Source: Sediminihaliea albiluteola
Lineage (GTDB): Bacteria > Pseudomonadota > Gammaproteobacteria > Pseudomonadales > Halieaceae
Assembly: GCF_014077625.1 (NCBI RefSeq)
Contig: NZ_JACFXU010000017.1
Coordinates: 62,001-126,000, forward strand
Reading direction: 5' to 3'
Length of the DNA stretch: 64,000 nucleotides
The translations under genes were made by a program, and so were the position numbers. The stretch's first letter is position 1, and each line of letters begins with the position of its first letter. Below the pieces are notes generated by a model, which worked only from the letters and a program-made list of their open reading frames with translations, did not search any database and was not told the origin of the DNA. Of this stretch, positions 1-64,000 are shown one piece after another.

Positions 1-729
1 CCGCACTCGCCGCTCGGCCTCTTTGAGATGCGCTTTGCGCTCGGGGTAGCGGCAGGGCAGTGCTATCGCTTGCACCCCCTCGAGCTCTTCAAGCCAGCTG
101 TGATCAGGCTCGTAGCCCAAGCGAACTAAGTCTTCAGCTAAGCGGGGGTGGCGCTGTAATTGCTCGGCAATCCGCGGTAAATGACTGCGCCACTTATTTA
201 GGCTTTCCGGGTTCACCGCCCGCAAACCATTCATGGCTCGCTGTGAGTCCGCAGAGGGCGCGGCGTGTTGGTGATACTCGCTAAAACGGTGGCGCTGTTG
301 CAAGAATGGAAAGTGCGCTGCGATCGTGGCCTGTATAGCGTCAGGGTCAGCGACTAGGTCTTCGTAGCGCAGGCGGAGAAAGCGAGCGTGTTGGTCGTAA
401 GCCTGAGCTGCGAGGTCGCACTCCCGCCACACGCGATAGTTGCAAAAATACTGATCGGGGCTCTCACGGTGCTTGCTGGTGATAACAGCTCGTGGATCGC
501 GGCCCATGTAGATCACATACAATTGCGGGTCGCGAAAAAAAATATGCTGCAACTGCTTGATATCGTTGGGTTGTTTACTGAAATACAGCTCTGCATCAGG
601 CACGCTCGGCGGCGCAAAGATACTCGATTCATGACTGCAAAAGCCGTCGCTGTCAAAGCAAGTGGAGATTAACTCCATTAACAGCGTGGTGCCGCTGCGT
701 GGACAGCCGACAATGTGCAAGCGCTTCAT
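1..729 (-). CDS. Sulfotransferase family protein (3' end off window)
   Basis: The reading frame is open from an ATG at 727-729 down to base 1, giving 243 codons without a stop, so the C-terminus lies outside the window. The N-terminus reads MKRLHIVGCPRSGTTL, the PAPS 5'-phosphosulfate-binding loop of sulfotransferases. A later IYMGRDPRAVI segment matches the 3'-phosphate-binding region. The expected role is transfer of sulfate from PAPS to a carbohydrate or lipid acceptor; the acceptor cannot be told from sequence. The start overlaps the stop of the upstream kinase gene (726-1481) by four bases, so the two are co-transcribed and probably translationally coupled. With a second sulfotransferase nearby, a role in decorating surface glycans is inferred. 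Confidence 0.85.
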   Translation of the reverse strand, partial: MKRLHIVGCPRSGTTLLMELISTCFDSDGFCSHESSIFAPPSVPDAELYFSKQPNDIKQLQHIFFRDPQLYVIYMGRDPRAVITSKHRESPDQYFCNYRVWRECDLAAQAYDQHARFLRLRYEDLVADPDAIQATIAAHFPFLQQRHRFSEYHQHAAPSADSQRAMNGLRAVNPESLNKWRSHLPRIAEQLQRHPRLAEDLVRLGYEPDHSWLEELEGVQAIALPCRYPERKAHLKEAERRVR

Positions 730-1481
730 AGCTTGCCCTTAGCCTGCAAACGGCGCATGGCCCATTGGTAAGCTTCAATCGCTAGCAGCCTAGCTTCTTG
801 GTGTCCCAACTCAGGGTATTGCTGTTGCCAGGCCAAGAAAAACCGCCAGCGATCACTGCGTGTTAAATCACTCGGCAACAGCATGTTTAGCTGCATGAGG
901 TTTTTTAACAGTAGTTTGCCCGGTGGTGGGCGGCGCAAGATATTGCGCTCATTGTCGATTAAGGCAAAGCGGAATTGGCCACCTTTGTAATTGGCCAGCA
1001 CATTACTGGGCCGTAAATCACCGTGGATATAGCCGGTGTTATGTAAGCGGCCGATAAAAGTGCCCAGGGCTTGCAGCAGGTTGCGGCGCAGGATCAGTGT
1101 GGCGGGATCGCGACCAGTTAAGCCATGTCGTAACCAGTGGGTAATGCCATCTCCGGGTATGGCAAGTGCAATGAGGTAATCATGTCCATTGGGCAAGCGG
1201 CCCCAGGCCACATGCTCCGGTGCGTCAAAGCCGGATTTGCGCAGTGCATCACTATTGCGACGAGCCCGGGTGGCACGGCTGCCAAGCAGCAGAGCCTTGA
1301 TATACTCCAGGGGCGAGCGCGGCAGAAACTCTTTGTAGTACAAACCTTCATTTGGCTGAACTGCCACACGGGTGTTGACCGAGCTTGAGACCAGCGCCCA
1401 GCCCTGGGGCAAGTTATCTTGGCTCAGCTGGACTGCAGTAGCATGCAATTCGGGGTTGTTAGGCTGTTTAGTAATGATCAC
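726..1481 (-). CDS. WaaP/Kdo-kinase-like lipopolysaccharide kinase
   Basis: This is a 251-residue protein with a protein-kinase-like fold. The catalytic loop reads YIHGDLRPSNVL (about residues 153-164), with Asp as catalytic base and Asn as metal ligand. It is followed by a LIDNERN segment in the place of the DFG motif. That pattern is typical of the WaaP/KdkA/InaA family, which phosphorylates heptose or Kdo of the LPS inner core on the cytoplasmic side. The start is a GTG at 1479-1481 with AGGAA four bases upstream. The gene overlaps the downstream sulfotransferase by ATGA. The family is well supported, but the exact sugar target is not. Confidence 0.75.
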   Translation of the reverse strand: MIITKQPNNPELHATAVQLSQDNLPQGWALVSSSVNTRVAVQPNEGLYYKEFLPRSPLEYIKALLLGSRATRARRNSDALRKSGFDAPEHVAWGRLPNGHDYLIALAIPGDGITHWLRHGLTGRDPATLILRRNLLQALGTFIGRLHNTGYIHGDLRPSNVLANYKGGQFRFALIDNERNILRRPPPGKLLLKNLMQLNMLLPSDLTRSDRWRFFLAWQQQYPELGHQEARLLAIEAYQWAMRRLQAKGKL

Positions 1482-1557
1482 GTTCCTGTGCTAGTTGCCG
1501 TGTTATTCTACGCATGGGGCTGTGCCCCGTCTTCCGTTTTGTCCGCTGGAGAATGAT

Positions 1558-2172
1558 ATGGGCCTAGCCCGCAACAGTGCAGCAAGTTTTAGAAAGTGGC
1601 ACCGCACACAGCGGGAGCGATATCTCAGGCCTTGGGTATTTATCCATATTAACAAAACTGGCGGTAGCAGTATTGAAAAAGCGCTGGGAGCAGGGCTGGA
1701 TCACAGTACTGCTTTAGAAAAGCGCCAGCAATTAGGTGCGGCTGCATGGCAGCGCAAATTTACTTTTACCATAGTGCGCAACCCCTGGGACAAAGTGGTG
1801 AGCCACTATCACTATCGCGTTAAAACCAATCAGACCGGCCTCGGTGAGCAGCCAATCGATTTTTCTGAGTGGGTATACCGCTGCTATGTCGAAAGAGACC
1901 CTACTTACTATGACCAGCCGCGTATGTTTATGTCCCAGCGGCAGTGGCTGGTGGACGAGTCAGACCAGCTATTAGTCGAGTTTGTGGGGCGCTTTGAGAA
2001 CTTGCAAGAAGACTTTGCGCGTATCTGTGAGCGGATCAATGTAAAAGCTAGGCTGGGGCATGCTAAGCCATCGGGTCGCGGGGGCTATCGCGATTACTAC
2101 GATGCCCAGACCCGCGATATTGTTGCCGAAGCTTTTGCGGCTGATCTAGAGAGCTTTGACTACAGTTTTTAG
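1558..2172 (+). CDS. Sulfotransferase family 2-like protein
   Basis: This 204-residue protein begins at the ATG at 1558, which has GGAG seven bases upstream. An upstream in-frame TTG at 1495 lacks such a site. The motif WVFIHINKTGGSSIEKALG (about residues 26-44) is the PAPS-binding loop of the carbohydrate sulfotransferase/heparan sulfate 2-O-sulfotransferase-like group. The FTIVRNPWDKVVSHY segment holds the Arg and Ser that bind the 3'-phosphate. It is transcribed away from the kinase/sulfotransferase pair across a short divergent region, and its 3' end overlaps the end of the convergent membrane glycosyltransferase gene by four bases. A role in sulfating a surface glycan is inferred from context. 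Confidence 0.8.
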   Translation: MGLARNSAASFRKWHRTQRERYLRPWVFIHINKTGGSSIEKALGAGLDHSTALEKRQQLGAAAWQRKFTFTIVRNPWDKVVSHYHYRVKTNQTGLGEQPIDFSEWVYRCYVERDPTYYDQPRMFMSQRQWLVDESDQLLVEFVGRFENLQEDFARICERINVKARLGHAKPSGRGGYRDYYDAQTRDIVAEAFAADLESFDYSF

Positions 2173-3707
2173 TTCTTGGCTGGATAAGCTGGCAATTTAA
2201 CGATACGGATAGTAGCGCGGCCATCGCCTTCAAAGACCTGCGCTTCGCGCAGCTGATAGACCTGTAAAAACTCTTGCCACAGTGCTAGCTCTCTGCGCGT
2301 CACTCTCATGGCGAGGAAATTATGGCCCTGCCACAGGGATGGCTGATCAATCATATCCTGCACCCGAAAGTCATGGGCGCTATAAGTGCTCCAGTCGTAG
2401 GGGCGTTCGCTAAAATAGGCGATATACATATTATTAGACATCAGCGTTGCGCTCTCGGGGGTCTGCTGCCGAATCCAGCGCGTAGCATCTTCGATAAAGG
2501 CTTTCTTATAGTCGCCGTTGTGTAGCACATCGCCGGTCATGCCGATCATCAGTAGAAGGGCAATAATGCGCCCTGCGCGCCCGGCGGCATATTGCCACAG
2601 GGCACTGAGCATAAAGGCCAAATAGAGCAATAAAAACAGGCTGACAATACTGGCGTAGCGCTCAAGCATGAAGTGTTTGCTCAGCGTGAATAGTGCTAAA
2701 TACAGCAATCCGATGATGATGTGCGCATTGATAATACCGCGCTCACTGGGTTGAATACGCTGCCAAGCTTGCCGCATGTGTCCCCAGATGAGTACTGCTA
2801 GCCAGGGCCAAGTGAATGCGCGACACAAGTTAAGCAGCAGAATTCCGCAAAGTGCAGCAACTGCGGCCCAGTTGGCATCTTCTTTAGCGGAGAATACCAA
2901 GACTGTGTCGGCGGTGTGGCTTGCTAGCTTGTCAAAGCGACTTGGTAAATTGAGCAGCTGCTGGACATAGCTATTAATAGCTGGAAACAAACTAAGACCA
3001 GAGCCCCTAGAGCTTTCGTGGTTGAGTAGCAGCGCCAGCCCAGCAGCGGCGACTATAAACACGGGTAGGGCCAGCCGGATGACGTCTTGCCAGCGGTTTC
3101 TGCTGCTTGGGAGCAGTAGGGCTAAGGGCGCGAGCAGTGCAAAAAATGCGCCTTCGAAGCGGAACAGGGTCGCCGCAATTACCCATGCATACCAGCTAAG
3201 CTGACGCCCCAAGCGGGGCTGCTGAGCGTAGAGTAATAGGCCCCGCAAGGCCATGATCATGCAGGCCCAATAGGCCGGGTCGCGCATAATCGAGCTGCGA
3301 TAGTCGTTGATAATGGGATGGCTGAGAATAATGATGGCGGCTATTGTTTGGACCCGCCGATCGCCACCTAAAGTGGCTATAGTGGCGACAAAGCCGGCGC
3401 ACAAAAGCGCGTAGAAAGCGCTGGTTAGTACTAGACCGGCATGGCTTAGGGACAGACCGCTAAAGCGGTGAACCTCCGCTATGAGTATCGACAGCGAGGG
3501 GCGCCCGTAAAGTTGCTGGCTGGCCAGCAGGCCATCGCGTAGGTAGGCTTCTGCAGCGCGCAAGTATAAAATGGCGTCCCGATTGATAATCGGGTCGATA
3601 TAAATCAGCCACAACGACAGAACCAGACTGGCGAAAACAATTAGGCGCAGGTCTATGGTTTTGCGATGGCTTGTGTCGGCGGGGCTGGTGGTAAACTTTG
3701 CAGGCAC
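2169..3707 (-). CDS. Polytopic GT39/ArnT-like membrane glycosyltransferase-like protein
   Basis: This is a polytopic membrane protein of about 512 residues. The first membrane helix is followed by an acidic loop containing DPIINRDAILYLRAAEAY, which fits the catalytic Asp-containing first periplasmic loop of GT-C enzymes such as ArnT and protein O-mannosyltransferases. About ten further hydrophobic segments and a soluble C-terminal part follow. Such enzymes move a sugar from a polyprenyl-phosphate donor to lipid A, protein or glycan in the periplasm. The start is uncertain: GTG at 3705-3707 is used here, but an in-frame GTG at 3771-3773 would add 22 residues; neither has a strong ribosome binding site. 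Donor and acceptor are unknown. Confidence 0.65.
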   Translation of the reverse strand: MPAKFTTSPADTSHRKTIDLRLIVFASLVLSLWLIYIDPIINRDAILYLRAAEAYLRDGLLASQQLYGRPSLSILIAEVHRFSGLSLSHAGLVLTSAFYALLCAGFVATIATLGGDRRVQTIAAIIILSHPIINDYRSSIMRDPAYWACMIMALRGLLLYAQQPRLGRQLSWYAWVIAATLFRFEGAFFALLAPLALLLPSSRNRWQDVIRLALPVFIVAAAGLALLLNHESSRGSGLSLFPAINSYVQQLLNLPSRFDKLASHTADTVLVFSAKEDANWAAVAALCGILLLNLCRAFTWPWLAVLIWGHMRQAWQRIQPSERGIINAHIIIGLLYLALFTLSKHFMLERYASIVSLFLLLYLAFMLSALWQYAAGRAGRIIALLLMIGMTGDVLHNGDYKKAFIEDATRWIRQQTPESATLMSNNMYIAYFSERPYDWSTYSAHDFRVQDMIDQPSLWQGHNFLAMRVTRRELALWQEFLQVYQLREAQVFEGDGRATIRIVKLPAYPAKN

Positions 3708-3787
3708 GTTTTCAACTCTGTTTTGCCGCCAGTTTACCGTTGCCCTTGGCTCGACACCAGTCACCGTCCCCACAAGAGATAGGTTTG

Positions 3788-4666
3788 ATGATGCAGAAAG
3801 TGCTGGTAACTGGCGCGAATGGCCAGTTAGCTCAGGAGTTAGTGGCTCATGCCCCAGAGTGTGAGCTGCTCGCCTTAGACCGAAAGGCCTTAGACATTAG
3901 CGATGCTGCGGCTTTGGCAGAGCAGCTAGATGCTAGTGCTCCCGATGTCATTATTAATGCCGCCGCCTATACGGCGGTGGACCGTGCAGAGTCCGAGCCT
4001 GAGTTAGCTCAGCAAGTGAACGCAGAGGGCGCTGGAAATCTAGCCCGAGCCTGCGCCAGTCGCGGGCTAGCTCTATTACATGTGTCCACGGATTTTGTCT
4101 TCGACGGCCGTGCCAGTAAACCCTATCTACCCAGTGCTCCTACGGCACCCCTGGGTGCTTACGGCGCCAGTAAATTAGCAGGTGAGAAGGCGGTGCTAGA
4201 AGCTTTACCGAGTGCGTTCATTTTGCGCACGGGCTGGGTTTATTCTCGTTTTGGTGGCAACTTCGTTAAAACAATGCTGCGTTTAATGACTGAGCGGGAC
4301 GAGTTGTCGGTGGTCGCTGATCAGGTTGGCACCCCAACTTGGGCCGCAGGTTTGGCTCAAGCGCTGTGGGCAGCTGCTGCCAGGCCACAGCTTCAGGGTA
4401 TCTATCATTGGAGCGATGCGGGTGTCTGCAGCTGGTACGATTTTGCTGTTGCGATACATGAAGAAGGGCTTGCTTGTGGCTTACTGCAAGAGCCGGTGAG
4501 GATTTACCCCATTCCTGCAAGTGATTATCCCACCCCAGCCGAGCGTCCCGCTTACAGTGTGCTAGATAAAACGGATACTTGGCTTGCGCTGGATTTACCA
4601 GGCGAACACTGGCGCGTACAGCTGCGTCACATGTTAAAACAACTGAAGGAGCAGAACATTGACTAA
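3788..4666 (+). CDS. rfbD: dTDP-4-dehydrorhamnose reductase
   Basis: This enzyme does the last step of dTDP-L-rhamnose synthesis, NAD(P)H-dependent reduction of dTDP-4-dehydro-L-rhamnose. It has 292 residues and an N-terminal Rossmann motif VLVTGANGQLAQEL. The INAAAYTAVDRAE segment is typical of RmlD. The active-site STDFVFDG and YGASKLAGE (Tyr-x-x-x-Lys) follow at about residues 99-106 and 124-132. The ATG at 3788 is preceded by a purine-rich GAGATAGG; an upstream in-frame start at 3698 would run into the divergent gene and lacks homology. It overlaps the next gene, rfbB, by eight bases, so the pair forms an operon. Confidence 0.93.
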   Translation: MMQKVLVTGANGQLAQELVAHAPECELLALDRKALDISDAAALAEQLDASAPDVIINAAAYTAVDRAESEPELAQQVNAEGAGNLARACASRGLALLHVSTDFVFDGRASKPYLPSAPTAPLGAYGASKLAGEKAVLEALPSAFILRTGWVYSRFGGNFVKTMLRLMTERDELSVVADQVGTPTWAAGLAQALWAAAARPQLQGIYHWSDAGVCSWYDFAVAIHEEGLACGLLQEPVRIYPIPASDYPTPAERPAYSVLDKTDTWLALDLPGEHWRVQLRHMLKQLKEQNID

Positions 4667-5723
4667 GTCTCTACTGGTGACCGGCGCCGCCGGCTTTATC
4701 GGTGCCAATTTTGTTCATCACTGGGCCGAGGCTCACCCCGAGGACTGCATTGTCGCTTACGATGTGCTGACCTATGCCGGCAATCGCCAGAGCATTAAAG
4801 CTTTGGAGCAGCGGCAGAACTTTCATTTTGTGCAGGCGGATATCTGCGATCAACAAAAGGTCGAGGAGACATTGCGCCAGCATAACGTTGACACCATTGT
4901 GCATTTTGCTGCGGAGAGCCATGTAGACCGCTCGATTACAGGGCCTGCGGCGTTTAGCCAGACCAATATCATTGGCACCCAAAGTTTGTTAGAAGCAGCG
5001 CGCTCAGTATGGTTGGATGGCGGCATAGACGAGCACCGTTTTCACCACGTATCCACAGACGAAGTGTATGGCTCACTGACGGCCGATGCTCCCGGTTTTT
5101 ATGAGTCTCAGCGCTACGAGCCAAATTCGCCCTACTCTGCGAGCAAGGCGGCCTCAGATCATTTGGTGCGCGCTTGGCATCACACTTATGGCCTAAAGGT
5201 CAGCACGAGTAACTGCTCCAATAACTACGGCCCCTATCACTTTCCAGAAAAGCTGATACCGCTGTGCCTCACCAATATTCTGCGTGGTCGCGCGCTGCCG
5301 ATCTACGGTGATGGCAGTAATATCCGCGATTGGCTCTACGTGCAAGATCACTGCCGCGGCATCGAGTTAGTTCTCCAGCAAGGTGTGGTGGGTGAGACTT
5401 ACAATATCGGCGGTAATAATGAGTGGAACAACTTAGATATCGTCCATTTACTCTGTGATCTTTTGGATAGCCGTTTTGCGGAAGATAAAGAGCTAGCCTC
5501 GCGCTACCCGGATGCTCCGGGTGCTCGTGGTAAGTCGGCCCGAGAGTTGATCAAGTTTGTCGAAGACCGCGCTGGCCACGATTGGCGCTATGCGATCGAC
5601 GCCGCCAAAATTTCTAATGAGCTGGGCTATTCCCCGGTGGAAACCTTTGAGACCGGCATCGCTAAGACTTTGGATTGGTATCTAGCCAATGAGGCCTGGT
5701 GGCGGCCTTTGCTGGTGGACTGA
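4659..5723 (+). CDS. rfbB: dTDP-glucose 4,6-dehydratase
   Basis: This enzyme converts dTDP-glucose to dTDP-4-dehydro-6-deoxyglucose using bound NAD. It has 354 residues, the usual family length, with the Rossmann motif VTGAAGFIGANFV near the N-terminus. The HVSTDEVYGSL segment carries the catalytic Thr-Asp-Glu, and YSASKAASDHLVRA the Tyr-x-x-x-Lys. NNYGPYHFPEKLIPL is the conserved sugar-nucleotide-binding stretch. The start is a TTG at 4659 with GAAGGAG about seven bases upstream. It overlaps the end of rfbD by eight bases. Downstream, the region to the convergent rfbC holds two stem-loops (5751-5775 and 5785-5799) without a U-tract, which may separate the two transcription units. Confidence 0.95.
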   Translation: MTKSLLVTGAAGFIGANFVHHWAEAHPEDCIVAYDVLTYAGNRQSIKALEQRQNFHFVQADICDQQKVEETLRQHNVDTIVHFAAESHVDRSITGPAAFSQTNIIGTQSLLEAARSVWLDGGIDEHRFHHVSTDEVYGSLTADAPGFYESQRYEPNSPYSASKAASDHLVRAWHHTYGLKVSTSNCSNNYGPYHFPEKLIPLCLTNILRGRALPIYGDGSNIRDWLYVQDHCRGIELVLQQGVVGETYNIGGNNEWNNLDIVHLLCDLLDSRFAEDKELASRYPDAPGARGKSARELIKFVEDRAGHDWRYAIDAAKISNELGYSPVETFETGIAKTLDWYLANEAWWRPLLVD

Positions 5724-5844
5724 GGCCTGCTGTAGCGCTCTAGCTTTGCTCCGCCACCGCTGCCTGCGATGGCGGGTCGAGGCTGCCCAGTGTCTGGGCC
5801 TCAGCTATAGGGTGCTCACTTGCCCCCAAACGGCTGGCTGGCAG

Positions 5845-6393
5845 TTAATCAAACAGGGGAATGTCTTCCCAGGCCATGCCTTGGGCGTCCTTGCCGGATA
5901 GTTGCGGCGCTTCGCCTTTGGCCAGTGGCCACTCAATACCGACACTAGGGTCATTCCAGGCGAGGGAAATCTCGCTCTGGGGGTGGTAAAACGCCGTGCA
6001 CTTATATTGGAAGTCGGCGTAGTCTGATAGGACATAGAAGCCGTGGGCGAAGCCGGGTGGAACCCACATCATGCTGTGGTTCGTATCGGAGAGCTCTGCG
6101 CCAAACCACTGGCCGAAGCTGGGTGAGGAGCGGCGAAGGTCCACTGCGACATCGAATACTGAGCCGGCTACCACGCGCACCAATTTACCCTGAGTTTGTT
6201 GGGTCTGGTAATGCAGGCCGCGCAGGATGCCCTTGGCCGAGCGACTGTGGTTATCCTGCACGAAGTCCAAGTCTAGGCCCGCTTCACGGAAAGTATTGGC
6301 GTTCCAGCTCTCCATAAAAAAGCCGCGCTCATCACCAAAAACTTTTGGCTGAATGAGCAAGACATCTTGCAGTGGCGTTTGCTCAATTATCAT
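5845..6393 (-). CDS. rfbC: dTDP-4-dehydrorhamnose 3,5-epimerase
   Basis: This is the third enzyme of the dTDP-rhamnose pathway. It has 182 residues of cupin-type fold, the usual RmlC length. Visible family motifs are the N-terminal [33 protein letters not shown] (with the catalytic His in LRGLHYQ), and [15 protein letters not shown], which carries the second conserved His. A conserved YKCTAFYHP follows. The ATG at 6391-6393 has GAGGGA upstream and lies inside the end of rfbA, an 11-base overlap, so the two are co-transcribed. The 3' end converges on rfbB. Confidence 0.94.
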
Positions 6394-7291
6394 CGAAGAC
6401 TATTCCCTCTTCATCCATTAGCTGCTTCAAATACAGGCCATAGCCACTTTTTTCCAGCGGCGCGGCGAGCGCCAACAGTTCATCGGCAGTGATATAGCCC
6501 ATGCGGTAGGCAACTTCTTCTGGGCAGGCAATTTTTAGGCCCTGTCGCTCTTCTACTACGCGGATGTAGTTGGCGGCATCTAACAGCGAGTTGTGGGTGC
6601 CGGTATCGAGCCAAGCAGTGCCGCGGCTCATGACTTCGACTTGTAAGTCACCGCGCTGTAAGTAAGCGCGGTTAACGTCGGTAATTTCCAGCTCGCCGCG
6701 ATGGGAAGGCTTGATACCCTTGGCGATCTCAATCACGTCGTTATCGTAGAAATATAGGCCGGTAACAGCGTAATGAGAGCGCGGTTTGGCTGGCTTTTCT
6801 TCGATATCAAGAGCAGTGCCGTCCTTGTCGAAGCTGACGACGCCGTAGCGCTCCGGGTCTTGCACATAATAGGCGAATACGGAGGCCCCGCTTTCGCGAG
6901 TGGCGGCGTTGCGCAGGCGTTGGGTGAAGCCGCCACCGTAGAAGATGTTGTCCCCCAGCACTAAGCTGCAGGGAGAGTTGCCAATAAACTCTTCGCCTAA
7001 AATAAAGGCCTGCGCCAGACCGTCGGGGCTGGGCTGTACGGTGTAGCTGATATTAATGCCCCACTGACTGCCGTCGCCCAGTAGATCGGAGAAAGCCGGC
7101 TGATCCCGCGGCGTGGTAATGATCAAAATATCGCGGATTCCTGCCAGCATCAGGGTGGCCAGCGGATAGTAGATCATGGGCTTGTCATACACCGGCATCA
7201 GCTGTTTGCTCACCGTGCTAGTTAGCGGGTGCAGGCGGGTGCCTGAGCCCCCGGCGAGGATAATGCCTTTGTAAGGAGTCTGGTGATTCAT
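6383..7291 (-). CDS. rfbA: Glucose-1-phosphate thymidylyltransferase
   Basis: This enzyme makes dTDP-glucose from dTTP and glucose-1-phosphate, the first committed step of dTDP-rhamnose synthesis. It has 302 residues from the ATG at 7289-7291; an in-frame TTG at 7312 is less likely. The nucleotide-binding loop [16 protein letters not shown] and the following [17 protein letters not shown] are diagnostic of Rml[11 protein letters not shown] carries the metal-binding Asp, and [10 protein letters not shown] is the conserved C-terminal motif. It lies upstream of rfbC with an 11-base overlap. The unit faces rfbDB, so the four rml genes are arranged as two convergent pairs instead of one operon. 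Confidence 0.94.
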
Positions 7292-7450
7292 AAGCAAGAA
7301 TATTATCGTCAAAAAAGAGGCATTATAGGCACAATGGGCTTCAACTACGATAAAAGTGCTCGATCTGTTTTATTGCACAGTTGTATAGGGCTGCCTTTTT
7401 GAAGCTCAACTGATAGAATTCCAAGCCCTTAAAGGGCTCGCGGCGCTCTT

Positions 7451-8857
7451 TTGCCTCGCGGCCTTCGCGTCGGCTATCGGCGCTGCGCTGCCTCCGAAAC
7501 CCAGAGGACATCGCCCATCAGGCATCTTGATACAGTTTCAGCAGAGCTTGCTAGTGATGCTCAGTCAGCAAGGCCAAACGATTTTGCGCCCGATGCTGCC
7601 GCAGTGCCACAGTCGCAGCCAGATAAGCCCCTGCGGATTGCCTTGCTCGGTTACCGCAGTCAGCCCTATGGCGGTGGGCAAGGGGTCTATCTCAAATACC
7701 TCAGCAAGGCGCTGGTTGAAGCGGGCCATACGGTGGATGTTATCTCCGGGCCGCCTTACCCTCACCTTGACCCTCGGGTGCGCTTGATTTGCTTGCCGAG
7801 CCTCGACTTGTTTGTCAATGGCTTGGGCTCACTGAGGCTGCATCATCTCAAATCTCTAAGCAATATCATTGAGTGGTGCGGCAAACTGACCGGGGGCTTT
7901 TCAGAACCTTACACCTTTGGTCGGCGCGCGGTGAAATACTTGCGAGCCCACCGTCAAGATTACGACCTGGTGCACGACAACCAAAGCCTCAGTTACGGTA
8001 TGTTGAAGCTTCAGGCGATGGGCATTCCGCTGGTCACGACGGTGCATCACCCGATCACCAGTGACTTGCGTATAGCACTGAATGCGGCCTCGCGCTGGTG
8101 GGAGCGGCTACTTATCCGGCGCTGGCATTCCTTTTTGAACATGCAAAAGCGTGTGGTCAAGCAGTTGCATCATGTGGTGACGGTCTCCGATTGTTCGCGG
8201 CAGGATATTGCGCGAGATTTCGGCTTACAGCCAGCCGGGATTGACTTGGTCTACAACGGTATTGATACAGCAGAATTTCGTCCACTGGCAGATATTGAGC
8301 GGCGCCCCATGCGTTTAATGGCGACTGCCTCAGCAGATGCTCCTCTCAAGGGCTTATCTTATTTGTTGCGGGCCTATGCCCTGTTGCTCAAGCGCTATCC
8401 AGAGCTTGAGTTATTGCTAGTGGGTAAGCCCCAGCCCGGCGGCAAGACCGAGCAATTATTGCAAGCGCTAAAAATCGATCAGCGGGTGCAGTTTGTCAGT
8501 GGCATTAGCACTGAGCAAATGGTGGCTTACTATGCTGAAGCCACTATTGCGGTGGTGCCTTCGGTCTATGAAGGTTTTGGCTTGCCCGCCGGTGAAGCGA
8601 TGGCTTGTGGCGTGCCGGTAGTGTCGACCGATGGCGGCGCCCTACCAGAGGTTGTGGGTGATGCCGGGCTGGTGGTGGCTGCCGCTAATGTCGAGGCCTT
8701 GGTCGAAGGTATTAGCGCCTTGCTAGAAGATCCGCAGCGCCGGGCAGAGTTGTCTGTGGCGGGCCGCCAACGCATTCTTGAGAAGTTTAGTTGGGAGGTT
8801 TGCGCCCGCCAAATGACGGCTTATTACAATCGGGTATTACAGCATGCAAACGGTTAA
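7451..8857 (+). CDS. Family 4 glycosyltransferase
   Basis: The frame encodes up to 468 residues. The GT4 core begins at about residue 60 with PLRIALLGYRSQPYGGGQGV, the N-terminal GT-B domain with its Gly-rich loop. The donor-binding part includes VYNGIDTAEFRPL, LLVGKPQPGG and the signature VPSVYEGFGLPAGEAMACG, with the E-x7-E motif. The start is poorly defined: the frame has no ATG before the core. A TTG at 7451 and a GTG at 7604 are the candidates, and the region before the core is Ala/Arg/Ser-rich and not GT4-like. The next gene overlaps by 14 bases, so this gene leads a three-gene operon with a methyltransferase and an alpha-alpha-toroid protein. Confidence 0.85.
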   Translation: MPRGLRVGYRRCAASETQRTSPIRHLDTVSAELASDAQSARPNDFAPDAAAVPQSQPDKPLRIALLGYRSQPYGGGQGVYLKYLSKALVEAGHTVDVISGPPYPHLDPRVRLICLPSLDLFVNGLGSLRLHHLKSLSNIIEWCGKLTGGFSEPYTFGRRAVKYLRAHRQDYDLVHDNQSLSYGMLKLQAMGIPLVTTVHHPITSDLRIALNAASRWWERLLIRRWHSFLNMQKRVVKQLHHVVTVSDCSRQDIARDFGLQPAGIDLVYNGIDTAEFRPLADIERRPMRLMATASADAPLKGLSYLLRAYALLLKRYPELELLLVGKPQPGGKTEQLLQALKIDQRVQFVSGISTEQMVAYYAEATIAVVPSVYEGFGLPAGEAMACGVPVVSTDGGALPEVVGDAGLVVAAANVEALVEGISALLEDPQRRAELSVAGRQRILEKFSWEVCARQMTAYYNRVLQHANG

Positions 8858-9560
8858 TTTTACTTACTTCCCATTGCGCCAAGGAGACGTGGTGCTGGAT
8901 CTGGGCTGCGGTGAGGGACGCCATGTTATCGCCGCTTACGTGGAGGCCGAGGTGCAATCCATCGGTGTCGATTTAGCGCTGGCCGATCTGCAAACCACCC
9001 GGGATAAGTATCAGGATTTTGCCGCCCCCGACGATCCCCACAGAAGCTTTGCTCTGGCCGCAGCAACAGCTCTGGCCCTGCCTTTTGCCGATAACAGCTT
9101 TGATAAAGTAATTTGCTCAGAGGTACTGGAACACATTCCTGACTACAGTGCCGCGCTGGCCGAGATCCAGCGGGTGTTAAAGCCCGGCGGGCTGCTGTGT
9201 GTCAGCGTGCCGCGGCGCTGGCCGGAAAAGCTGTGCTGGGCATTAAGTCGCGCTTACCATCAGGTGGCGGGTGGTCACCTGCGCATCTTCCGCGCCAAGG
9301 AGCTCAGTGGGGAGATCGAGAGCTTAGGCTTTAAACGCTACCAGCGACACTGGGCCCATGCCTTGCACGCTCCTTATTGGTGGCTGCGATGCCTGTTTTG
9401 GAATAATCAGGATAACAACTTCTTAGTGCGGCACTATCATCGCTTATTGGTCTGGGATTTGATGGAGCGGCCAGCTCTGACCCGCATCCTGGAGCGCTGC
9501 TTAAATCCGCTGCTAGGTAAAAGTGTGGTGATGTATTTCCGCAAAGGGGAGGCGACATGA
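8844..9560 (+). CDS. Class I SAM-dependent methyltransferase
   Basis: This 238-residue protein is of the Methyltransf_11/UbiE-like type. Motif I reads VVLDLGCGEGRHVI (about residues 15-28), the acidic motif II follows in IGVDLALADL, and ICSEVLEHI plus VLKPGGLLCVSVP are the post-I and motif III regions. The ATG at 8844 lies inside the end of the glycosyltransferase gene, and its own stop overlaps the next ATG by four bases, so it is translationally coupled on both sides. The substrate is unknown; O-methylation of a sugar or of a lipid-linked intermediate made by the neighbouring enzymes is inferred from context only. Confidence 0.85.
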   Translation: MQTVNFTYFPLRQGDVVLDLGCGEGRHVIAAYVEAEVQSIGVDLALADLQTTRDKYQDFAAPDDPHRSFALAAATALALPFADNSFDKVICSEVLEHIPDYSAALAEIQRVLKPGGLLCVSVPRRWPEKLCWALSRAYHQVAGGHLRIFRAKELSGEIESLGFKRYQRHWAHALHAPYWWLRCLFWNNQDNNFLVRHYHRLLVWDLMERPALTRILERCLNPLLGKSVVMYFRKGEAT

Positions 9561-10636
9561 ACGGCTTATACCTGAGCCGGGGCTTATTTCCGCAAGAGTT
9601 TTTTCAAGCCACAGCGCAATTTTTGCTGCGTGAACAGCAAGCCAGTGGCGATATTCCTTGGTTTGAGGGTGGCTATACCGACCCTTGGGATCATATCGAA
9701 GCGGCCATGGGTTTATCTATCATGGGTGAGCTCGAGGCGGCCAAGCGCGCCTATCAGTGGCTGCAGGGTTTACAGCTGGAAGATGGCAGTTGGTGGGCCG
9801 CATATCGCGGCGATGAACCCGATAATACCGAGCGCCGAGAGTCCAACTTTGTGGCCTATATAGCCACTGGCGTGTGGCACCACTACCTGATTAGTCGCGA
9901 TACAGATTTTCTGCGTGATATGTGGCCCATGGTGGAGGCTGCGATTGAGTTTGTGCTGCGCCTACAGTCAGCGGAAGGTGAGATCGATTGGGCAGTGGAC
10001 CATCAGGGCCAAGCTAAAGGCGACGCCTTAGTCACCGGCTGCAGCTCAATTTACAAAAGTTTGGAGTGCGCTCACAACATTGCCGTCACGCTGGAACAGC
10101 CTCGTGCTCAGTGGTTGGATGCGCGGCAGGCCCTGGGTCGCGCCTTGCGGCATAAACCGGAGCGCTTTGATCGCACCTGGGAAAGTAAGGCGCGCTTTTC
10201 CATGGATTGGTTTTATCCCGTACTGTCCGGTGCAATTAGTGGTGCGCAGGCCCGTGCGCGTTTGGCTGAGCGCTGGGATGAGTTCGTAGAGCCTGGCTTG
10301 GGCTGTCGCTGTGTGGCAGATGAGCCCTGGGTCACGGTGGCGGAGTCCTGTGAGCTGGTCATGGCGCTGTTAGCGGCCGGCGACCGCGCTCGAGCGGTGG
10401 AGGTCTACAGTTGGTTGCATCAATGGCGCGAGCCCGACGGCAGTTACTGGACCGGCTACCAAATGGTGGAGGACCTGCTGTGGCCCGATGAAAAACCGAC
10501 GTGGACCGCTGCTGCGATTTTATTGGCCGCTGATGCGCTGACCGAGCACAGTGCCGCTTCGCATCTGTTCTCTCGGGTTGAGTTGTTAGAAGCACCTGCT
10601 ACTACAGGGCAGCGCCGCCAGCAAAAAGTGGAGTGA
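9557..10636 (+). CDS. Alpha/alpha-toroid (prenyltransferase/6-hairpin-like) protein of unknown function
   Basis: This 359-residue protein resembles helical alpha/alpha-toroid proteins, the fold shared by terpene cyclases, prenyltransferase subunits and six-hairpin glycosidases. The repeated pattern of a helix pair plus LQLEDGSWWAAY (about residues 71-82) recalls the QW repeat of terpene cyclases. FLRDMWPMVEAAIEFVLRLQ recalls family 15 glycosidases. There is no signal peptide or membrane helix, and no DxDD or other cyclase motif was recognised. It is the last gene of the GT4-methyltransferase operon, starting within the previous stop (ATGA at 9557). Its function cannot be assigned; a role in processing a glycan or lipid-linked sugar is a guess from context. 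Confidence 0.75.
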   Translation: MNGLYLSRGLFPQEFFQATAQFLLREQQASGDIPWFEGGYTDPWDHIEAAMGLSIMGELEAAKRAYQWLQGLQLEDGSWWAAYRGDEPDNTERRESNFVAYIATGVWHHYLISRDTDFLRDMWPMVEAAIEFVLRLQSAEGEIDWAVDHQGQAKGDALVTGCSSIYKSLECAHNIAVTLEQPRAQWLDARQALGRALRHKPERFDRTWESKARFSMDWFYPVLSGAISGAQARARLAERWDEFVEPGLGCRCVADEPWVTVAESCELVMALLAAGDRARAVEVYSWLHQWREPDGSYWTGYQMVEDLLWPDEKPTWTAAAILLAADALTEHSAASHLFSRVELLEAPATTGQRRQQKVE

Positions 10637-10654
10637 TTGATCTCCCGGGGCGCT

Positions 10655-11272
10655 CTATAAGCGACGCAGTACACCGAGGGTATTGACCCGCTCAAGCTCT
10701 TCAAACAAACCTGATTGCAGAGCCATCTGGTAAATTGCCCAGGGCGCTTGCCCGCCCTTGTGCGGATCGGGGAACAGGTCGTGGACGGCGAGAATAGCAC
10801 CTTGCATCAGGTGGGCGCTCCAGCAGCGATAGTCGCAGAGCGCTGCGTCGAGGCTGTGTCCGCCATCAATAAATACCATAGCTAGGGGCGTGCACCACTG
10901 CCTTGCGACAACGGCAGAGCTGCTGACTAGCGGCACTACCGTATCATCGAGATTGGCAGCGCGAATATTATTGCGAAATTCGCGCAGCGTATCGACCAGC
11001 CCTAGGCTGGAGTCGAACAAATCTGGGTCGTGAAACATTTCACCTGCTTGGTGTTCCTCTGAGCCGCGGTGATGGTCTAGGGCATAGACGGTGCCGTTGT
11101 GCTCGCGGCAAGCTAAGCCCAAGTAAATAGTTGATTTCCCACAGTAACTACCCACCTCTAATACAGGGCCATTGGCACTGGCTTGGAGAGCGTAACGGTA
11201 GAGCGCGAGCGCTTCATCGTCAGCCAGAAAGCCTTTAATTTGATCAATATTCGCGGGAAGCTTGGGGATCAT
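10655..11272 (-). CDS. Class I SAM-dependent methyltransferase (Methyltransf_24-like)
   Basis: This is a 205-residue protein read from the ATG at 11270-11272; an in-frame GTG at 11299 would add nine residues. Motif I is VLEVGSYCGKSTIYLGLA, with the Gly-x-x-x-Gly-Lys-Ser-Thr pattern of O-methyltransferases such as the Methyltransf_24 group. YALDHHRGSEEHQ contains the acidic SAM-ribose contact, and MVFIDGGHSLDAALCDY carries the conserved Asp and His. It is convergent with the preceding three-gene operon. A role in glycan or rhamnose O-methylation would fit the surroundings, but the sequence alone does not show it. Confidence 0.75.
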   Translation of the reverse strand: MIPKLPANIDQIKGFLADDEALALYRYALQASANGPVLEVGSYCGKSTIYLGLACREHNGTVYALDHHRGSEEHQAGEMFHDPDLFDSSLGLVDTLREFRNNIRAANLDDTVVPLVSSSAVVARQWCTPLAMVFIDGGHSLDAALCDYRCWSAHLMQGAILAVHDLFPDPHKGGQAPWAIYQMALQSGLFEELERVNTLGVLRRL

Positions 11273-11425
11273 GTCGATCGCTCGGAACAGTAAAAGCACG
11301 CGAAGTTAGCGCTTTTACAGCTCACTGGCAAGCAGCGCTAGGCGATAGCCGTGATATCATGAGCGCCAATTTACACAGTGGTCAGCTCGGCCACTGTCAG
11401 TTGCCATAGCTCGAAGGATACCGCC

Positions 11426-12865
11426 ATGAAACTGACTATGCCCCGCTTTGATCAGGCCAGCGTACTGGTACTGGGGGACATTATGCTGGACCGCTACTGG
11501 CAGGGTGCCACCTCGCGTATTTCGCCAGAGGCGCCAGTGCCCGTGGTGCGGGTTGATCAAATCACCGACCGTCCCGGTGGCGCTGGCAATGTGGCGCTCA
11601 ATATTGCAGCACTGGGGGTGGAGGCAACACTCGGTGGCTTTACCGGCCAAGATGAAATGGCCGACGCCTTACAGGATATGCTGGAAGGCGCTGGCGTGAA
11701 GTGCGTTTTCGAGCGTTTGGCAGATGTTCCTACCATCACCAAGCTGCGGGTGATCAGCCGTCAGCAGCAATTGATTCGCTTGGACTTTGAGGAAAAGAGT
11801 TTTGTCGGCGCCGCCCACAGCCTACTCGATAAAGCCGCGGATCTGCTGCCTGGTTGCGGTGCATTGGTGCTCTCTGACTACGCCAAGGGTGCATTAGCAG
11901 AGCCGCAGGTGTTGATCTCAGCAGCTCGTGCCGCGGGGGTGCCAGTTTTGGTCGACCCCAAGGGCACTGACTTTGGCCGCTATCGCGGAGCGACTTTGCT
12001 GACGCCTAATCTGCCAGAGTTTGAGGCAGTGGTGGGGCATTGCGACAGCGAATTGGCGCTAGTTGAGGCAGGTGAAAAGTTGATGGAAGAGCTGGAGCTT
12101 GAGGCTCTGCTCATCACCCGCGGCGAACACGGTATGACATTGCTGCGCCGGGGTTGCGACGAATTGCATCTGCCCGCTCGCGCCCGCGAAGTATTCGATG
12201 TGACCGGCGCGGGCGATACAGTGATCGCAGTACTGGCTGCGGCAGTGGCCGGTGGTGCCGAACTGCCCGAAGCGGTGGTGCTGGCCAATATGGCTGCCAG
12301 CCTGGTAGTAGCGAAGCTCGGTACGGCCTCGGTCAGTGGGCCAGAGTTGCGCCGTGCAATACAGGCCGATCAGGGTTCGGAGCGCGGTGCACTGACCCTT
12401 GATCAGCTGGAAACCGTGGTGGCTGATGCCAAAGCTCAGGGCGAGCGTGTGGTTTTTACCAACGGCTGTTTCGATATTATTCACGCCGGTCATGTGTCCT
12501 ATTTGGAACAGGCTCGGGAGCTGGGTGACCGCTTGGTAGTGGCCGTCAATAGCGATGCATCAGTGCGCAAGCTCAAAGGCAAGGGTCGACCGATTAACCC
12601 ACAGGATCGGCGCATGGCAGTCCTTGCCGGCCTAGAGTCAGTGGATTGGGTAGTGTGTTTCGACGATGACACGCCCCGGGACTTGCTGCGGGTGCTGCGA
12701 CCTGACGTTCTGGTGAAAGGCGGCGACTACGATAAGGAAGGCGTGGTTGGTTGGGAAATTGTAGAGGGCTATGGCGGCCGGGTACAGGTGCTGGGCTTTG
12801 TTGACAACGTCTCGACCACGGCGATTGTTGAGCGTATTCAAAGTGGTGAAGGCCAGCCTGAATAG
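11426..12865 (+). CDS. hldE: Bifunctional D-glycero-beta-D-manno-heptose-7-phosphate kinase / heptose-1-phosphate adenylyltransferase
   Basis: This protein makes ADP-D-glycero-D-manno-heptose for the LPS inner core. It has 479 residues in two domains. An N-terminal ribokinase-fold kinase (about 1-320) shows [28 protein letters not shown] and the anion-hole motif [15 protein letters not shown]-terminal nucleotidyltransferase (about 345-479) shows [19 protein letters not shown], the cytidylyltransferase-type HxGH motif, and [15 protein letters not shown]. The ATG at 11426 has GAAGGA seven to eight bases upstream. The gene stands alone on the plus strand and is convergent with an aldo/keto reductase gene. 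Confidence 0.96.
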
Positions 12866-12896
12866 GGCTGGTTTATAGTCGATAAAGCTTTTTGCT

Positions 12897-13682
12897 TCAG
12901 CCCGTCACCCGGCGGGCTGCGGCGACGTTGGCTTTTAGATGGGCTGGGGTAATGGTGCCAATGATAGCTGCCGACACAGCCGGGTTATTAAACAGCAGCT
13001 CCATGCTGGCCTGAATAGGATCTTCAATATTCTGCACTAGGTGACCGCTGGCTAGCGCCTTTTTAATTAGCGCGCCTTTGCCAAGGTCTGCGCACTCTTG
13101 CAATACCGGTAGCTCATCCTGGTAAGCGAGGTTGTGGGTTAGCATAACGACATCGCTCTGTTGAGCGGCAGCAATGCCTCCGGCCACTGTTTTAGTCGAC
13201 ATGCCAAAGGCGCGAATGCTGCCTTTTTTCTTCAGTTCAGCTAGTGCCTCCAAGGTGCCTTGGTTGTGGATAATATCTAGGTCATTGCCGTCGCTGTGCA
13301 CCAAGACTATATCAATCACCTCGCAGCGCAGTCGCTCTAAGCTGCGCACAATTGAGCGCTGTACATGTTCTGGCGAGAAGTCGAAATGCGATACACCCTG
13401 CTCAAACTCTTCCCCGACCTTAGAGCAGATCAGCCAGTCTTGACGCTGCCCGGCGAGTAGCTTGCCTAAGCGCTGCTCACTATTGCCATAGGCGGGTGCC
13501 GTATCGATTAAGTTGATGCCAAGATCTCGCGCTAGCGCTAGCAAGTCTCGCGCCTCGCGATCATCCGGTATGCGAAACTCAGTGGGGTATTTGACGCCCT
13601 GATCGCGGCCTAATTTCACGGTGCCTAAGCCGATGGCGCTGATTTGCATTCCGGTGTTGCCTAGTGGGCGGAGCCAAGTCAT
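12897..13682 (-). CDS. Aldo/keto reductase
   Basis: This 261-residue TIM-barrel oxidoreductase is of the AKR family. The N-terminus reads RPLGNTGMQISAIGLGTVKLG. The catalytic Asp and Tyr sit in INLIDTAPAYGNSEQRLGKL, and the Lys in WLICSKVGEEFEQG. DIVLVHSDG carries the His position as VHSDG, in place of the more common LHW. The C-terminal AAIIGTITPAHLKANVAAA is the NADP-binding stretch. It overlaps the upstream flavoprotein gene by four bases (13679-13682), so the two are co-transcribed. The substrate is unknown. The length is a little shorter than classic AKRs (about 310 residues), as in many uncharacterised bacterial members. Confidence 0.85.
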   Translation of the reverse strand: MTWLRPLGNTGMQISAIGLGTVKLGRDQGVKYPTEFRIPDDREARDLLALARDLGINLIDTAPAYGNSEQRLGKLLAGQRQDWLICSKVGEEFEQGVSHFDFSPEHVQRSIVRSLERLRCEVIDIVLVHSDGNDLDIIHNQGTLEALAELKKKGSIRAFGMSTKTVAGGIAAAQQSDVVMLTHNLAYQDELPVLQECADLGKGALIKKALASGHLVQNIEDPIQASMELLFNNPAVSAAIIGTITPAHLKANVAAARRVTG

Positions 13683-14875
13683 TGAAATAGAGTGTCCCAG
13701 TAGGTGGCGGCCAGCGCTGGCCGGCCTAGAAAGTTTAGTTGAGTCAGTTCGGGAGAGGGGCCCGGCGTGATGCCATCGGCGAGCAGTGCCTTGTCAATCG
13801 CGCTGCCTAAATTAGGTGTCAGGGTGAGCTTAGTCGGCCAGCCGACTAAGGCATTATCGACGCCGGCGACGGGGCCGAGGAAGGCCTCGTCGGGTTTCAA
13901 TAGGCGTGATTGTCGCGGTTCTGCTCGGTCTAGGCGCAGTGTACGCCATTCACAGTGGCCCAAGTCGAGCCATGGCAGCAGCTCTTTCAATTCACGCTGG
14001 GCCTTTAGAATTAATTCCTCCGACGGTGTGTCGGTGTTGTTCGTTGCCAGATCACCACCTAAATACCACAGCGGCTCACCCGTTTGAGTTGTGTGGCTCG
14101 ATATCGTCAGTCGGGGTGAGGGGTTGGCGCCGCTGCAGTGGGCGTAAAAGGGCCCAGGGTATTCGTGTTTGACCAGCACTTGCTGCAGCGGTCTGCGCTG
14201 CATAGCAGGGCTGCTAGCGCCGAGCTGTTGGATCAAGGCTTCGTTGCCGGCACCGGCGGTGAGCAGTAATTTTTTCGGTTCTAGCTTGAGCCCCTCCCAC
14301 TGTAAGTAGGCTTGGGCATTGTCGCAGCCCAGTTGGCAGTGCTCCCAGTCGATACTAAAAATAGCTTCACTGTGCCGCTCGGCCAATGTTTTTACTAGAG
14401 AGGGCACATCCAGCACTAAATCAGCCAAGCGATACACCTGCCCCTTAAACTGTTTAGAACTTAAGGGCTCGGGATAGTCAGGTCGTTCGAGTTTCTCGAC
14501 ACGGCCGCGCAACATTTTGCTGGCAAAGAAGGATGAGACCCTTGATTGCAGAGAGGCATTGGACCAGAGGTAAAAATTTTCACTCAGTACACGGCACTCT
14601 CTAAGATCAACCGGGCCTTCACCTCTGAGACAGGAGCGCCACAATGCCGGCATTTCAGAGATAGCTTCTGAGCCACTATTTAAGGCGCCGCCCAAGGCGT
14701 ATTTAATGCCGCCATGAATCATTCCCTGAGAGGCAATAGTTTGATTAGAGCCCAGGGCTTGCTGCTCGAATAACACGGCGCTATAGCCTTGGTTACGCAG
14801 CTGGTTCAGGGCCCACAGGCCGGCGATACCGCCGCCGATGATGGCGATATCTACGCTCAAGCTTGGGATTGTCAT
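13679..14875 (-). CDS. FAD-dependent oxidoreductase (DAO family)
   Basis: This 398-residue flavoprotein has an N-terminal dinucleotide-binding motif VDIAIIGGGIAGLWALNQL and a SNQTIASQGMIHGGIKYALGG segment. That segment resembles the FAD-contact region of glycerol-3-phosphate dehydrogenase-like DAO proteins. A second nucleotide-contact region reads KLLLTAGAGNEAL. The ATG at 14873-14875 is preferred over an upstream start at 14920, because the Rossmann motif follows directly. It is co-transcribed with the aldo/keto reductase, whose start overlaps its stop. The substrate is unknown. The region between its start and the divergent waaA (14876-15061) should hold promoters in both directions, but none was clear enough to call. 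Confidence 0.8.
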   Translation of the reverse strand: MTIPSLSVDIAIIGGGIAGLWALNQLRNQGYSAVLFEQQALGSNQTIASQGMIHGGIKYALGGALNSGSEAISEMPALWRSCLRGEGPVDLRECRVLSENFYLWSNASLQSRVSSFFASKMLRGRVEKLERPDYPEPLSSKQFKGQVYRLADLVLDVPSLVKTLAERHSEAIFSIDWEHCQLGCDNAQAYLQWEGLKLEPKKLLLTAGAGNEALIQQLGASSPAMQRRPLQQVLVKHEYPGPFYAHCSGANPSPRLTISSHTTQTGEPLWYLGGDLATNNTDTPSEELILKAQRELKELLPWLDLGHCEWRTLRLDRAEPRQSRLLKPDEAFLGPVAGVDNALVGWPTKLTLTPNLGSAIDKALLADGITPGPSPELTQLNFLGRPALAATYWDTLFQ

Positions 14876-15061
14876 AGTGTGGCCTGTGGTTGCATGGGGC
14901 TCATTATAGCGCTTCGCCACAAGGCTTGTAATCGTCAGCCTCAGTCCTCTGTGGCAGCATAAACTCGAAGATAGAGTGCTGCTGAGCGCCGCTGCCGCTA
15001 GTCATCGCTGGTCGCGCCCGTTATCCTCGGCGTTTTATTGCCAACAAAAGTGAATCCCGCC

Positions 15062-16351
15062 ATGCGCCAGCTGTACAGCTTGGTTTTTTATTGTCTGATG
15101 CCATTGATCCTGTTGCGTATGCTGTGGCGCTCGCGCTTAGCACCGGCCTATCGCCAGCGCTTACTCGAGCGCTTAGGGTTTTTTGCGGCGCCCTCGGACT
15201 CGCGGCCAGTGATCTGGGTACACGCCGTGTCGGTGGGTGAGACAATTGCTGCCGCCCCGCTTGTTGAACAAATACTGCAGCGTTATCCCGAGTATTGTGT
15301 GGTGCTAAGCACCACCACACCCACCGGTTCGGAGCGGGTCCGGGCGCTGTTTGGTGAGCGGGTGTTTCACGTCTACGCCCCCTGGGATTTGCCAGGGGCC
15401 GTGCGTCGTTTTATGGCGCGAATCAAGCCCCAGTTACTGCTGATAATGGAAACCGAGTTGTGGCCGAATATGTTGCATGCCGCTAGTCGTCGACAGTGTC
15501 GGGTGTTGCTCGCCAATGCTCGATTATCGGAGCGTTCGGCTAAGGGCTATGCCAAGGTCGGTCGTCTGACACGGGACATGCTGGGCAAGCTCGATAGCGT
15601 TGCCTGCCAAGCCCAGGAGGATGGCGAGCGCCTGGTAGCGCTCGGTTTGCCACGCGACAAGCTGCATATCACGGGCAGTATTAAGTTTGATCTCAGCCTA
15701 GATGAGGCACTGCGGGCAGAGTCAGCGGAGTTGCGCCAACAGCTAGGCAGTGCACGGCGACCGGTTTTGGTGGCGGCCAGTACTCACCCGGGTGAGGATG
15801 AGCAGCTACTGGCGGCCTTTAGTCAGGTTAAAGAGCGCTATAGCGACTGTTTGCTAGTGTTGGTGCCTCGCCATCCGGAGCGCTTTGATAGCGTTTATGG
15901 GCTCTGTGAGCAGGCTGGCTGGGTATTGGCGCGGCGCTCCTCGGGGCGCGCGCCCGCAGCCGAGGTGGACATCTTGCTAGGCGATACCATGGGCGAGCTC
16001 TTGTTGCTGTTAAGTAGCGCGACGGTCGCAGTGATAGGCGGCAGTTTAGTCGAGCATGGCGGGCATAATGTATTGGAGGCTTCTGTTTGGGGGGTGCCGG
16101 TGGTGACAGGGCCGTACATGTTCAACTTTGAAGAGATCAGTGCCCTGCTAGTGGCCGCCGGTGGGATGCGGCGCTTGTCGGATAGTGAGGAGCTGGCCCC
16201 CTGTCTAATCCACTTATTGGGCGACGCAGAGCAGCGTGCTGCGATGGCAGCGGCAGGTTTGCGTGTGCTTGAAGCTAATCGCGGAGCGAAGCAGCGTTTA
16301 CTGGAGTTGTTAGATGAGCAGTTACAGCCCCCGATGGGGGCTGTAAGCTGA
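15062..16351 (+). CDS. waaA: 3-deoxy-D-manno-octulosonic acid (Kdo) transferase
   Basis: This enzyme transfers Kdo from CMP-Kdo to lipid IVA on the cytoplasmic face of the inner membrane. It has 429 residues. The N-terminal hydrophobic helix MRQLYSLVFYCLMPLILL anchors it. PVIWVHAVSVGETIAAAPLV contains the catalytic Glu region, and LLIMETELWPNML is diagnostic. The C-terminal GGSLVEHGGHNVLEA is the donor-binding motif. The ATG at 15062 is used; a TTG at 15038 is in frame but unlikely. The last codons lie within a perfect 11-bp inverted repeat (16322-16346). The neighbouring tolC on the opposite strand is also a common partner in pseudomonads. Confidence 0.95.
   Translation: MRQLYSLVFYCLMPLILLRMLWRSRLAPAYRQRLLERLGFFAAPSDSRPVIWVHAVSVGETIAAAPLVEQILQRYPEYCVVLSTTTPTGSERVRALFGERVFHVYAPWDLPGAVRRFMARIKPQLLLIMETELWPNMLHAASRRQCRVLLANARLSERSAKGYAKVGRLTRDMLGKLDSVACQAQEDGERLVALGLPRDKLHITGSIKFDLSLDEALRAESAELRQQLGSARRPVLVAASTHPGEDEQLLAAFSQVKERYSDCLLVLVPRHPERFDSVYGLCEQAGWVLARRSSGRAPAAEVDILLGDTMGELLLLLSSATVAVIGGSLVEHGGHNVLEASVWGVPVVTGPYMFNFEEISALLVAAGGMRRLSDSEELAPCLIHLLGDAEQRAAMAAAGLRVLEANRGAKQRLLELLDEQLQPPMGAVS
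16322..16346. terminator. Strong stem-loop at the convergent waaA/tolC ends
   Basis: A perfect 11-bp inverted repeat (TTACAGCCCCC / GGGGGCTGTAA) with a GAT loop spans 16322-16346, inside the last codons of waaA and just past the tolC stop on the other strand. There is no U-tract on either side, so it may work as a 3'-end processing or stability element instead of a classic intrinsic terminator. Confidence 0.45.
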
Positions 16352-16357
16352 GCTAAA

Positions 16358-17779
16358 TTAAGGCTGAGCGCTGGAGGAAGAGCTAGCGGTAGGTGGCGGT
16401 GGCTCCACCAAGGATTCGTTTAATTGGTAGATATCTTCCGGGCTTAATAAGCCAGCCTGTTCTTTCAGCAGCATCACATCGAGGATGTAATCGTAGCGGC
16501 TGTTGGCATAGTCGCGCTGAGCGGAGAACAAGGTGTTTTGCGCATTTAACACATCCACTACGTTACGGGTGCCCACTTCATAGCCCGCTTGGGTGGCGTC
16601 AAGGGCACTGCGCGAAGACACGATGCTTTGCTTTCGAGCGGCGACTCGAGACACGTCACTGAGCACTGTCATGTGCAGTGAGCGTGCTTGGGTCATGATG
16701 TTGCGCGTTTGGTTAATTCGGTTTTCACGCGCGACATTGAATTCCTGGGCCGCGCGGCGACGATTAGCACTGACCGCGCCGCCACTGAACAGCGGGACAT
16801 CGAGGCGTATTTGCCACTGGCTGAGCTCGGTATCGCTGTCTGGTGAAGTGTCGAAGGCGGTACTGGGTTTACGCCGTAAAGTACCCTCGTTACTGTAGTC
16901 AGAGTAGGCATAACTACCACTCACTTTGGGAGCGTGCTCTAACTTGTTGGCTTTGGCGGCATTGCGGGCAGCCTCTTCTGCATGGCGAGCAGCTTGCAGG
17001 CGGAAATTATTCTCCAGAGCAAAATCAACCCAAGCCGCGCGGTCTAGTGGCTCGGGTGGCTTTACTTCAAAGTCCTCTTTCAGGACGTGGAGATTGTCGT
17101 GATGCTGTCCGGTCAGTACTGACAGCCGTTCTAAGGCTACTGAGACGTTGTTTTCGTCCACTATGCGGTTTACCTGAGCCAAGTCGAAGGCGGCGCGGGC
17201 TTCATACACATCGGTGATAGCAATTAAGCCGACCTCAAAGCGCTGTTGAGTTTGCTCTAGCTGACGCTCGAACGCGCGCTCTTGTGCCTTGGAGGCCTCG
17301 AGGTTGTCCTGGGCTCGCAATACTGCCAGATAGGCCTCAACCACCCGCACAATAAGGTTTTGCTGGTTGGCAGCAAAAGTTGCTTCAGCCTGTTTGCTGA
17401 ACTCTTTACCCGATTGGAAGCTAAACCACGCCGGTAGATCAAACAGGGCCTGATTCAGAGATACCTGATAGCCTTCGCGGTCGATGCGGGTGTTGGTGGC
17501 AGTTTTGATGGCTTTGACATCGCCATCTATCGCAAAGCTTTCACCGCGCTGATCTTGATCTGTGTCAGTGTAGTCGTAGTTAGCCTTTACCTGGGGCAAC
17601 AGACGAGACAGGCCAATCTTTTCGGTTTCTAAGTTAGCGCGATATTGAGCTTGCTCGGCCTTAAGCTGGGCGTCATTTTCCAGGGCCAGTTCATAAATAT
17701 CGCGCAGTGATGCAGCTTGTGCTGAGCTAACAGCTAGCGAGAGTGCCAACGCCAGTAGCGTGGCTGCTTTACGTTTCAT
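16358..17779 (-). CDS. tolC: TolC family outer membrane channel protein
   Basis: This 473-residue protein has a clear signal peptide (MKRKAATLLALALSLAVSS, cleaved after AQA). The mature part begins SLRDIYELALENDAQLKAEQ, the typical start of the outer membrane efflux domain. Two long alpha-helical repeats follow, each ending in beta-barrel segments, with the conserved internal GLIAITDVYEARAAFDLAQ and GTRNVVDVLNAQNTLFSAQ. It forms the trimeric exit duct for efflux pumps and type I secretion. It could serve the RND pump encoded at 53817-58062, which has no outer membrane gene of its own; this partnership is inferred. The C-terminus is rich in Pro and Ser. Confidence 0.92.
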   Translation of the reverse strand: MKRKAATLLALALSLAVSSAQAASLRDIYELALENDAQLKAEQAQYRANLETEKIGLSRLLPQVKANYDYTDTDQDQRGESFAIDGDVKAIKTATNTRIDREGYQVSLNQALFDLPAWFSFQSGKEFSKQAEATFAANQQNLIVRVVEAYLAVLRAQDNLEASKAQERAFERQLEQTQQRFEVGLIAITDVYEARAAFDLAQVNRIVDENNVSVALERLSVLTGQHHDNLHVLKEDFEVKPPEPLDRAAWVDFALENNFRLQAARHAEEAARNAAKANKLEHAPKVSGSYAYSDYSNEGTLRRKPSTAFDTSPDSDTELSQWQIRLDVPLFSGGAVSANRRRAAQEFNVARENRINQTRNIMTQARSLHMTVLSDVSRVAARKQSIVSSRSALDATQAGYEVGTRNVVDVLNAQNTLFSAQRDYANSRYDYILDVMLLKEQAGLLSPEDIYQLNESLVEPPPPTASSSSSAQP

Positions 17780-18047
17780 CCATTGATCCCCTGATCCTCA
17801 AGCGGGTTAGCGACGCGCAGTTTAGCAGTCTGCAGCGACTCGCGCATGTAAATACGCCGCAGTAAATGCTGCCTGCTTGCGCTATTTTGTGTCATGGTAA
17901 GTGCTACACTTTGGCTTCGTCCACATCTCTGGTCGCAGATTCGTGCGCTAGAACTGATGACGGTCGCAAGCTTTTATACTGCAGCAAACTAGGCTGAATG
18001 TTATCTGAAAACATCCGGCCAATATTTCGTATCGAACGGAGAGCTTA

Positions 18048-18500
18048 ATGAGCGTGCAACGGGCCACTAAAAAGCCCTTTAAAATGGATATCGCTAGTTT
18101 ACATGCGGTTTGCGAAGCCAATTACGCTCGTTTGCTGCGCCTGTTCCCTGATTATGAGCACAGTAATCACCGAGAGTTCCATCTCGGTGCAGGGCGGGTG
18201 CGACTGGAAGTGCTTGAGCGCTGTCGCTATACCACTATATTCCGTTTGCAGCAGTCCCAGGCAGAGGCCGAATGGCTGGGGCGCTTGCGTATTGAACTGC
18301 GGGCTTACCACGACGCCGGCATGCTTGAAGTGGCTGCTTTTCAGTCACAGCGGCATGTGGCCGCCCGCTATAGCTACCCCAATCCGAAGATGTTGCAACA
18401 GGACGAAAAAGTCCGCCAGAATCACTTTCTATCCGAATGGCTGGAACACTGCTTATGCAATGGTCGCTCCAGCATTAGCAGTTCCGTTCTGACGCCCTAG
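18048..18500 (+). CDS. DUF1249 domain-containing protein
   Basis: This 150-residue cytoplasmic protein has the conserved N-terminal layout MDIASLHAVCEANYARLLRLFPDY and a later YHDAGMLEVAAFQ. It matches the DUF1249 family (E. coli YqiB) that sits between nudF/tolC and cpdA in many gammaproteobacteria. The start ATG at 18048 has GGAG nine bases upstream. The function is unknown in the family. It stands 15 bases ahead of cpdA, so the two share a transcript. NudF, usually found between tolC and this gene, is missing here. The 267 bases upstream to tolC show no riboswitch-like structure. Confidence 0.88.
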   Translation: MSVQRATKKPFKMDIASLHAVCEANYARLLRLFPDYEHSNHREFHLGAGRVRLEVLERCRYTTIFRLQQSQAEAEWLGRLRIELRAYHDAGMLEVAAFQSQRHVAARYSYPNPKMLQQDEKVRQNHFLSEWLEHCLCNGRSSISSSVLTP

Positions 18501-18515
18501 GTATCGCTATTTACT

Positions 18516-19358
18516 ATGTCATATTCACCTAGCCATCAATATATCGAAGTTCCTGACACAGCTTCGCCACTACGTATTGTGCAATTTACCGACTGCCACT
18601 TGAGCAAAAACCCCGGTGGGCGATTGCTGGGAATGGATACCGATCACTCGGTGCAAGCAGTGATTGAGCAGGTCAGGCAGGATCAATTTACACCGGACTT
18701 AGTGCTGGCGACAGGTGATTTGGCAGATGCTGGTGCACTCGAGGCTTACCAGCGCCTGCGGGCTTATTTTGACAAGCTTTGCCCGCGACAGTTTTGGTTG
18801 CCAGGTAATCACGATGACTGTGAGGTCATGCTGAGCTTAGCCGAGGCAGATACTCTGATGCCCTTTGAGTTGCGTGTTGGCAATTGGCAAATCTTACTAC
18901 TGAATTCGCAGATCCCTGGTAAGGTCGGCGGTCACTTAGGTGCCGAGCAGTTACAGCGAATCGATCAGGCCCTGAATGCGGCCGGCGATCTTGGGCTGCA
19001 TAGTTTGCTGTGCTTGCACCACCAGCCGCTGCCCATTGGCTGCGAGTGGCTGGATGAGCAAAAGGTTCGTGATGGTGAGGAGTTTTTACAGATAGTCGAA
19101 GGACATTCACATGCCAAGGCCGTGGTGTGGGGGCATGTCCATCAAGAAGTGGATCGACAACTAGCTAACTGTCGTTTACTTGCGACGCCCTCAACCTGTG
19201 TGCAATTTGCCCCTGGCTCTCAGGACTTTCAAGCTGACGAGCTGCCGCCCGGTTATCGCTGGTTGGAATTACACAGCGACGGGCGCCTCGAAACCGGCGT
19301 GTCGCGAGTGCAAGGCGTCACCTTCGAGTTGAATTTACAGCAGCGCGGTTATTTATAG
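18516..19358 (+). CDS. cpdA: 3',5'-cyclic-AMP phosphodiesterase
   Basis: This enzyme hydrolyses cAMP to AMP and so damps CRP-type signalling. It has 280 residues of calcineurin-like metallophosphatase fold. All metal-binding motifs are present: VQFTDCHL (D-x-H), LVLATGDLAD (G-D), LPGNHDD (G-N-H-D), LLCLHHQPLP (H), and VVWGHVHQE (G-H-x-H). It follows the DUF1249 gene by 15 bases and precedes parE by 65 bases. In many relatives yqiA lies between cpdA and parE; it is absent here. The order DUF1249-cpdA-parE supports the identification. Confidence 0.92.
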   Translation: MSYSPSHQYIEVPDTASPLRIVQFTDCHLSKNPGGRLLGMDTDHSVQAVIEQVRQDQFTPDLVLATGDLADAGALEAYQRLRAYFDKLCPRQFWLPGNHDDCEVMLSLAEADTLMPFELRVGNWQILLLNSQIPGKVGGHLGAEQLQRIDQALNAAGDLGLHSLLCLHHQPLPIGCEWLDEQKVRDGEEFLQIVEGHSHAKAVVWGHVHQEVDRQLANCRLLATPSTCVQFAPGSQDFQADELPPGYRWLELHSDGRLETGVSRVQGVTFELNLQQRGYL

Positions 19359-19423
19359 CTGGCGTCAATCCCACTCCCCGTGTGTACAATAGGCGGGTAA
19401 GTTTCAGGAAGTATCCCGCAAAA

Positions 19424-21313
19424 ATGACTCAATATACCTCTGAAGATATCGAAGTCCTCACAGGACTTGAGCCGGTGCGTAAGCGCCCCGGCATGTACAC
19501 TGACACAACGCGTCCCAACCACCTCGCGCAGGAAGTAATCGACAACAGTGTCGATGAAGCGCTGGCCGGTCACGCTGATCGGATTGATGTGGTGCTGTTT
19601 AAGGACGGCAGTATTTCGGTCACTGATAACGGCCGTGGCATGCCCGTGGATATGCACCCCGAACAGCATAAGCCCGGTGTTGAGGTAATCCTCTCCACGC
19701 TGCATGCTGGGGGCAAATTCTCGAACAAGAGCTACCAGTTTAGCGGCGGCCTGCACGGTGTCGGGGTGTCCGTTGTAAACGCTTTGTCCAGTGAGTTGGA
19801 AATAACTATTCGGCGCGGTGGTGAAGTGCATCAGATGCGCTTTGCCGGTGGCAACAAGGTCAGTGAGCTGGAGGTGATCGATACCTGCGGTAAACGCAAT
19901 ACTGGCACCGCGATTAAGTTCAGCCCAGACCCGAAATATTTCGATTCAGTCAACTTTTCGGTGTCTCGCATGCGTCACGTGCTGCGCGCTAAGGCGGTAC
20001 TCTGCCCAGGCTTGCGAGTGACTTTTCGCGACGAAAAGAAGGGCGAAACGGATGAGTGGTATTACGAAGATGGCCTCACTGACTATTTGGCCGATGCCAC
20101 TCGCGAGTATGTCTGTGTGCCAGAACAGCCTTTTGTCGGTAGCTTCAGTGGCAAAACCGCAGGCGTAGAATGGGCGGTGCAGTGGTTGCCAGAAGGTGGT
20201 GAGGTCGTTGCCGAGTCCTACGTAAACCTGATTCCTACGGCGCAAGGTGGTACTCATGTCAATGGTCTGCGCACGGGTTTGCTCGATGCCATGCGCGACT
20301 TCTGTGAACTGCGCAACCTGTTGCCCCGGGGCGTTAAGTTGACGCCCGATGATATCTGGGAGCGCTGCTGTTACATCCTGTCATCCAAGCTCGAAGACCC
20401 GCAGTTTTCGGGTCAAACTAAGGAGCGCCTATCCTCTCGAGAGGCGGCAGCTTTTGTTTCTGGGGTGTCCAAGGATGCCTTTAGTTTGTGGCTAAATCAG
20501 CACACAGAGGAAGCAGAAAGACTGGCCGAGCTGTGTATTAGTAATGCCCAAAGTAGGCTTCGCTCAGCCAAAAAAGTGACGCGTAAAAAGGTCACTGCAG
20601 GCCCGGCTTTGCCGGGTAAGTTAGCCGACTGCTCTGGTGAAGATCCAACGCGTGGTGAGCTATTCCTAGTAGAGGGTGACTCTGCGGGAGGCTCTGCTAA
20701 ACAGGCTCGTGACCGAGAGTTTCAGGCAATCTTGCCACTGCGCGGCAAGATTCTAAACACTTGGGAAGTTGATTCGCAGGAAATTTTAGCCTCTCAAGAA
20801 GTGCATAATATTTCTGTGGCCTTAGGCATCGATCCGGGCAGTGATGACTTGAGTGGTTTGCGCTATCACAAAGTTTGTATTTTGGCTGATGCCGACTCAG
20901 ACGGTTTGCATATCGCCACTTTGATCTGTGCGCTCTTTGTGCGTCACTTCCGGCCCTTGGTCGCGGCGGGTCATGTCTATGTTGCGATGCCGCCTTTGTA
21001 CCGCATTGATGTTGGCAAAGAGGTGTACTACGCGCTGGATGAAGCGGAAAAACAGGGCGTGTTAGACCGCATAGAAGCTGAGAAAAAGAAAGGTAAGGTT
21101 AACGTACAGCGCTTTAAAGGTTTGGGTGAAATGAACCCTTTGCAGTTGCGTGAAACCACTATGGATCCAGATACTCGGCGCTTGGTTCGTTTGGTATTAG
21201 ATGCCGGCGATGACACCAACAGTATGTTGGACATGTTGCTCGCGAAAAAGCGTTCTAGTGATCGAAAGGCTTGGCTGGAGTCCAAAGGTAACCTAGCCGA
21301 CATTGCGCTTTAG
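19424..21313 (+). CDS. parE: DNA topoisomerase IV subunit B
   Basis: This is the ATPase subunit of topoisomerase IV, which decatenates daughter chromosomes together with ParC. It has 629 residues, the usual ParE length and clearly shorter than GyrB. The GHKL ATPase part shows EVIDNSVDEALAGHADRI, DNGRGMPVD and SGGLHGVGVSVVNALS. The Toprim part shows LFLVEGDSAGGSAKQARDR and the metal-binding LADADSDGLHIATL. LPLRGKILNTWEVDSQEIL is the ParE-type spacer. The ATG at 19424 follows an AGGAAG box at some distance. ParC is not adjacent, unlike in many relatives; the next gene encodes a YceI protein. Confidence 0.95.
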   Translation: MTQYTSEDIEVLTGLEPVRKRPGMYTDTTRPNHLAQEVIDNSVDEALAGHADRIDVVLFKDGSISVTDNGRGMPVDMHPEQHKPGVEVILSTLHAGGKFSNKSYQFSGGLHGVGVSVVNALSSELEITIRRGGEVHQMRFAGGNKVSELEVIDTCGKRNTGTAIKFSPDPKYFDSVNFSVSRMRHVLRAKAVLCPGLRVTFRDEKKGETDEWYYEDGLTDYLADATREYVCVPEQPFVGSFSGKTAGVEWAVQWLPEGGEVVAESYVNLIPTAQGGTHVNGLRTGLLDAMRDFCELRNLLPRGVKLTPDDIWERCCYILSSKLEDPQFSGQTKERLSSREAAAFVSGVSKDAFSLWLNQHTEEAERLAELCISNAQSRLRSAKKVTRKKVTAGPALPGKLADCSGEDPTRGELFLVEGDSAGGSAKQARDREFQAILPLRGKILNTWEVDSQEILASQEVHNISVALGIDPGSDDLSGLRYHKVCILADADSDGLHIATLICALFVRHFRPLVAAGHVYVAMPPLYRIDVGKEVYYALDEAEKQGVLDRIEAEKKKGKVNVQRFKGLGEMNPLQLRETTMDPDTRRLVRLVLDAGDDTNSMLDMLLAKKRSSDRKAWLESKGNLADIAL

Positions 21314-21409
21314 CCCGAGTCCTTCACCTTCATGCTATAGGTACTATAGAGTAGATACAGCTGACTGCTTGTGTCAGACAGTTATTTTAGAGTGATACGG
21401 AGGTATCAA

Positions 21410-22012
21410 ATGATGAATACTAAGACCTATTTTGGGCGCCTAGTCCTGGGTTTGTTCCTGTCAATTGTGGCCGCTGCAGCTAACGCACAGTGGGAGTTAA
21501 ATAACAGCGACTCATCGCTCAACTTCATCTCCATCAAAAATGGCGGGGGGGTTGAAGCACACAGTTTTGACACTTTGTTTGGCTTTATCGACCAAGACGG
21601 TGCCGCGCAGCTGAGTATCGACCTAGACAGTGTAAATACTGCGATAGAACTGCGTGATGAGCGTATGCGCAGCATGCTGTTTGAAACGGCCATGTTTCCA
21701 GCCGCCAAGGTCAATGCTCAGATTGAGCCAGCTATTCTGGAAGCACTGGAGCCCGGCGCGGTGGTGACTAGCGACATCGAAGTGAGCTTGTCACTGCATG
21801 GTGTAGAGGCCAATGTTAGGGCATCGGTAGTGATAATCAGTGAGGCCGGCGGCCTGCTGCGCGTACTGACTACTCAGCCAATTTTGTTGCAGGCCACCGA
21901 CTTTAATCTCGGCCAAGGTGTTGCCGCGCTGCAAAAAGCGGCTGGGCTGGCCAGCATTAGCACTACAGTGCCAGTCAGTTTTCATCTGGTTTTTCAGTCG
22001 GCCAGTGAGTGA
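21410..22012 (+). CDS. YceI-like lipid-binding periplasmic protein
   Basis: This 200-residue protein has a signal peptide (GRLVLGLFLSIVAAAANAQ) followed by a lipocalin-like YceI domain. WELNNSDSSLNFISIKN is the first strand, and LSIDLDSVNTAIELRDERM the usual conserved block (mostly 'I.L.SI.T....RD..L'). LFETAMFPAAKV follows. YceI proteins bind polyisoprenoid or amphipathic compounds in the periplasm; the ligand here is unknown. The start has an excellent GGAGG seven bases upstream. The stop is three bases ahead of the next ATG, so it is coupled to the hydrolase gene that follows. Confidence 0.85.
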   Translation: MMNTKTYFGRLVLGLFLSIVAAAANAQWELNNSDSSLNFISIKNGGGVEAHSFDTLFGFIDQDGAAQLSIDLDSVNTAIELRDERMRSMLFETAMFPAAKVNAQIEPAILEALEPGAVVTSDIEVSLSLHGVEANVRASVVIISEAGGLLRVLTTQPILLQATDFNLGQGVAALQKAAGLASISTTVPVSFHLVFQSASE

Positions 22013-22015
22013 GTT

Positions 22016-23008
22016 ATGGCTTCAGCGCTACAGCATCATCAATTAGAGCGGGATAATGTTAGCCTACATTTTGTCAGCCAAGGTGAGGGGCCGCTGGTTA
22101 TATTTGCTCATGGCTTCCCCGGCCTGTGGTACAGCTGGCGCGAGCAGCTACCGGCTCTAGCAGCTGCTGGTTATCGTGCAGTGGCCCTTGATATGAGAGG
22201 CTACGGACGCAGCTCTCGGCCACAGGATAGTGCCGCTTATCACTTTGATGAACTGGCCAAAGATTTGCTTGCGGTACAGGATTACTTTGCTGCCAGCGAT
22301 GCGGTACTAGTGGGCCATGACTTCGGCGCCAACCTGACCTGGCATATGGGCCTGCACTACCCAGAGCGCATTTCGGCTATTGTGGTGCTGGCCTCCCCAC
22401 GGGGTATGCCCCTAGCGGGCGGTGGCGACACGCTGCCATCTACGCTATTTGCTCAGGTTGCTGAGCAGCACTTCTTCCACATGCATTATTTTCAAACGGT
22501 GGGTGTTGCTGAGGCTGATTTAGCCGGTGTTGAACTAGAGTTCCTTGAGCGCTTGTTTTGGGCTTTGAGTGCATCGGGAAATCTGCTCGATTGGACACGC
22601 TACCCCAGCGGTAGCACGACCTATCTCGATGTGCTGGCAAAGCCTTCGCAAGCGCTGCCATGGTCTTGGATGTCGCAGGAAGATTTTGATTACTACTGCA
22701 GGGAATATATGTCCACAGGTGGCGAGCTAGTGTTTGCCGGTGGCTTGAATTCCTACCGTGCGATGGATGCCAATTGGCAGTCTTATCAGAGCCAGCTGCT
22801 CGATACGATTCATTGCCCGGCGCTGTTTTTAGCAGGGGCTGAGGACCCAGTTATCAAGCTCTGTGACCCTGAGGTGTTTAGCACCATGCGCGACAGCCTT
22901 GCCGACTTGCGTGGTGAAATATTAATACCTGGAGCGGGGCATTTTGTGCAGCAGGAGCAGCCAGAGGAAAGCAATCGTGTTTTGATTGATTTCCTGCAAG
23001 GGCTGTAA
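22016..23008 (+). CDS. Alpha/beta hydrolase, epoxide hydrolase-like
   Basis: This 330-residue alpha/beta-hydrolase has the oxyanion motif FAHGFPGLWYSWREQLPAL. The nucleophile elbow is VLVGHDFGANL, with Asp instead of Ser, as in epoxide hydrolases and haloalkane dehalogenases. The acid region is LFLAGAEDPVI and the catalytic His is in GAGHFVQQEQPEE. The HGFP motif, DMRGYGRSSRP and the Asp nucleophile point to a soluble epoxide hydrolase-type enzyme that would form a diol from an epoxide. The substrate is not known. It follows the YceI gene by three bases and converges on the multihaem cytochrome gene eight bases away. Confidence 0.85.
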   Translation: MASALQHHQLERDNVSLHFVSQGEGPLVIFAHGFPGLWYSWREQLPALAAAGYRAVALDMRGYGRSSRPQDSAAYHFDELAKDLLAVQDYFAASDAVLVGHDFGANLTWHMGLHYPERISAIVVLASPRGMPLAGGGDTLPSTLFAQVAEQHFFHMHYFQTVGVAEADLAGVELEFLERLFWALSASGNLLDWTRYPSGSTTYLDVLAKPSQALPWSWMSQEDFDYYCREYMSTGGELVFAGGLNSYRAMDANWQSYQSQLLDTIHCPALFLAGAEDPVIKLCDPEVFSTMRDSLADLRGEILIPGAGHFVQQEQPEESNRVLIDFLQGL

Positions 23009-23016
23009 AGTCAGTA

Positions 23017-25284
23017 TTAGTTAGCTGGTAGGCTTTGCCATAAGCGCTGGAAAGCCGGATTGTTGGGCTCCAGTTTTAATAGCTCCTTAGCATAGTGCCT
23101 GGCTCGCTTTGTATCTCCCAATTCAGCATTGTAATTGACTAGGGCAGCGAGAATATCGCTGTTCTGCGGCGCTTGTCGTTGCAGTGTTTCAAGCTCTCGC
23201 AGCGCCTCTTGGACTTGTCCCATGTCGTGTAGGGCAATGGCATAGACAAAGCGGTGTCTGGTGCCTTGTTCCTCCACAGCCGCCGCTCGGCCCAGATAAT
23301 CCAATGCTTTTTCGCGCTCGCCCTGGCGGATTTCAAGCAAGCCTAAAGCGTGCAGGCTTGGGCCATGCTCTGCTGCGCTCTCCAAGGCCTTTAATAATTG
23401 TTGACGTGCTTCATCTTCGCGCCCTTGGCTGCGCAGTAAATCAGCGAGATTGAGACGGGCTGGCAGCAGTTGCGAGTTAAGCTGCAGGGCCTCGCGGTAA
23501 GCTTTTTCAGCGGCGGGTAAATCACCGCGATTGCTCAGAAAAATTGCCAGTTGAACTTGGGTGCCGGGCATATCGGCGTGGCGACGGGCGATACTCTGAT
23601 ACTCGTGAAATAGTTCTAGCAAGGGCTCGCGCTGGTCTTGAGAAATCTGCTCTAGGGGAACACTTGCCAAGGATTCAGCTACTGCTAATCGCACCGAAGT
23701 GATGGGGTCTTGGATCAAGGGCGCAAGCAGTGAATAGCGCTGCTGCAATGGCAGCCATTGCAGCGCATTGACAGCGCTGCTTCGCAGCAGAGGGTCTGCT
23801 GACTGCAGTAATGATTGCGCAGTCGCTAGGCTTTGCTGATCGCTGCCCAGATCAGCTAGTGCTTCAATCGCCGTGGCGCGCCAAATGGGAGCTGCCGTGT
23901 TGTCTGCTGCCAGTTCGGCTAGGCGCGGTATGGCACGGGCATCATTGTTAGCAGCGCCGGCGAAGGCTCGCGCTGGGTGGCTGCTGGTATCGCGGAAATT
24001 TACTCCCCACTTACGCAGGGCACCCAAGGCCCAGTCATCGCTGCGATCTTGGTGACACATGGTGCAGGCATTGGGCGTGTCTAACATTAGGCTTAGGTCG
24101 GGCCGCGGTATGCGCATGCTGTGATCGCGGCGCGGGTCGACCACCATATAAGTGGTTTCGGGCATGTGACAATTGGCGCACAGTGCGCCGTTGCTGTCAG
24201 AGGGGTGGTGGTGATGCGAGACTTGGTCGTAAACATCAGCGCGGTGGCACTGGGCGCAAACGCCGTTGTTTTGAGCGCGCAGCTGTAGGCTGTGCGGTTC
24301 GTGGCAGTTGCTACAGACTACGCCGGCTTGGTGCATCTTACTTTGCAGGAAGGAAGCGTAGACGTAGTTTTCATCTAGCACCTGGCCATCGTGGTAGTAC
24401 TGCGGTGCGCGGGGCAAGGTCAGTCGATGAGTGTCGCTTAAGGGGCGGCCATGTTGGTACTCAGCTAAGCTGCCGCGACGAGAGTGGCAGCGCCCGCAGC
24501 TGTCAATTTGGCTGTTGGATTGGACGGCGCCGCGCCGCTCGGCAATGGCTTGTCCTGCCTTAAAAGACCACTCACCGCGCTGCGCTAAACTCATTGCAAA
24601 GCCGCTGTATTTGGCAGCGCTAAGCTGTCCCGTCTCCGCTAAGTTCACATGCTTATCGGCGGGACCGTGACAGGCTTCGCAACTGACATTGATCTCACTG
24701 TACTGGGTATCAAAACTGTGGCTGCTGGCATCGTAGTTTTTACGCAGATTAGTGCTGTGGCACTCGGCACAATTGCTGTTCCAGTTTTGATAGGGGCCGG
24801 TCCAGTGCAGAGGGTCTTGATGGTCGATCTGCTCATCGGGGTAAAGGTGAAACCAGCGTTGGCCACCCTCCTCGGCTGGCCGACTGTCCCAAGCGATACT
24901 TAAAGCTTGTAAGCGCCCCCGGGATAAGGGGATGAGATATTGCTGTAGTGGCTCAACACCAAATACAAAGCGCACAGGAAATTCTGTCAGCGAGCCGTCT
25001 TCGCCATCAGTGCGTACTAGATAGTCTTGGCCGCGGCGCAGAAAAGTGGTGGTAATACCGTTATAGCTAAACTCGGCGTTGTCGAAGTCACCTAATACTG
25101 TCTCAGGGCTCGCTACCTGCATGGCCAGATCATGGTGTGAGCCCTGCCAGGCTTGGTATTCAGCGGCATGACAAGACTGGCAGCTCGCTGAGCCAATAAA
25201 TTCGCCATCGGCGAGGCTGTATTTAGAAGCAATACTAAGCAAGAGCAGAGTGACTGCCCTTAAAAAGCGAGATGTCCAGTGCAC
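23017..25284 (-). CDS. Octahaem c-type cytochrome with HEAT-like and TPR repeats
   Basis: The protein has eight CxxCH haem-binding motifs (CQSCH, CAECH, CEACH, CGRCH, CSNCH, CAQCH, CANCH and CTMCH) in the N-terminal half. An alpha-helical HEAT-like stretch follows, and then about five tetratricopeptide repeats at the C-terminus. The N-terminus RFLRAVTLLLLSIASKYSLA is a signal peptide, so it is exported and matured in the periplasm. I chose the GTG at 25282-25284 because the signal peptide then comes first; the frame stays open up to a TTG at 25440. It is probably a periplasmic electron carrier or reductase, but substrate and partners are unknown. No quinol dehydrogenase gene is adjacent. It is divergent from an amidotransferase gene. 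Confidence 0.85.
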   Translation of the reverse strand: MHWTSRFLRAVTLLLLSIASKYSLADGEFIGSASCQSCHAAEYQAWQGSHHDLAMQVASPETVLGDFDNAEFSYNGITTTFLRRGQDYLVRTDGEDGSLTEFPVRFVFGVEPLQQYLIPLSRGRLQALSIAWDSRPAEEGGQRWFHLYPDEQIDHQDPLHWTGPYQNWNSNCAECHSTNLRKNYDASSHSFDTQYSEINVSCEACHGPADKHVNLAETGQLSAAKYSGFAMSLAQRGEWSFKAGQAIAERRGAVQSNSQIDSCGRCHSRRGSLAEYQHGRPLSDTHRLTLPRAPQYYHDGQVLDENYVYASFLQSKMHQAGVVCSNCHEPHSLQLRAQNNGVCAQCHRADVYDQVSHHHHPSDSNGALCANCHMPETTYMVVDPRRDHSMRIPRPDLSLMLDTPNACTMCHQDRSDDWALGALRKWGVNFRDTSSHPARAFAGAANNDARAIPRLAELAADNTAAPIWRATAIEALADLGSDQQSLATAQSLLQSADPLLRSSAVNALQWLPLQQRYSLLAPLIQDPITSVRLAVAESLASVPLEQISQDQREPLLELFHEYQSIARRHADMPGTQVQLAIFLSNRGDLPAAEKAYREALQLNSQLLPARLNLADLLRSQGREDEARQQLLKALESAAEHGPSLHALGLLEIRQGEREKALDYLGRAAAVEEQGTRHRFVYAIALHDMGQVQEALRELETLQRQAPQNSDILAALVNYNAELGDTKRARHYAKELLKLEPNNPAFQRLWQSLPAN

Positions 25285-25455
25285 GAAACGCAACCCGTCA
25301 AAGAAAAACAGCAAGGCTAGCGCACCCGCAGGCGATTCCCAAGCGGTATTGACTCGAGGGAAAGCGCTGCAGCTGCCTCTAAGGTGGTATAGACAGCTTG
25401 AGATACGCTTTCTATGATGGCGAGCCTTCGCTACAGCCAAGTGGATTAAGCTGCT

Positions 25456-26157
25456 ATGAAAATTGGTATTTTGAAAACAGACGCAGTGCGCTCAGAGTGG
25501 GTGCCGGACTACGGCGAATACCCGGATATGTTCATCGCTCTGCTGGGGGCGCTGGATGAAAGCCTGAAGTTTTCAGTATATGACGTTGAGCAGGGCGAAT
25601 ATCCAGCGGATATTGATGAAGTTGATGCCTATATCATCACCGGCAGCAAAAGCAGTGTTTACGAAGAAAAAACGTGGATTGCCGATTTGATGAGTTTTGT
25701 GCGGGAGCTGCACAGTCGGCACAAGAAAATTGTCGGCATTTGTTTTGGCCATCAATTAGTCGCACAGGCCTTAGGTGGCAGAGTTGAGAAATCCAGCAAG
25801 GGCTGGGGGGTTGGTTTGCATACCCATCGCTTTGAACAGCAAGCTGAGTGGCATGATGGCCAATCAGCAGAGTTTGATATATTGGTGAGTCATCAAGATC
25901 AGGTGATAAAAAATGCCGAGGGGGCCACAGTACTGGCCGGCTCAGAGTTTTGCGAAAATGCCGTATGCCAAATTGGCGATCACATCCTGACCTTTCAGGG
26001 TCACCCAGAGTTTGTGCCGGCTTATTCCCGCGAAATTATGGAGTACCGCCGCGAGCTCATCGGCGAGGAGGTCTATCAGCAGGGCTTGGCCTCGCTGCAA
26101 AAAGCCCCAGAAAGCGAGCGTATAGCGCGCTGGATACTGAATTTCTTAGCTGCATAG
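25456..26157 (+). CDS. Class I glutamine amidotransferase domain protein
   Basis: This 233-residue protein is a stand-alone class I glutamine amidotransferase. The nucleophile Cys is in VGICFGHQLVAQALGG, and the His-x-Glu is in LTFQGHPEFVPAYS. DAYIITGSKSSVYEE forms the oxyanion strand. It resembles the GMP-synthase-like family of small amidotransferases (E. coli YfeJ-like, gamma-glutamyl hydrolysis of unknown targets), so the reaction partner is unclear. The gene ends in a strong intrinsic terminator whose stem begins at its own stop codon (26155-26191). Confidence 0.85.
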   Translation: MKIGILKTDAVRSEWVPDYGEYPDMFIALLGALDESLKFSVYDVEQGEYPADIDEVDAYIITGSKSSVYEEKTWIADLMSFVRELHSRHKKIVGICFGHQLVAQALGGRVEKSSKGWGVGLHTHRFEQQAEWHDGQSAEFDILVSHQDQVIKNAEGATVLAGSEFCENAVCQIGDHILTFQGHPEFVPAYSREIMEYRRELIGEEVYQQGLASLQKAPESERIARWILNFLAA

Positions 26158-26191
26158 TGCGAGCTTTTGCTAGTGAAGCTCGCACTATTTT
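26155..26191 (+). terminator. Intrinsic terminator after the amidotransferase gene
   Basis: A perfect 12-bp stem (TAGTGCGAGCTT / AAGCTCGCACTA) with a nine-base loop is followed by TTTTAG. The stem begins with the TAG stop of the amidotransferase gene and separates it from the convergent gloA. Confidence 0.75.
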
Positions 26192-26200
26192 AGCCGCTAC

Positions 26201-26641
26201 CTACCAGCTACCGGTGTTTTCCATTGATAGCCAAGGCTCCTGTGGTGGCAGGGCTTCGCCTTCCTGAAGCAGTTCAATGGAAATGCCATCGGGGGAGCGC
26301 ACAAAGGCCATGTGGCCGTCCCGGGGTGGCCGATTGATAGTCACTCCAGCGTCCATCAATTTCTGGCAGCTGGCGTAGATATCCTTCACAAGATAGGCTA
26401 GGTGGCCAAAATTGCGGCCTCCGGTGTAGCTTTCTGGGTCCCAGTTCCAAGTAATTTCCAGCAGAGGGCTTTCACTTTGTTTAGCCTGATCTAGGTCTTC
26501 TGGAGCTGCTAGGTACACCAGAGTAAATCTGCCGGCTTCGCTTTCGTAGCGCTTGCACTCTACAAGACCAAGTTTATTGCAATAAAAATCGAGACTTTCG
26601 TCGAGGTCGCGGGCGCGCACCATAGTGTGCAGGTATCTCAT
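26201..26641 (-). CDS. gloA: Lactoylglutathione lyase (glyoxalase I)
   Basis: This enzyme converts the hemithioacetal of methylglyoxal and glutathione to S-lactoylglutathione. It has 146 residues of the VOC fold. The N-terminus MRYLHTMVRARDLDESLDFYCNKLGL matches GloA. The four metal ligands are His5, the Glu of LLEITWNW, the His of NFGHLAYLV, and the Glu of ISIELLQEG. The Glu-containing LLEITWNW block is the glyoxalase I hallmark. It is slightly longer than E. coli GloA (135). It stands alone with its own start and converges on the amidotransferase gene across a terminator. Confidence 0.9.
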   Translation of the reverse strand: MRYLHTMVRARDLDESLDFYCNKLGLVECKRYESEAGRFTLVYLAAPEDLDQAKQSESPLLEITWNWDPESYTGGRNFGHLAYLVKDIYASCQKLMDAGVTINRPPRDGHMAFVRSPDGISIELLQEGEALPPQEPWLSMENTGSW

Positions 26642-26689
26642 GGAATCTCACTGTCTGAGGGAATGAGAAGCCTATGGTAGAAGTGTAAG

Positions 26690-26709
26690 GGCGGGCTGAC
26701 AAGCCCGCC
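26690..26709 (-). terminator. GC-rich stem-loop downstream of the flavoprotein gene
   Basis: An 8-bp GC-rich stem (GGCGGGCT / AGCCCGCC) with a four-base loop lies directly after the stop of the flavoprotein gene at 26729, on its transcribed strand. The U-tract is weak. Confidence 0.5.
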
Positions 26710-26728
26710 GGATAGTGATGCTTGAGCT

Positions 26729-28219
26729 CTAAGCTTCGCGCTTAGCCGCTTGTAAACCCGCTAAGCGGCCGGAGAAGGTGGCATCGCCCACTGACATACC
26801 ACTGGCATAGCCCTCAGCTCGGCGCACAATACCACAGGCGGTGCGACCGGCAGCATAAAGGCCGGGGATAGTTTCGCGCTGCAAGTTAACAACCTCTCCA
26901 GTAGGCAATGTGTCCAGTCCACCCAAGGTGAAGTGCGGTACGAAAGCGCCGCGGCCAGGGGTTAGGTCCAATGCCACCAGTGGCGGCTCAATAGCCTGCA
27001 GCCACTCCGGTGCTTTGTGGAATAGGCTGTCTTGGCCAGCAGCACAGTCTTCGTTGTAGGTGGCCAGAGTGTGTACCAGTGAGCCGGCGCGCAGGCCGAG
27101 CTCTTGCTCTAGCTCTTCCACGGTATCGCCGGTGCCTGCTACAGGGGCGCCCAAGTAGCTAACGCTTTCATAGTCGCCGTACTGTTCAACCGTTAAGATC
27201 ATATAGATACGCTCAGAAGGCTGGCGCAATACAAAGTCGCCCAAGCGACCGTGGTATACGTCTTCATTGATGAAGCGCTGCCCCTTATCGTTTATAGCGA
27301 TGCCAAAGGTCATGCTGGCGGGGGGATAAAAAGGCAAGCTGATGAAGCCTTCGTGCATGTTTATCGCTGCTCCACCGACAGACATACCCATCTGAATGCC
27401 GCTGCCTGTGTCGCCGGGGTTGCCGATTGGCTCGGTGCCCATGGTCAGTTTGGGCGCGTATTTAGCGACCATTTCCCGGTTCATTACGAAGCCGCCGGCA
27501 CAGAGAATAACGCCTTTGCGGGCGCGCACATTGAGCTCTTTTTGGTTTTCGCGAATGACTATGCCTTCAATTTCGCCGGCATCGTTTTGAATCAGGGTTA
27601 GGGCGCGAGTTTCATAGTGGACCGTGATGCGCTCTCGCTTTTCAACATTTTCGGTGACGATCTTCATGAATAGCGGGCCGCCGTTATCCCCTTCGATGTA
27701 GAGGTTGTGGCCGCGAGGGCAGGGCTTGGCCTGCTCGGAGAAAGGCCAGGCCTTTTCGTTTCCGGTGTACAGCAGGCCGTCATCAGTGAGACACATAATG
27801 GCGCGTTCTTCATGAAAGCTATCTTTGAAGGGTACGCCGATGTCTACTAACCAATTGAAGTGCTCTACACTGCGTTCGCAGTAAAGACGAATTTTTTCAG
27901 CGTCAGCTTGGGGGCCAGCGCAGGCCATCATGAACTGATACATGTCTTCGGTATCATCTTCAAAGCCGGTGGCCTTTTGGACACGGGTGCCGCCACTGCC
28001 ACCCATGTAAATTTCCGCACTCGACAGCGCGGTGGAGCCACCGCTAGCACTGGCTAATTCAAAAATACGCACATCGGCACCGGCATCTGCGGCCTCAATG
28101 GCGGCGCAGCCACCGGCTCCACCGAAGCCCACGATTGCGACATCGGTTTCCAGGTCCCATTGTGCCACATCACTACTGCGACGGGCTTTGCTGGGGTTGG
28201 TTTTACTAGGAGCGGCCAT
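26729..28219 (-). CDS. FAD-binding oxidoreductase (3-ketosteroid dehydrogenase / fumarate reductase flavoprotein family)
   Basis: This 496-residue flavoprotein has an N-terminal FAD-binding motif VAIVGFGGAGGCAAIEAADAG and then ASGGSTALSSAEIYMGGS. KGVILCAGGFVMNREMV and GLYAAGRTACGIVRRAEGYASG are the family motifs of the 3-oxosteroid-1-dehydrogenase/FrdA-like group. It has no signal peptide. The ATG at 28217-28219 has GAGGAT 8-13 bases upstream. Many close relatives are annotated 3-ketosteroid delta-dehydrogenase-like, so a role in steroid or cyclic-ketone oxidation is possible; the sequence does not prove the substrate. The region to the divergent rdgC (28220-28460) contains no clear second gene. 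Confidence 0.8.
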   Translation of the reverse strand: MAAPSKTNPSKARRSSDVAQWDLETDVAIVGFGGAGGCAAIEAADAGADVRIFELASASGGSTALSSAEIYMGGSGGTRVQKATGFEDDTEDMYQFMMACAGPQADAEKIRLYCERSVEHFNWLVDIGVPFKDSFHEERAIMCLTDDGLLYTGNEKAWPFSEQAKPCPRGHNLYIEGDNGGPLFMKIVTENVEKRERITVHYETRALTLIQNDAGEIEGIVIRENQKELNVRARKGVILCAGGFVMNREMVAKYAPKLTMGTEPIGNPGDTGSGIQMGMSVGGAAINMHEGFISLPFYPPASMTFGIAINDKGQRFINEDVYHGRLGDFVLRQPSERIYMILTVEQYGDYESVSYLGAPVAGTGDTVEELEQELGLRAGSLVHTLATYNEDCAAGQDSLFHKAPEWLQAIEPPLVALDLTPGRGAFVPHFTLGGLDTLPTGEVVNLQRETIPGLYAAGRTACGIVRRAEGYASGMSVGDATFSGRLAGLQAAKREA

Positions 28220-28460
28220 GGTGTAAATCCTCAAAAAATAGTTAACAATGATTAAACCCAGCAGAAGCCGCGGTGGCAATGCAGGCGGCATATGACGGGC
28301 TCAACATGTTGTACGCGTAGTGAATATTTCCGACAACAGGTCAAACTTTATACAAGTTATCGCTGCAGATTGTAAGGCTAAACAAAAGCTTCCAAGCGAA
28401 TACACCGCAAGAGCGAGTCGCTGCGTTACAATCGCTGCCTTTTACATGAGTGAGTAGTTT

Positions 28461-29366
28461 ATGTGGTTTAAGAACCTCCGGGCTTATCGTTTGACTAGCC
28501 CTTTTGATCTATCCGCTGAAAAGCTGGAACAGCAACTGGCAGAGCGAGAGTTTCAGCCCTGCAGCCCAGCACAGCCCTTATCCTTGGGCTGGGTGCCAGC
28601 CTTGGGTGATGGTACCGCGGCGCTGGTCCATGCCGTGAATGGACGCTATTTACTGCGTTTGAAGCGTGAGGAGAAAATCCTGCCTTCTACGGTGGTGCGC
28701 GAGCTGTTGGATGAGAAGGTTGAGGCCATCGAGGCAGAGCAAGGGCGTAAGGTGTACCGCAAAGAGCGCCTGACCTTAAAAGATGAAATCGTTCAAGATT
28801 GTCTGCCTAGGGCCTTCAGCCGCAGCAATAGTACCTATGCCTATATCGATACACGCAGTAGCTGGGTGTTTGTCGATGCTGCCACTGCGAGTCGTGCCGA
28901 AGAGTTGCTTAACTTATTGCGCGAGTGTATCGGCAGCTTCCCAGTCGTTTTGCCCCAAGTGAATAGTGCCCCTATGGCTACGATGAGTGCTTGGCTGGTC
29001 CACCAAAATTTGCCTGCCGACTTTACTCTAGGTGAAGAGTGCGAGCTGCGCGAGCCCGGTGATGAGGGTGGGGTGGTGCGCTGTCGCGGTGTTGATTTAC
29101 TGGGTGAGGAGGTCGAGGCCCACCTGAATGCGGGTAAGCAGGTGGCGCGATTAGCTTTGCAATGGGAAGAGCGCTTGTCCTTGGTCATCGCTGAAGACCT
29201 TTGTCTGCGGCGCCTGAAGTTTTCAGATGAATTGATGAAAGAAAATGAAGACCTGCCCGAAGCCGACCAAGCTGCGCGCCTAGACGCGGACTTTACTCTG
29301 ATGTCTGAAGCCATCAGTGCTCTGCAGGAGCGGGTGATGGCCTTGTTCGGTGGTGAGGCAGAGTAA
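28461..29366 (+). CDS. rdgC: Recombination-associated protein RdgC
   Basis: This 301-residue protein matches RdgC from its start, MWFKNLRAYRLTSPFDLSAE, through the conserved LSLGWVPALG block. LLRLKREEKILPSTVVRELL, KEIV-like TLKDEIVQDCLPRAFSR and VFVDAATASRAEELLNLLRE follow. RdgC is a ring-forming DNA-binding protein that restrains RecA. The length is that of the family (about 300). It is the first gene of a run that continues with mnmH and the selD fusion, eight bases downstream, although a functional link is not known. Confidence 0.95.
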   Translation: MWFKNLRAYRLTSPFDLSAEKLEQQLAEREFQPCSPAQPLSLGWVPALGDGTAALVHAVNGRYLLRLKREEKILPSTVVRELLDEKVEAIEAEQGRKVYRKERLTLKDEIVQDCLPRAFSRSNSTYAYIDTRSSWVFVDAATASRAEELLNLLRECIGSFPVVLPQVNSAPMATMSAWLVHQNLPADFTLGEECELREPGDEGGVVRCRGVDLLGEEVEAHLNAGKQVARLALQWEERLSLVIAEDLCLRRLKFSDELMKENEDLPEADQAARLDADFTLMSEAISALQERVMALFGGEAE

Positions 29367-29374
29367 AACTCAGT

Positions 29375-30469
29375 ATGCCGAAGCGGCCCGATACGGAGAA
29401 CTTTCGCGCGCTATTTTTAGGCGATGTCCCAATGCTGGATCTGCGCTCGCCGGGTGAATTTGCGCAAGGCGCTTTTGCCTCGTCAATTAATCTGCCTTTA
29501 ATGACAGATGAAGAGCGAGCCCAAGTTGGCACTTGCTACAAGCAGCGCGGCCAAGCAGCGGCGCTTGAGTTGGGGCATAAGCTGGTATCCGGTCAATCGC
29601 GGGAGCAGCGCATGGCAGCTTGGCAAACTTTTGTTCAAAGCAATCCCGAAGGCTATCTGTACTGCTTTAGAGGGGGGCTGCGCTCGGCCACTGTGCAGAG
29701 CTGGTTGGCAGAAGCTGGGCTGCATTATCCGCGGGTGCATGGCGGCTACAAAGCTATGCGACGCTTTTTACTAGAGAGTTTAGAGCAGTCTCTGGCAAGT
29801 GCAGAGCTGCGTCTCATCTGCGGTCCTACCGGCAGTGGTAAAACGCGCGTTATCGAAGCATTGTCACGCAGTGTGGATCTTGAGGGGCGAGCTGGTCATA
29901 GAGGCTCCTCTTTTGGTCAGTTACCACAGGGTCAGCCAAGTCAGATTAATTTCGAAAATGCGCTCAGTATTGATCTGCTCAAGCAGCTAGCTGCTAGTGA
30001 TGCGCCGATCTACCTCGAAGATGAGGGCCGTATGATCGGCAGCGTGCATCTGCCACAGTCCTTGCGCGATGCTATGGCCGCGGCTCCTGTGGTGCAGGTG
30101 GATGAGCCACTGGATGCGCGAGTGACTGTTATCGTGGCTGATTATGTCTTGGACTTGGGGCGACGCTATGCTGAGCTCTATGGCCAAGATGGTCCCCAGC
30201 GGCATCGGGAGAAACTACAGGCTGATTTACTGCGCATCCGCAAGCGTTTAGGTGGTGCTCGCCAACAGACTATTGCGGCGATGATGGAAGCGGCCTTTGA
30301 TGAGCAATGGCGCAGCGGCGAGTGCCACCTACACCGAAACTGGGTCAGCAGTTTATTGGAAAATTATTACGATCCTATGTACGAGTATCAACTTGGCCAG
30401 CGAGAGGGCGGCGTTTTGTTTCGCGGCAGTCGCGCCGAAGTGATTGCTTGGGCGAGTGAGGAGCTCTGA
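29375..30469 (+). CDS. mnmH: tRNA 2-selenouridine synthase
   Basis: This enzyme replaces sulfur by selenium at the wobble 2-thiouridine of tRNAs for Lys, Glu and Gln, via a geranylated intermediate (also called SelU/YbbB). It has 364 residues. The N-terminal rhodanese domain begins LDLRSPGEFAQGAFASSINLP and carries the catalytic Cys in YLYCFRGGLRS. A P-loop, LICGPTGSGKTRVIEALS, lies at about residue 147. The C-terminal RRHR-like ATP-binding region follows. It directly precedes the selD-containing gene by two bases, a strong operon link giving the selenium donor next to the enzyme that uses it. Confidence 0.93.
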   Translation: MPKRPDTENFRALFLGDVPMLDLRSPGEFAQGAFASSINLPLMTDEERAQVGTCYKQRGQAAALELGHKLVSGQSREQRMAAWQTFVQSNPEGYLYCFRGGLRSATVQSWLAEAGLHYPRVHGGYKAMRRFLLESLEQSLASAELRLICGPTGSGKTRVIEALSRSVDLEGRAGHRGSSFGQLPQGQPSQINFENALSIDLLKQLAASDAPIYLEDEGRMIGSVHLPQSLRDAMAAAPVVQVDEPLDARVTVIVADYVLDLGRRYAELYGQDGPQRHREKLQADLLRIRKRLGGARQQTIAAMMEAAFDEQWRSGECHLHRNWVSSLLENYYDPMYEYQLGQREGGVLFRGSRAEVIAWASEEL

Positions 30470-30471
30470 GT

Positions 30472-32667
30472 ATGCAGGCTAAAGCTCCTGCCCAACGCGA
30501 CCTGCTGTTAGTCGGTGGTGGCCACGCTCACGTCATCGCTTTGCGAATGTTAGCAATGCGGCCCTTGGCGGGTTTGCGGATCACGCTGATTTCTCCCGAC
30601 GCTTACACCCCATATTCCGGCATGCTGCCGGGGCTTATTGCCGGCCACTACAGTTTTGAGCAGAGCCACATTGATCTGGAGCGCTTGTGTTATTGGGCCG
30701 GTGCGCGCTTTATTCGGGATCGTGCTTGCGCACTGGATGTCGACGAACAAGCGCTGTATTTAGAGCAGCGTCCAGCGCTGGGTTATGACCTGTTGAGTTT
30801 GGATATCGGTTCGCAACCTGAGCTCGATAGTGTGCCTGGCGCGCGAGCTCACTCTGTTGCGGTTAAGCCGGTATCGGGCTTGTGGCAGCGCTGGTGTGAG
30901 CTGCGCAGGCGGTTGGCTAATGAACCCGGTCGCCGGCAGCAATTAGCTGTCGTCGGTGGCGGCGCTGGCAGTGTCGAAGTCATTTTAGCTATGGCTTATA
31001 GCCTGCGGAGAGAGCCGGTTAGTTTCACCTTAGTTAGTGCAGCACAAGAGTTATTGCCCGGTTATAACCCTCGGGCGCGCCGGGAGGTGTTAAAGGCTTT
31101 AGCCGAATATGGCGTGACAGTGCACTGTGCTGCTCGAGTGCAAGCCCTCGAAGCAGGGACTTTACACTTTGATGGAAGCTCGCTGGGAGGCTTTGACGAG
31201 ATCTTCTGGTGCACAGGCGCGTCGGCGGCACCCTGGCTCGCTGAAAGTGCTTTACCAAGCGATGAGCGCGGCTTTCTTTTGCTGCGCAATACCTTGCAAG
31301 TACAGGGTTTCGACACAGTATTTGCCGCTGGCGATGTGGCGATACAGCAGGATTACCCGCGGCCCAGAGCGGGCGTGTTTGCGGTGCGACAGGGCCCGGT
31401 CTTGGCTAATAACCTGCGCCGCTACCTGCTGGGCCAGCCTTTGCGAGAGCATCGCCCCCAACAGCAGTTTTTATCTATATTAGCCTTGGGTGAGCGTGAG
31501 GCTACGGCAGATCGGGGGCCCTTCAGTGTCAGCGGAGCATGGGTGTGGCGTTGGAAAGATCGTATTGACCGCAAGTTTATGCAGCGTTTTCAGGACTTGC
31601 CCAGTGCCATGCCTCAGCGCGAGTTCGGCAGTTTGCCAGAGCTAGATCATGCCAAAGAGCAGATGCCTTGCGGGGGCTGTGGAGCCAAAATCGCAGCTGA
31701 TGATTTGGCTTGGGCGCTAGGCAAGTTGCGTCAACAGTACCCCGCGCATTGTCCAGCAGAGGGAGCTGCAGATGATGTGGCGCCTATCCCTAATGCCAGT
31801 GGCGCCGTGGTGATGCAGAGCTTAGATATTCTGCGAGAATTAGTCAGCGACCCTTGGCTGATGGGACGCATTGCCGCCAATCATGCACTGAGTGATTTAT
31901 ATGCCAGCGGTTTACGCCCGGTATCGGCACTGGCTGCCGTGACCCTGCCTTTTGCCGCGCCGGCCCTGCAGCGCCGTGACTTGCGGCAGATGCTAGCCGG
32001 TGCGCTGGAAGAGTTCGCTGCGGTGGACTGCGCTTTGCTGGGTGGGCATAGCTTGCAGGGTTCAGAGCTAGGCTTGGGTTTTGTGGTGAACGGAGTAGCC
32101 CTAGCTACTGGGCAAATATTGCCTAAGCGCGGTTTGCAGCTGGGTGATAGCTTGGTGCTGACAAAGCCCCTCGGCACAGGGGTATTGTTTGCCGCACAAA
32201 TGCAGCAGCAGGCTAAGGGCAGTGACATTGAGGCGGCCATTGCAGTGATGTTGCAGTCTAACTTTGCTGCCGCGCGTCTGGCTGTAGAGTATAAGGCCAG
32301 TGCAGCGACCGATGTGACCGGTTTTGGCTTGCTTTGTCATGCATTGGAAATGTTAGCCCCAGATCAAAGGCTACTGTTGGAGCCTGCTGAAATCCCGCTG
32401 ATAGCTGGCGCCTCGGCAGCTTTTTCTGAGGGTATTCGCAGCACTATGCACGAGCCTAATCGCAAAAGTGCTTTGGCTTTTGGCTGGCCTACTGCTGCAG
32501 TGGATAGTGCTGAGATGGTTCCGCTCTACGATCCGCAAACTAGCGGCGGGCTATTGCTGGGCATCGCTGCTGAGCGCACTGAGGAGTTGCTGGGCGCCTT
32601 GCGAGCAGCGGGGTACGCCGACGCCAGTGTGATCGGCAAAGTTGGGCGGCTTAACGAAGCTCGCTGA
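30472..32667 (+). CDS. selD: Fusion of NADH dehydrogenase-like flavoprotein and selenide,water dikinase (SelD)
   Basis: This 731-residue protein has two parts. Residues 1-370 are an FAD/NAD(P) oxidoreductase, with LLVGGGHAHVIAL at the start, a second dinucleotide motif LAVVGGGAGSVEVIL, and GFDTVFAAGDVA. Residues 395-731 are SelD, which makes selenophosphate from selenide and ATP. The SelD motif PCGGCGAKIAADDLAWALGKL keeps the first catalytic Cys and Lys but has Ala at the position of E. coli Cys19. Such fusions are known in several bacteria. The flavoprotein half may supply reduced selenium (inference). It is coupled to mnmH by two bases, and there is no selA or selB here. It uses Cys, so it is not itself a selenoprotein. 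Confidence 0.92.
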   Translation: MQAKAPAQRDLLLVGGGHAHVIALRMLAMRPLAGLRITLISPDAYTPYSGMLPGLIAGHYSFEQSHIDLERLCYWAGARFIRDRACALDVDEQALYLEQRPALGYDLLSLDIGSQPELDSVPGARAHSVAVKPVSGLWQRWCELRRRLANEPGRRQQLAVVGGGAGSVEVILAMAYSLRREPVSFTLVSAAQELLPGYNPRARREVLKALAEYGVTVHCAARVQALEAGTLHFDGSSLGGFDEIFWCTGASAAPWLAESALPSDERGFLLLRNTLQVQGFDTVFAAGDVAIQQDYPRPRAGVFAVRQGPVLANNLRRYLLGQPLREHRPQQQFLSILALGEREATADRGPFSVSGAWVWRWKDRIDRKFMQRFQDLPSAMPQREFGSLPELDHAKEQMPCGGCGAKIAADDLAWALGKLRQQYPAHCPAEGAADDVAPIPNASGAVVMQSLDILRELVSDPWLMGRIAANHALSDLYASGLRPVSALAAVTLPFAAPALQRRDLRQMLAGALEEFAAVDCALLGGHSLQGSELGLGFVVNGVALATGQILPKRGLQLGDSLVLTKPLGTGVLFAAQMQQQAKGSDIEAAIAVMLQSNFAAARLAVEYKASAATDVTGFGLLCHALEMLAPDQRLLLEPAEIPLIAGASAAFSEGIRSTMHEPNRKSALAFGWPTAAVDSAEMVPLYDPQTSGGLLLGIAAERTEELLGALRAAGYADASVIGKVGRLNEAR

Positions 32668-32730
32668 GAACGGTGGGGCCTTAATCACTAGCGATATTAG
32701 TTACAGTGAGCCATTAAGGAGCGACAGGCA

Positions 32731-33078
32731 ATGAAATTTGAGCGTGTTGGGGAAGAGGTCATAGCATGGCCTCAGTTTTTTAAGCGGATGCTGCGCTACC
32801 TTCTGCTTGCCACTGTGCTGTTAATCCTTGGCCTAGTGCCCGGTGTCATCGGTTACTTTCTGATGGGCGATATGTCATGGGAGCGCGCCTTTATCAATGC
32901 GATTTCTTTGCTGGGCGGCCTAGTGCCACCGGAGCCCTTGGAAACGAATGCAGGACACATTTTCAGTGCAGCCTATAGCCTATTCATTGAAACGATATTT
33001 TTCGTGGCCATCGTGACATTAGTGGCTCCGATCATTCACCGCATTTTGCATCACATGCACTTTAAAGTGGATGACTAA
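32731..33078 (+). CDS. Small two-helix membrane protein of unknown function
   Basis: This 115-residue protein has an amphipathic N-terminus (MKFERVGEEVIAWPQFFKRML). Transmembrane helix 1 spans about residues 24-45 (LLLATVLLILGLVPGVIGYFL). A re-entrant-like loop follows, FINAISLLGGLVPPEPLETN, and then helix 2 (YSLFIETIFFVAIVTLVAPII) and a His-rich tail (HRILHHMHFKVDD). The outer-helix/pore-loop/inner-helix layout resembles a two-helix ion channel. The loop lacks the TVGYG filter, so this is only an analogy. The start has AAGGAG nine bases upstream. It lies between selD and a DUF1653 gene with no clear link to either. Confidence 0.65.
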   Translation: MKFERVGEEVIAWPQFFKRMLRYLLLATVLLILGLVPGVIGYFLMGDMSWERAFINAISLLGGLVPPEPLETNAGHIFSAAYSLFIETIFFVAIVTLVAPIIHRILHHMHFKVDD

Positions 33079-33157
33079 AAGCGAGTGAATATAGAGCTAC
33101 GCTACAGCGCATTATCAGCGCAGCAAATTTTCGCCTATCGATACGAGCATTAATTTT

Positions 33158-33373
33158 ATGACTTTGAAACCAGGACGCTACCGCCACTACAAAGGCAATG
33201 ATTATTTAGTAACGGGGGTGGCACGCCACTCTGAAACGGAGGAGCTACTGGTGGTTTACCGTCCCTGTTATGGCGATCAAGAGCTGTGGGTTAGGCCTCT
33301 GTCGATGTTTGTGGAAGATCTTGAAGTGGACGGCGAGCGCCGTCCACGCTTTGTTTATATAGCCGAGAGTTAA
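33158..33373 (+). CDS. DUF1653 domain-containing protein
   Basis: This 71-residue small cytoplasmic protein consists entirely of a DUF1653 domain. The layout GRYRHYKGNDYLVTGVARHSET, LVVYRPCYGD and ELWVRPLSMFVEDLEVDG is characteristic of the family. The function is unknown; the fold is SH3-like according to family descriptions. It begins at the ATG at 33158 with no strong ribosome binding site. It converges on a GNAT gene five bases beyond its stop. Confidence 0.85.
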   Translation: MTLKPGRYRHYKGNDYLVTGVARHSETEELLVVYRPCYGDQELWVRPLSMFVEDLEVDGERRPRFVYIAES

Positions 33374-33378
33374 GCCCT

Positions 33379-33864
33379 CTAGTCGCTGTTGGCAAAATCA
33401 CTCAGCGCTTGGCCACAAAGCCGGTAGCCGACCCACTCGCTTTGCGCTTTGGCGCCGAAGGATTCATAGAACTTAATAGCCGGTTCGTTCCAGTTCAGTA
33501 CATTCCACTCATAGCGACTGCAGTCCTGCTCTATTGCTATACGCGCTAGGTGCTTTAACAAGGCCTTGCCGGCGCCGTTGCCGCGATACTGTGGCGCGAT
33601 GTATAAATCCTCTAGGTATAAGCCGTACTTGCCCGTCCAAGTCGAGTAGTTGTAAAAATATAGCGCCATGCCGACAGGCTCTTCATCTAAGTCACAAATC
33701 ACACAGTGTGCCTTAGCATCTGCGGCAAATAATGCGCGTTCAAAATCTGCTTCAGTGGCCTTAACTTCGTGTAGAGCTTTCTCGTACTCTGCCAGTTCAC
33801 GGACAAAGTGTAGGATGAGAGCGCTGTCCTCTGGCCTAGCTGGGCGGATGTTGAATTCTGACAT
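33379..33864 (-). CDS. GNAT family N-acetyltransferase
   Basis: This 161-residue protein is of the GNAT fold. The acetyl-CoA-binding motif is PQYRGNGAGKALLKHLARIA (about residues 93-112), preceded by the beta-strand LYLEDLYIAP. NVLNWNEPAIKFYESFGA is the usual C-terminal motif. The sequence looks like the spermidine/diamine acetyltransferase-like or RimJ-like groups. The substrate is unassigned. It is the last gene of a minus-strand run MOSC-GDT1-GNAT with gaps of about 15 bases, suggesting an operon. Confidence 0.85.
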   Translation of the reverse strand: MSEFNIRPARPEDSALILHFVRELAEYEKALHEVKATEADFERALFAADAKAHCVICDLDEEPVGMALYFYNYSTWTGKYGLYLEDLYIAPQYRGNGAGKALLKHLARIAIEQDCSRYEWNVLNWNEPAIKFYESFGAKAQSEWVGYRLCGQALSDFANSD

Positions 33865-33880
33865 TTAGTGAGTGCTCCGT

Positions 33881-34153
33881 TCAGGCTTGGTAAAGCGTAT
33901 AGACACCGATCACTATAAAACCAATGCCGGCGATATAAGATAATACTGTTTCGTTGATATAGGCTGAGAGTAAGCTACCAGCCACAACGCCGATAGCAGA
34001 GGCAACAACGAGTGCCGCCGAGGCGGCCAGAAAAACGGTCCAGCGACTGACCTCTTTATCGGCCGCGAAAAGCATAGTGGCCAATTGAGTTTTATCGCCG
34101 AGCTCGGCAATAAAAACCGCAGCAAAGATGGTGGCAAATATTTTCCAGTCCAT
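33881..34153 (-). CDS. Single-repeat GDT1/TMEM165-family (UPF0016) cation transporter
   Basis: This 90-residue membrane protein contains one copy of the family's E-x-G-D-K-T/S motif, as IAELGDKTQLATMLF, followed by two further hydrophobic helices. Family members export Mn2+ or exchange Ca2+/Mn2+ for protons; two repeats usually make one protein of about 190 residues. Here only one repeat is encoded, so it likely acts as a dimer, as other single-repeat homologues do. The upstream gap to the MOSC gene is only 15 bases, leaving no room for a yybP-ykoY Mn riboswitch. Co-transcription with the MOSC and GNAT genes is expected. Confidence 0.8.
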   Translation of the reverse strand: MDWKIFATIFAAVFIAELGDKTQLATMLFAADKEVSRWTVFLAASAALVVASAIGVVAGSLLSAYINETVLSYIAGIGFIVIGVYTLYQA

Positions 34154-34168
34154 GTAAATTTTTCCCTA

Positions 34169-35053
34169 TTAGTTAAGCCAAACTTCATCGCCAACGGATA
34201 CTTTTCCCGGCGTAATTATATTGGAGTAAACCCCAATATGTCGCTGCATCAGGTCTACCATGGCCCGTGTCATTTTGGGTTCTGCATCTATGTTCATTAA
34301 AGGCTGAGGTCTAGAAGGAATACTGCAGCGGATTGTTTTTGCCTGCGGCGAAATAGTTGCCTCACCCAGGCGAACTGTCTTACCGATCAGATTAAATTCT
34401 GCGCTGGGGCTATCGCTGTCAAAAAACTCGAGTAAAACGTTGGGGCGAAAGCGTCGTACGTTGGCATTGATACCTGCTTCCGATTCTAGATAAGCCAGAG
34501 TATTGGAGCTAAGTAGATGCATGGGAAATGAGTCGTAGTAAGTGCCAGGCGGCGTCATATACTGCGATAAAAGCTCGAACATCTCCTGCGGAGTTTGTGA
34601 AAAATCTAGCTCCGCTTCGTCTTCTAGCTGGTCGAGCTCTACACTCAGAGTTGATAGGTCACGATCTTTTTTGGGTCTATAAAAACTGGTGTCGCTAGGT
34701 GAGCGGAGCGGTTCTAGTCTACAAGTCTTTCCGACATAGTCTGATAGCCTGGTATTGGTCTCTGCTGTTCTGGTGCTAACAGTCGAGCCCCCGGGAATCA
34801 GCACGAGCACATCAGGAACATTGGCAGAATAAACTTTCCTAGAGTTGGGGCTAGAGTCTTTATACTGGGCGACCATCTCAAGCAGCTTGGGCCATTGGCG
34901 AGCACTTTTTATATCGCCATCGCCGTCTGTGACCGCCCACAAACGGTCACCGACAAACCCTTGCTCTGTGAGTAAGCAGGACGACAGCGACTCGCCGCCC
35001 ATACTTTTGACTGGGTATCGCCAAATTTCTTTTACCCGAGCTACTGCACGCAT
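34169..35053 (-). CDS. MOSC domain-containing protein
   Basis: This 294-residue protein has an N-terminal MOSC beta-barrel domain beginning VARVKEIWRYPVKSMGGESL and the C-terminal MOSC core. The core keeps the Cys-containing AKTIRCSIPSRPQ and the VRRFRPNVLLEF block. MOSC proteins handle molybdenum cofactor or sulfur cargo, and the MOSC-N/MOSC two-domain layout is like that of YcbX/mARC, which reduce N-hydroxylated compounds. The ATG at 35051-35053 is chosen over a TTG six codons upstream. It is the first gene of the MOSC-GDT1-GNAT run. A redox role is likely, but the substrate is unknown. Confidence 0.8.
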   Translation of the reverse strand: MRAVARVKEIWRYPVKSMGGESLSSCLLTEQGFVGDRLWAVTDGDGDIKSARQWPKLLEMVAQYKDSSPNSRKVYSANVPDVLVLIPGGSTVSTRTAETNTRLSDYVGKTCRLEPLRSPSDTSFYRPKKDRDLSTLSVELDQLEDEAELDFSQTPQEMFELLSQYMTPPGTYYDSFPMHLLSSNTLAYLESEAGINANVRRFRPNVLLEFFDSDSPSAEFNLIGKTVRLGEATISPQAKTIRCSIPSRPQPLMNIDAEPKMTRAMVDLMQRHIGVYSNIITPGKVSVGDEVWLN

Positions 35054-35142
35054 AGTTTCACCACTTAACAATAAAGATTTATCTGCAGCCCGCTCTTGAG
35101 CCTAGCTGATGGGAGCTACTAGATTAAGGGCTGCAAATTCTG

Positions 35143-35310
35143 ATGGCGAACACTATAACTGCAGCGTGGCTTATGGGCTATCTGGGCTTTATAAAACAGC
35201 TTCAATGGAGCCTGAGCTTTATTTTTGGATCGCTTGCCACGGCGGTTGTGAGAGAGTCTAAGCTGAGAGCCTCAGGGCTGGCTCTGGAACGCCGAAACTG
35301 TAACTTATAG
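35143..35310 (+). CDS. Possible small hydrophobic protein (55 residues), doubtful
   Basis: An ATG at 35143 opens a 55-codon frame ending in TAG at 35308-35310. It holds two hydrophobic stretches (AAWLMGYLGFI and LSFIFGSLATAVV), which would suit a small membrane protein. There is no clear ribosome binding site and no recognised homology, and the frame fills an otherwise empty 343-base gap between divergently arranged genes. It may be chance. Confidence 0.2.
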   Translation: MANTITAAWLMGYLGFIKQLQWSLSFIFGSLATAVVRESKLRASGLALERRNCNL

Positions 35311-35333
35311 GAGATTTTTTTGGGCAAAAGTGT

Positions 35334-35358
35334 CGCCGCCCCCAGGCTGAGGGCGGCG
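35334..35358 (-). terminator. GC-rich stem-loop downstream of kamA-like gene
   Basis: An 8-bp perfect stem (CGCCGCCC / GGGCGGCG) with a nine-base loop lies about 40 bases past the stop of the radical SAM gene. On the minus strand it is followed by ACTTTTG, a weak U-tract. Probable terminator for the radical SAM gene. Confidence 0.45.
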
Positions 35359-35396
35359 TGCAACTAGGAGCTTTTGACTAGTAAGGAAAGCTAAGT

Positions 35397-36755
35397 CTAT
35401 TCATCATCGAAGAAAAAGCGCTGCTCGCCGAAGGCCGGCTCCAAGTGATCGAGCCATGTGGCTTCCGGGTTATAGCGAGCGAAAAATGGTCGTTGTACCC
35501 AGTCGGCGTCGCGACCTTGAATCATCCGTAGGGCTAAGACTTTTTCGCCATTGACCTCGGTCACGCCTTGCACTTCTACCTTGCCGGGGTGTGAGCTCAT
35601 ACTGGGCCCACGTGCTGTGCGGGCAATCCCAGAGACGCGCTGCATGGCCTCGCGATAGATCTCCCAAGCACGAACCAGCGGTACTTCGAAATAGCGCCGT
35701 GCGCCGGTGTCTCGCTCTACAAACATGTAATAGGGCACTATTCCCAGTTCCACCTGGCTCTGCCATAGGCGCGCCCAGACCTCTGCATCGTCATTGATAT
35801 GAGCCAGTAGGGGCCCCTGGGCGCGAATCTGTGCACCAGTTTCGCGTACTCGGCGGATGGCTTCGCGGGCAATTGCCGGCTCTAGTTCGCGCCAGTGGTT
35901 GTAGTGGGCCATTATGGCTAAGTGCTTGCCGGCAGCCTGAATTTCAGTGAACAAGTCCAGCAGTTCATCGGCATCAGCGTCACTGACAAAGCGTTGTGGC
36001 CAGAAAGTGAGTGCTTTGGTGCCAATGCGAATGGTGCGTATATGGGCAAATTCTTCGCTCAGTAAAGGCTCGAGGTAGGCGCGTAGGTTCCGGGTCTTCA
36101 TCACCATTGGGTCGCCGCCGGTTACCAGTACGTCAGTGACCTCCGGGTGTTCACGTAAATACGCCTGTAAGTCACCGGATTCTCTGGCGGCAATTTTGAG
36201 ATCTTTATCGCCGACAAACTGTGCCCAGCGGAAGCAGAAGGTGCAGTAACTGTGGCAAACCTGGCCCGAAGAGGGGAAGAACAACACCGTCTCGCGATAC
36301 TTATGTTGTATGCCGTTGATGCGCTCGCCGTTGACGGTGGGGATGTTGTGCTCCAGCTGACCAGCAGGGTGCGGGTTTAGGTCAGCGCGAATATCCGCGA
36401 CGATGGCGTCAAACTCGGCGCGGGGTAACTCTTGCTGCAATGCCTTTGCGACCCGCTCGAAGGCCTCTGGGTCTAACATCTCGCGCTGGGGGAAAACCAG
36501 TTGGAAAATTGGGTCTGCAGGAATATTGTTCCAGTCGATCAGCTGCTCAATAACGTACTCGTTAACTCGAAATGGCAGTACGCTAGCCACCACTTTCATT
36601 TCAAAGCGCAGCTGCTCGTCTAGCTGTGCCAGTTGGGGGATTTGTTCCAGCTGTCGCGCTGTATAGACCTTGAAGCGCTGGGCAGGGAAATGCTTGCCCT
36701 CAGTTGAGGTGTTGCGGTTTTGATCAATAGAAATAATACGCTGCGTCGTCGGCAT
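35397..36755 (-). CDS. KamA-family radical SAM protein (lysine 2,3-aminomutase-like)
   Basis: This 452-residue protein is a radical SAM enzyme. The iron-sulfur cluster ligands are in CHSYCTFCFRWAQF (C-x3-C-x2-C). It matches the lysine 2,3-aminomutase family, with the PLP-type Lys region in SSHPGKVEVQG and the conserved DVLVTGGDPMVMKTRNL. Aminomutases move the alpha-amino group of lysine to the beta position using SAM and PLP. The length is greater than that of EpmB, the elongation factor P modification enzyme (about 340), so it is closer to KamA-like proteins of unknown substrate. No epmA or efp gene is adjacent. Substrate not determined. Confidence 0.85.
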   Translation of the reverse strand: MPTTQRIISIDQNRNTSTEGKHFPAQRFKVYTARQLEQIPQLAQLDEQLRFEMKVVASVLPFRVNEYVIEQLIDWNNIPADPIFQLVFPQREMLDPEAFERVAKALQQELPRAEFDAIVADIRADLNPHPAGQLEHNIPTVNGERINGIQHKYRETVLFFPSSGQVCHSYCTFCFRWAQFVGDKDLKIAARESGDLQAYLREHPEVTDVLVTGGDPMVMKTRNLRAYLEPLLSEEFAHIRTIRIGTKALTFWPQRFVSDADADELLDLFTEIQAAGKHLAIMAHYNHWRELEPAIAREAIRRVRETGAQIRAQGPLLAHINDDAEVWARLWQSQVELGIVPYYMFVERDTGARRYFEVPLVRAWEIYREAMQRVSGIARTARGPSMSSHPGKVEVQGVTEVNGEKVLALRMIQGRDADWVQRPFFARYNPEATWLDHLEPAFGEQRFFFDDE

Positions 36756-36899
36756 CGTGCTCCGTCCAATTGGCTAGTGAGTTTCCACGCCTAGGGCGCG
36801 TTGATGGGCAGCTAAAGCTGCGTTCTGCCGGCCCTTGGTGTGTCTTACTGGGCCGAAAATACCGAGCTTAAAGCGCGGCTGTGGCTGCCCCCTACAATC

Positions 36900-37048
36900 A
36901 AGGGCAGCAGGTGCTGTGTTTTTAACTTTACTCGAAATTCAGTGAAAAATCTAAAATCTGAATAAAAAATCGTCAATAACAACATGATTGCCGCCTATCT
37001 TCGGCGATAACCTAAGGTTTATCGCGATGTTGTATGGCGGCTTTTTTT
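36900..37048 (+). ncRNA. Candidate small RNA ending at the orphan terminator
   Basis: The terminator-like element at 36990-37048 has no upstream plus-strand gene. The preceding bases from about 36900 are AT-rich and could hold a promoter and a short transcript. The 5' end is arbitrary. Two mutually exclusive pairings (AACAT 36981-36985 with ATGTT 37027-37031, versus the terminator stem) hint at alternative folds. This is inference only. Confidence 0.25.
36990..37048 (+). terminator. Orphan terminator-like hairpin, possible small RNA 3' end
   Basis: A GCCGCC (36990-36995) / GGCGGC (37036-37041) stem is followed directly by seven T bases. Its interior contains a second hairpin, GCGATAACC / GGTTTATCGC (37004-37025), with one bulged base. 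No plus-strand gene precedes it, so it is either the 3' end of a small RNA or a stray terminator. Confidence 0.55.
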
Positions 37049-37188
37049 AGGGCTTTAAGTACTATATTTCACACTGTGAAAGCGCAGCAGGACTTCACTA
37101 GGCGAGCTTAAATAGTGCTAGCAAAGTAGTTGCTGCCATCACGCTTTCAGATCAGGTTTATGTTTTAGGGAATGGTGCTACTGATGCT

Positions 37189-37230
37189 TGTGAGGCGAAG
37201 CCATTAGAGTGCTAGTAGGCTCGCCTCACA
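37189..37230 (-). terminator. Stem-loop downstream of the lipoprotein gene
   Basis: A 13-bp stem with one bulged base pairs TGTGAGGCGA(A)GCC (37189-37202) with GGCTCGCCTCACA (37218-37230) across a 15-base loop. It lies about 20 bases past the lipoprotein stop. It has no U-tract, so it is a probable 3'-end structure rather than a proven terminator. Confidence 0.4.
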
Positions 37231-37251
37231 CTTGCTTTAGTAGTAGGGCTG

Positions 37252-38007
37252 CTATTGATCAGGCTTGCCCCAGGGTTCAGGGCAGCGGCCCGCTAAGGTG
37301 AGTGGGCCCTCTAGAGCGCCTTTATGGAACATCATTTTTTTGATTTCTAAGTCGACAGTAAATGAGCCATCGGGCTGGGCGTGCAATAAGGGCAGTGATT
37401 CACCCCTAGGATCAGAGTCGTTAGGGCCTCCCGCGAAGGAGCTCCAGGCCAGGCCTTCTTCTTTTGCGTTGATTACTACCTGTAAGAAAGCGCCATCCTG
37501 TCCTGGATAAGGATAGAAGCTTTCAGGCTCTTTGCTTACCCACCGGGCAAGGTTGATGTAACCGGGTCGGCCATCGGCGTGTTTGAAGTCACCGTTAATT
37601 TTTATAGAGAATAATACGTTGCTTAGTCCGACGTCTTCATCGGCATTGACAATGCCGGGGTCGCTGCATTGGATTTCAAGGTCATAGCGGCTGCCATCAA
37701 TGGTCATGACTGCAGTGCCCGCCTCAGGGATTTCCAGCTCATGTAGTGTTACCCAGCCATCCTCTGCGCTCATTTTTGGGACTTTTAAAGGTTCTTTAGA
37801 GGCTTTTTTAGCCAGCTCACTACTGGCTTGGGCTGTTTTAGTTTTAGGCTGGTCATTGTCGACGTCGCTACTACAGGCCGATAGGCCTAATACGGCCGCA
37901 GTAAGGAGGCTCGCTGTCCATGGCAAGTAACGGCGGCGCCGAATTAACTGCGGGGATCTAGATGCTTTTGCTGGGGTGTTTTGGGACTGCTTTAAATGGG
38001 CTGACAT
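37252..38007 (-). CDS. Putative lipoprotein of unknown function
   Basis: This 251-residue protein has a long basic n-region (PQLIRRRRYLPW), a hydrophobic segment (TASLLTAAVLGLSAC) and a lipobox LSAC at about residues 42-45. It should be an acylated lipoprotein. A Lys/Ala/Ser-rich linker follows, and then a mixed alpha/beta domain with a pair of Cys residues (IQCSDPG and AGRCPEP) that could form a disulfide. No family was recognised. The ATG at 38005-38007 is preferred because GGAGGG lies 11 bases upstream; the ATG at 38034 has none. The gene lies in an AT-rich stretch between two hairpins and near tRNA-Phe. Confidence 0.7.
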   Translation of the reverse strand: MSAHLKQSQNTPAKASRSPQLIRRRRYLPWTASLLTAAVLGLSACSSDVDNDQPKTKTAQASSELAKKASKEPLKVPKMSAEDGWVTLHELEIPEAGTAVMTIDGSRYDLEIQCSDPGIVNADEDVGLSNVLFSIKINGDFKHADGRPGYINLARWVSKEPESFYPYPGQDGAFLQVVINAKEEGLAWSSFAGGPNDSDPRGESLPLLHAQPDGSFTVDLEIKKMMFHKGALEGPLTLAGRCPEPWGKPDQ

Positions 38008-38130
38008 GTGCTCGACTACCCTCCATTTATTCATATTTATCGTGACAGGATTTGATCCTGAGCTGTGTGTCAGTTTGGCATAATTCAGTAATTTAGGCGA
38101 AGTTTGGGTTAAATGGCCGGATATGGCAGT

Positions 38131-38157
38131 GTTTTTTATGTTTTTTATGTTTTTTAG
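38131..38157. repeat. Three tandem 9-bp T-tract repeats upstream of the lipoprotein gene
   Basis: Three 9-bp units of GTTTTTTAT or GTTTTTTAG follow one another (38131-38139, 38140-38148, 38149-38157). On the lipoprotein gene's strand these are A-tracts spaced nine bases apart, in the region upstream of its start. This could cause intrinsic bending or act as an UP-like element. Confidence 0.6.
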
Positions 38158-38253
38158 GGGGCTGTAGAACTTTAAACAATACAGTAGCAAGCCACTCATT
38201 AGTCACTTAGCATGTTTTGAATGGTGGTATTGAGTTGTGCTGTTGGGAAGCTG

Positions 38254-38287
38254 AAAACACACAATACGAGGCTGCATGGTGTGTTTT
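38254..38287 (-). terminator. Terminator for the tRNA-Phe transcript
   Basis: A 9-bp stem AAAACACAC / GTGTGTTTT with a 16-base loop lies about 50 bases past the tRNA. It has T-tracts on both strands, so it can end the minus-strand tRNA transcript and could act bidirectionally. Confidence 0.5.
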
Positions 38288-38334
38288 TTAGGAAGTGCTG
38301 GAGCTAGGAGCTCAGCTAGATCTTTGCTGGAAAA

Positions 38335-38410
38335 TGGTGCCCGGAGACAGAATCGAACTGCCGACACGGGGATTTTCAATCCCCTGCTCTACCGACTGAG
38401 CTATCCGGGC
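38335..38410 (-). tRNA. tRNA-Phe (anticodon GAA)
   Basis: This 76-base tRNA is read on the minus strand. The acceptor stem GCCCGGA pairs with TCCGGGC, with A as discriminator and an encoded CCA. The D arm contains TAGCTCAGTCGGTAGAGCA. The anticodon stem GGGGA/TCCCC encloses TTGAAAA, giving anticodon GAA for phenylalanine. The T arm contains GGCAGTTCGATTCTGTC. No flanking attachment-like repeats were seen. Confidence 0.97.
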
Positions 38411-38436
38411 AAATACGCTATGTGCGAAGGGGCGGT

Positions 38437-38465
38437 ATTAAACCTTTAGACAGGATTGGAGTCAA
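38437..38465 (-). promoter_or_regulatory. Sigma70 promoter for tRNA-Phe
   Basis: On the minus strand TTGACT (38460-38465) is followed after 17 bases by TTTAAT (38437-38442), close to consensus in both boxes. The bases just downstream are ACCGCCCC, a GC-rich discriminator typical of stringently controlled stable-RNA promoters. Confidence 0.7.
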
Positions 38466-38476
38466 GCCCTTCGTGC

Positions 38477-39445
38477 TTAGTCTGTGGGTATTCCGTACTT
38501 GAAGGGGTCGTCCTCTTCCATGATCAGCGTGAGTTCGCCGTTGACATAGGCAGTACCAGTAATAGTGGGGCTGATCTTGTCCTGATCAGCGAGCTGGAAG
38601 GAGCCTTCAAAAACGCTGCCGATAATGCTCTGCTGACGCCAGACTTGGCCGGCCTGCAATTCGCCGGAAGCTTGTAGGCAGGCTAGCTTGGCACTGGTGC
38701 CGGTGCCGCAGGGCGAGCGATCGTAGGCATTGCCGGGGCAGAGTACAAAGCTGCAGCTATCGGCCTGCTCGGAGCTGTAGGGTGGGCCGAACAGTTCAAT
38801 GTGGTCGATTTCAGCGCCATCGTCACCGGTGATACCCGCTCTGGCCAAGCTTTGGCGCACCGCGCTGGCAAACTGCGTCAAACTGTCGGTGTTGCTGGGG
38901 GCGAGCCTCTGACCGTGATCGGATACAAGGAAAAACCAGTTGCCACCCCAGGCGATATCACCGTGAATTAGGCCGTGCCCTGGTACTTCGAGCGCTACTG
39001 CTTCGCGGTAACGATAGCTATCCACGTTATTGACACTGACTTTGTGACGATCATGTAAGGTGCAGTGTACTGTCCCAACTGGGGTTTCAATGCGTTGCTC
39101 GCCCGCTTCGATTTGCTGCAAATAAGCCAGTGAGGCCAGCAGGCCAATAGTGCCGTGACCACACATACCGAGATAGCCCACATTGTTAAAGAAAATCACC
39201 CCGGCCGTGTTGGCTGGGTCCTGTGGCTCACAGAGGAGGGCGCCGACCATAACCTCAGAACCGCGGGGCTCATTCAAAAGGGCGCGGCGCAGCCAGTCGT
39301 GATCGTTTTTGAGTCGCTGTAGACGTTCAGACATGCTGCCTTGGCCCAGCGCCGGTCCGCCGGAGACTACCAGGCGTGTTACTTCACCAGCGGTGTGAGA
39401 GTCGATGACTCGAAGGGGCTTGCTGTTGTGATGGCTGCTTTGCAT
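38477..39445 (-). CDS. 4-hydroxyproline 2-epimerase (proline racemase family)
   Basis: This enzyme interconverts trans-4-hydroxy-L-proline and cis-4-hydroxy-D-proline. It has 322 residues of the proline racemase fold. Both catalytic cysteines are present, in [14 protein letters not shown] and in [16 protein letters not shown]. The N-terminus [15 protein letters not shown] is characteristic. The ATG at 39443-39445 fits the family start; the upstream frame is unlikely. It is divergent from a D-amino-acid dehydrogenase gene (39547-40821), which would oxidise its product, so hydroxyproline use is the best context-based reading. Proline racemase is a less likely alternative. Confidence 0.88.
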
Positions 39446-39546
39446 TGCTAGTCGCTCAGTTTGTGGTTGCGCACAATAAATCCCTAGGCGCAGTATGGCA
39501 AACTGGCACTTTAATTGCGGCATCCTGTGCTGAGAGAGCGGGTAGA

Positions 39547-40821
39547 GTGAATATCAAGTCAATGGATACAGTGGTGGTAGGCGCGGGAGTGGTTGGCGTC
39601 GCCATTGCCGAGCGCTTGCAGTATGAGGGTGGGCAGATCTTGCTGTTGGATCGCGCAGGGCCCGGTGAGGCATGCTCCAGTGGCAATGCCGGCCACTTTG
39701 CCACGGATGTGGTGCTGCCCTTGGCAAACTTACAAACTATAGCTGCATTACCTAAGATGCTGCTTGATAAGCGTGGCCCTTTATCTCTGCGCTGGTCTTA
39801 TTTACCGCAGATGCTGCCGTGGCTGGCGCGATTTGCCATGGCGGCATTGCCGGCCCAGGCGAAAGCATCGGCACAGGCGCTGCGAGCTCTCAATAGCCGT
39901 TCTATCGCTAGCTATGAAAGCTTATTAGCGCGGACCGATCTGCGTTCGTTGATGGTACAGCGCGGTGCGCTTACGGTTTATGAGTCAGCCCAGGCCAAGC
40001 TGAAGCACCAAAGTACAGTGGCTCTGCTGCGGGACTACGGCGTCAATGTCGAAGCGCTCAGTGCAGCTGCTGTGAGAGAGCTGGAGCCAGCGCTCGGCAA
40101 TGCTGTGGCTGGGGGGCTTTATTTTCCAGATACCGCACACACTGTGAACCCCCTGCGTCTGACGCAGTCCTTGGCGCGGAGTTTTTGTGCTGCCGGAGGC
40201 CAGTTGCAGCAGCTGGAAGTTATCGCGCTAAGGCCACAAAACGAGGGCATCGCTGTCCTGACAGAAAGTGGCGCGATACTGGCAAAACGCGTGGTGCTAG
40301 CGGCGGGGGTATGGTCGGGTAGCTTGCTGCGTAGTTTGGGCCTTGAGCTGCCTTTAGATACCGAACGGGGCTATCACCTGATGCTGCCAGAGCCCGGTCT
40401 ACAGCTGTCGCGGCCAGTGACTTCTCATGAGCGCTCGTTTGTGATGACGCCGATGGAAGAGGGCTTGCGCTTGGCCGGGACGGTGGAGCTGGTTGGCCTA
40501 GATGCTCCACCGGATTATGGTCGCTCAGAGGTTTTGTTTGAGCACGCTGCTACGCTGCTGCCGGGTTTACATCGTGCTAAGGCCACACGCTGGATGGGCA
40601 TGCGACCCTCCCTACCTGACTCTTTGCCGGTAATAGGCACTGCGGCAGCCGAGCCTCGTTTGTTGTTTGCTTTTGGTCATCAGCACTTGGGGCTAACGCA
40701 GGCTGCAACTACCGCCGAATTGATTGCCGACCTAGTGGCAGGTCGGGCACCGGCTATCGATTTGGGACCTTACCGTATTGAGCGTTTTCGCGGCGCGCGC
40801 AGCCTTCGCTGCACTGCTTAA
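39547..40821 (+). CDS. D-amino-acid dehydrogenase family flavoprotein (D-hydroxyproline dehydrogenase-like)
   Basis: This 424-residue flavoprotein belongs to the DadA/DAO family. It starts [20 protein letters not shown], the dinucleotide-binding motif, followed by [16 protein letters not shown]. The C-terminal [17 protein letters not shown] and [21 protein letters not shown] are DadA motifs. The GTG at 39547 is used; the ATG at 39562 is an alternative. It is divergent from the hydroxyproline epimerase gene, so the likely substrate is cis-4-hydroxy-D-proline, oxidised to a pyrroline carboxylate with electrons passing to the respiratory chain. The later deaminase and dehydrogenase of that pathway are not in the window. 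Confidence 0.83.
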
Positions 40822-40835
40822 TAATAAACTAGGGC

Positions 40836-41108
40836 TTACTCAGCAGGTGGTACGTAACCCTCGGCGCGATCGTAATCTTCACCGGCGAAAAATTTATCCA
40901 TTTCCTGTTGTAAGTATTTTCGCGTTTCCGGGTCCAGCAGGTTCAGGTGCTTCTCGTTAATCAGCATTGTCTGGTGTGCTTGCCAGTCCTGCCAAGCTTG
41001 CTTGGAGACTGTAGCGGCAATTTCCTCACCCTTAGGTCCGGGATAAGGTGGGGCGTCCAGTGCCTCCATTTCCTTCTGGTATTTTTTGCAGAAAATAGTA
41101 CGGCTCAT
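40836..41108 (-). CDS. yggX: Fe(II)-trafficking protein YggX
   Basis: This 90-residue protein starts [24 protein letters not shown], diagnostic of YggX, and contains [19 protein letters not shown] and [20 protein letters not shown]. YggX protects iron-sulfur clusters and helps iron trafficking during oxidative stress. The start ATG at 41106-41108 fits the family N-terminus; the longer upstream frame overlaps mutY. It follows mutY by 16 bases on the same strand, the usual arrangement in gammaproteobacteria, where MutY carries the cluster that YggX may help keep intact. It converges on the flavoprotein gene. Confidence 0.93.
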
Positions 41109-41124
41109 GCTTTGCTTCCTGATC

Positions 41125-42180
41125 TTAGTTGAGGTCTTCGAGGTCGCGCAGAAGTTTGGCGACAGGGGCTGCAAGACCCACCCGAGGTGGACTGAGCCTG
41201 TTATACCAGAGCTGCCGGTCACTGGCCATGACGCCTTGCGGCGTGCTTGGCAAATAAGCGAGCACAGGCGTAATGTCGAGATGAAAGTGACTAAAAGTGT
41301 GCCGAAAGCTTGCTTGCGGTTCTATCAACTTAGGACTGAGGCCCCAGAGTTCCAGACAGCGCTGGGCTGCTTGTTCACTGCTTTCTAATTCCGGAAAGCA
41401 CCACAGTCCGCCCCAAATGCCAGTGCCCGGGCGCTGTTCAAGATAAACCTCAGCGCTAGAGGCAATGGCGATAAGCATGGCCGTGTTGCGAACTGGCATG
41501 GTTTTACGCGGTTTCTTGGCTGGAAACTCAGCTTGGCGACCTTCGGCTCTCGCCAGGCAATCTTCACTGACTGGGCAAACATGACACTGCGGTTGGCTGC
41601 GGCTGCACAGGGTTGCGCCTAAATCCATGATGGCTTGGCTGTAGTCGGCGTTACGGACTGAAGGGGTGTATTGATCGGCCAGCTCCCAAAGCTCACGTTG
41701 CGTCGCACTGAGTCCGGGCCAGCCAGCTATTTGGCGATGACGAGACAGAACTCGCTTGACGTTACCATCGAGAATCACCGCGCGCTGCTGGAAGGCGATG
41801 CTGAGGATTGCTCCAGCGGTAGAGCGGCCGATACCCGGTAAATTCTGCAGGGCCTCGAGATCTTGAGGAAACTCAGCATGGTGCTGCTGGCAGATGGCGA
41901 TGGCTGCCCGATGTAGATTGCGAGCGCGAGCGTAGTAACCTAGACCTGTCCAAAGGTGCAGCACTTCATCCACTGGCGCTGCAGCTAATGATTGCACATC
42001 GGGGAAGCTCGACATGAAGCGCTCAAAATAAGGGATAACCGTTTTGACCTGAGTTTGCTGCAGCATGATTTCAGATACCCATACGCGGTAAGGCTGTATA
42101 TCTTGCTGCCACGGTAGGTCTTTTCGGCCGTGCTGGTCGAACCAGCGAAGCAGGCGCGTGGCGAAATCTGGAAGCGACAT
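41125..42180 (-). CDS. mutY: A/G-specific adenine DNA glycosylase
   Basis: This enzyme removes adenine mispaired with 8-oxoguanine. It has 351 residues. [19 protein letters not shown] and the helix-hairpin-helix [18 protein letters not shown] with catalytic [12 protein letters not shown] are present. The iron-sulfur cluster Cys residues are in [17 protein letters not shown], spaced C-x6-C-x2-C-x5-C. The C-terminal NUDIX-like domain that recognises 8-oxoguanine has [18 protein letters not shown]. It heads the mutY-yggX operon. The start ATG at 42178-42180 is clear. Confidence 0.96.
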
Positions 42181-42537
42181 AGGTGTAGGCTCTATAAAGT
42201 GGCGCTCACCCTAACGCTGAGTAATCTTGGGGTCAACTTTAGGCCTCTGGAAGGTCATGGTATCCCTAAGTTATTGTTATAAAAGAGAAAAATAAGCTTA
42301 TAAACCCATCTTTATTTGCATTGCTGCGGCCAATGTTTTATGATAGACGACTGTTTGCAATTCATTGTTTAATTTATTTGTGGAACACATGGCGCTTTTA
42401 CATATCGTAGTTATTAAGAACACCCTTCCCCCTTAGCTCGGGCAATTTCACCTGCCCGGCACTTCTTAGCGCCGTTTTATTTTTCTCATAATTTAATAAT
42501 AGTGCCGCCGTTTTGTTGCAGCGGCCACAGGAGAGTT
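42181..42537 (+). promoter_or_regulatory. AT-rich leader region upstream of the Rnk-like gene
   Basis: This 357-base gap between divergent mutY and the Rnk-like gene is AT-rich. It contains a possible 15-codon frame (ATG 42389 to TAG 42434-42436) followed at once by a 6-bp hairpin CGGGCA / TGCCCG (42439-42458), a leader-peptide-like layout. No promoter was placed with confidence. Confidence 0.3.
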
Positions 42538-42918
42538 ATGTCTGTCAGTTGGAGTAGTAGGTTAGAGCAGTATTTGTTGTTGCACGGTCCGCAGGTTTAT
42601 CTGCAACCACTCAGCCTGTCGCGCGTGTTGAGTCATTTGGAGCGCAGCGATATGGACAATCCCAGTGATCAAAGCGCAGAACAAGTGATAGAGCCAGGCT
42701 CCCAGGTAAAGTTGCTGGATAAGAGTAGTGGTGAATTACTGGATTTGCGTATTGCCGTGCCGGGTAATCGAGTAAAGCATGATTCCGGCCTGTCGGTTTC
42801 GGCGTTTTCCCCTTTAGGCAGTGAGTTACTAGGGTTAAAAGAAGGTGAGTCTGCCGTGGTTAGTGTACTGGGCATCAGGAGCAAGTTCTTCGTTTCTAAG
42901 ATAGAAGCTCCTGCTTAA
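42538..42918 (+). CDS. GreA/Rnk-like C-terminal domain protein
   Basis: This 126-residue protein has a C-terminal half resembling the GreA/GreB C-terminal (FKBP-like) domain as found in Rnk: GSQVKLLDKSSGELLDLRIAV and SPLGSELLGLKEGESAVVSV. The N-terminal half is short and lacks the coiled-coil of GreA. Rnk-type proteins bind RNA polymerase and modulate transcription or nucleotide metabolism, but the exact role here is open. The ATG at 42538 has AGGAGAG seven bases upstream. It has no close partner gene and converges on the flavoprotein gene that ends at 42948. Confidence 0.7.
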   Translation: MSVSWSSRLEQYLLLHGPQVYLQPLSLSRVLSHLERSDMDNPSDQSAEQVIEPGSQVKLLDKSSGELLDLRIAVPGNRVKHDSGLSVSAFSPLGSELLGLKEGESAVVSVLGIRSKFFVSKIEAPA

Positions 42919-42947
42919 TGCTATGTAGGATGATGGCGGTACTGCGA

Positions 42948-44402
42948 TTAGTCTTCGTGGTACCGCCGAACAATCTCTAGCTGCTGTCGAATCAGCGGAT
43001 CTTCCACTTCTTCTAGTAGTTTTACTACCCGCCGGAATACCCAGCGCTGCCCTTTTTCGATGAGCGCCATACGCTCTTCAAAGGATTCAAGCGCCATGAC
43101 TTTGCCATAGAAATCACCGACAGCATTACCGGGTTTAGCATCAAGATGTGCTAGGCAGCGCAGTAAGGCTCGGCAGCAAGTGACTTCTTGTTTATGCAGT
43201 TGCCGCAGCTCTGTGCGCGACTCTTGGTCGTAGGCGATAGCTTGGCAGGCTGCTGCAACGCGCGCCCCAGCCCTTTCGGCGGCTAATAATTCGAGCAGTG
43301 CAGCAATGACTTGCTCTTTACTTATTTGGCCAGCGAGCTCTGGCGCTACAGCGGCTGGGCTGTTGGCAGGATGATCGCTCTCTGGCTGCAAGCGAGACAG
43401 AGTATTGCAGGCTTCCTGCATCATTTGCGCCATGCGCTCAGCAACACTCGTAACCTGGTGAATCTGGTTGCATGACTGGCCCGCGTAGAGCGCCATTGCA
43501 CTGATGCTCCCAGTGGCATCGCGCAGTGGCGAATCCGTGGAGAAAATCGGAATGGCCTGACCGTCTTGTTCGGCGATGCTAGGGGCTTGTTGCAGGTTGC
43601 GCAGGTGGTCGTATTCGCCATTAGTGACGCTGTTGGGCAAAACGCGCACCGCAGCGGCCATCGGCCAATTGCGAAAAAATCGGTGGCTGAGCAAGGTGTC
43701 TTCAGCATGGGCGCGACAGAGGCGCTGTTGATGCAGGGGGTGTGCGTTTGATTCCTCAGTGGCAAGGAATAGCGAACCACAGCTGACGCCTTGCGCACCT
43801 AAGGCTATGGCTGCAACCAAGCCTGCACCGCTGGCGATACCTCCACTGGCAACCACGGGGACCGGTGATAGCGCTGCCAACTCGGGGACTAATGCCAGGG
43901 TGCTGACATTGCCGCGCACATGGCCACCGGCCTCCACTCCCTGGGCGATTAATACGTCGACCCCAGCCCGCAAGGCGCGGTGTGCGTCATCTCGGGACCC
44001 GACTTGGTGTAAGACCAATATATCCTGTTGTTTTAGCTCCTGAATGAGCTCTGAGTCGACATCCCAGAACAGTGCGATAGCCGGCACCTGGAGTTCGATG
44101 CAGCAGTCTATTTGCTGTCGCAGTAGAGCTGGCTCGGTAGCTGCCGGGATGAGGTTGACAGCAAATGGCCCTGTGCTGAGCTTGCGCAATGCCGCAACCT
44201 CTTCGCGGATACGAGATACGGGTTCGCGGACCATGCCCAATGCGCCAAAGCCGCCGGCATTACACACAGCTGCCGCCAGTGCGCTGCGCGCCACGCCGCC
44301 CATGCCGGCGTTCATGACTGGAACTTCGCAGCCCAGCAGCTCAAGCAGCGGCGTGTGTAGCGATAAGGGTAAGGATTCTCTTTGATAAGTTACCATTGCC
44401 AT
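42948..44402 (-). CDS. Nitronate monooxygenase-like flavoprotein with C-terminal helical domain
   Basis: Residues 1-330 match the nitronate monooxygenase / 2-nitropropane dioxygenase family: PVMNAGMGGVARSALAAAVC, VLIAQGVEAGGHVRGNVSTL (FMN-phosphate and catalytic His), and VVASGGIASGAGLVAAIALG. The C-terminal 130 residues form a helical extension, with LLELLAAERAGARVAAACQA and IEKGQRWVFRRVVKLLEEV, similar to DUF6306, a four-helix domain. NMO proteins oxidise nitroalkanes, but many paralogues have other flavin-dependent roles. It is the last gene of the sulfite reductase/DsrE operon; its start overlaps the preceding gene by 13 bases. Function in this context is unknown. Confidence 0.8.
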   Translation of the reverse strand: MAMVTYQRESLPLSLHTPLLELLGCEVPVMNAGMGGVARSALAAAVCNAGGFGALGMVREPVSRIREEVAALRKLSTGPFAVNLIPAATEPALLRQQIDCCIELQVPAIALFWDVDSELIQELKQQDILVLHQVGSRDDAHRALRAGVDVLIAQGVEAGGHVRGNVSTLALVPELAALSPVPVVASGGIASGAGLVAAIALGAQGVSCGSLFLATEESNAHPLHQQRLCRAHAEDTLLSHRFFRNWPMAAAVRVLPNSVTNGEYDHLRNLQQAPSIAEQDGQAIPIFSTDSPLRDATGSISAMALYAGQSCNQIHQVTSVAERMAQMMQEACNTLSRLQPESDHPANSPAAVAPELAGQISKEQVIAALLELLAAERAGARVAAACQAIAYDQESRTELRQLHKQEVTCCRALLRCLAHLDAKPGNAVGDFYGKVMALESFEERMALIEKGQRWVFRRVVKLLEEVEDPLIRQQLEIVRRYHED

Positions 44403-44770
44403 ACCTGATCGACACTGTTGTAAAGGGAGGCGAGCGCTTTGCGTGGCAGGCGTTGCAGGCCTTTGATTGATGGCTTTTGAGCAAGACCGCGCTCAACTAA
44501 AGCTTCTTCGACCACTGACACAGTGACGCCGCTATCGATCAAAGCTTGCAGATCTTGCTCGATGTTTGCCGGGTGACTTTGTTGCCAATGGCCAAAGCGC
44601 AGCGGTGGGAGATGGCCCTGCTGTACGGCATAATAAGCCGCGTTGCCATTTAGCAACAGATGTAGCTCAGCGCCTACCGCTCGCATTGAGCGGCTTAACC
44701 ATAAAATAGTGTCGTCTTGCTCTTCCCCTGTAGCGCGAAAAGCTTGTTCAACGATTTGCAGTACTTTCAT
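44390..44770 (-). CDS. DsrE-fold protein, TusC/DsrF-like
   Basis: This 126-residue protein has the DsrE/DsrF-like fold. The N-terminal strand and helix KVLQIVEQAFRATGEEQDDT are followed by GAELHLLLNGNAAYYAVQQG, typical of small sulfur-relay subunits without a conserved Cys, as in TusC and DsrF. Start: ATG at 44768-44770 with an AAGGTAGAG box upstream; a TTG at 44788 is less likely. It is four bases from the Cys-containing DsrE-like gene and overlaps the NMO-like gene by 13 bases, so it belongs to the cysJI operon. Homology is at fold level; exact function is unknown. Confidence 0.72.
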   Translation of the reverse strand: MKVLQIVEQAFRATGEEQDDTILWLSRSMRAVGAELHLLLNGNAAYYAVQQGHLPPLRFGHWQQSHPANIEQDLQALIDSGVTVSVVEEALVERGLAQKPSIKGLQRLPRKALASLYNSVDQVWQW

Positions 44771-44774
44771 AGCT

Positions 44775-45188
44775 CTACCTTGTTCCAATGACTAGGGTGT
44801 TATCAGCAGCGCTGGCAAATTTCCATAAGTCTGCCGGCGAGCCGCGTCCGCAACCAGAAATGACTTCGTTCACACCGCGCTCATCAACACATAGGCCGCA
44901 GTTAATCCAGTCAAAAGTCAGTCCGCGCTCCTTGGCTTTTTGCTGCAGGGCAGCGATCCACTGGCGACTCAGTGGATGGGCTTCCTCATCAACACCGCGG
45001 CCGTGGACGCTGTTGCCGTGTGCTTGCTGCTTGGAAAAAGCTAGGGCTACGGCACCTTCATAGGCAAATACTTTGATATTGGCTCCGGCCTCTAAGCTAG
45101 CTTCAAGCAAGCGAAAGAAGGTGGTGGTGCGCTCGCTTTCAAAGGGTGGATCCATAAAAGCGAAAGTGAGTGTTTGTGCTGTGCTCAT
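44775..45188 (-). CDS. DsrE-fold sulfur-relay-like protein with candidate active-site Cys (TusD/DsrE-like)
   Basis: This 137-residue protein has a DsrE-like layout. The N-terminal strand reads LTFAFMDPPFESERTTTFF. The INCGLCVDERGVNEVISGC segment aligns with the TusD block that ends in CVxxALRRGV, so it carries a candidate sulfur-accepting Cys (CVDERG). Such proteins accept persulfide sulfur and pass it on. It has its own ATG at 45186-45188 with GGAG upstream, and a 63-base gap separates it from the previous small DsrE gene. It is followed after four bases by a TusC-like gene. This pair plus the upstream 108-residue protein may form one complex (inference). Confidence 0.75.
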   Translation of the reverse strand: MSTAQTLTFAFMDPPFESERTTTFFRLLEASLEAGANIKVFAYEGAVALAFSKQQAHGNSVHGRGVDEEAHPLSRQWIAALQQKAKERGLTFDWINCGLCVDERGVNEVISGCGRGSPADLWKFASAADNTLVIGTR

Positions 45189-45251
45189 TGCGGTTCTCCG
45201 AATGTACTGATAACAAGACGCGGCCCAGTCTGTTCTAGTTTGAGGCTGGGT

Positions 45252-45578
45252 TTAGTGCCAAATAACTTTATCCCCAGCGAGTAATGCTTCAGCCACTAGA
45301 TCGAGATCGGCGGCAACTATGCCTGGATGTAACTCCTCCTCCTGGATTTGGCGCTCATGCAGGGCAAAGCGATCGGCATAAAGCTCTACATCAGACGATA
45401 GTAATTGCTGGAAAGCCGAGTTTTGTGTGCCCTGATGAGCAACAGTTGTGCCGTGCTGCACTAACAGCATGCGCACTGGTACACCGCTGTCGACCAAGTC
45501 TTTGGCGAGGGCGTAATGCTGCTCGGCGGCAGGATCATTAAAGGGGCTCTGGGATTGGATGATGAAATAGCGTTTCAT
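45252..45578 (-). CDS. Small DsrE-fold protein
   Basis: This 108-residue protein is predicted to have a DsrE-like fold: KRYFIIQSQSPFNDPAAEQHYALAKDL, a first strand and helix, and then VPVRMLLVQHGTTVAHQG. It has no Cys residue. DsrE-fold proteins act in sulfur transfer, often as hetero-oligomers. It begins within the stop of cysI (four-base overlap, 45575-45578), so it is tightly coupled to the sulfite reductase subunit. Together with the two downstream DsrE-like genes it forms a trio. The assignment rests on pattern and context and should be verified by profile search. Confidence 0.65.
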   Translation of the reverse strand: MKRYFIIQSQSPFNDPAAEQHYALAKDLVDSGVPVRMLLVQHGTTVAHQGTQNSAFQQLLSSDVELYADRFALHERQIQEEELHPGIVAADLDLVAEALLAGDKVIWH

Positions 45579-47317
45579 GGTTTGTCCTCCACAACTGGAA
45601 TCATTCTCTGAGGGTCACTGCCGTGCTTGATAGCGGTCGTCAGGCCACTACGAAGGAGGAAGTCACCGAAGTGTTCGCTGCCGTTACGCTCCGCTGCAAA
45701 GCGCGCTAGCAGCGGCTCAATAAGGGCGAAGCACTGGTCAATACTGACATTGCTGGCGTGAAGCCGATTGAGACGCTCGCCGTGAAAGCCGCCGCCTAAG
45801 TAGAGGTTGTACAAACCCGGGGCGCGTCCAGTGAGTGCGATTTCGGCGATATAAGGTCGTGCACAACCATTGGGGCAGCCGGTAATGCGCAGGGTGATTG
45901 GTACCTCATCTAAACCATGACGAGCTTTAGTGCTTTCAAAGCGCTGCAGCAATTCGGGCATGATGCGCTCGGACTCCGCCATGGCCAGTCCGCAGGTGGG
46001 CAGGGCTACGCAGGCCATGCTGTAGGCCGATTGCAGGGTGGCAGATAAGCGCGGTAGTAAGCCGAGGTCATCGAGTCGCCATTGAACGGTTTCTACGAGG
46101 TCGGGCTCGATGCCAGCGAGAATTAAATTTTGGTTGGTAGTCAGCTTGATGTAACCAGGAAAAGACTGGGCGAAGCCCTGCAGCTGATCTTGTAATGCGC
46201 CATCAACACGGCCGTTGGCGATGTTCAGTGTGGCGTGCCACAGTCCCTCGGAGTCTTGTTGCCAGCCGGGTCTGTCACCGTTATGAGTGAAGTGGTAGGG
46301 CTTGGCGGGCGCCAAGGCTTCACCCCAGCGCTCTTGCAGTAAGGCATTAAAGTTATCCATGCCAAGACGGTCGAGGGTGTACTTAAAGCGGGCTCGGTGA
46401 CGATCGACGCGGTCACCGTAGTCGCGTTGAATGCCCATAATGGTCAGGGCTAAGTCCGGTGCCCGCTCTGCCGCGACATAGCCGATAAGCTCGGCTAGGC
46501 GTGGGTAACTGTCGTCTCGAGTATCTAGTTGTCCCATGCCGCCACCGACTACGACGTTGAAGCCCTGCAAATCGTCGCCATCGGCAATGGCGATAAAACC
46601 CAGATCCTGGCCGTAGACATCGATATCATTACTAGGTGGCAAGGCGTAGCCCACTTTGAATTTGCGCGGCAGGTAGGTTTCGCCGTAGTGGGGGTCTTCA
46701 TTTTGCTCGCGGTAGGGAGGGTTCTCACCGTACCAAATTTCGCGGTAGGCACCGGTTTTGGGAATCAGCAGTTGGCTCGTTTGACGCGCTAGGCTAGCGA
46801 CCTCGCGTTGTACATTGGCACTGCTGGGGTTAAATCCGCAGATAACGCCGCGAGAGTCGTCGCCGCAGGCTGCGATGGTATCTAGACCAATGTCTCTGAT
46901 CGCTTGCATGCAGGCGCGCAGCTGCGGTTTGCGAATGCCATGTAACTGAATGGTTTGGCGGGTAGTGATGCGCAGACCGCGTTCAGCAAAGCGTCGCGCC
47001 AGTGCGTCTAGCCCAAGCCACTGTCCCGTGCTGGCAATGCCGCCGGGTAATCGCAGGCGCACCATGAATTGATGATTGGGCTCCAGTTTGCGTCGCTGTC
47101 GCTCGGCCCGTTGGTCGCGATCATCTTGCATATAGATGCCGTGAAACTTCATCAGCAAAGTATCATCGTGAGATACGGCCCGTGTGCTGCGATCCTCTAA
47201 GCCCTCGGAGATGCTGCCGCGCAAGTAACGGCTACCTGCTTTAAGCTGTTCGTTGCTGTTGAGTTGACTGACAGCTTGAGATCGGTCGCGACTGCGGTCT
47301 ATGGATTTTTCTACCAT
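45575..47317 (-). CDS. cysI: Assimilatory sulfite reductase hemoprotein beta subunit
   Basis: This subunit reduces sulfite to sulfide with siroheme and a 4Fe-4S cluster. It has 580 residues. Cluster and siroheme ligands are in MACVALPTCGLAM (C-x5-C) and ITGCPNGCARPYI (C-x3-C). The N-terminal ferredoxin-like half shows HQFMVRLRLPGGIASTGQWLGL and the sulfite-binding TTRQTIQLHG. The ATG at 47315-47317 has GAGG about six bases upstream. The gene lies eight bases after cysJ and overlaps the following small DsrE-like gene by four bases, so it is tightly integrated into the operon. It is of the assimilatory CysI type, not DsrAB. Confidence 0.93.
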   Translation of the reverse strand: MVEKSIDRSRDRSQAVSQLNSNEQLKAGSRYLRGSISEGLEDRSTRAVSHDDTLLMKFHGIYMQDDRDQRAERQRRKLEPNHQFMVRLRLPGGIASTGQWLGLDALARRFAERGLRITTRQTIQLHGIRKPQLRACMQAIRDIGLDTIAACGDDSRGVICGFNPSSANVQREVASLARQTSQLLIPKTGAYREIWYGENPPYREQNEDPHYGETYLPRKFKVGYALPPSNDIDVYGQDLGFIAIADGDDLQGFNVVVGGGMGQLDTRDDSYPRLAELIGYVAAERAPDLALTIMGIQRDYGDRVDRHRARFKYTLDRLGMDNFNALLQERWGEALAPAKPYHFTHNGDRPGWQQDSEGLWHATLNIANGRVDGALQDQLQGFAQSFPGYIKLTTNQNLILAGIEPDLVETVQWRLDDLGLLPRLSATLQSAYSMACVALPTCGLAMAESERIMPELLQRFESTKARHGLDEVPITLRITGCPNGCARPYIAEIALTGRAPGLYNLYLGGGFHGERLNRLHASNVSIDQCFALIEPLLARFAAERNGSEHFGDFLLRSGLTTAIKHGSDPQRMIPVVEDKP

Positions 47318-47325
47318 GGGGTACC

Positions 47326-49104
47326 TCAATACAGGTTGCGTTTAATGCGACCGCCGCTGACTAGTGCTTTCCATTCCTTAGCGCTGCTGGCCTCGCACAA
47401 GCCATTAGCTTTAGCGTGGAGCGCTTGTATGCGCTGTTCGCATCGAGTCAAGGTGGCCTTATCGCCGCACAGGTAAATAATTGCCCCCTCCGCCAGCCAT
47501 TGCTGCAGCCGCTCTTCTTGCTCATTGAATACGCAGCCGAGCTCTCGTCGTGGCAGGTCATCGGCAAAAACCGGGTCTAGGTGAGTGAGCGCGCCACTTT
47601 CGAGCCACTTTTGCCATTCGCTTTGGTACAGGAAGTCTTGTTCGTAATACTGCTCTCCCAGTACCAGCCAGCAGGGGTTGCTATCACCCCGGGCAGCGCG
47701 GGCCTGTAAATAGGCCCGGTAGGGCGCAAGGCCTGTGCCGTAGCCAATTAAGATCACTGGCTCTGTTCGTGGGCTCAGGGCAAAACGGGGGTTGCGGTGG
47801 GGGTAAATGCGTACGCTATCACCTAGGCCTAGATTGCACAGGTAGTGCGAGGCGATGCCCGGATGGACTTGATTGCCTAGGGTGTAGTCAAAACGTTTAA
47901 CTAAGAGATGTAATTCGTCTTGCTCTGGGTCGATATAGTTGGCCACATCGTAGAGTCGGGGCTGTAGTGGGCGTAAAGCATCTACCAGTGCTTGCGCATC
48001 GGGTACTTGAGCAGGGTAGTTTTGGAGTAGGTCCAGCACATGATGCTGCTTGAGCCAGTTGCGCAGTTCTTTGTTATCTTCCACTAGGGCAGCAAGCGCA
48101 GCGTTGTCACTCCACTGGGCCCATTGCAGCAAGAGATTTTTTCCTGGAATAGCTAAATCGCGCTGTTCGCTCAGGGCATCTACTAAGCGTAGCTTTTGCT
48201 CAGCTATTTGAACTTCAGCATCCGCTGCTAAGGCAGTGCAGTCCAAAACGGCTGCAACGAGGCTGGCCGGGTTGCTTGCCAAAACCCCCACGGCGTCACC
48301 AGGCTCCAGCGGCATACTACCCTCGTCCAGAGCAAGGCTGAGGTGGTAGTTGCCATGTTCGCGTGACGCTTCAGATAGGCAGAGCTGTTCTAGCACTTCA
48401 CTGTGCATGGGCTGCTGCTTGCTGTAGGTAGTGCCTGCTGCCTTCGGACTTGAGGTGACCACTGCGATGGCCGCTTGTTCGCCGGCTTCGGGAAGCTCTT
48501 CTAATCGGGCTTGCAGCCAATTTTGTGCGCTACTTTCAAAGTCGACGTCGCAGTCCAATCGTTCACTGATTCGACGCGCACCTAGTGCGGCCAAGGCCAG
48601 ATCAATATCGATGCCAGTCTGACAAAAACGCTCATAACTACTGTCGCCTAATGCCAGAACCGCGAACTCTAAGCCCTTGAGTTCCAGTTTTTCTGTGGCC
48701 AGTAAGTCGCGGTGAAAGTCGATGGCCCCTAGTGGTGGATCGCCATCGCCGTGAGTACTGGTAATTAACCAGAGTGTTGTTAGCTTGCGCAGCTGGCGCA
48801 CTTTCAACTCTGCCAAATCGATGAGTTGTGCGGCGTGTCCGGCGGCGAGGGCTTTTTGCTGTAGTTGCCTTGCTAGCTGTTCGCAATTACCGGTCTCGCT
48901 GCCATAGGCAATAGTAATGGTCTGGGCCGCGGCACTGGCTGCGGCGCTAGGAGCTGGATCATTAGCGGTGGCGCGGGCGGCTAAATAGCCACTGAGCCAC
49001 AGTGCCTGAGAAGCCTGCAGCGGTTGCAGTAGTTGATGAATATGCTGCCACTGCTCTGTAGGGAATATGTCGGCTGGCGGCACTGGGCTTGTGCAGGCGG
49101 TCAC
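47326..49104 (-). CDS. cysJ: Assimilatory sulfite reductase flavoprotein alpha subunit
   Basis: This subunit passes electrons from NADPH through FAD and FMN to CysI. It has 592 residues. An N-terminal flavodoxin domain shows TIAYGSETGNCEQLARQL and WLITSTHGDGDPP. The FAD part shows LYDVANYIDPEQDELHLLVK, and the NADPH part shows PVILIGYGTGLAPYRAYLQ and YLCGDKATLTRC. It starts at a GTG (49102-49104) with AGGAG seven bases upstream. A promoter with TTGACC and a 17-base spacing lies just ahead. CysI follows directly. A LysR-type regulator is divergent and likely controls this gene. Confidence 0.93.
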   Translation of the reverse strand: MTACTSPVPPADIFPTEQWQHIHQLLQPLQASQALWLSGYLAARATANDPAPSAAASAAAQTITIAYGSETGNCEQLARQLQQKALAAGHAAQLIDLAELKVRQLRKLTTLWLITSTHGDGDPPLGAIDFHRDLLATEKLELKGLEFAVLALGDSSYERFCQTGIDIDLALAALGARRISERLDCDVDFESSAQNWLQARLEELPEAGEQAAIAVVTSSPKAAGTTYSKQQPMHSEVLEQLCLSEASREHGNYHLSLALDEGSMPLEPGDAVGVLASNPASLVAAVLDCTALAADAEVQIAEQKLRLVDALSEQRDLAIPGKNLLLQWAQWSDNAALAALVEDNKELRNWLKQHHVLDLLQNYPAQVPDAQALVDALRPLQPRLYDVANYIDPEQDELHLLVKRFDYTLGNQVHPGIASHYLCNLGLGDSVRIYPHRNPRFALSPRTEPVILIGYGTGLAPYRAYLQARAARGDSNPCWLVLGEQYYEQDFLYQSEWQKWLESGALTHLDPVFADDLPRRELGCVFNEQEERLQQWLAEGAIIYLCGDKATLTRCEQRIQALHAKANGLCEASSAKEWKALVSGGRIKRNLY

Positions 49105-49124
49105 AGAAGCTCCTGATCTGTCTG

Positions 49125-49170
49125 ATAATTTAAGGCGTAGGAAGTATGGTCAAGTGCTTTAATAATTAAA
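49125..49170 (-). promoter_or_regulatory. Promoter of the cysJI operon with adjacent LysR-type operator
   Basis: On the minus strand TTGACC (49148-49153) is followed after 17 bases by AATTAT (49125-49130), in front of the cysJ GTG. Just upstream of the -35 box lies a perfect 13-bp palindrome TTTAATAATTAAA (49158-49170), a good candidate site for the divergent LysR protein. The reverse strand has TATAAT at 49178-49183 for the regulator gene. Confidence 0.55.
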
Positions 49171-49216
49171 AATGAAATATAATGGTCTTTAAACTCAATT
49201 TAATTGCAGTTAAATA

Positions 49217-50071
49217 ATGGATATCGAACTCGCGCGTACTTTTCTTGAGATAGCCCGGGCTGGCAGTTTTGTCGCCGCAGCGGAGCGTTTGCACCTTACC
49301 CAGACCGCGGTAACTGCGCGGATTCAAAAATTAGAGGCGCTACTCGATAGTCGTTTGTTTTTGCGCAACCGTGCCGGCGCCCGTTTAACAGCGGAGGGCG
49401 AGCGCTTCACGGTGCACGCGCTGCAATTGGTACAAGCCTGGGATAAAGCGCGCAGCGATATGGCATTGCCTCAGGGCCATCGGGCGCGCTTGTCGGTAGC
49501 TGCTGAAGCCAGTTTGTGGCAGCCCCTACTGTTTAACTGGATTTGTTGGATGCGAGAGCATCAGCCAGAGGTGGCGCTGCATGTTGAGGTAGATAATGCC
49601 GAGTCACTGTTTCAGCGCTTAGAGCAGCGCATGCTCGATTTGGTGCTAGTTCACCGCCCAGATTACTTTCCTGGCCTGCAGGTGGAGCAGTTAGTTGAAG
49701 AGAAGCTGATCATGGTGCGCGCGCCCCAGGATGACTCCCCCTATCTATTTGTGGACTGGGGGCCAGAGTTTGTCGCGCAACACGATGTGGCCTTGCCGGG
49801 CAAGCGCGGTGCCGCCTTAAGCTTTAATTTTGGTCCCTTGGCATTGCAGTATTTATTGGAAGTTGGCGGCAGTGGCTATTTCCGCAGCCGAGTAGTACAG
49901 CGACATCTCAATCAGCGCAGCTTGCTGCCAGTCGCGGGAGCGCCGGAATTCACCTACCCAGTTTATGCTGTGTTTGCCACTGACAGCCCCAGCAGTCCTC
50001 TGCTTAAAGCCCTGGAAGGGGTTCGCTCTGTAGCAAGTGAAGGGGGCGACTGGAGCTTGCCCGTAATCTAG
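49217..50071 (+). CDS. LysR-type transcriptional regulator
   Basis: This 284-residue protein has an N-terminal winged helix-turn-helix: MDIELARTFLEIARAGSFVA, AAERLHLTQTAVTARIQKLE and SRLFLRNRAGARLTAEGERF. A periplasmic-binding-protein-like effector domain follows (about 90-284). It is divergent from the cysJI-DsrE-NMO operon and separated by 112 bases carrying a promoter and a palindrome, so regulation of that operon is likely. LysR proteins such as CysB and Cbl respond to sulfur status, but the sequence does not show that this is an orthologue. Start ATG 49217. Confidence 0.85.
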   Translation: MDIELARTFLEIARAGSFVAAAERLHLTQTAVTARIQKLEALLDSRLFLRNRAGARLTAEGERFTVHALQLVQAWDKARSDMALPQGHRARLSVAAEASLWQPLLFNWICWMREHQPEVALHVEVDNAESLFQRLEQRMLDLVLVHRPDYFPGLQVEQLVEEKLIMVRAPQDDSPYLFVDWGPEFVAQHDVALPGKRGAALSFNFGPLALQYLLEVGGSGYFRSRVVQRHLNQRSLLPVAGAPEFTYPVYAVFATDSPSSPLLKALEGVRSVASEGGDWSLPVI

Positions 50072-50190
50072 GCTGTGTGTTGCGGTGTAACTAATTGCGC
50101 TCAGCAGTCTTTGCTACAGCCTGATCAGTGCCTTGATTGGGCTGGCGCGTTAAGATCGAAGTTTTTTGGATTAAAGGATAAAAACATATC

Positions 50191-50958
50191 ATGGCGAGAC
50201 TGGATGGCAAGGTAGCGATTGTTACAGGTGCAGCGCGCGGGATGGGTGAAGCCACCGCAAGATTGTTGGTGGAGCAGGGCGCGAAAGTGGTGCTGGCAGA
50301 TATTCTAGATGATGCCGGTGAGGCAGTGGCACAGGATCTGGGTGATGCGGCGATCTATGTGCACTTGGATGTGACCGACAGCGCCCAGTGGCAAGCGGCA
50401 GTCACCGCCTCTGAGGTGTTTGGCCCGCTGAATGTCTTGGTCAACAACGCGGCCATTTTGATTCATAAAACCATTATGGATACCACAGAAGATGACTTTA
50501 TGGCGGTGGCAAGGATTAACCAGCTGGGGGTGTTCCTCGGCATGCAGTCTGTCTTTGAGGCGATGAAAGCCGCCGGTGGTGGTTCCATTATCAATGTTTC
50601 ATCCATTGACGGTATGCAGTCCAAAAACTCGCTGCTGGCTTATTCGGCCAGTAAGTGGGCGGTGCGAGGTATGACCAAAACCGCTGCGCTGGAAATGGGT
50701 AAATATAATATTCGCGTCAATAGTGTGCACCCCGGTGGCATCTACACCAGCATGCACGGTATGGAGCACATGACTCGCGAGCAGGCCGATGCGATCTACA
50801 GCCAGCAAGCCTTGCCCCGTGTAGGAATGCCGGTTGAGGTAGCCGCGGTGACAGCCTTTTTGGCCTCGGATGAAGCTAGTTATAGCACCGGTTCAGAGTT
50901 TATGGCCGATGGTGGCTGGCATGCCGGGGCAGTGAATTCAGGGCTGCCGCAATTGTAA
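50191..50958 (+). CDS. Short-chain dehydrogenase/reductase
   Basis: This 255-residue classical SDR has VAIVTGAARGMGEATARLLV (cofactor-binding T-G-x3-G-x-G), NVLVNNAAIL, catalytic Ser in SIINVSSIDG, and Y-x-x-x-K in LAYSASKWAVRGM. The acidic residue after strand 2 (VVLADILDDAG) suggests NAD preference. The sequence resembles the 3-alpha(or 20-beta)-hydroxysteroid dehydrogenase group. The substrate is not determined; a steroid or cyclic alcohol is a possibility. It is monocistronic, between the LysR gene and hisB. A 7-bp inverted repeat (50944-50965) spans its stop codon. Confidence 0.85.
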   Translation: MARLDGKVAIVTGAARGMGEATARLLVEQGAKVVLADILDDAGEAVAQDLGDAAIYVHLDVTDSAQWQAAVTASEVFGPLNVLVNNAAILIHKTIMDTTEDDFMAVARINQLGVFLGMQSVFEAMKAAGGGSIINVSSIDGMQSKNSLLAYSASKWAVRGMTKTAALEMGKYNIRVNSVHPGGIYTSMHGMEHMTREQADAIYSQQALPRVGMPVEVAAVTAFLASDEASYSTGSEFMADGGWHAGAVNSGLPQL

Positions 50959-50994
50959 GCGGCAGTTGCCGATGAATTAGTTGCGCCTTTCTTC

Positions 50995-51000
50995 TATAAT
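50995..51000 (+). promoter_or_regulatory. -10 element of the hisBHAF operon
   Basis: TATAAT at 50995-51000, 62 bases ahead of the hisB ATG, is a perfect -10 box. No good -35 box was found at 16-18 bases upstream, so this may be an extended or activator-dependent promoter. Confidence 0.4.
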
Positions 51001-51062
51001 AGCGGGCTTTTTGGGCGCTACTGCCCGCTGTGGCCCGAGGTGGGCGTGGAGAAGAGAGTAAA

Positions 51063-51656
51063 ATGGCCGAGCGTAAGGCAACGGTAAGTCGAGATACCTT
51101 GGAAACTCAGGTTAGTGCTACGGTAAATCTGGATGGTTCCGGTCAGGTAAACTTTAATACTGGTGTTCCTTTCTTGGAGCACATGATGGACCAGATCGCG
51201 CGCCACGGCATGATGGATCTCGACATCAAGGCCAATGGTGATCTGCACATTGACGATCACCACACGGCCGAAGATATCGGCATTACGCTGGGCCAAGCTT
51301 TTGCTCAAGCAATCGGCGACAAGAAGGGCATTCAGCGTTACGGCCATGCCTATGTGCCGCTCGATGAAGCACTGTCTCGGGTGGTGATCGATTTTTCTGG
51401 ACGCCCCGGCTTAACCTTCAATGTGCCTTTTACTCGAGCGACTGTAGGTGGCTTTGATGTCGACTTGTTCCAGGAGTTTTTCCAGGGTTTTGTGAATCAC
51501 GCGCAGGTGACTCTGCACGTGGATAACCTGCGCGGCACCAATACCCACCACCAAATTGAAACGGTGTTTAAGGCATTCGGTCGTGCCCTGCGCATGGCAT
51601 TGACTGCCGACCCTGCAATGGCGGGTATTACCCCCTCAACCAAAGGCGTACTGTAA
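51063..51656 (+). CDS. hisB: Imidazoleglycerol-phosphate dehydratase
   Basis: This enzyme dehydrates imidazole glycerol phosphate to imidazole acetol phosphate, the sixth step of histidine synthesis. It has 197 residues of the monofunctional form, without the phosphatase domain. Metal-binding His clusters are in [32 protein letters not shown] and [11 protein letters not shown]. The ATG at 51063 follows GGAGAAGAGAG. It heads the operon hisB-hisH-hisA-hisF with short gaps or overlaps. The upstream histidine genes are not in the window. Confidence 0.96.
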
Positions 51657-51662
51657 ACCATT

Positions 51663-52316
51663 ATGACGACACAGCGGGTTGCAGTCATAGATTACGGTAT
51701 GGGCAACCTGCACTCAGTGGCAAGTGCCCTAGAGCATGTCGGAGCCGCTGAGGTCCTGGTCAGCTGTGATGCAGAAGTGATTCGCAGTGCCGACAGAGTG
51801 GTTTTCCCCGGCGTGGGAGCGATCCGAGATTGTATGGCAGAAATTCGCCGTCTGCGCTGTGATGAATTATTAAAGACAGCGTTGCTTGAGCAGCACAAAC
51901 CGGTATTGGCTATTTGTGTGGGCATGCAGGCTTTGATGACTCGCTCAGAAGAAAATGGCGGCGTCGACTGCCTGAACATTCTCCCCGGTCAGGTGCGCCA
52001 CTTTGGTCAGTCGCTGCACGATGCTCAGGGCCAGCGCCTAAAAGTACCGCACATGGGCTGGAATGAGGTGCGTCAAACTAGGCCCCACCCGCTGTGGCAA
52101 GGTATCGCCGATAAAGAACGTTTTTATTTTGTGCACAGTTACTATGTGCACGCCGAGCAGCGCGATTTGCAGGCCGGAGCTCTTCACTACGGTGTTGAAG
52201 CTGACGCAGCGTTAGCGCGAGATAATTTATTTGCGGTGCAGTTTCACCCGGAAAAAAGTCATACCGCTGGGCTGCATTTATTACGCAATTTCTTGGAGTG
52301 GAATCCCGCATGTTGA
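51663..52316 (+). CDS. hisH: Imidazole glycerol phosphate synthase, glutamine amidotransferase subunit
   Basis: HisH supplies ammonia to HisF in the synthase that forms imidazole glycerol phosphate and AICAR. It has 217 residues. The oxyanion and glutaminase motifs are [16 protein letters not shown], the nucleophile Cys in [14 protein letters not shown], and His-Glu in [34 protein letters not shown] is typical of HisH. It follows hisB by six bases and overlaps hisA by seven bases, so the operon is tightly coupled. Confidence 0.96.
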
Positions 52317-53044
52317 TCATACCCGCCATCGACCTTAAAGACGGCCAGTGCGTGCGCTTGCGCCAGGGCTTGATGGATGACAGTACTGTGTTTTCGGATG
52401 ACCCTGTGGCGATGGCCAAGCGCTGGGTCGAAGCCGGTTGTCGCCGCTTGCATCTAGTGGACCTTAACGGTGCCTTTGCCGGCACACCGGTTAATGGCGA
52501 AGTAGTCACTGCTATTGCCGCCGCTTTCCCGACACTGCCGATACAAATAGGTGGTGGCATTCGCGACCTTGAGACCATAGAGCACTACATCAAAGCAGGT
52601 GTTAGCTATGTAATCATCGGCACTAAAGCGGTTAAAGAGCCGGCTTTTGTTGCTGAGGCCTGTGCGGCATTCCCCGGCAAGGTCATTGTTGGCTTGGATG
52701 CCAAAGATGGCTTGGTAGCGACCGATGGCTGGGCTGAGGTGTCAACGCTGAAGGCCACTGATCTGGCTAAGCGTTTTGAAAGTGATGGTGTGTCAGCCAT
52801 CGTCTATACCGACATTGCACGAGACGGCATGATGCAGGGCGTGAATGTGGAAGCGACAGTGACCATGGCGCGCGCCTCAAGTATTCCGATTATCGCCTCT
52901 GGCGGTATCACTAATCTCGACGATATTCGTGCCCTAAAGGCCGTCGCCGCGGAAGGGATCTGCGGAGCTATTACTGGGCGTGCTATCTATGAAGGCACAC
53001 TGGATGTCGCCGAAGCGCAGCAGCTCTGCGATAAGGAAGGCTGA
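52310..53044 (+). CDS. hisA: 1-(5-phosphoribosyl)-5-[(5-phosphoribosylamino)methylideneamino]imidazole-4-carboxamide isomerase
   Basis: HisA performs the Amadori isomerisation of ProFAR to PRFAR. It is a 244-residue TIM barrel beginning [17 protein letters not shown], with the catalytic Asp in [27 protein letters not shown] and [15 protein letters not shown] carry phosphate-binding and second Asp regions. The ATG at 52310 overlaps the hisH stop by seven bases; an ATG-like start 12 bases earlier is not preferred. HisF follows after two bases. Confidence 0.96.
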
Positions 53045-53046
53045 GT

Positions 53047-53820
53047 ATGGCTTTGGCGAAGCGCATTATCCCCTGCTTAGATGTAGAAAACGGCCGTGTT
53101 GTTAAAGGGGTCAATTTTGTCGATATTCGCGATGCCGGTGACCCGGTTGAAATTGCGCGTCGTTACAATGAGCAGGGAGCTGATGAGCTGGTCTTTCTCG
53201 ACATCACTGCCACTCATGAGGGGCGTGAAACCACGGTGCAAACCGTTGAGCGCATAGCCGAGCAGGTGTTTATTCCGCTGACTGTTGGCGGTGGCATCCG
53301 CGAGGTGTCGGATATCCGCACCATGCTCAATGCCGGCGCAGATAAGGTCAGCATTAATTCAGCTGCTATTCATAATCCGGATTTGATTCGTCAGGCCGCA
53401 GATCGCTTTGGCTCCCAGTGTATTGTGGTGGCGATTGATGCCAAGCAAGTAGAGGATGTCGATGGCCAGCCGCGCTGGGAGATCTTTACCCACGGTGGGC
53501 GCAAGGCCACTGGTATCGATGCGGTAGCTTGGGCGCTAAAGATGGAGCGCTTGGGTGCCGGTGAAATCCTGCTGACCAGTATGGACCGCGATGGCACTAA
53601 AAATGGCTTTGAGCTGGGAGTGACCCGGGCAGTCTCTGATGCAGTCGGTATCCCAGTAATTGCATCCGGAGGCGTGGGCAACCTCGACCACCTAGTCGAT
53701 GGCATTATCAAGGGCGGCGCCGATGCTGTACTCGCCGCCAGTATTTTCCACTTCGGTGAGTACAGCGTGCCAGAAGCAAAAGCTTACTTGGCGGCGCGTG
53801 GTATTGAGGTGCGGCTCTAG
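53047..53820 (+). CDS. hisF: Imidazole glycerol phosphate synthase, cyclase subunit
   Basis: HisF closes the imidazole ring using ammonia from HisH. It is a 257-residue TIM barrel starting [21 protein letters not shown], with the catalytic Asp in PCLDVENG and in the [12 protein letters not shown] segment. [21 protein letters not shown] and [17 protein letters not shown] are the phosphate sites. It is the last gene of the operon. Its TAG stop at 53818-53820 overlaps the stop of the convergent RND pump gene by sharing the palindrome CTAG, so the two genes end on the same four bases. Confidence 0.97.
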
Positions 53821-56800
53821 CTCTGCTGAGCCGCTGCCGCCATTTCCTGTGCGCGGGCCCGTCTGGCCTGCAGGTCGCGGCCTAAGAACATATATACCGC
53901 CGGCAGTACGTAGAGTGTAAATAGCGTACCGATGGTCATGCCCGAGGCGATCACTAAGCCCATAGAGAAGCGTGCTGAGGCGCCGGGGCCTGAGGCTGTA
54001 AGTAATGGCAGCATGGCAATCACCAGCGCAGCCGTGGTCATCAAGACTGGCCGCAGGCGTACAGAGGCCGCTTCTTCAATCGCTTCACGTTTGCTCTTGC
54101 CTTCTTCTTGCAGACGGTTGGCAAACTCCACAATCAAAATGCCGTGTTTAGAAATTACCCCTATCAGTGTTACTAGGCCAACCTGGGTATAGATGTTCAG
54201 GGTGGCGCCAGTGACCTGGAACATGGATAAGAAGTTCAGGCAGAGCAGCGCGCCGCTAATCGACATCGGCACTGTCACCAGCATAATGATCGGGTCGCGG
54301 AAGGACTCGAATTGTGCAGCGAGTACTAAGTAGATGAGTAGCAAGGCAAAGAAGAAGGTGACCAGTAGCGAGCTGCCCTCAGTTTTGAACTGACGGCTCT
54401 GTCCTGCGTAATCAATACTATAGTCTCGAGTCAGTTCTTCACTGGCAATTTTCTCCAGGGTCTGTAGGGCATCGCCCAACGCGACTCCCGGCCGTGGAAG
54501 AGCGCTCAAAGTGACAGCGTTGAGCTGCTGAAAGCCCTTTAATGAGCGGGGCACGACTTCTTGCTCTAGGGTGACCAGGGTGCTTAAAGGGATCAGTTTA
54601 CCGCTGCGAGTTCGCGTGTAGTAATTGTTCAGATCATCAGGGTTGAGGCGCTGGTCGCGACGTATTTGCGGAATGACCTTGTAGGAGCGGTCGCTCATGG
54701 TAAAGCGATTGACGAAGCCTCCCGACAGCAGTGAGCCCAGGTCAGCGCTTAAGGTCTGCATGTCGACCCCCAGCAGGGCTGCTTTATCGCGATCGATGTG
54801 CAGCTGTTCGCGGGGCTTGTCGATTTGTAAGTTCTGCTTAATGAAAATAAACCTACCGCTCTCGCGTGCCTTCTGTAGAACACGCTCGGCACTCTCATAT
54901 AACAGTGGGAAATCCAGCGTGGTGTTTATTACAAACTCCACGGGGAAAACTCCGCTGCTAGGCAAGGGCGGTGGGTTGATGGCATTCATTTGCAGGCCGG
55001 CAATGGCCTGCGCGCGCGGCATAATAGTTTCTTCTAGGGTCTGTGCGGCACTGCGCTCACGCTCCGCCCAGGGCTCAAAGATATAGCCACCAAATGCGCC
55101 GTTATTGGAGCCCGGCCCGTCGGGACTGGTGCCGTTAAACAGGAAGTTGACGGAAATTTCCGGTGTGTCGCGGGTAATTTGGCCAATCTCAGCAGTGTAC
55201 ATTTCCATGTACTCACGGGTGACATAGGGGTCACCTTCAGCGAGGTAGAAAATGAGCCCAAGATCCTCTGGTGGAGCCAGTTCACTCGGCGCGCGCAGGA
55301 ACAGAAAATAGCAGGAGGCAATGACAATGGCGCCAAATACAAGGATACCGGTGCGGTCATCAAGCACTCGGTTGATATCGCGCTGGTATACACCGCGCAG
55401 TGCTTCAAAACGCTGGTCGAGCCAGTGCTCTAGGCGACTGCCATTCTCCGCACTGTCCTTACTGAGCAACTTGGCGCACATCATCGGGGAGAGGGTGAGT
55501 GCCACAACCCCTGAGATCAACACAGCGCCTGCCAGAGTAAAGGCAAACTCGGTAAACAGTGTGCCAGTGAGCCCGCCGACAAAGCCGATCGGGATATAGA
55601 CCGCGATCAAAGTGGTGGTCATTGCCACAATTGGCCAGGCTAGCTCCCTGGCACCTTTTATTGAGGCGTCTCTAGGCGACATGCCGTGCTCGATGTGCCG
55701 GTGGATATTTTCTAGCACGATAATGGCGTCGTCGACCACGATCCCGATCGCCAGAACGATGGCGAGCAGGGTCAGCAGATTGATACTAAAGCCCATCAAC
55801 TGCATCAAAAACAAGCCGCCGATCAATGACAGGGGTACGGCGACTGCTGGAATAAGCACTGAGCGCATCGAGCCAAGGAACAAAAATATCACCACGATGA
55901 CAATGATCATCGCTTCAATAATGGTGGCCTGCACATCATCGATAGCGTTTTGAATATAGACCGTGGCATCGTAGTTAATATCGCCTTTGATCCCTTCTGG
56001 TAAGCGCGGCTCAATCATCTCTGAGTACACTTTACGCACCCCGGCGATGACCTCTAAGGCGTTGGCATCGGTGGCCACATCGATTTGCACGAATACAGCC
56101 TCTTCATCAATAAACATCGAAGAGGTGTCGTAGCCTTCGTTGCCTAGCTCAACTTCGGCAATATCGCCCAGCCGCACTATGGCTCCACCCTGCTCGCGCA
56201 GTACCAACTGTTCGAAGCTTTCGATGCTACTGATGTCGGTGTTGGCTTTGAGGTCGATTTGGATCATGCTGCCTTTGCTTGCTCCGACCGCGGAGAGCAC
56301 GTTGTTGGCTAGCAGTGCGGCGCGGACATCACTGGCGGTGACATTCAGTGCGGTCATGCGCTCTTGGTCGAGCCAGATGCGCATAGCAAAAATGGCATTG
56401 GTTTCAGCTTTGGCGCTCTGTACGCCGGGCAGTGTGGAAAGCTTGGGCTCTACTTCGCGGATCACGTAGTCTGCAACACGGTTAATAGGCAGTTCATCAC
56501 TGGTAAAGGAGATGTACATGCTGCCAACCTGTTCACCGACGGCGAGATTAATCACCGGGTCTTCTGATTCGCGCGGTAACTGGTTGCGCAGTTTATTGAC
56601 CTTGGTGACGACCTGGGTCAAAACTTCGTCGGCGTTGGCATCACTGCGTACATTGGCAGTGATGATGCTCATGCCGCGGGTGCTATTGGAGGTGATGTAG
56701 TCGATACCCTCGGCAGTGGCAATTTCTTGCTCTAAGGGCGTGGTGATAAAACCTCTGATCAACTCTGCATCAGCGCCGATATAAGCGGTTGATACAGTGA

Positions 56801-56933
56801 TCACCGCGGTTTGAATCATCGGATATTCACGCACGTTGAGTTCGCTGGCGGCCCGCAGCCCTAGTACCACTAGGAACAGGCTAACCACGGTGGCGAGCAC
56901 CGGCTTATTGATAAATATGTCAGTGAATTTCAT
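53817..56933 (-). CDS. RND-type multidrug efflux transporter (HAE-1 family)
   Basis: This 1038-residue inner membrane pump is of the AcrB/MexB type. It uses the proton gradient to export drugs or lipophilic compounds through a TolC-like channel. The intramembrane proton relay is in [20 protein letters not shown] (two Asp, TM4) and [20 protein letters not shown] (Lys, TM10). The two repeats with large periplasmic loops are complete. Sequence style resembles MexK/MdtB-like subgroups as well as AcrB. It starts one base beyond the adaptor gene's stop and forms an operon with it. No dedicated outer membrane gene is present; TolC at 16358 is a possible partner. The 3' end shares its stop with hisF. 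Confidence 0.93.
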
Positions 56934-56934
56934 A

Positions 56935-58062
56935 TCAGCCGTTATCCGGTTGTGGTGTCAAGCTTGAGTTGGGCTGAATGGTGTTATCGATTTTGATCGG
57001 CACGCCGGAATCGAGTTTTAATAAGGCGCTGGTGACTATGCGTTCGCCGGGCTCGAGACCTTTTTCGATGGCTATCATGTCGCCGCGCGTGTCACCGAGG
57101 GTGACAAAACGCTGGGACACGCTGAGCTGCTCGCCTTCACCTTGGATGACATAAACCGAGTTACCATAGGGACGGTAGGCAATGGCGGTTTGCGGCACCA
57201 CGACCTGTTCTGTCGCGTCACCCAAGGGCAGCGATAGCCTGGCAAACATACCGGGGCGCAGCATGTCCTCGCGGTTGTCGAGTGTGGCTTGCAGGGAAAC
57301 GTTGCGCGTATCACGGTCAATGATTGGTGAGATTGCGGTGATAACGCCCTCAAAGGCTTCGTTGTCGAGTGCTTGCACGCGCGTGGTGACTGTCATGCCA
57401 ACTTTGATTTGGCGGCTGTACTGTTCTGGCAGGGAGAAATTGACATACAGGCGGTCTAAAGCCTGAAGCTCTATGATGGTATCGCCAGTGCGCACATAGT
57501 CACCGACGTTGAAACGGCGAATACCAAGGCGGCCGGAGTAGGGCGCGCGAAGCGTTTTTTGGTCAATGCGGGCCTGTTGTGCTGCGACTCTAGCGCGAGC
57601 CTGATCGAGTTGGCTGGCTCGTTGGTCGAGCTCCGATTTGGAGATGTTGCGTTGATCAAGCAGTTTTTTGGCTCGGCGCATTTCAATAGCAGCTAGCTCT
57701 TGGGCTGCCTCTAGCGCTTTCAGTTCCGCGCGATCGGGAGCCGAATTGAGGGTCATAATAATATCGCCGGCCTGCACCATCGCGCCGTTATCAAATAAGA
57801 TGTTTTCTACAGTGCCGGGAACCTCAGTGGCTAATTCGGCGCCTCGAATGGCTACCAAAGTGCCGACCGAGTTGAGTTCTGATCGCCACTGCGCACTGCC
57901 GGCCTCGGCAGCAGTTACCGTGACGGTTTGTACCGGCATATTATCCATGAATTCATTCATTTTTTTGCCGCCGTACCATTGCATGCCGAGTACACCGCCA
58001 AAAATGAGTAGTGTGGCGATTAGCATCAGCCACATCCGTTTGCTAAAAAGAGTTTTTTTCAT
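56935..58062 (-). CDS. RND efflux periplasmic adaptor (membrane fusion protein)
   Basis: This 375-residue protein has an N-terminal membrane helix (MWLMLIATLLIFGGVLGMQW). The lipoyl/hairpin region follows (TEVPGTVENILFDNGAMVQAGDII and a coiled-coil with QAQLDQARARVAAQQARI-like spacing). The beta-barrel part has LYVNFSLPEQYSRQIKVGM and NVSLQATLDNREDMLRPGMF. It couples the inner membrane pump to an outer membrane channel. It is the first gene of the adaptor-pump operon, transcribed from the 58063-58334 gap. Confidence 0.9.
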   Translation of the reverse strand: MKKTLFSKRMWLMLIATLLIFGGVLGMQWYGGKKMNEFMDNMPVQTVTVTAAEAGSAQWRSELNSVGTLVAIRGAELATEVPGTVENILFDNGAMVQAGDIIMTLNSAPDRAELKALEAAQELAAIEMRRAKKLLDQRNISKSELDQRASQLDQARARVAAQQARIDQKTLRAPYSGRLGIRRFNVGDYVRTGDTIIELQALDRLYVNFSLPEQYSRQIKVGMTVTTRVQALDNEAFEGVITAISPIIDRDTRNVSLQATLDNREDMLRPGMFARLSLPLGDATEQVVVPQTAIAYRPYGNSVYVIQGEGEQLSVSQRFVTLGDTRGDMIAIEKGLEPGERIVTSALLKLDSGVPIKIDNTIQPNSSLTPQPDNG

Positions 58063-58334
58063 AATTGCTCAGTCTGGTCAGGCTTTATTGACGGGCAGAG
58101 GTGGCTGCATGCCGTGGTGCTGGCACAGAGCCGTAAATTATTGGTGGCGTAATGATACCTGTGCCTGTCGCTTCTGTGAAACAAAGGCAGGGGCCATTGT
58201 TCGCTTGAAAAGCTGCCGAAAAACTGTACAAAGCGCGGTCTTTAGCGCTTTCGCTTAGTTAGTGGGAGGCTCAGTCGTTTAAAAGCTCGCGGGGCGCTAA
58301 TAGTCATCGCCCTGCCAAGGCTTGGCTTACAAGG

Positions 58335-59648
58335 CTAGCTCTCTGCTGTCGCAGTTTTACGATCAGTTTTTTCTGCTTTTTCACGCGCGCTTAGAATATT
58401 AACACCTTTAAGCAAGGTGAGAGCTTCGTAGAGCTGGTTGTCTGTGGTCAGCAGCGCCTTGGCTTCCTTACGCGCGCTGCTTTGTGCAGCAGGCTTTGCA
58501 TTGTTGAGGTGTCCGCTGAGGTCGGCCTCGCTCAATTGGCGGGAGGTGTCGTAAGCAGTGACTTTCGCTCGCTCCACTAAAATATCCGGTTCAATGCCGG
58601 AGGCTTGAATAGAGCGACCCTTGGGAGTGAAGTACAGCGCGGTGGTCAGTTTGACCGCACGGGACTCGGAAATCGGCAACACTGTTTGCACCGAGCCTTT
58701 ACCAAAGCTTTTGCTGCCCATGATGACGGCCCGGCTGTGATCTTGAAGCGCGCCAGCGACAATTTCCGAGGCACTGGCGGAGCCGCCGTTGATCAGCACA
58801 ATAATGGGTATGCCGCCAGTGGCATCACCGGGCTCGGCTTCGTAATGCACGTCGGAGTTGGGCAAGCGGCCTTCGGTGTAAACGACCAAGTCGCCATCTA
58901 AAAACAAGCCAGCTACTTCGACACTCGCTTGCAGTACACCGCCGGGGTTGTTACGCAGATCGAGGACTAAGCCCTTGAGCTGCTCCTTGTCCTGCAGCTT
59001 GCTCAGTGCGTTTTTGACATCGCGTCCAGTTTGGTTTTGAAACTGGGCAATGCGGATGTAGCCGTAGCCAGGCTCCAGTGAGCGCTGGCGCACGCTGGCT
59101 ACTTTGATGGTGTCGCGGGTTAGGGTGACATCGAAAGGCTCACTGTCACCGGGGCGACCGATGCTTAGCTCAATGTCACTACCTTTAGGGCCTCGCATCA
59201 ATTCAATAGCCTCGCCAAGGCTCAAGCCTTTGGTTGACTCCCCGTCGAGCTTGAGTATGACGTCACCACTTAGTAGCCCTGCTGCCGCTGCGGGTGAGCC
59301 GTCAATTGGCGAAATAATAGTCACGTAGCCATTTTCCATGCCGACCTCTAAGCCCAGGCCACTGAACTCACCAGTGGTGTTGCTTTGTAGGTCTTCAAAG
59401 GCGTCTTTGGTGAGGTAGACCGAGTGCGGATCGAGACTGCTCAGCATGCCTTGGATGGCGAACTCTAAAAGAGTGGAGTCATCGATACTCTCGACATAGC
59501 CAATGCGGATCTGGTTGTAGACATCGGCGAAAGTGCGCAGCTCATCCAGTGGTAACAGTGCTTCCTCATTAGCTGCCGTGCGGGCACTAAAAGATAGGCT
59601 AAGTAGGGCTGTGCCCAGAAGGAAAAGACTGAGTTTTACTACACGCAT
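58335..59648 (-). CDS. ctpA: Carboxy-terminal processing protease (S41 family)
   Basis: This 437-residue periplasmic protease has a signal peptide (MRVVKLSLFLLGTALLSLSF). A PDZ domain (about 90-170) follows. The catalytic Ser and Lys are in GGSASASEIVAGALQDHS and GSKSFGKGSVQTVLP. It degrades or trims proteins by recognising C-terminal ends, with roles in cell-wall hydrolase turnover. The ATG at 59646-59648 is preferred; a longer frame to 59744 is unlikely. It lies downstream of envC by about 100 bases. The order gpmI-envC-ctp is typical of gammaproteobacteria. Confidence 0.93.
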   Translation of the reverse strand: MRVVKLSLFLLGTALLSLSFSARTAANEEALLPLDELRTFADVYNQIRIGYVESIDDSTLLEFAIQGMLSSLDPHSVYLTKDAFEDLQSNTTGEFSGLGLEVGMENGYVTIISPIDGSPAAAAGLLSGDVILKLDGESTKGLSLGEAIELMRGPKGSDIELSIGRPGDSEPFDVTLTRDTIKVASVRQRSLEPGYGYIRIAQFQNQTGRDVKNALSKLQDKEQLKGLVLDLRNNPGGVLQASVEVAGLFLDGDLVVYTEGRLPNSDVHYEAEPGDATGGIPIIVLINGGSASASEIVAGALQDHSRAVIMGSKSFGKGSVQTVLPISESRAVKLTTALYFTPKGRSIQASGIEPDILVERAKVTAYDTSRQLSEADLSGHLNNAKPAAQSSARKEAKALLTTDNQLYEALTLLKGVNILSAREKAEKTDRKTATAES

Positions 59649-59747
59649 GATTACCGCCAATGTGGCTAGAGACTGTTGAAAGACAGAGGCTATCAGTGTA
59701 ACCCAAAGTCGTAGCTGAAGGGTAAGCTCAGGGGAGCTGGGCATAGC

Positions 59748-60908
59748 TCAAGGTTGGCACCAGCTAGCAGGATTAGTGGGCTTGCCTTTGTGCCGTATCT
59801 CAAAGTACAGCGCGGGCTTTTCTAGTCCACCGCTAGCGCCAACGGCGGCTATTTCAGAGCCGCCTTTAACCCATTCGCCAACTTCTCGCATAAGGCTTTG
59901 GTTGTGTGCGTAAAGCGACATATAGCCATCGCCGTGATCAATGATTAAGAGTAGGCCAGAACCACGGAACCAGTCGGCATAGACCACGCGTCCACTGTGA
60001 ATTGCTCGCACCGGGGTGCCCGCTGGTGCCGGAATGTTGATCCCTTGCCAGCGCATTTTTCCTGCGTTGCGAGTGCGACCAAAGTGGTTGCTGGGCTTGC
60101 CCGCCACCGGCCAGGGCATCTTGCCTTTAGCTTTGGCAAAAGGCAGATCGCTGTCTGGCAGCTGCATTTCGATGACTGCAGCGCGGATGGTCTCTAGTAA
60201 CTGCTCTAGTTTTTTCTGATCCTGCTGGAGCTGCTGTAGTTCATCGCCCTTGGCGGCGATATCAGCTGCTAAGGAAGCAACGGCTTGTTGGCGTTCACTG
60301 CGCTTGGCTTCAAGTCCTTCGCGCTGTAGGGCTAGCTCTGCATGACGTGCGCTGAGCTGTGCACGTGAGTCCTCAATGTTTTGCGCCAGAGTTTTAAGTT
60401 GTTCTAGGGTGCCGCGATAGTGCTCGATCAGCTCACTGCGGGCGGCAAAGAAATAACGGTAGTAGGCCAGTGCGCGGGCCACAGTATGCGGGCTCTCTTG
60501 GTTGAGTAGGACCTTGATTTGCTCCTGGCGGCCCATCTTCCAAGCCCGTTCCAGCTCACTGGCGATACGCGACTGCTGCGCTTGGCGCTGCAACTCTAAA
60601 CTACTTTGTTGGGCCTGCAGTGCGTCGAGTTCTTGCTCTGCAGCGGCGATCTCTTGCTGGGTATCGCGCAGTTGGCTCTGCAGCTTATCCAGTGCGAGAT
60701 CGGCTTCTTTGACTTGCTCTTGTAGCTGACTGCGCTGCGACTTAGCGCGATTCAGTTCGCGGTTCAGCTGCTGGATTTCGCCCTGTAAATGCTTCAGTTG
60801 CTGCTGAGTCTGAGCTTCGTCCTGCTGTGCCTTCACCGGCAAAGCTGACAGCCATAGGCTAGCCAGCACAAGCCAGAGGCTGAAACGGCGTGTCAGGACT
60901 TGGCTCAA
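59748..60908 (-). CDS. envC: Murein hydrolase activator EnvC
   Basis: EnvC activates the amidases AmiA/B at the septum through a degenerate LytM (M23) domain. The 386-residue protein has a signal-peptide-like N-terminus (RFSLWLVLASLWLSALPVKAQ), a long coiled coil (about residues 30-250, Gln/Arg/Glu rich), and a C-terminal M23 domain. The M23 zinc ligands are lost: the usual HxGxD appears as RWQGIN, and the second site reads LYFEIRHKG, so it is an activator, not a hydrolase. The start is a TTG at 60906-60908 directly after the gpmI stop, with no clear ribosome binding site. It forms an operon with gpmI and ctpA. Confidence 0.88.
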   Translation of the reverse strand: MSQVLTRRFSLWLVLASLWLSALPVKAQQDEAQTQQQLKHLQGEIQQLNRELNRAKSQRSQLQEQVKEADLALDKLQSQLRDTQQEIAAAEQELDALQAQQSSLELQRQAQQSRIASELERAWKMGRQEQIKVLLNQESPHTVARALAYYRYFFAARSELIEHYRGTLEQLKTLAQNIEDSRAQLSARHAELALQREGLEAKRSERQQAVASLAADIAAKGDELQQLQQDQKKLEQLLETIRAAVIEMQLPDSDLPFAKAKGKMPWPVAGKPSNHFGRTRNAGKMRWQGINIPAPAGTPVRAIHSGRVVYADWFRGSGLLLIIDHGDGYMSLYAHNQSLMREVGEWVKGGSEIAAVGASGGLEKPALYFEIRHKGKPTNPASWCQP

Positions 60909-60912
60909 GGGC

Positions 60913-62460
60913 TTAGTTAGACAGCTGGGCGAGATTGCGGCCGGTCATTTCCTTGGGCTGCTCTAAGTCCATTAGTGCTAGCAGCGTCGGGGCAATATCC
61001 GCCAAAATACCCCCTTTGGGGTCCAGCGCGCTGACCCGCTCACCGATATAAACCAGTGGTACATGTTCAGTGGTGTGCTGTGTGTGCAGTTGGCCGGACT
61101 CGTAGTCCAGCATTTGCTCGCAGTTGCCGTGGTCAGCGGTGATGAGCGCTTGGCCACCATGTTCAAGCAGCGCTGCCTCAATACGGCCCAGGCAAGCATC
61201 GAGGGCTTCAACGGCTTTTATAGCTGCTTCATATACGCCGGTATGGCCGACCATGTCACCGTTAGCGTAGTTACACACGATCAGGTCGAAGCGTTTTGAT
61301 GCGATTGCCTCCACCAATTTGTCGGTCAGCTCTGGTGCTGACATCTCTGGTTTGAGGTCATAAGTAGCCACATCAGGAGAGGGGATCATGATTCGCTCCT
61401 CCCCTTCGAAGAGCTCTTCTCGGCCGCCACTGAAGAAAAAGGTGACGTGGGCGTATTTCTCTGTTTCGGCAATTCGCAGCTGTGTTTTGCCCTGCTGGGC
61501 GAGGTAGTCGCCCAGCACATTATCGAGTGACTCAGGAGGGAATGCGCAAGCCGTGTTCAGGCTGGCATCGTATTCCGTGGTGCAGACAAAGTCCGCCAGC
61601 TGGGGCACTGAGCGGCGATCGAAGTCATTGAAATCTGCGTCGACAAAGGCGCGGCTGAGTTGGCGCGCGCGGTCGGCGCGGAAGTTCATAAATAGCACCG
61701 CATCGCCGTCACTAATGGCAGCGTTACTGCCGCCAACTAGTGTCGCTTGTACAAATTCGTCGTTTTCACCGCGTTCATAGGCGGCGGCTAGGGCAGCTTC
61801 GCTGCTTTCAGCGTGGAAAGGCGCTTCGGCGCGGGTCAGCAGTTTCCAGGCTTCTTCGATGCGCTCCCAGCGGTTGTCCCGGTCCATGGCGTAGTAGCGG
61901 CCAACAATGCTGGCAACGCGGCCACAGTCGAGTTCTTTAAACAGTGCATCGGCTTTGGCCAGAGAGTCGGCCGCGCTGCGTGGCGGGGTGTCGCGACCAT
62001 CTAAAAATGCGTGTAGGTAAACACGGGTGGCGCCGCGTTTAGCCGCTAGGCGTACAGCAGCTAGCACTTGATCTTCGTGGCTGTGTACACCGCCCGGTGA
62101 TAATAAGCCTAGGATGTGCACTGCACCCCCTCTATCCATGGCGCGGTCAATAGCTTCGGTGTAAGCCAAGTTGGTATTAAAGCTGCCATCGGCTATCGCT
62201 TGGTCGATGCGAGTAATGTTTTGATAGACGACCCGACCCGAACCGAGGCTCATGTGGCCTACTTCAGAGTTGCCCATTTGTCCCGCTGGTAAGCCTACGT
62301 CAAGGCCCGAGCCAGACACTAGGGTGTGTGGCAAATTGGCCCAAAGGCGATCCCAAACGGGGGTGTTGGCGTTGGCAATGGCGTTGTCGCGAGGGTCTTC
62401 GCGGTAGCCCCAGCCATCCAAGACAATCAATAGAGTGGTTTGTTTGGCAGCTTTACTCAT
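60913..62460 (-). CDS. gpmI: Phosphoglycerate mutase (2,3-bisphosphoglycerate-independent)
   Basis: This glycolytic enzyme interconverts 3- and 2-phosphoglycerate with two Mn ions and a phosphoserine intermediate. It has 515 residues. [19 protein letters not shown] carries the first metal Asp, and the catalytic Ser is in [32 protein letters not shown] and [14 protein letters not shown] carry metal-binding Asp and His. It heads the gpmI-envC-ctpA run on the minus strand; envC begins five bases after its stop. Confidence 0.96.
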
Positions 62461-62581
62461 GAGGGGTCCAACTAGAGTTACAGAGATAAAGTGGCTTATT
62501 TTACATTGTCTGGGCGGGGATAGCAGCGGCTAGCGGTCTTCTCTTGGCTCCGTAGTTGCTGTGCAAGCTGCGGAACTAGAG

Positions 62582-62611
62582 TTGGCCGGGGCTGGCGGCA
62601 GGCTGTATACT
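62582..62611 (+). promoter_or_regulatory. Sigma70-like promoter for the rhodanese-grxC-secB genes
   Basis: TTGGCC (62582-62587) and TATACT (62606-62611) are spaced by 18 bases, upstream of the rhodanese gene. The 247-base gap between divergent gpmI and this gene holds no coding frame. Confidence 0.5.
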
Positions 62612-62707
62612 TGGCGCCTTTTTGAGCAAGAGTAACCCTATTTGGGCTTGCGAAAGCGGCCAGATTGCTCAGCTCCCGCATCAAACAATGGACAGTAAAC
62701 GACGCAC

Positions 62708-63121
62708 ATGGCCCTGATTTTAGAGTTCATCGCCCAGCAATGGATATTGGTCGCTGCCTTAATAACGGTAGTGTTTTTGCTTATTTACCATGAGTCACGC
62801 AAAGCAGGGCCGTCGGTATCGCCGCAGCAGGCCATCAATATTGTCAATAATCAGCAGGGCGTATTCTTAGATTTGCGCGAGGCCGCTGATTTTAAGCAGG
62901 GCCATATTGTCGGCGCGCTACATATTCCCACAGCTAAAATCGACAGTCGCATGTCGGAGCTTGAAAAATATAAGTCCAGGCCCATTGTATTAGTATGTAA
63001 AATGGGCCAGCAGGCTGGCGCAGTGGGCAAAAAGCTCAAAGCGAACGGTTTTGAACAAGTCTACAAGATGACTGGCGGTATGATGGAGTGGGGCAGCCTG
63101 CAGTTGCCGACCACCAAATAA
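62708..63121 (+). CDS. yibN: Membrane-anchored rhodanese-like protein
   Basis: This 137-residue protein has an N-terminal membrane helix (QWILVAALITVVFLLIYH) and a rhodanese domain (about 40-135). INIVNNQQGVFLDLREAADF precedes the active-site Cys in PIVLVCKMGQQAGAVGKKL. It matches YibN, which sits next to grxC and secB in gammaproteobacteria. YibN has been linked to membrane protein insertion and sulfurtransfer; the role is not settled. It is followed after 15 bases by grxC and 47 bases later by secB. Confidence 0.85.
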   Translation: MALILEFIAQQWILVAALITVVFLLIYHESRKAGPSVSPQQAINIVNNQQGVFLDLREAADFKQGHIVGALHIPTAKIDSRMSELEKYKSRPIVLVCKMGQQAGAVGKKLKANGFEQVYKMTGGMMEWGSLQLPTTK

Positions 63122-63136
63122 TAGAAACGCCGAATT

Positions 63137-63400
63137 ATGACAGCTAAAGTTACCCTTTATACCACTGCCTATTGCCCTTTCTGTGTTCGTGCCAAGCACT
63201 TACTTGATAGCAAGCAAGTGAGTTATACCGAGTTTGCGGTAGATCGCGATCCCGAGCTGCGGCAGGAAATGATGCGCCTGAGTCAGCGCCGCACGGTACC
63301 GCAGATTTGGATAGGTGAGACCCACGTAGGGGGCTGCGATGAGCTCTTTGCCCTAGAGCGTGCGGGGCAGCTGGACGAAATGCTTAACGTGACACATTAA
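63137..63400 (+). CDS. grxC: Glutaredoxin 3
   Basis: This 87-residue glutaredoxin has the active site TAYCPFCVRAKHLLDSK with a CPFC motif. The cis-Pro region is RRTVPQIWIGETHVGGCDEL. It reduces protein disulfides and mixed glutathione disulfides. Its position between the rhodanese and secB genes is conserved in related bacteria and supports the name. Confidence 0.93.
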   Translation: MTAKVTLYTTAYCPFCVRAKHLLDSKQVSYTEFAVDRDPELRQEMMRLSQRRTVPQIWIGETHVGGCDELFALERAGQLDEMLNVTH

Positions 63401-63447
63401 GCGCCAAACTCATTTTGAATTGATTATTACTAGCGGAGGACGGCTCC

Positions 63448-63957
63448 ATGGCCGAAGAACAAGCAGCAGCAACTCAACAAGAACAGCCCCAGCAGCAGTT
63501 TTCTATGCAGCGCATCTACACAAAAGACCTGTCTTTTGAGTCGCCTAGCAGCCCGGAAGTCTTTAAAAAGCAGTGGCAGCCCAAGGTTAACGTCGACCTC
63601 AATACCAAGAGCGATAAGTTGGATGATAATGGCAACTTTGAGGTGGTGTTAACCATTACCCTAACGGCCAAAATCGAAGAAGACACTGCTTTTTTGGTAG
63701 AAGTACAGCAGGCCGGTATTTTCTTTATCACTGGCATTGAAGGTGAAGATCTACGTCGAGTACTTGGAACGGCTGCGCCCAATATTTTGTTCCCCTATGC
63801 CCGTGAGAATATCGATGCGGTATGTGTCAAAGGTGGATTCCCTCCAGTGATGTTGGCTCCGGTCAACTTTGATGCACTGTACCAGCAGGCCCTAGCGCAA
63901 GCCCAAGCCCAAGTACAGGGTGCCGGCACTGAAGGTGGCGAGAACGCAACGCACTAA
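63448..63957 (+). CDS. secB: Protein-export chaperone SecB
   Basis: SecB keeps precursor proteins unfolded and passes them to SecA for export. It has 169 residues. IYTKDLSFESPSSPEVFKKQ and QPKVNVDLNTKSDKLDDN are conserved, and FLVEVQQAGIFFITGIEGEDL is diagnostic. NILFPYARENIDAVCVKGGF and the C-terminal APVNFDALYQQAL follow. The N-terminus is Gln/Ala-rich. The ATG at 63448 follows GGAGG. A terminator follows at the end of the window. Confidence 0.96.
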   Translation: MAEEQAAATQQEQPQQQFSMQRIYTKDLSFESPSSPEVFKKQWQPKVNVDLNTKSDKLDDNGNFEVVLTITLTAKIEEDTAFLVEVQQAGIFFITGIEGEDLRRVLGTAAPNILFPYARENIDAVCVKGGFPPVMLAPVNFDALYQQALAQAQAQVQGAGTEGGENATH

Positions 63958-63979
63958 ATCAGCATTAGATTAGCGTATT

Positions 63980-64000
63980 AAAGGGGCCTGAGGCCCCTTT
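63980..64000 (+). terminator. Intrinsic terminator downstream of secB
   Basis: A nine-base-pair stem (AAAGGGGCC / GGCCCCTTT) with a TGA loop is found at the extreme end of the window, so any further T-tract lies outside. It is just downstream of the secB stop. Confidence 0.8.

Follow-up and report, generated by a model that had tools for sequence, protein, structure and literature searches.

The usual view of assimilatory sulfite reductase is that it provides cysteine synthase with free sulfide. In the 64,000-nucleotide stretch of Sediminihaliea albiluteola DNA analysed here (the window), its two genes, cysJ and cysI, share an operon with three genes for DsrE-fold proteins, designated A, B and C, and with a flavoprotein gene (Table 1). 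The arrangement suggests that the operon makes sulfide for a dedicated sulfur relay and not only for cysteine. No description of an operon of cysJI and a DsrE triad was found among the titles and abstract openings listed by searches of open-licence literature, which does not prove its absence from print.

The six same-strand genes had been described as overlapping or separated by at most 63 bases, and the coordinates bear this out. The reading frames of cysJ and cysI overlap by 4 bases, as do those of cysI and A; the gap of 63 bases between A and B is the largest of the operon; C begins at an ATG 4 bases past B (an alternative upstream TTG would overlap B), and the flavoprotein gene overlaps C by 13 bases. 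The spacer between lysR and cysJ measures 112 bases. The base composition of the operon (55.7% G+C, compared with 54.4% for the window) gives it no foreign mark, and no direct repeats of at least 11 bases were found between 42181-42540 and 50072-50200.

Table 1. The minus-strand gene set 42948-49104 of the window, with its divergent regulator and candidate spacer motif
Feature	Positions	Strand	Description
cysJ, NADPH sulfite reductase flavoprotein subunit	47326..49104	-	592 aa; Pfam Flavodoxin_1, FAD_binding_1, NAD_binding_1
cysI, siroheme sulfite reductase subunit	45575..47329	-	584 aa; matches PRK13504 and E. coli SiRHP
DsrE-fold protein A	45252..45578	-	108 aa; PF02635; without conserved Cys
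DsrE-fold protein B	44775..45188	-	137 aa; PF02635; invariant C97-G-L-C100
DsrE-fold protein C	44390..44770	-	126 aa; PF02635; without conserved Cys
NMO/FabK-like flavoprotein with DUF6306	42948..44402	-	484 aa; PF03060 and PF19825
LysR-type regulator, divergent	49217..50071	+	284 aa; nearest curated model HdfR, below cut-off
Candidate regulatory motif TTTAAA-N5-TTATATTTCATTTTT	49168..49193	-	lysR-cysJ spacer; core begins 74 bases before cysJ

The DsrE-like nature proposed earlier for the three small proteins was confirmed, since each independently exceeds the PF02635 cut-off of 22.7 bits (A 32.4, B 35.4, C 28.2; Pfam), B also by its predicted structure. The AlphaFold2 model of B (pLDDT 92.7) found its best PDB match in DsrE of DsrEFH (2hy5_A, Z 16.6, rmsd 1.7, 116 residues), with YchN (Z 16.5) and TusD (2d1p_A, Z 16.0) close to it, and on this model B is a predicted DsrE/TusD-type subunit. 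A PDB sequence search with a four-row profile of B returned nothing at E ≤ 1, and the fold assignment therefore rests on Pfam and the model. Profile comparison with the Tus proteins of the same genome gave weak matches (C-TusB 63%, C-TusC 26%, A-TusB 23% and B-TusD 6.5% probability), and A and C resemble each other with 96% probability. Conserved residues of C include the invariant R12, E16, E17, Q18, D19, W24 and Y47, among others.

The preliminary description had a candidate active Cys in only one of the three proteins. This holds, as neither the 84 aligned rows of A nor the 83 of C show a conserved Cys; overlooked, however, was that B has two invariant cysteines, C97 and C100, in a CGLC motif that is retained in 84/84 loci of the alignment. 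In the model C97 sits at the end of a strand preceding a helix, as does the active Cys of TusD/DsrE, and the weak profile alignment cited above places it opposite the Cys of the genome's own TusD. The invariant pair offers a direct handle for mutational analysis. A third cysteine, C113, occurs in 23 of the 25 operon loci described below and was rejected as an operon-specific residue, since 12 of the 59 stand-alone loci have it as well.

The explanation that we prefer, tentatively and as somewhat short of probable, is that of a mobile accessory operon which joins the NADPH sulfite reductase CysJI to a three-subunit DsrE-fold sulfurtransferase resembling TusBCD and DsrEFH, B being loaded as a persulfide. 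The LysR protein would turn the operon on and CysJI would convert sulfite to sulfide, which could attack the oxidised C97-C100 disulfide of B to leave a persulfide on C97; alternatively, B might capture part-reduced sulfur on CysI. A and C would serve as structural or docking subunits of a putative three-subunit hexamer, the sulfur would be handed on to an acceptor, and the dithiol of B would be re-oxidised by an oxidant, possibly the flavoprotein. According to the available part of PMC3397948, the active Cys of TusD/DsrE is the sulfur carrier in TusBCD and DsrEFH, and sulfide loads DsrE-Cys78 in vitro. Against this explanation, DsrH-Cys20, which the same part of that source gives as essential in Allochromatium, has no counterpart here, A and C having no conserved Cys, and no acceptor of the tusA or dsrC kind is encoded in the operon. 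The two-Cys protein DsrE3A of Metallosphaera was unreactive with sulfide (PMC4175335, in the portion available). If the preferred explanation is true, there are bacteria in which persulfide carriers receive the sulfur of reduced sulfite, either for a product or for tolerance of respiratory poisons. A bolder version, which we consider unlikely, would make the triad an undescribed class of DsrE-fold sulfurtransferase whose thioredoxin-like CGLC produces protein persulfide from free sulfide by disulfide exchange, as a soluble counterpart of sulfide:quinone oxidoreductase; with the operon's sulfite reductase feeding it and the flavoprotein restoring its oxidised state, it would take sulfite to sulfane sulfur within one operon.

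CysI passed PRK13504 (NCBIfam; 678 bits, cut-off 457) and matched E. coli SiRHP at 1.9e-142; the scores for TIGR02041 (CysI, 634.4 bits, cut-off 756.55) and TIGR01931 (CysJ, 482 bits, 3.3e-144, cut-off 668) lay below the cut-offs. The cluster cysteines, R83, R153, K215 and K217 are retained (positions counted from the alignment), the former being the siroheme/4Fe-4S ligands and the latter the anion-binding residues of SiRHP. Subunits, domains and catalytic residues are thus those of assimilatory CysJI, from which the present enzyme differs in its operon shared with the triad, in its own side of the CysI tree, where a branch with SH-aLRT 99 separates 23 operon rows from 27 other CysI, and in being extra to another siroheme reductase. 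Such an additional reductase, of the short type, was found in all 22 operon genomes examined (21/21 tested and the present one), and a special use of the operon CysJI is therefore likely. The earlier description had to be corrected accordingly, in that cysJI is not the genome's only sulfite-reductase-type enzyme: a NIR_SIR search of the genome (98.4% complete) returned the operon CysI and the short siroheme reductase and nothing else, hence no dsrAB, and the operon cysJI is an accessory, horizontally acquired second copy.

Relatives of B were collected at 84 loci, 80 of which were kept by similarity, so that counts over the 84 are not a frequency. A was present at 84/84 and C at 83/84, the triad A-B-C being complete in 83/84, and cysJ-cysI lies directly upstream of it in the same order at 25 loci in gamma-, beta- and alphaproteobacteria. 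The proposed association of triad and cysJI is thus upheld across genera for these 25, and it exceeds chance when set against the sample of other CysI-matching loci given below; the other 59 triads have no cysJI, and the triad does not depend on it as a partner. On its own the triad is found in cyanobacteria (among them endosymbionts of Epithemia and Rhopalodia), in Nitrospirota, Acidobacteriota and Myxococcota and elsewhere, so that the interest of its function is not limited to the cysJI operon, and A-B-C is a widespread and apparently undescribed type of sulfur-carrier-like proteins. Operon triads occupy two places in the triad tree and may have a single origin. Pairwise distances of CysI correlate with those of A, B and C (r 0.88 to 0.94, 22 loci), a value that common descent alone also lifts. 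The operon was found at this site in 0/16 relatives, and it is probably mobile.

A shared neighbour naming the function of the triad was sought and rejected. Among 80 proteins scanned beside stand-alone triads (38/53 upstream, 42/54 downstream), no family occurred in more than three within the best 25 of 60 and 25 of 142 families, the most recurrent being DUF790, in three proteins of cyanobacterial loci. Likewise, 75 of 89 flanking proteins from 16 of the 25 operon loci held no constant extra partner among the best 25 of 128 families. DUF488 occurs in 7/25 operon loci and 0/59 others.

These distributions bear on a more ordinary explanation, in which CysJI serves as a reserve for assimilatory sulfite reduction, with its own regulator, and the triad is a sulfur-trafficking unit that uses the common promoter without direct hand-over from CysI. 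The normal residues of CysI, the many triads without cysJI and the downstream genes, which differ from locus to locus, are in keeping with it. We judge it unlikely, as the gene order is kept over three proteobacterial classes, the frames overlap or nearly overlap, and a class sample of other CysI-matching loci, 29 in number with two weak matches among them, showed no A, B or C at a distance of up to about 1.5 kb.

The main rival, which we rate as rather unlikely, is tolerance of respiratory inhibitors. The second CysJI would sustain sulfur reduction should cyanide, sulfide or nitric oxide block the usual siroheme reductase, the triad would handle sulfane sulfur (e.g. toward thiocyanate), and linked oxidases would sustain respiration. 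Genes for cbb3 or bd oxidases were found at 11/25 operon loci and 0/59 stand-alone loci, although the stand-alone flanks are shorter (median 17.1 vs 20.4 kb) and the 11 loci represent only three lineages. ccoN lies immediately downstream of the triad in 7/7 Methylophaga operon loci, a cytochrome bd subunit I gene adjoins the operon in two relatives of Alcanivorax (L019 and L024), and a cbb3 operon follows downstream in two Methylobacillus loci (L031 and L032). All four Methylophaga genomes searched have at least two ccoN above cut-off and one ccoO, which makes the operon copy an orphan. The available part of PMC12688703 describes P. aeruginosa, where orphan ccoN4 and the siroheme reductase NirA share a cyanide-inducible cluster and where CysI, severely impeded by as little as 25-50 uM KCN, loses all activity at 100 uM. 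That cluster, PA4129-34, shares with the present operon an additional siroheme reductase and, in the Methylophaga versions, the orphan ccoN; as far as that part describes it, it differs in having NirA rather than CysJI and MpaR rather than LysR, and the DsrE triad is an addition here. A Methylophaga cluster (L174) likewise combines ccoN, DUF934, a short reductase, a FixG-like gene and a GntR/aminotransferase-type regulator. A grouping of the operon ccoN with that of L174 was rejected, however, as it is closer to the main ccoN (83-87%) than to the L174 copy (81-82.5%). In the window, no oxidase gene belongs to the operon.

Whether the flavoprotein is a redox partner or end user, as suggested earlier, can be answered only in part: the gene is present here, yet it is not a constant component, being missing from 6 of 25 operon loci and replaced in Methylophaga by a divergent NMO-type gene behind the orphan ccoN, so that a redox role cannot be general. 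The protein matched PF03060 at 9.9e-46 (Pfam), lay below the cut-off of TIGR03151, and had FabK as its best curated NCBIfam model, below cut-off. Its C-terminal residues 363-482, previously overlooked, match DUF6306 (PF19825) at 7.2e-25; the model of this domain is nearest to mini-bacterioferritin (Z 17.2), which points to a predicted ferritin-like helical domain, and no mention of DUF6306 was found in the open-licence literature searched. The flavoprotein might be a true nitronate monooxygenase whose nitrite is reduced to ammonia by the siroheme enzyme, a route made conceivable by the PF03060 match, which holds at superfamily level only, and by the action of CysI/NirA family enzymes on nitrite and sulfite alike (PMC12688703, available part). 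With FabK as the closest curated model, six operon loci free of an NMO-type gene and the triad left unexplained, we consider this nitrogen route very improbable.

Among known systems, DsrEFH type I of Allochromatium and TusBCD of E. coli come closest to the triad, as in them, too, three DsrE-fold genes follow one another and a single main subunit bears the Cys. Here, in contrast, the Cys-bearing gene is central, a CGLC pair occupies the active position, neither dsrAB in the genome nor adjoining tusA/tusE accompanies it, and A and C lack the conserved Cys that matters in Allochromatium as DsrH-Cys20 (PMC3397948, same part). Nor is it the genome's tus operon: a check for genuine tus genes found tusD-tusC-tusB-tusE on contig C5 (domains DsrE, DsrE, DsrH and DsrC), together with two tusA-like genes on contigs C5 and C10. 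The DsrEFH type II of cable bacteria, compared by description only, is another divergent DsrEFH-like triad, reported from 985 genomes and transferring sulfur via one Cys; its neighbours are yeeE/yedE and tusA, and most of its genomes also have reductive dsrAB (PMC13293266, in the text available), whereas the present triad has cysJI or no constant partner, and neither yeeE/yedE nor tusA was among the 8 proteins scanned in the window. DsrE3A, one of the DsrE groups 1-5 of Liu et al. 2014, resembles B in having two conserved Cys, of which the first occupies the active position, and differs in its Cys-X7-Cys spacing and homotrimeric state on purification, compared with Cys-X2-Cys and two partner genes for B (PMC4175335, portion available). 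Since thiosulfate groups are carried by both DsrE3A and TusA in Metallosphaera (same portion), the flow might also run in reverse, the triad drawing sulfane sulfur from thiosulfate or persulfides and CysJI reducing the freed sulfite, with both sulfur atoms recovered. This appears improbable, as no operon gene matches a rhodanese, tusA or transporter family (Pfam), and neither thiosulfate nor glutathione persulfide gave up sulfur to Allochromatium DsrEFH (PMC3397948, same part).

The divergent LysR gene noted earlier beside the operon is kept across genera, being present on the opposite strand in 23/25 operon loci; the remaining two are cut by contig ends. Leaving aside three of the 23 spacers for their length (L026, L027 and L045), the core WWTTCATTAT, picked after inspection of the same spacers in which it was counted, is exact in 18/20 and within one mismatch in 19/20, the window copy having one mismatch.

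The six genes, which share one strand and either overlap or are separated by no more than 63 bases, were found at the positions of the preliminary description, and its DsrE assignment of the three small proteins A, B and C (the triad) was borne out, each exceeding the Pfam cut-off of PF02635. CysJ and CysI gave matches to NADPH sulfite reductase families, CysI passing the cut-off of PRK13504 and remaining under that of TIGR02041, and CysJ remaining under that of TIGR01931. In an alignment to the E. coli hemoprotein the operon CysI retains the cysteines of the cluster as well as the residues that bind the anion. The flavoprotein resembles NMO and FabK and carries an additional DUF6306 domain at its C-terminus.

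Coordinates of the operon and of associated features
Feature	Sequence	Position	Strand
cysJ, cysI, triad and flavoprotein operon	window	42948-49104	minus
DUF6306 domain of the flavoprotein	window	42948-43352	
Gene with GreA/GreB C-terminal domain, between mutY and the operon	window	42538-42918	
Cluster of ccoN, DUF934, short siroheme reductase, FixG-like protein and GntR/aminotransferase-type regulator	L174 (Methylophaga sp. SAT92)	3357-9894	

When GTDB contigs were scanned once with a profile built from four B sequences, 80 loci were obtained, the best 80 of 138 matches from two short peptide patterns, and the window, a Methylophaga thalassica plasmid, a Paraburkholderia fungorum plasmid and one family relative brought the sample to 84. 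Shares of these 84 are not natural frequencies, since the 80 were chosen as most query-like and include near copies (e.g. L012/L025, L007/L041 and L013/L085). A, B and C were all present in 83 loci, the remaining one having A and B. Conservation of B is striking: its residues C97, G98 and C100 are invariant (84/84), and the alignments of A and C contain no conserved cysteine, in agreement with the earlier claim of a single Cys-bearing protein among the three; the invariant residues of C include R12, E16, E17, Q18, D19, W24 and Y47 (83/83).

The AlphaFold2 model of B, built on 61 of the 84 sequences, was nearest to DsrE of DsrEFH (Z 16.6), YchN (16.5) and TusD (16.0); outside this family the highest Z was 6.2. 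Structure comparison, too, is consistent with a DsrE fold for this protein. In the model C97 lies at a strand end ahead of a helix and C100 inside that helix, and the CxxC of thioredoxin has the same layout. A profile alignment of weak score placed C97 opposite the Cys of the TusD encoded in the same genome. None of the five DsrE groups is described with Cys-X2-Cys in the part of PMC4175335 consulted, whereas B has CGLC. The DsrEFH type II sulfurtransferase, a divergent form described in 2026, occurs mostly in sulfate reducers with yeeE/yedE and tusA, according to the portion of PMC13293266 consulted; the present triad is set apart from it by its gene context.

The proposed association of the small genes with cysJI and a divergent LysR recurred in the neighbourhood survey, cysJ-cysI lying directly upstream of the triad in 25 of the 84 loci and the regulator being present in 23 of these 25 (in the other two, L021 and L029, the contig ends within cysJ), but the flavoprotein proved not to be a constant member. 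Genes downstream of the triad differ among operon loci: an NMO-type gene occurs in 19. The window, L014 and L045 have it as a fusion with DUF6306, and in seven Methylophaga loci it is a divergent NMO, preceded by ccoN and by a small protein of ~80 residues; an NMO-type gene is missing from six, namely five of Methylophilaceae and L074, which has DUF6306 alone. DUF6306 is an optional, not a core, part of the operon. Its model, a helical bundle, had mini-bacterioferritin as its nearest structure (Z 17.2; rmsd 1.4 across 119 residues), a score of a height frequent for helical bundles and obtained with a model whose alignment comprised just four sequences, and the domain is predicted to be ferritin-like; all four sequences retain E26, E56, C60 and H132 (fragment numbering). 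No paper naming DUF6306 was found in the open-licence literature searched.

At 29 other loci matched by a CysI profile (two of them weakly), from a class sample of 229 genomes, A, B and C were not found within ~1.5 kb. In a CysI tree of 50 sequences, a quick search without bootstrap, the 23 operon CysI fall on one side of a branch (SH-aLRT 99). The triad tree, covering 80 of the 84 loci (all but L054 and three near copies), unites 21 operon triads in one clade with support 100 and places L045 and L074 elsewhere; two captures are possible, a single capture likewise being an option. The distances obtained for the individual operon proteins are correlated with one another (r from 0.78 to 0.95, 22 loci), as expected for joint inheritance. 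The core WWTTCATTAT was exact in 18 of the 20 lysR-cysJ spacers tested (of 23, three dropped for length), with one mismatch in the window and no core in L074, against 0.37 exact cores on average in 200 shuffles, a contrast inflated because the motif was picked from the same spacers, several of them from sister species. The shared core suggests that a single unit under LysR control has been preserved in both gamma- and betaproteobacteria. A DUF488-type gene lies beside the operon in 7 of the 25 operon loci (L017, L018, L019, L020, L023, L024 and L045) and in none of the 59 stand-alone loci, which lack cysJI.

In all 16 relatives examined yggX-mutY stands beside or near his genes, and in none of them is the operon at this site; in one of them (L159) the order is yggX-mutY-SDR-hisB, and in the window ~8 kb separate mutY from the SDR gene. 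This absence, together with a plasmid-borne copy in Methylophaga, points to horizontal movement of the operon. A relative of B turned up in one of 57 other related genomes; among 274 genomes of the class (own included) the count was four, plus one weak match. The GreA/GreB-domain gene, also absent from the mutY site in the 16 relatives examined, may be part of the insertion.

Besides the operon CysI, the S. albiluteola genome encodes one further NIR_SIR protein, a short reductase adjoining a DUF934 gene. The short type was present in 21 of 21 operon genomes tested (the 24 other operon loci apart from L012, a plasmid, and L021 and L029, which are fragments of MAGs), and 36 of 41 family genomes (own included) gave a near full-length match of its size (frames of ~546-591 residues, E <= 3.1e-40); apart from the own genome none of the 41 gave an operon-like CysI match, the typing being by match pattern and length, with no tree. 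Four short reductases scanned did not exceed any NCBIfam cut-off and scored best with NirA-like models. We take the short type to be the probable housekeeping sulfite reductase because it is near-universal in the family and because CysI of P. aeruginosa, presumably of the same type, has been assayed as a sulfite reductase. The assay is reported in the part of PMC12688703 consulted.

We propose that CysJI would supply sulfide, that B would take it up via CGLC, and that an oxidant, perhaps the flavoprotein, would reset B; we infer all steps beyond sulfide formation. Conversion of sulfide to persulfide requires an oxidant, and the CxxC disulfide could serve as one, since attack of sulfide on it would yield a persulfide and a thiol. 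The proposal also draws on Allochromatium DsrE, whose Cys78 is the sulfur carrier and can be loaded by sulfide in vitro (PMC3397948, in part). Against sulfide uptake by B counts Metallosphaera DsrE3A, likewise with two Cys, which did not react with sulfide according to the part of PMC4175335 consulted.

The strongest alternative, which could be combined with the relay, is that the operon serves tolerance to a respiratory poison, as argued by oxidase-gene linkage and a parallel in P. aeruginosa. ccoN lies right behind the triad in seven Methylophaga loci, and each of the four Methylophaga genomes searched has a single ccoO but two or three ccoN genes that exceed the cut-off; a cytochrome bd subunit I gene is near L019 and L024, and a cbb3 operon near L031 and L032. 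Altogether, genes of cbb3- or bd-type oxidases accompany 11 of 25 operon loci and 0 of 59 stand-alone loci, but the 11 represent three lineages and the flanks are shorter in the stand-alone loci (median 17.1 vs 20.4 kb). The L174 cluster (see the table) appears to resemble PA4129-34, the cyanide-inducible cluster of P. aeruginosa. The P. aeruginosa cyanide-inducible cluster includes the orphan ccoN4 and a siroheme NirA, in the parts of PMC12688703, PMC8092218 and PMC6664145 consulted.

Three cyanobacteria that live as endosymbionts of Epithemia or Rhopalodia have retained the triad, as has the close relative L040 (loci L035, L038, L039 and L040), and both Pfam DsrE matches of the L035 genome are triad genes. 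Relatives of B occur on four plasmid records of Paraburkholderia fungorum, and the stand-alone triad of L013 lies on a plasmid of this species, in a stretch that also carries merB and genes for metal P-type ATPases.
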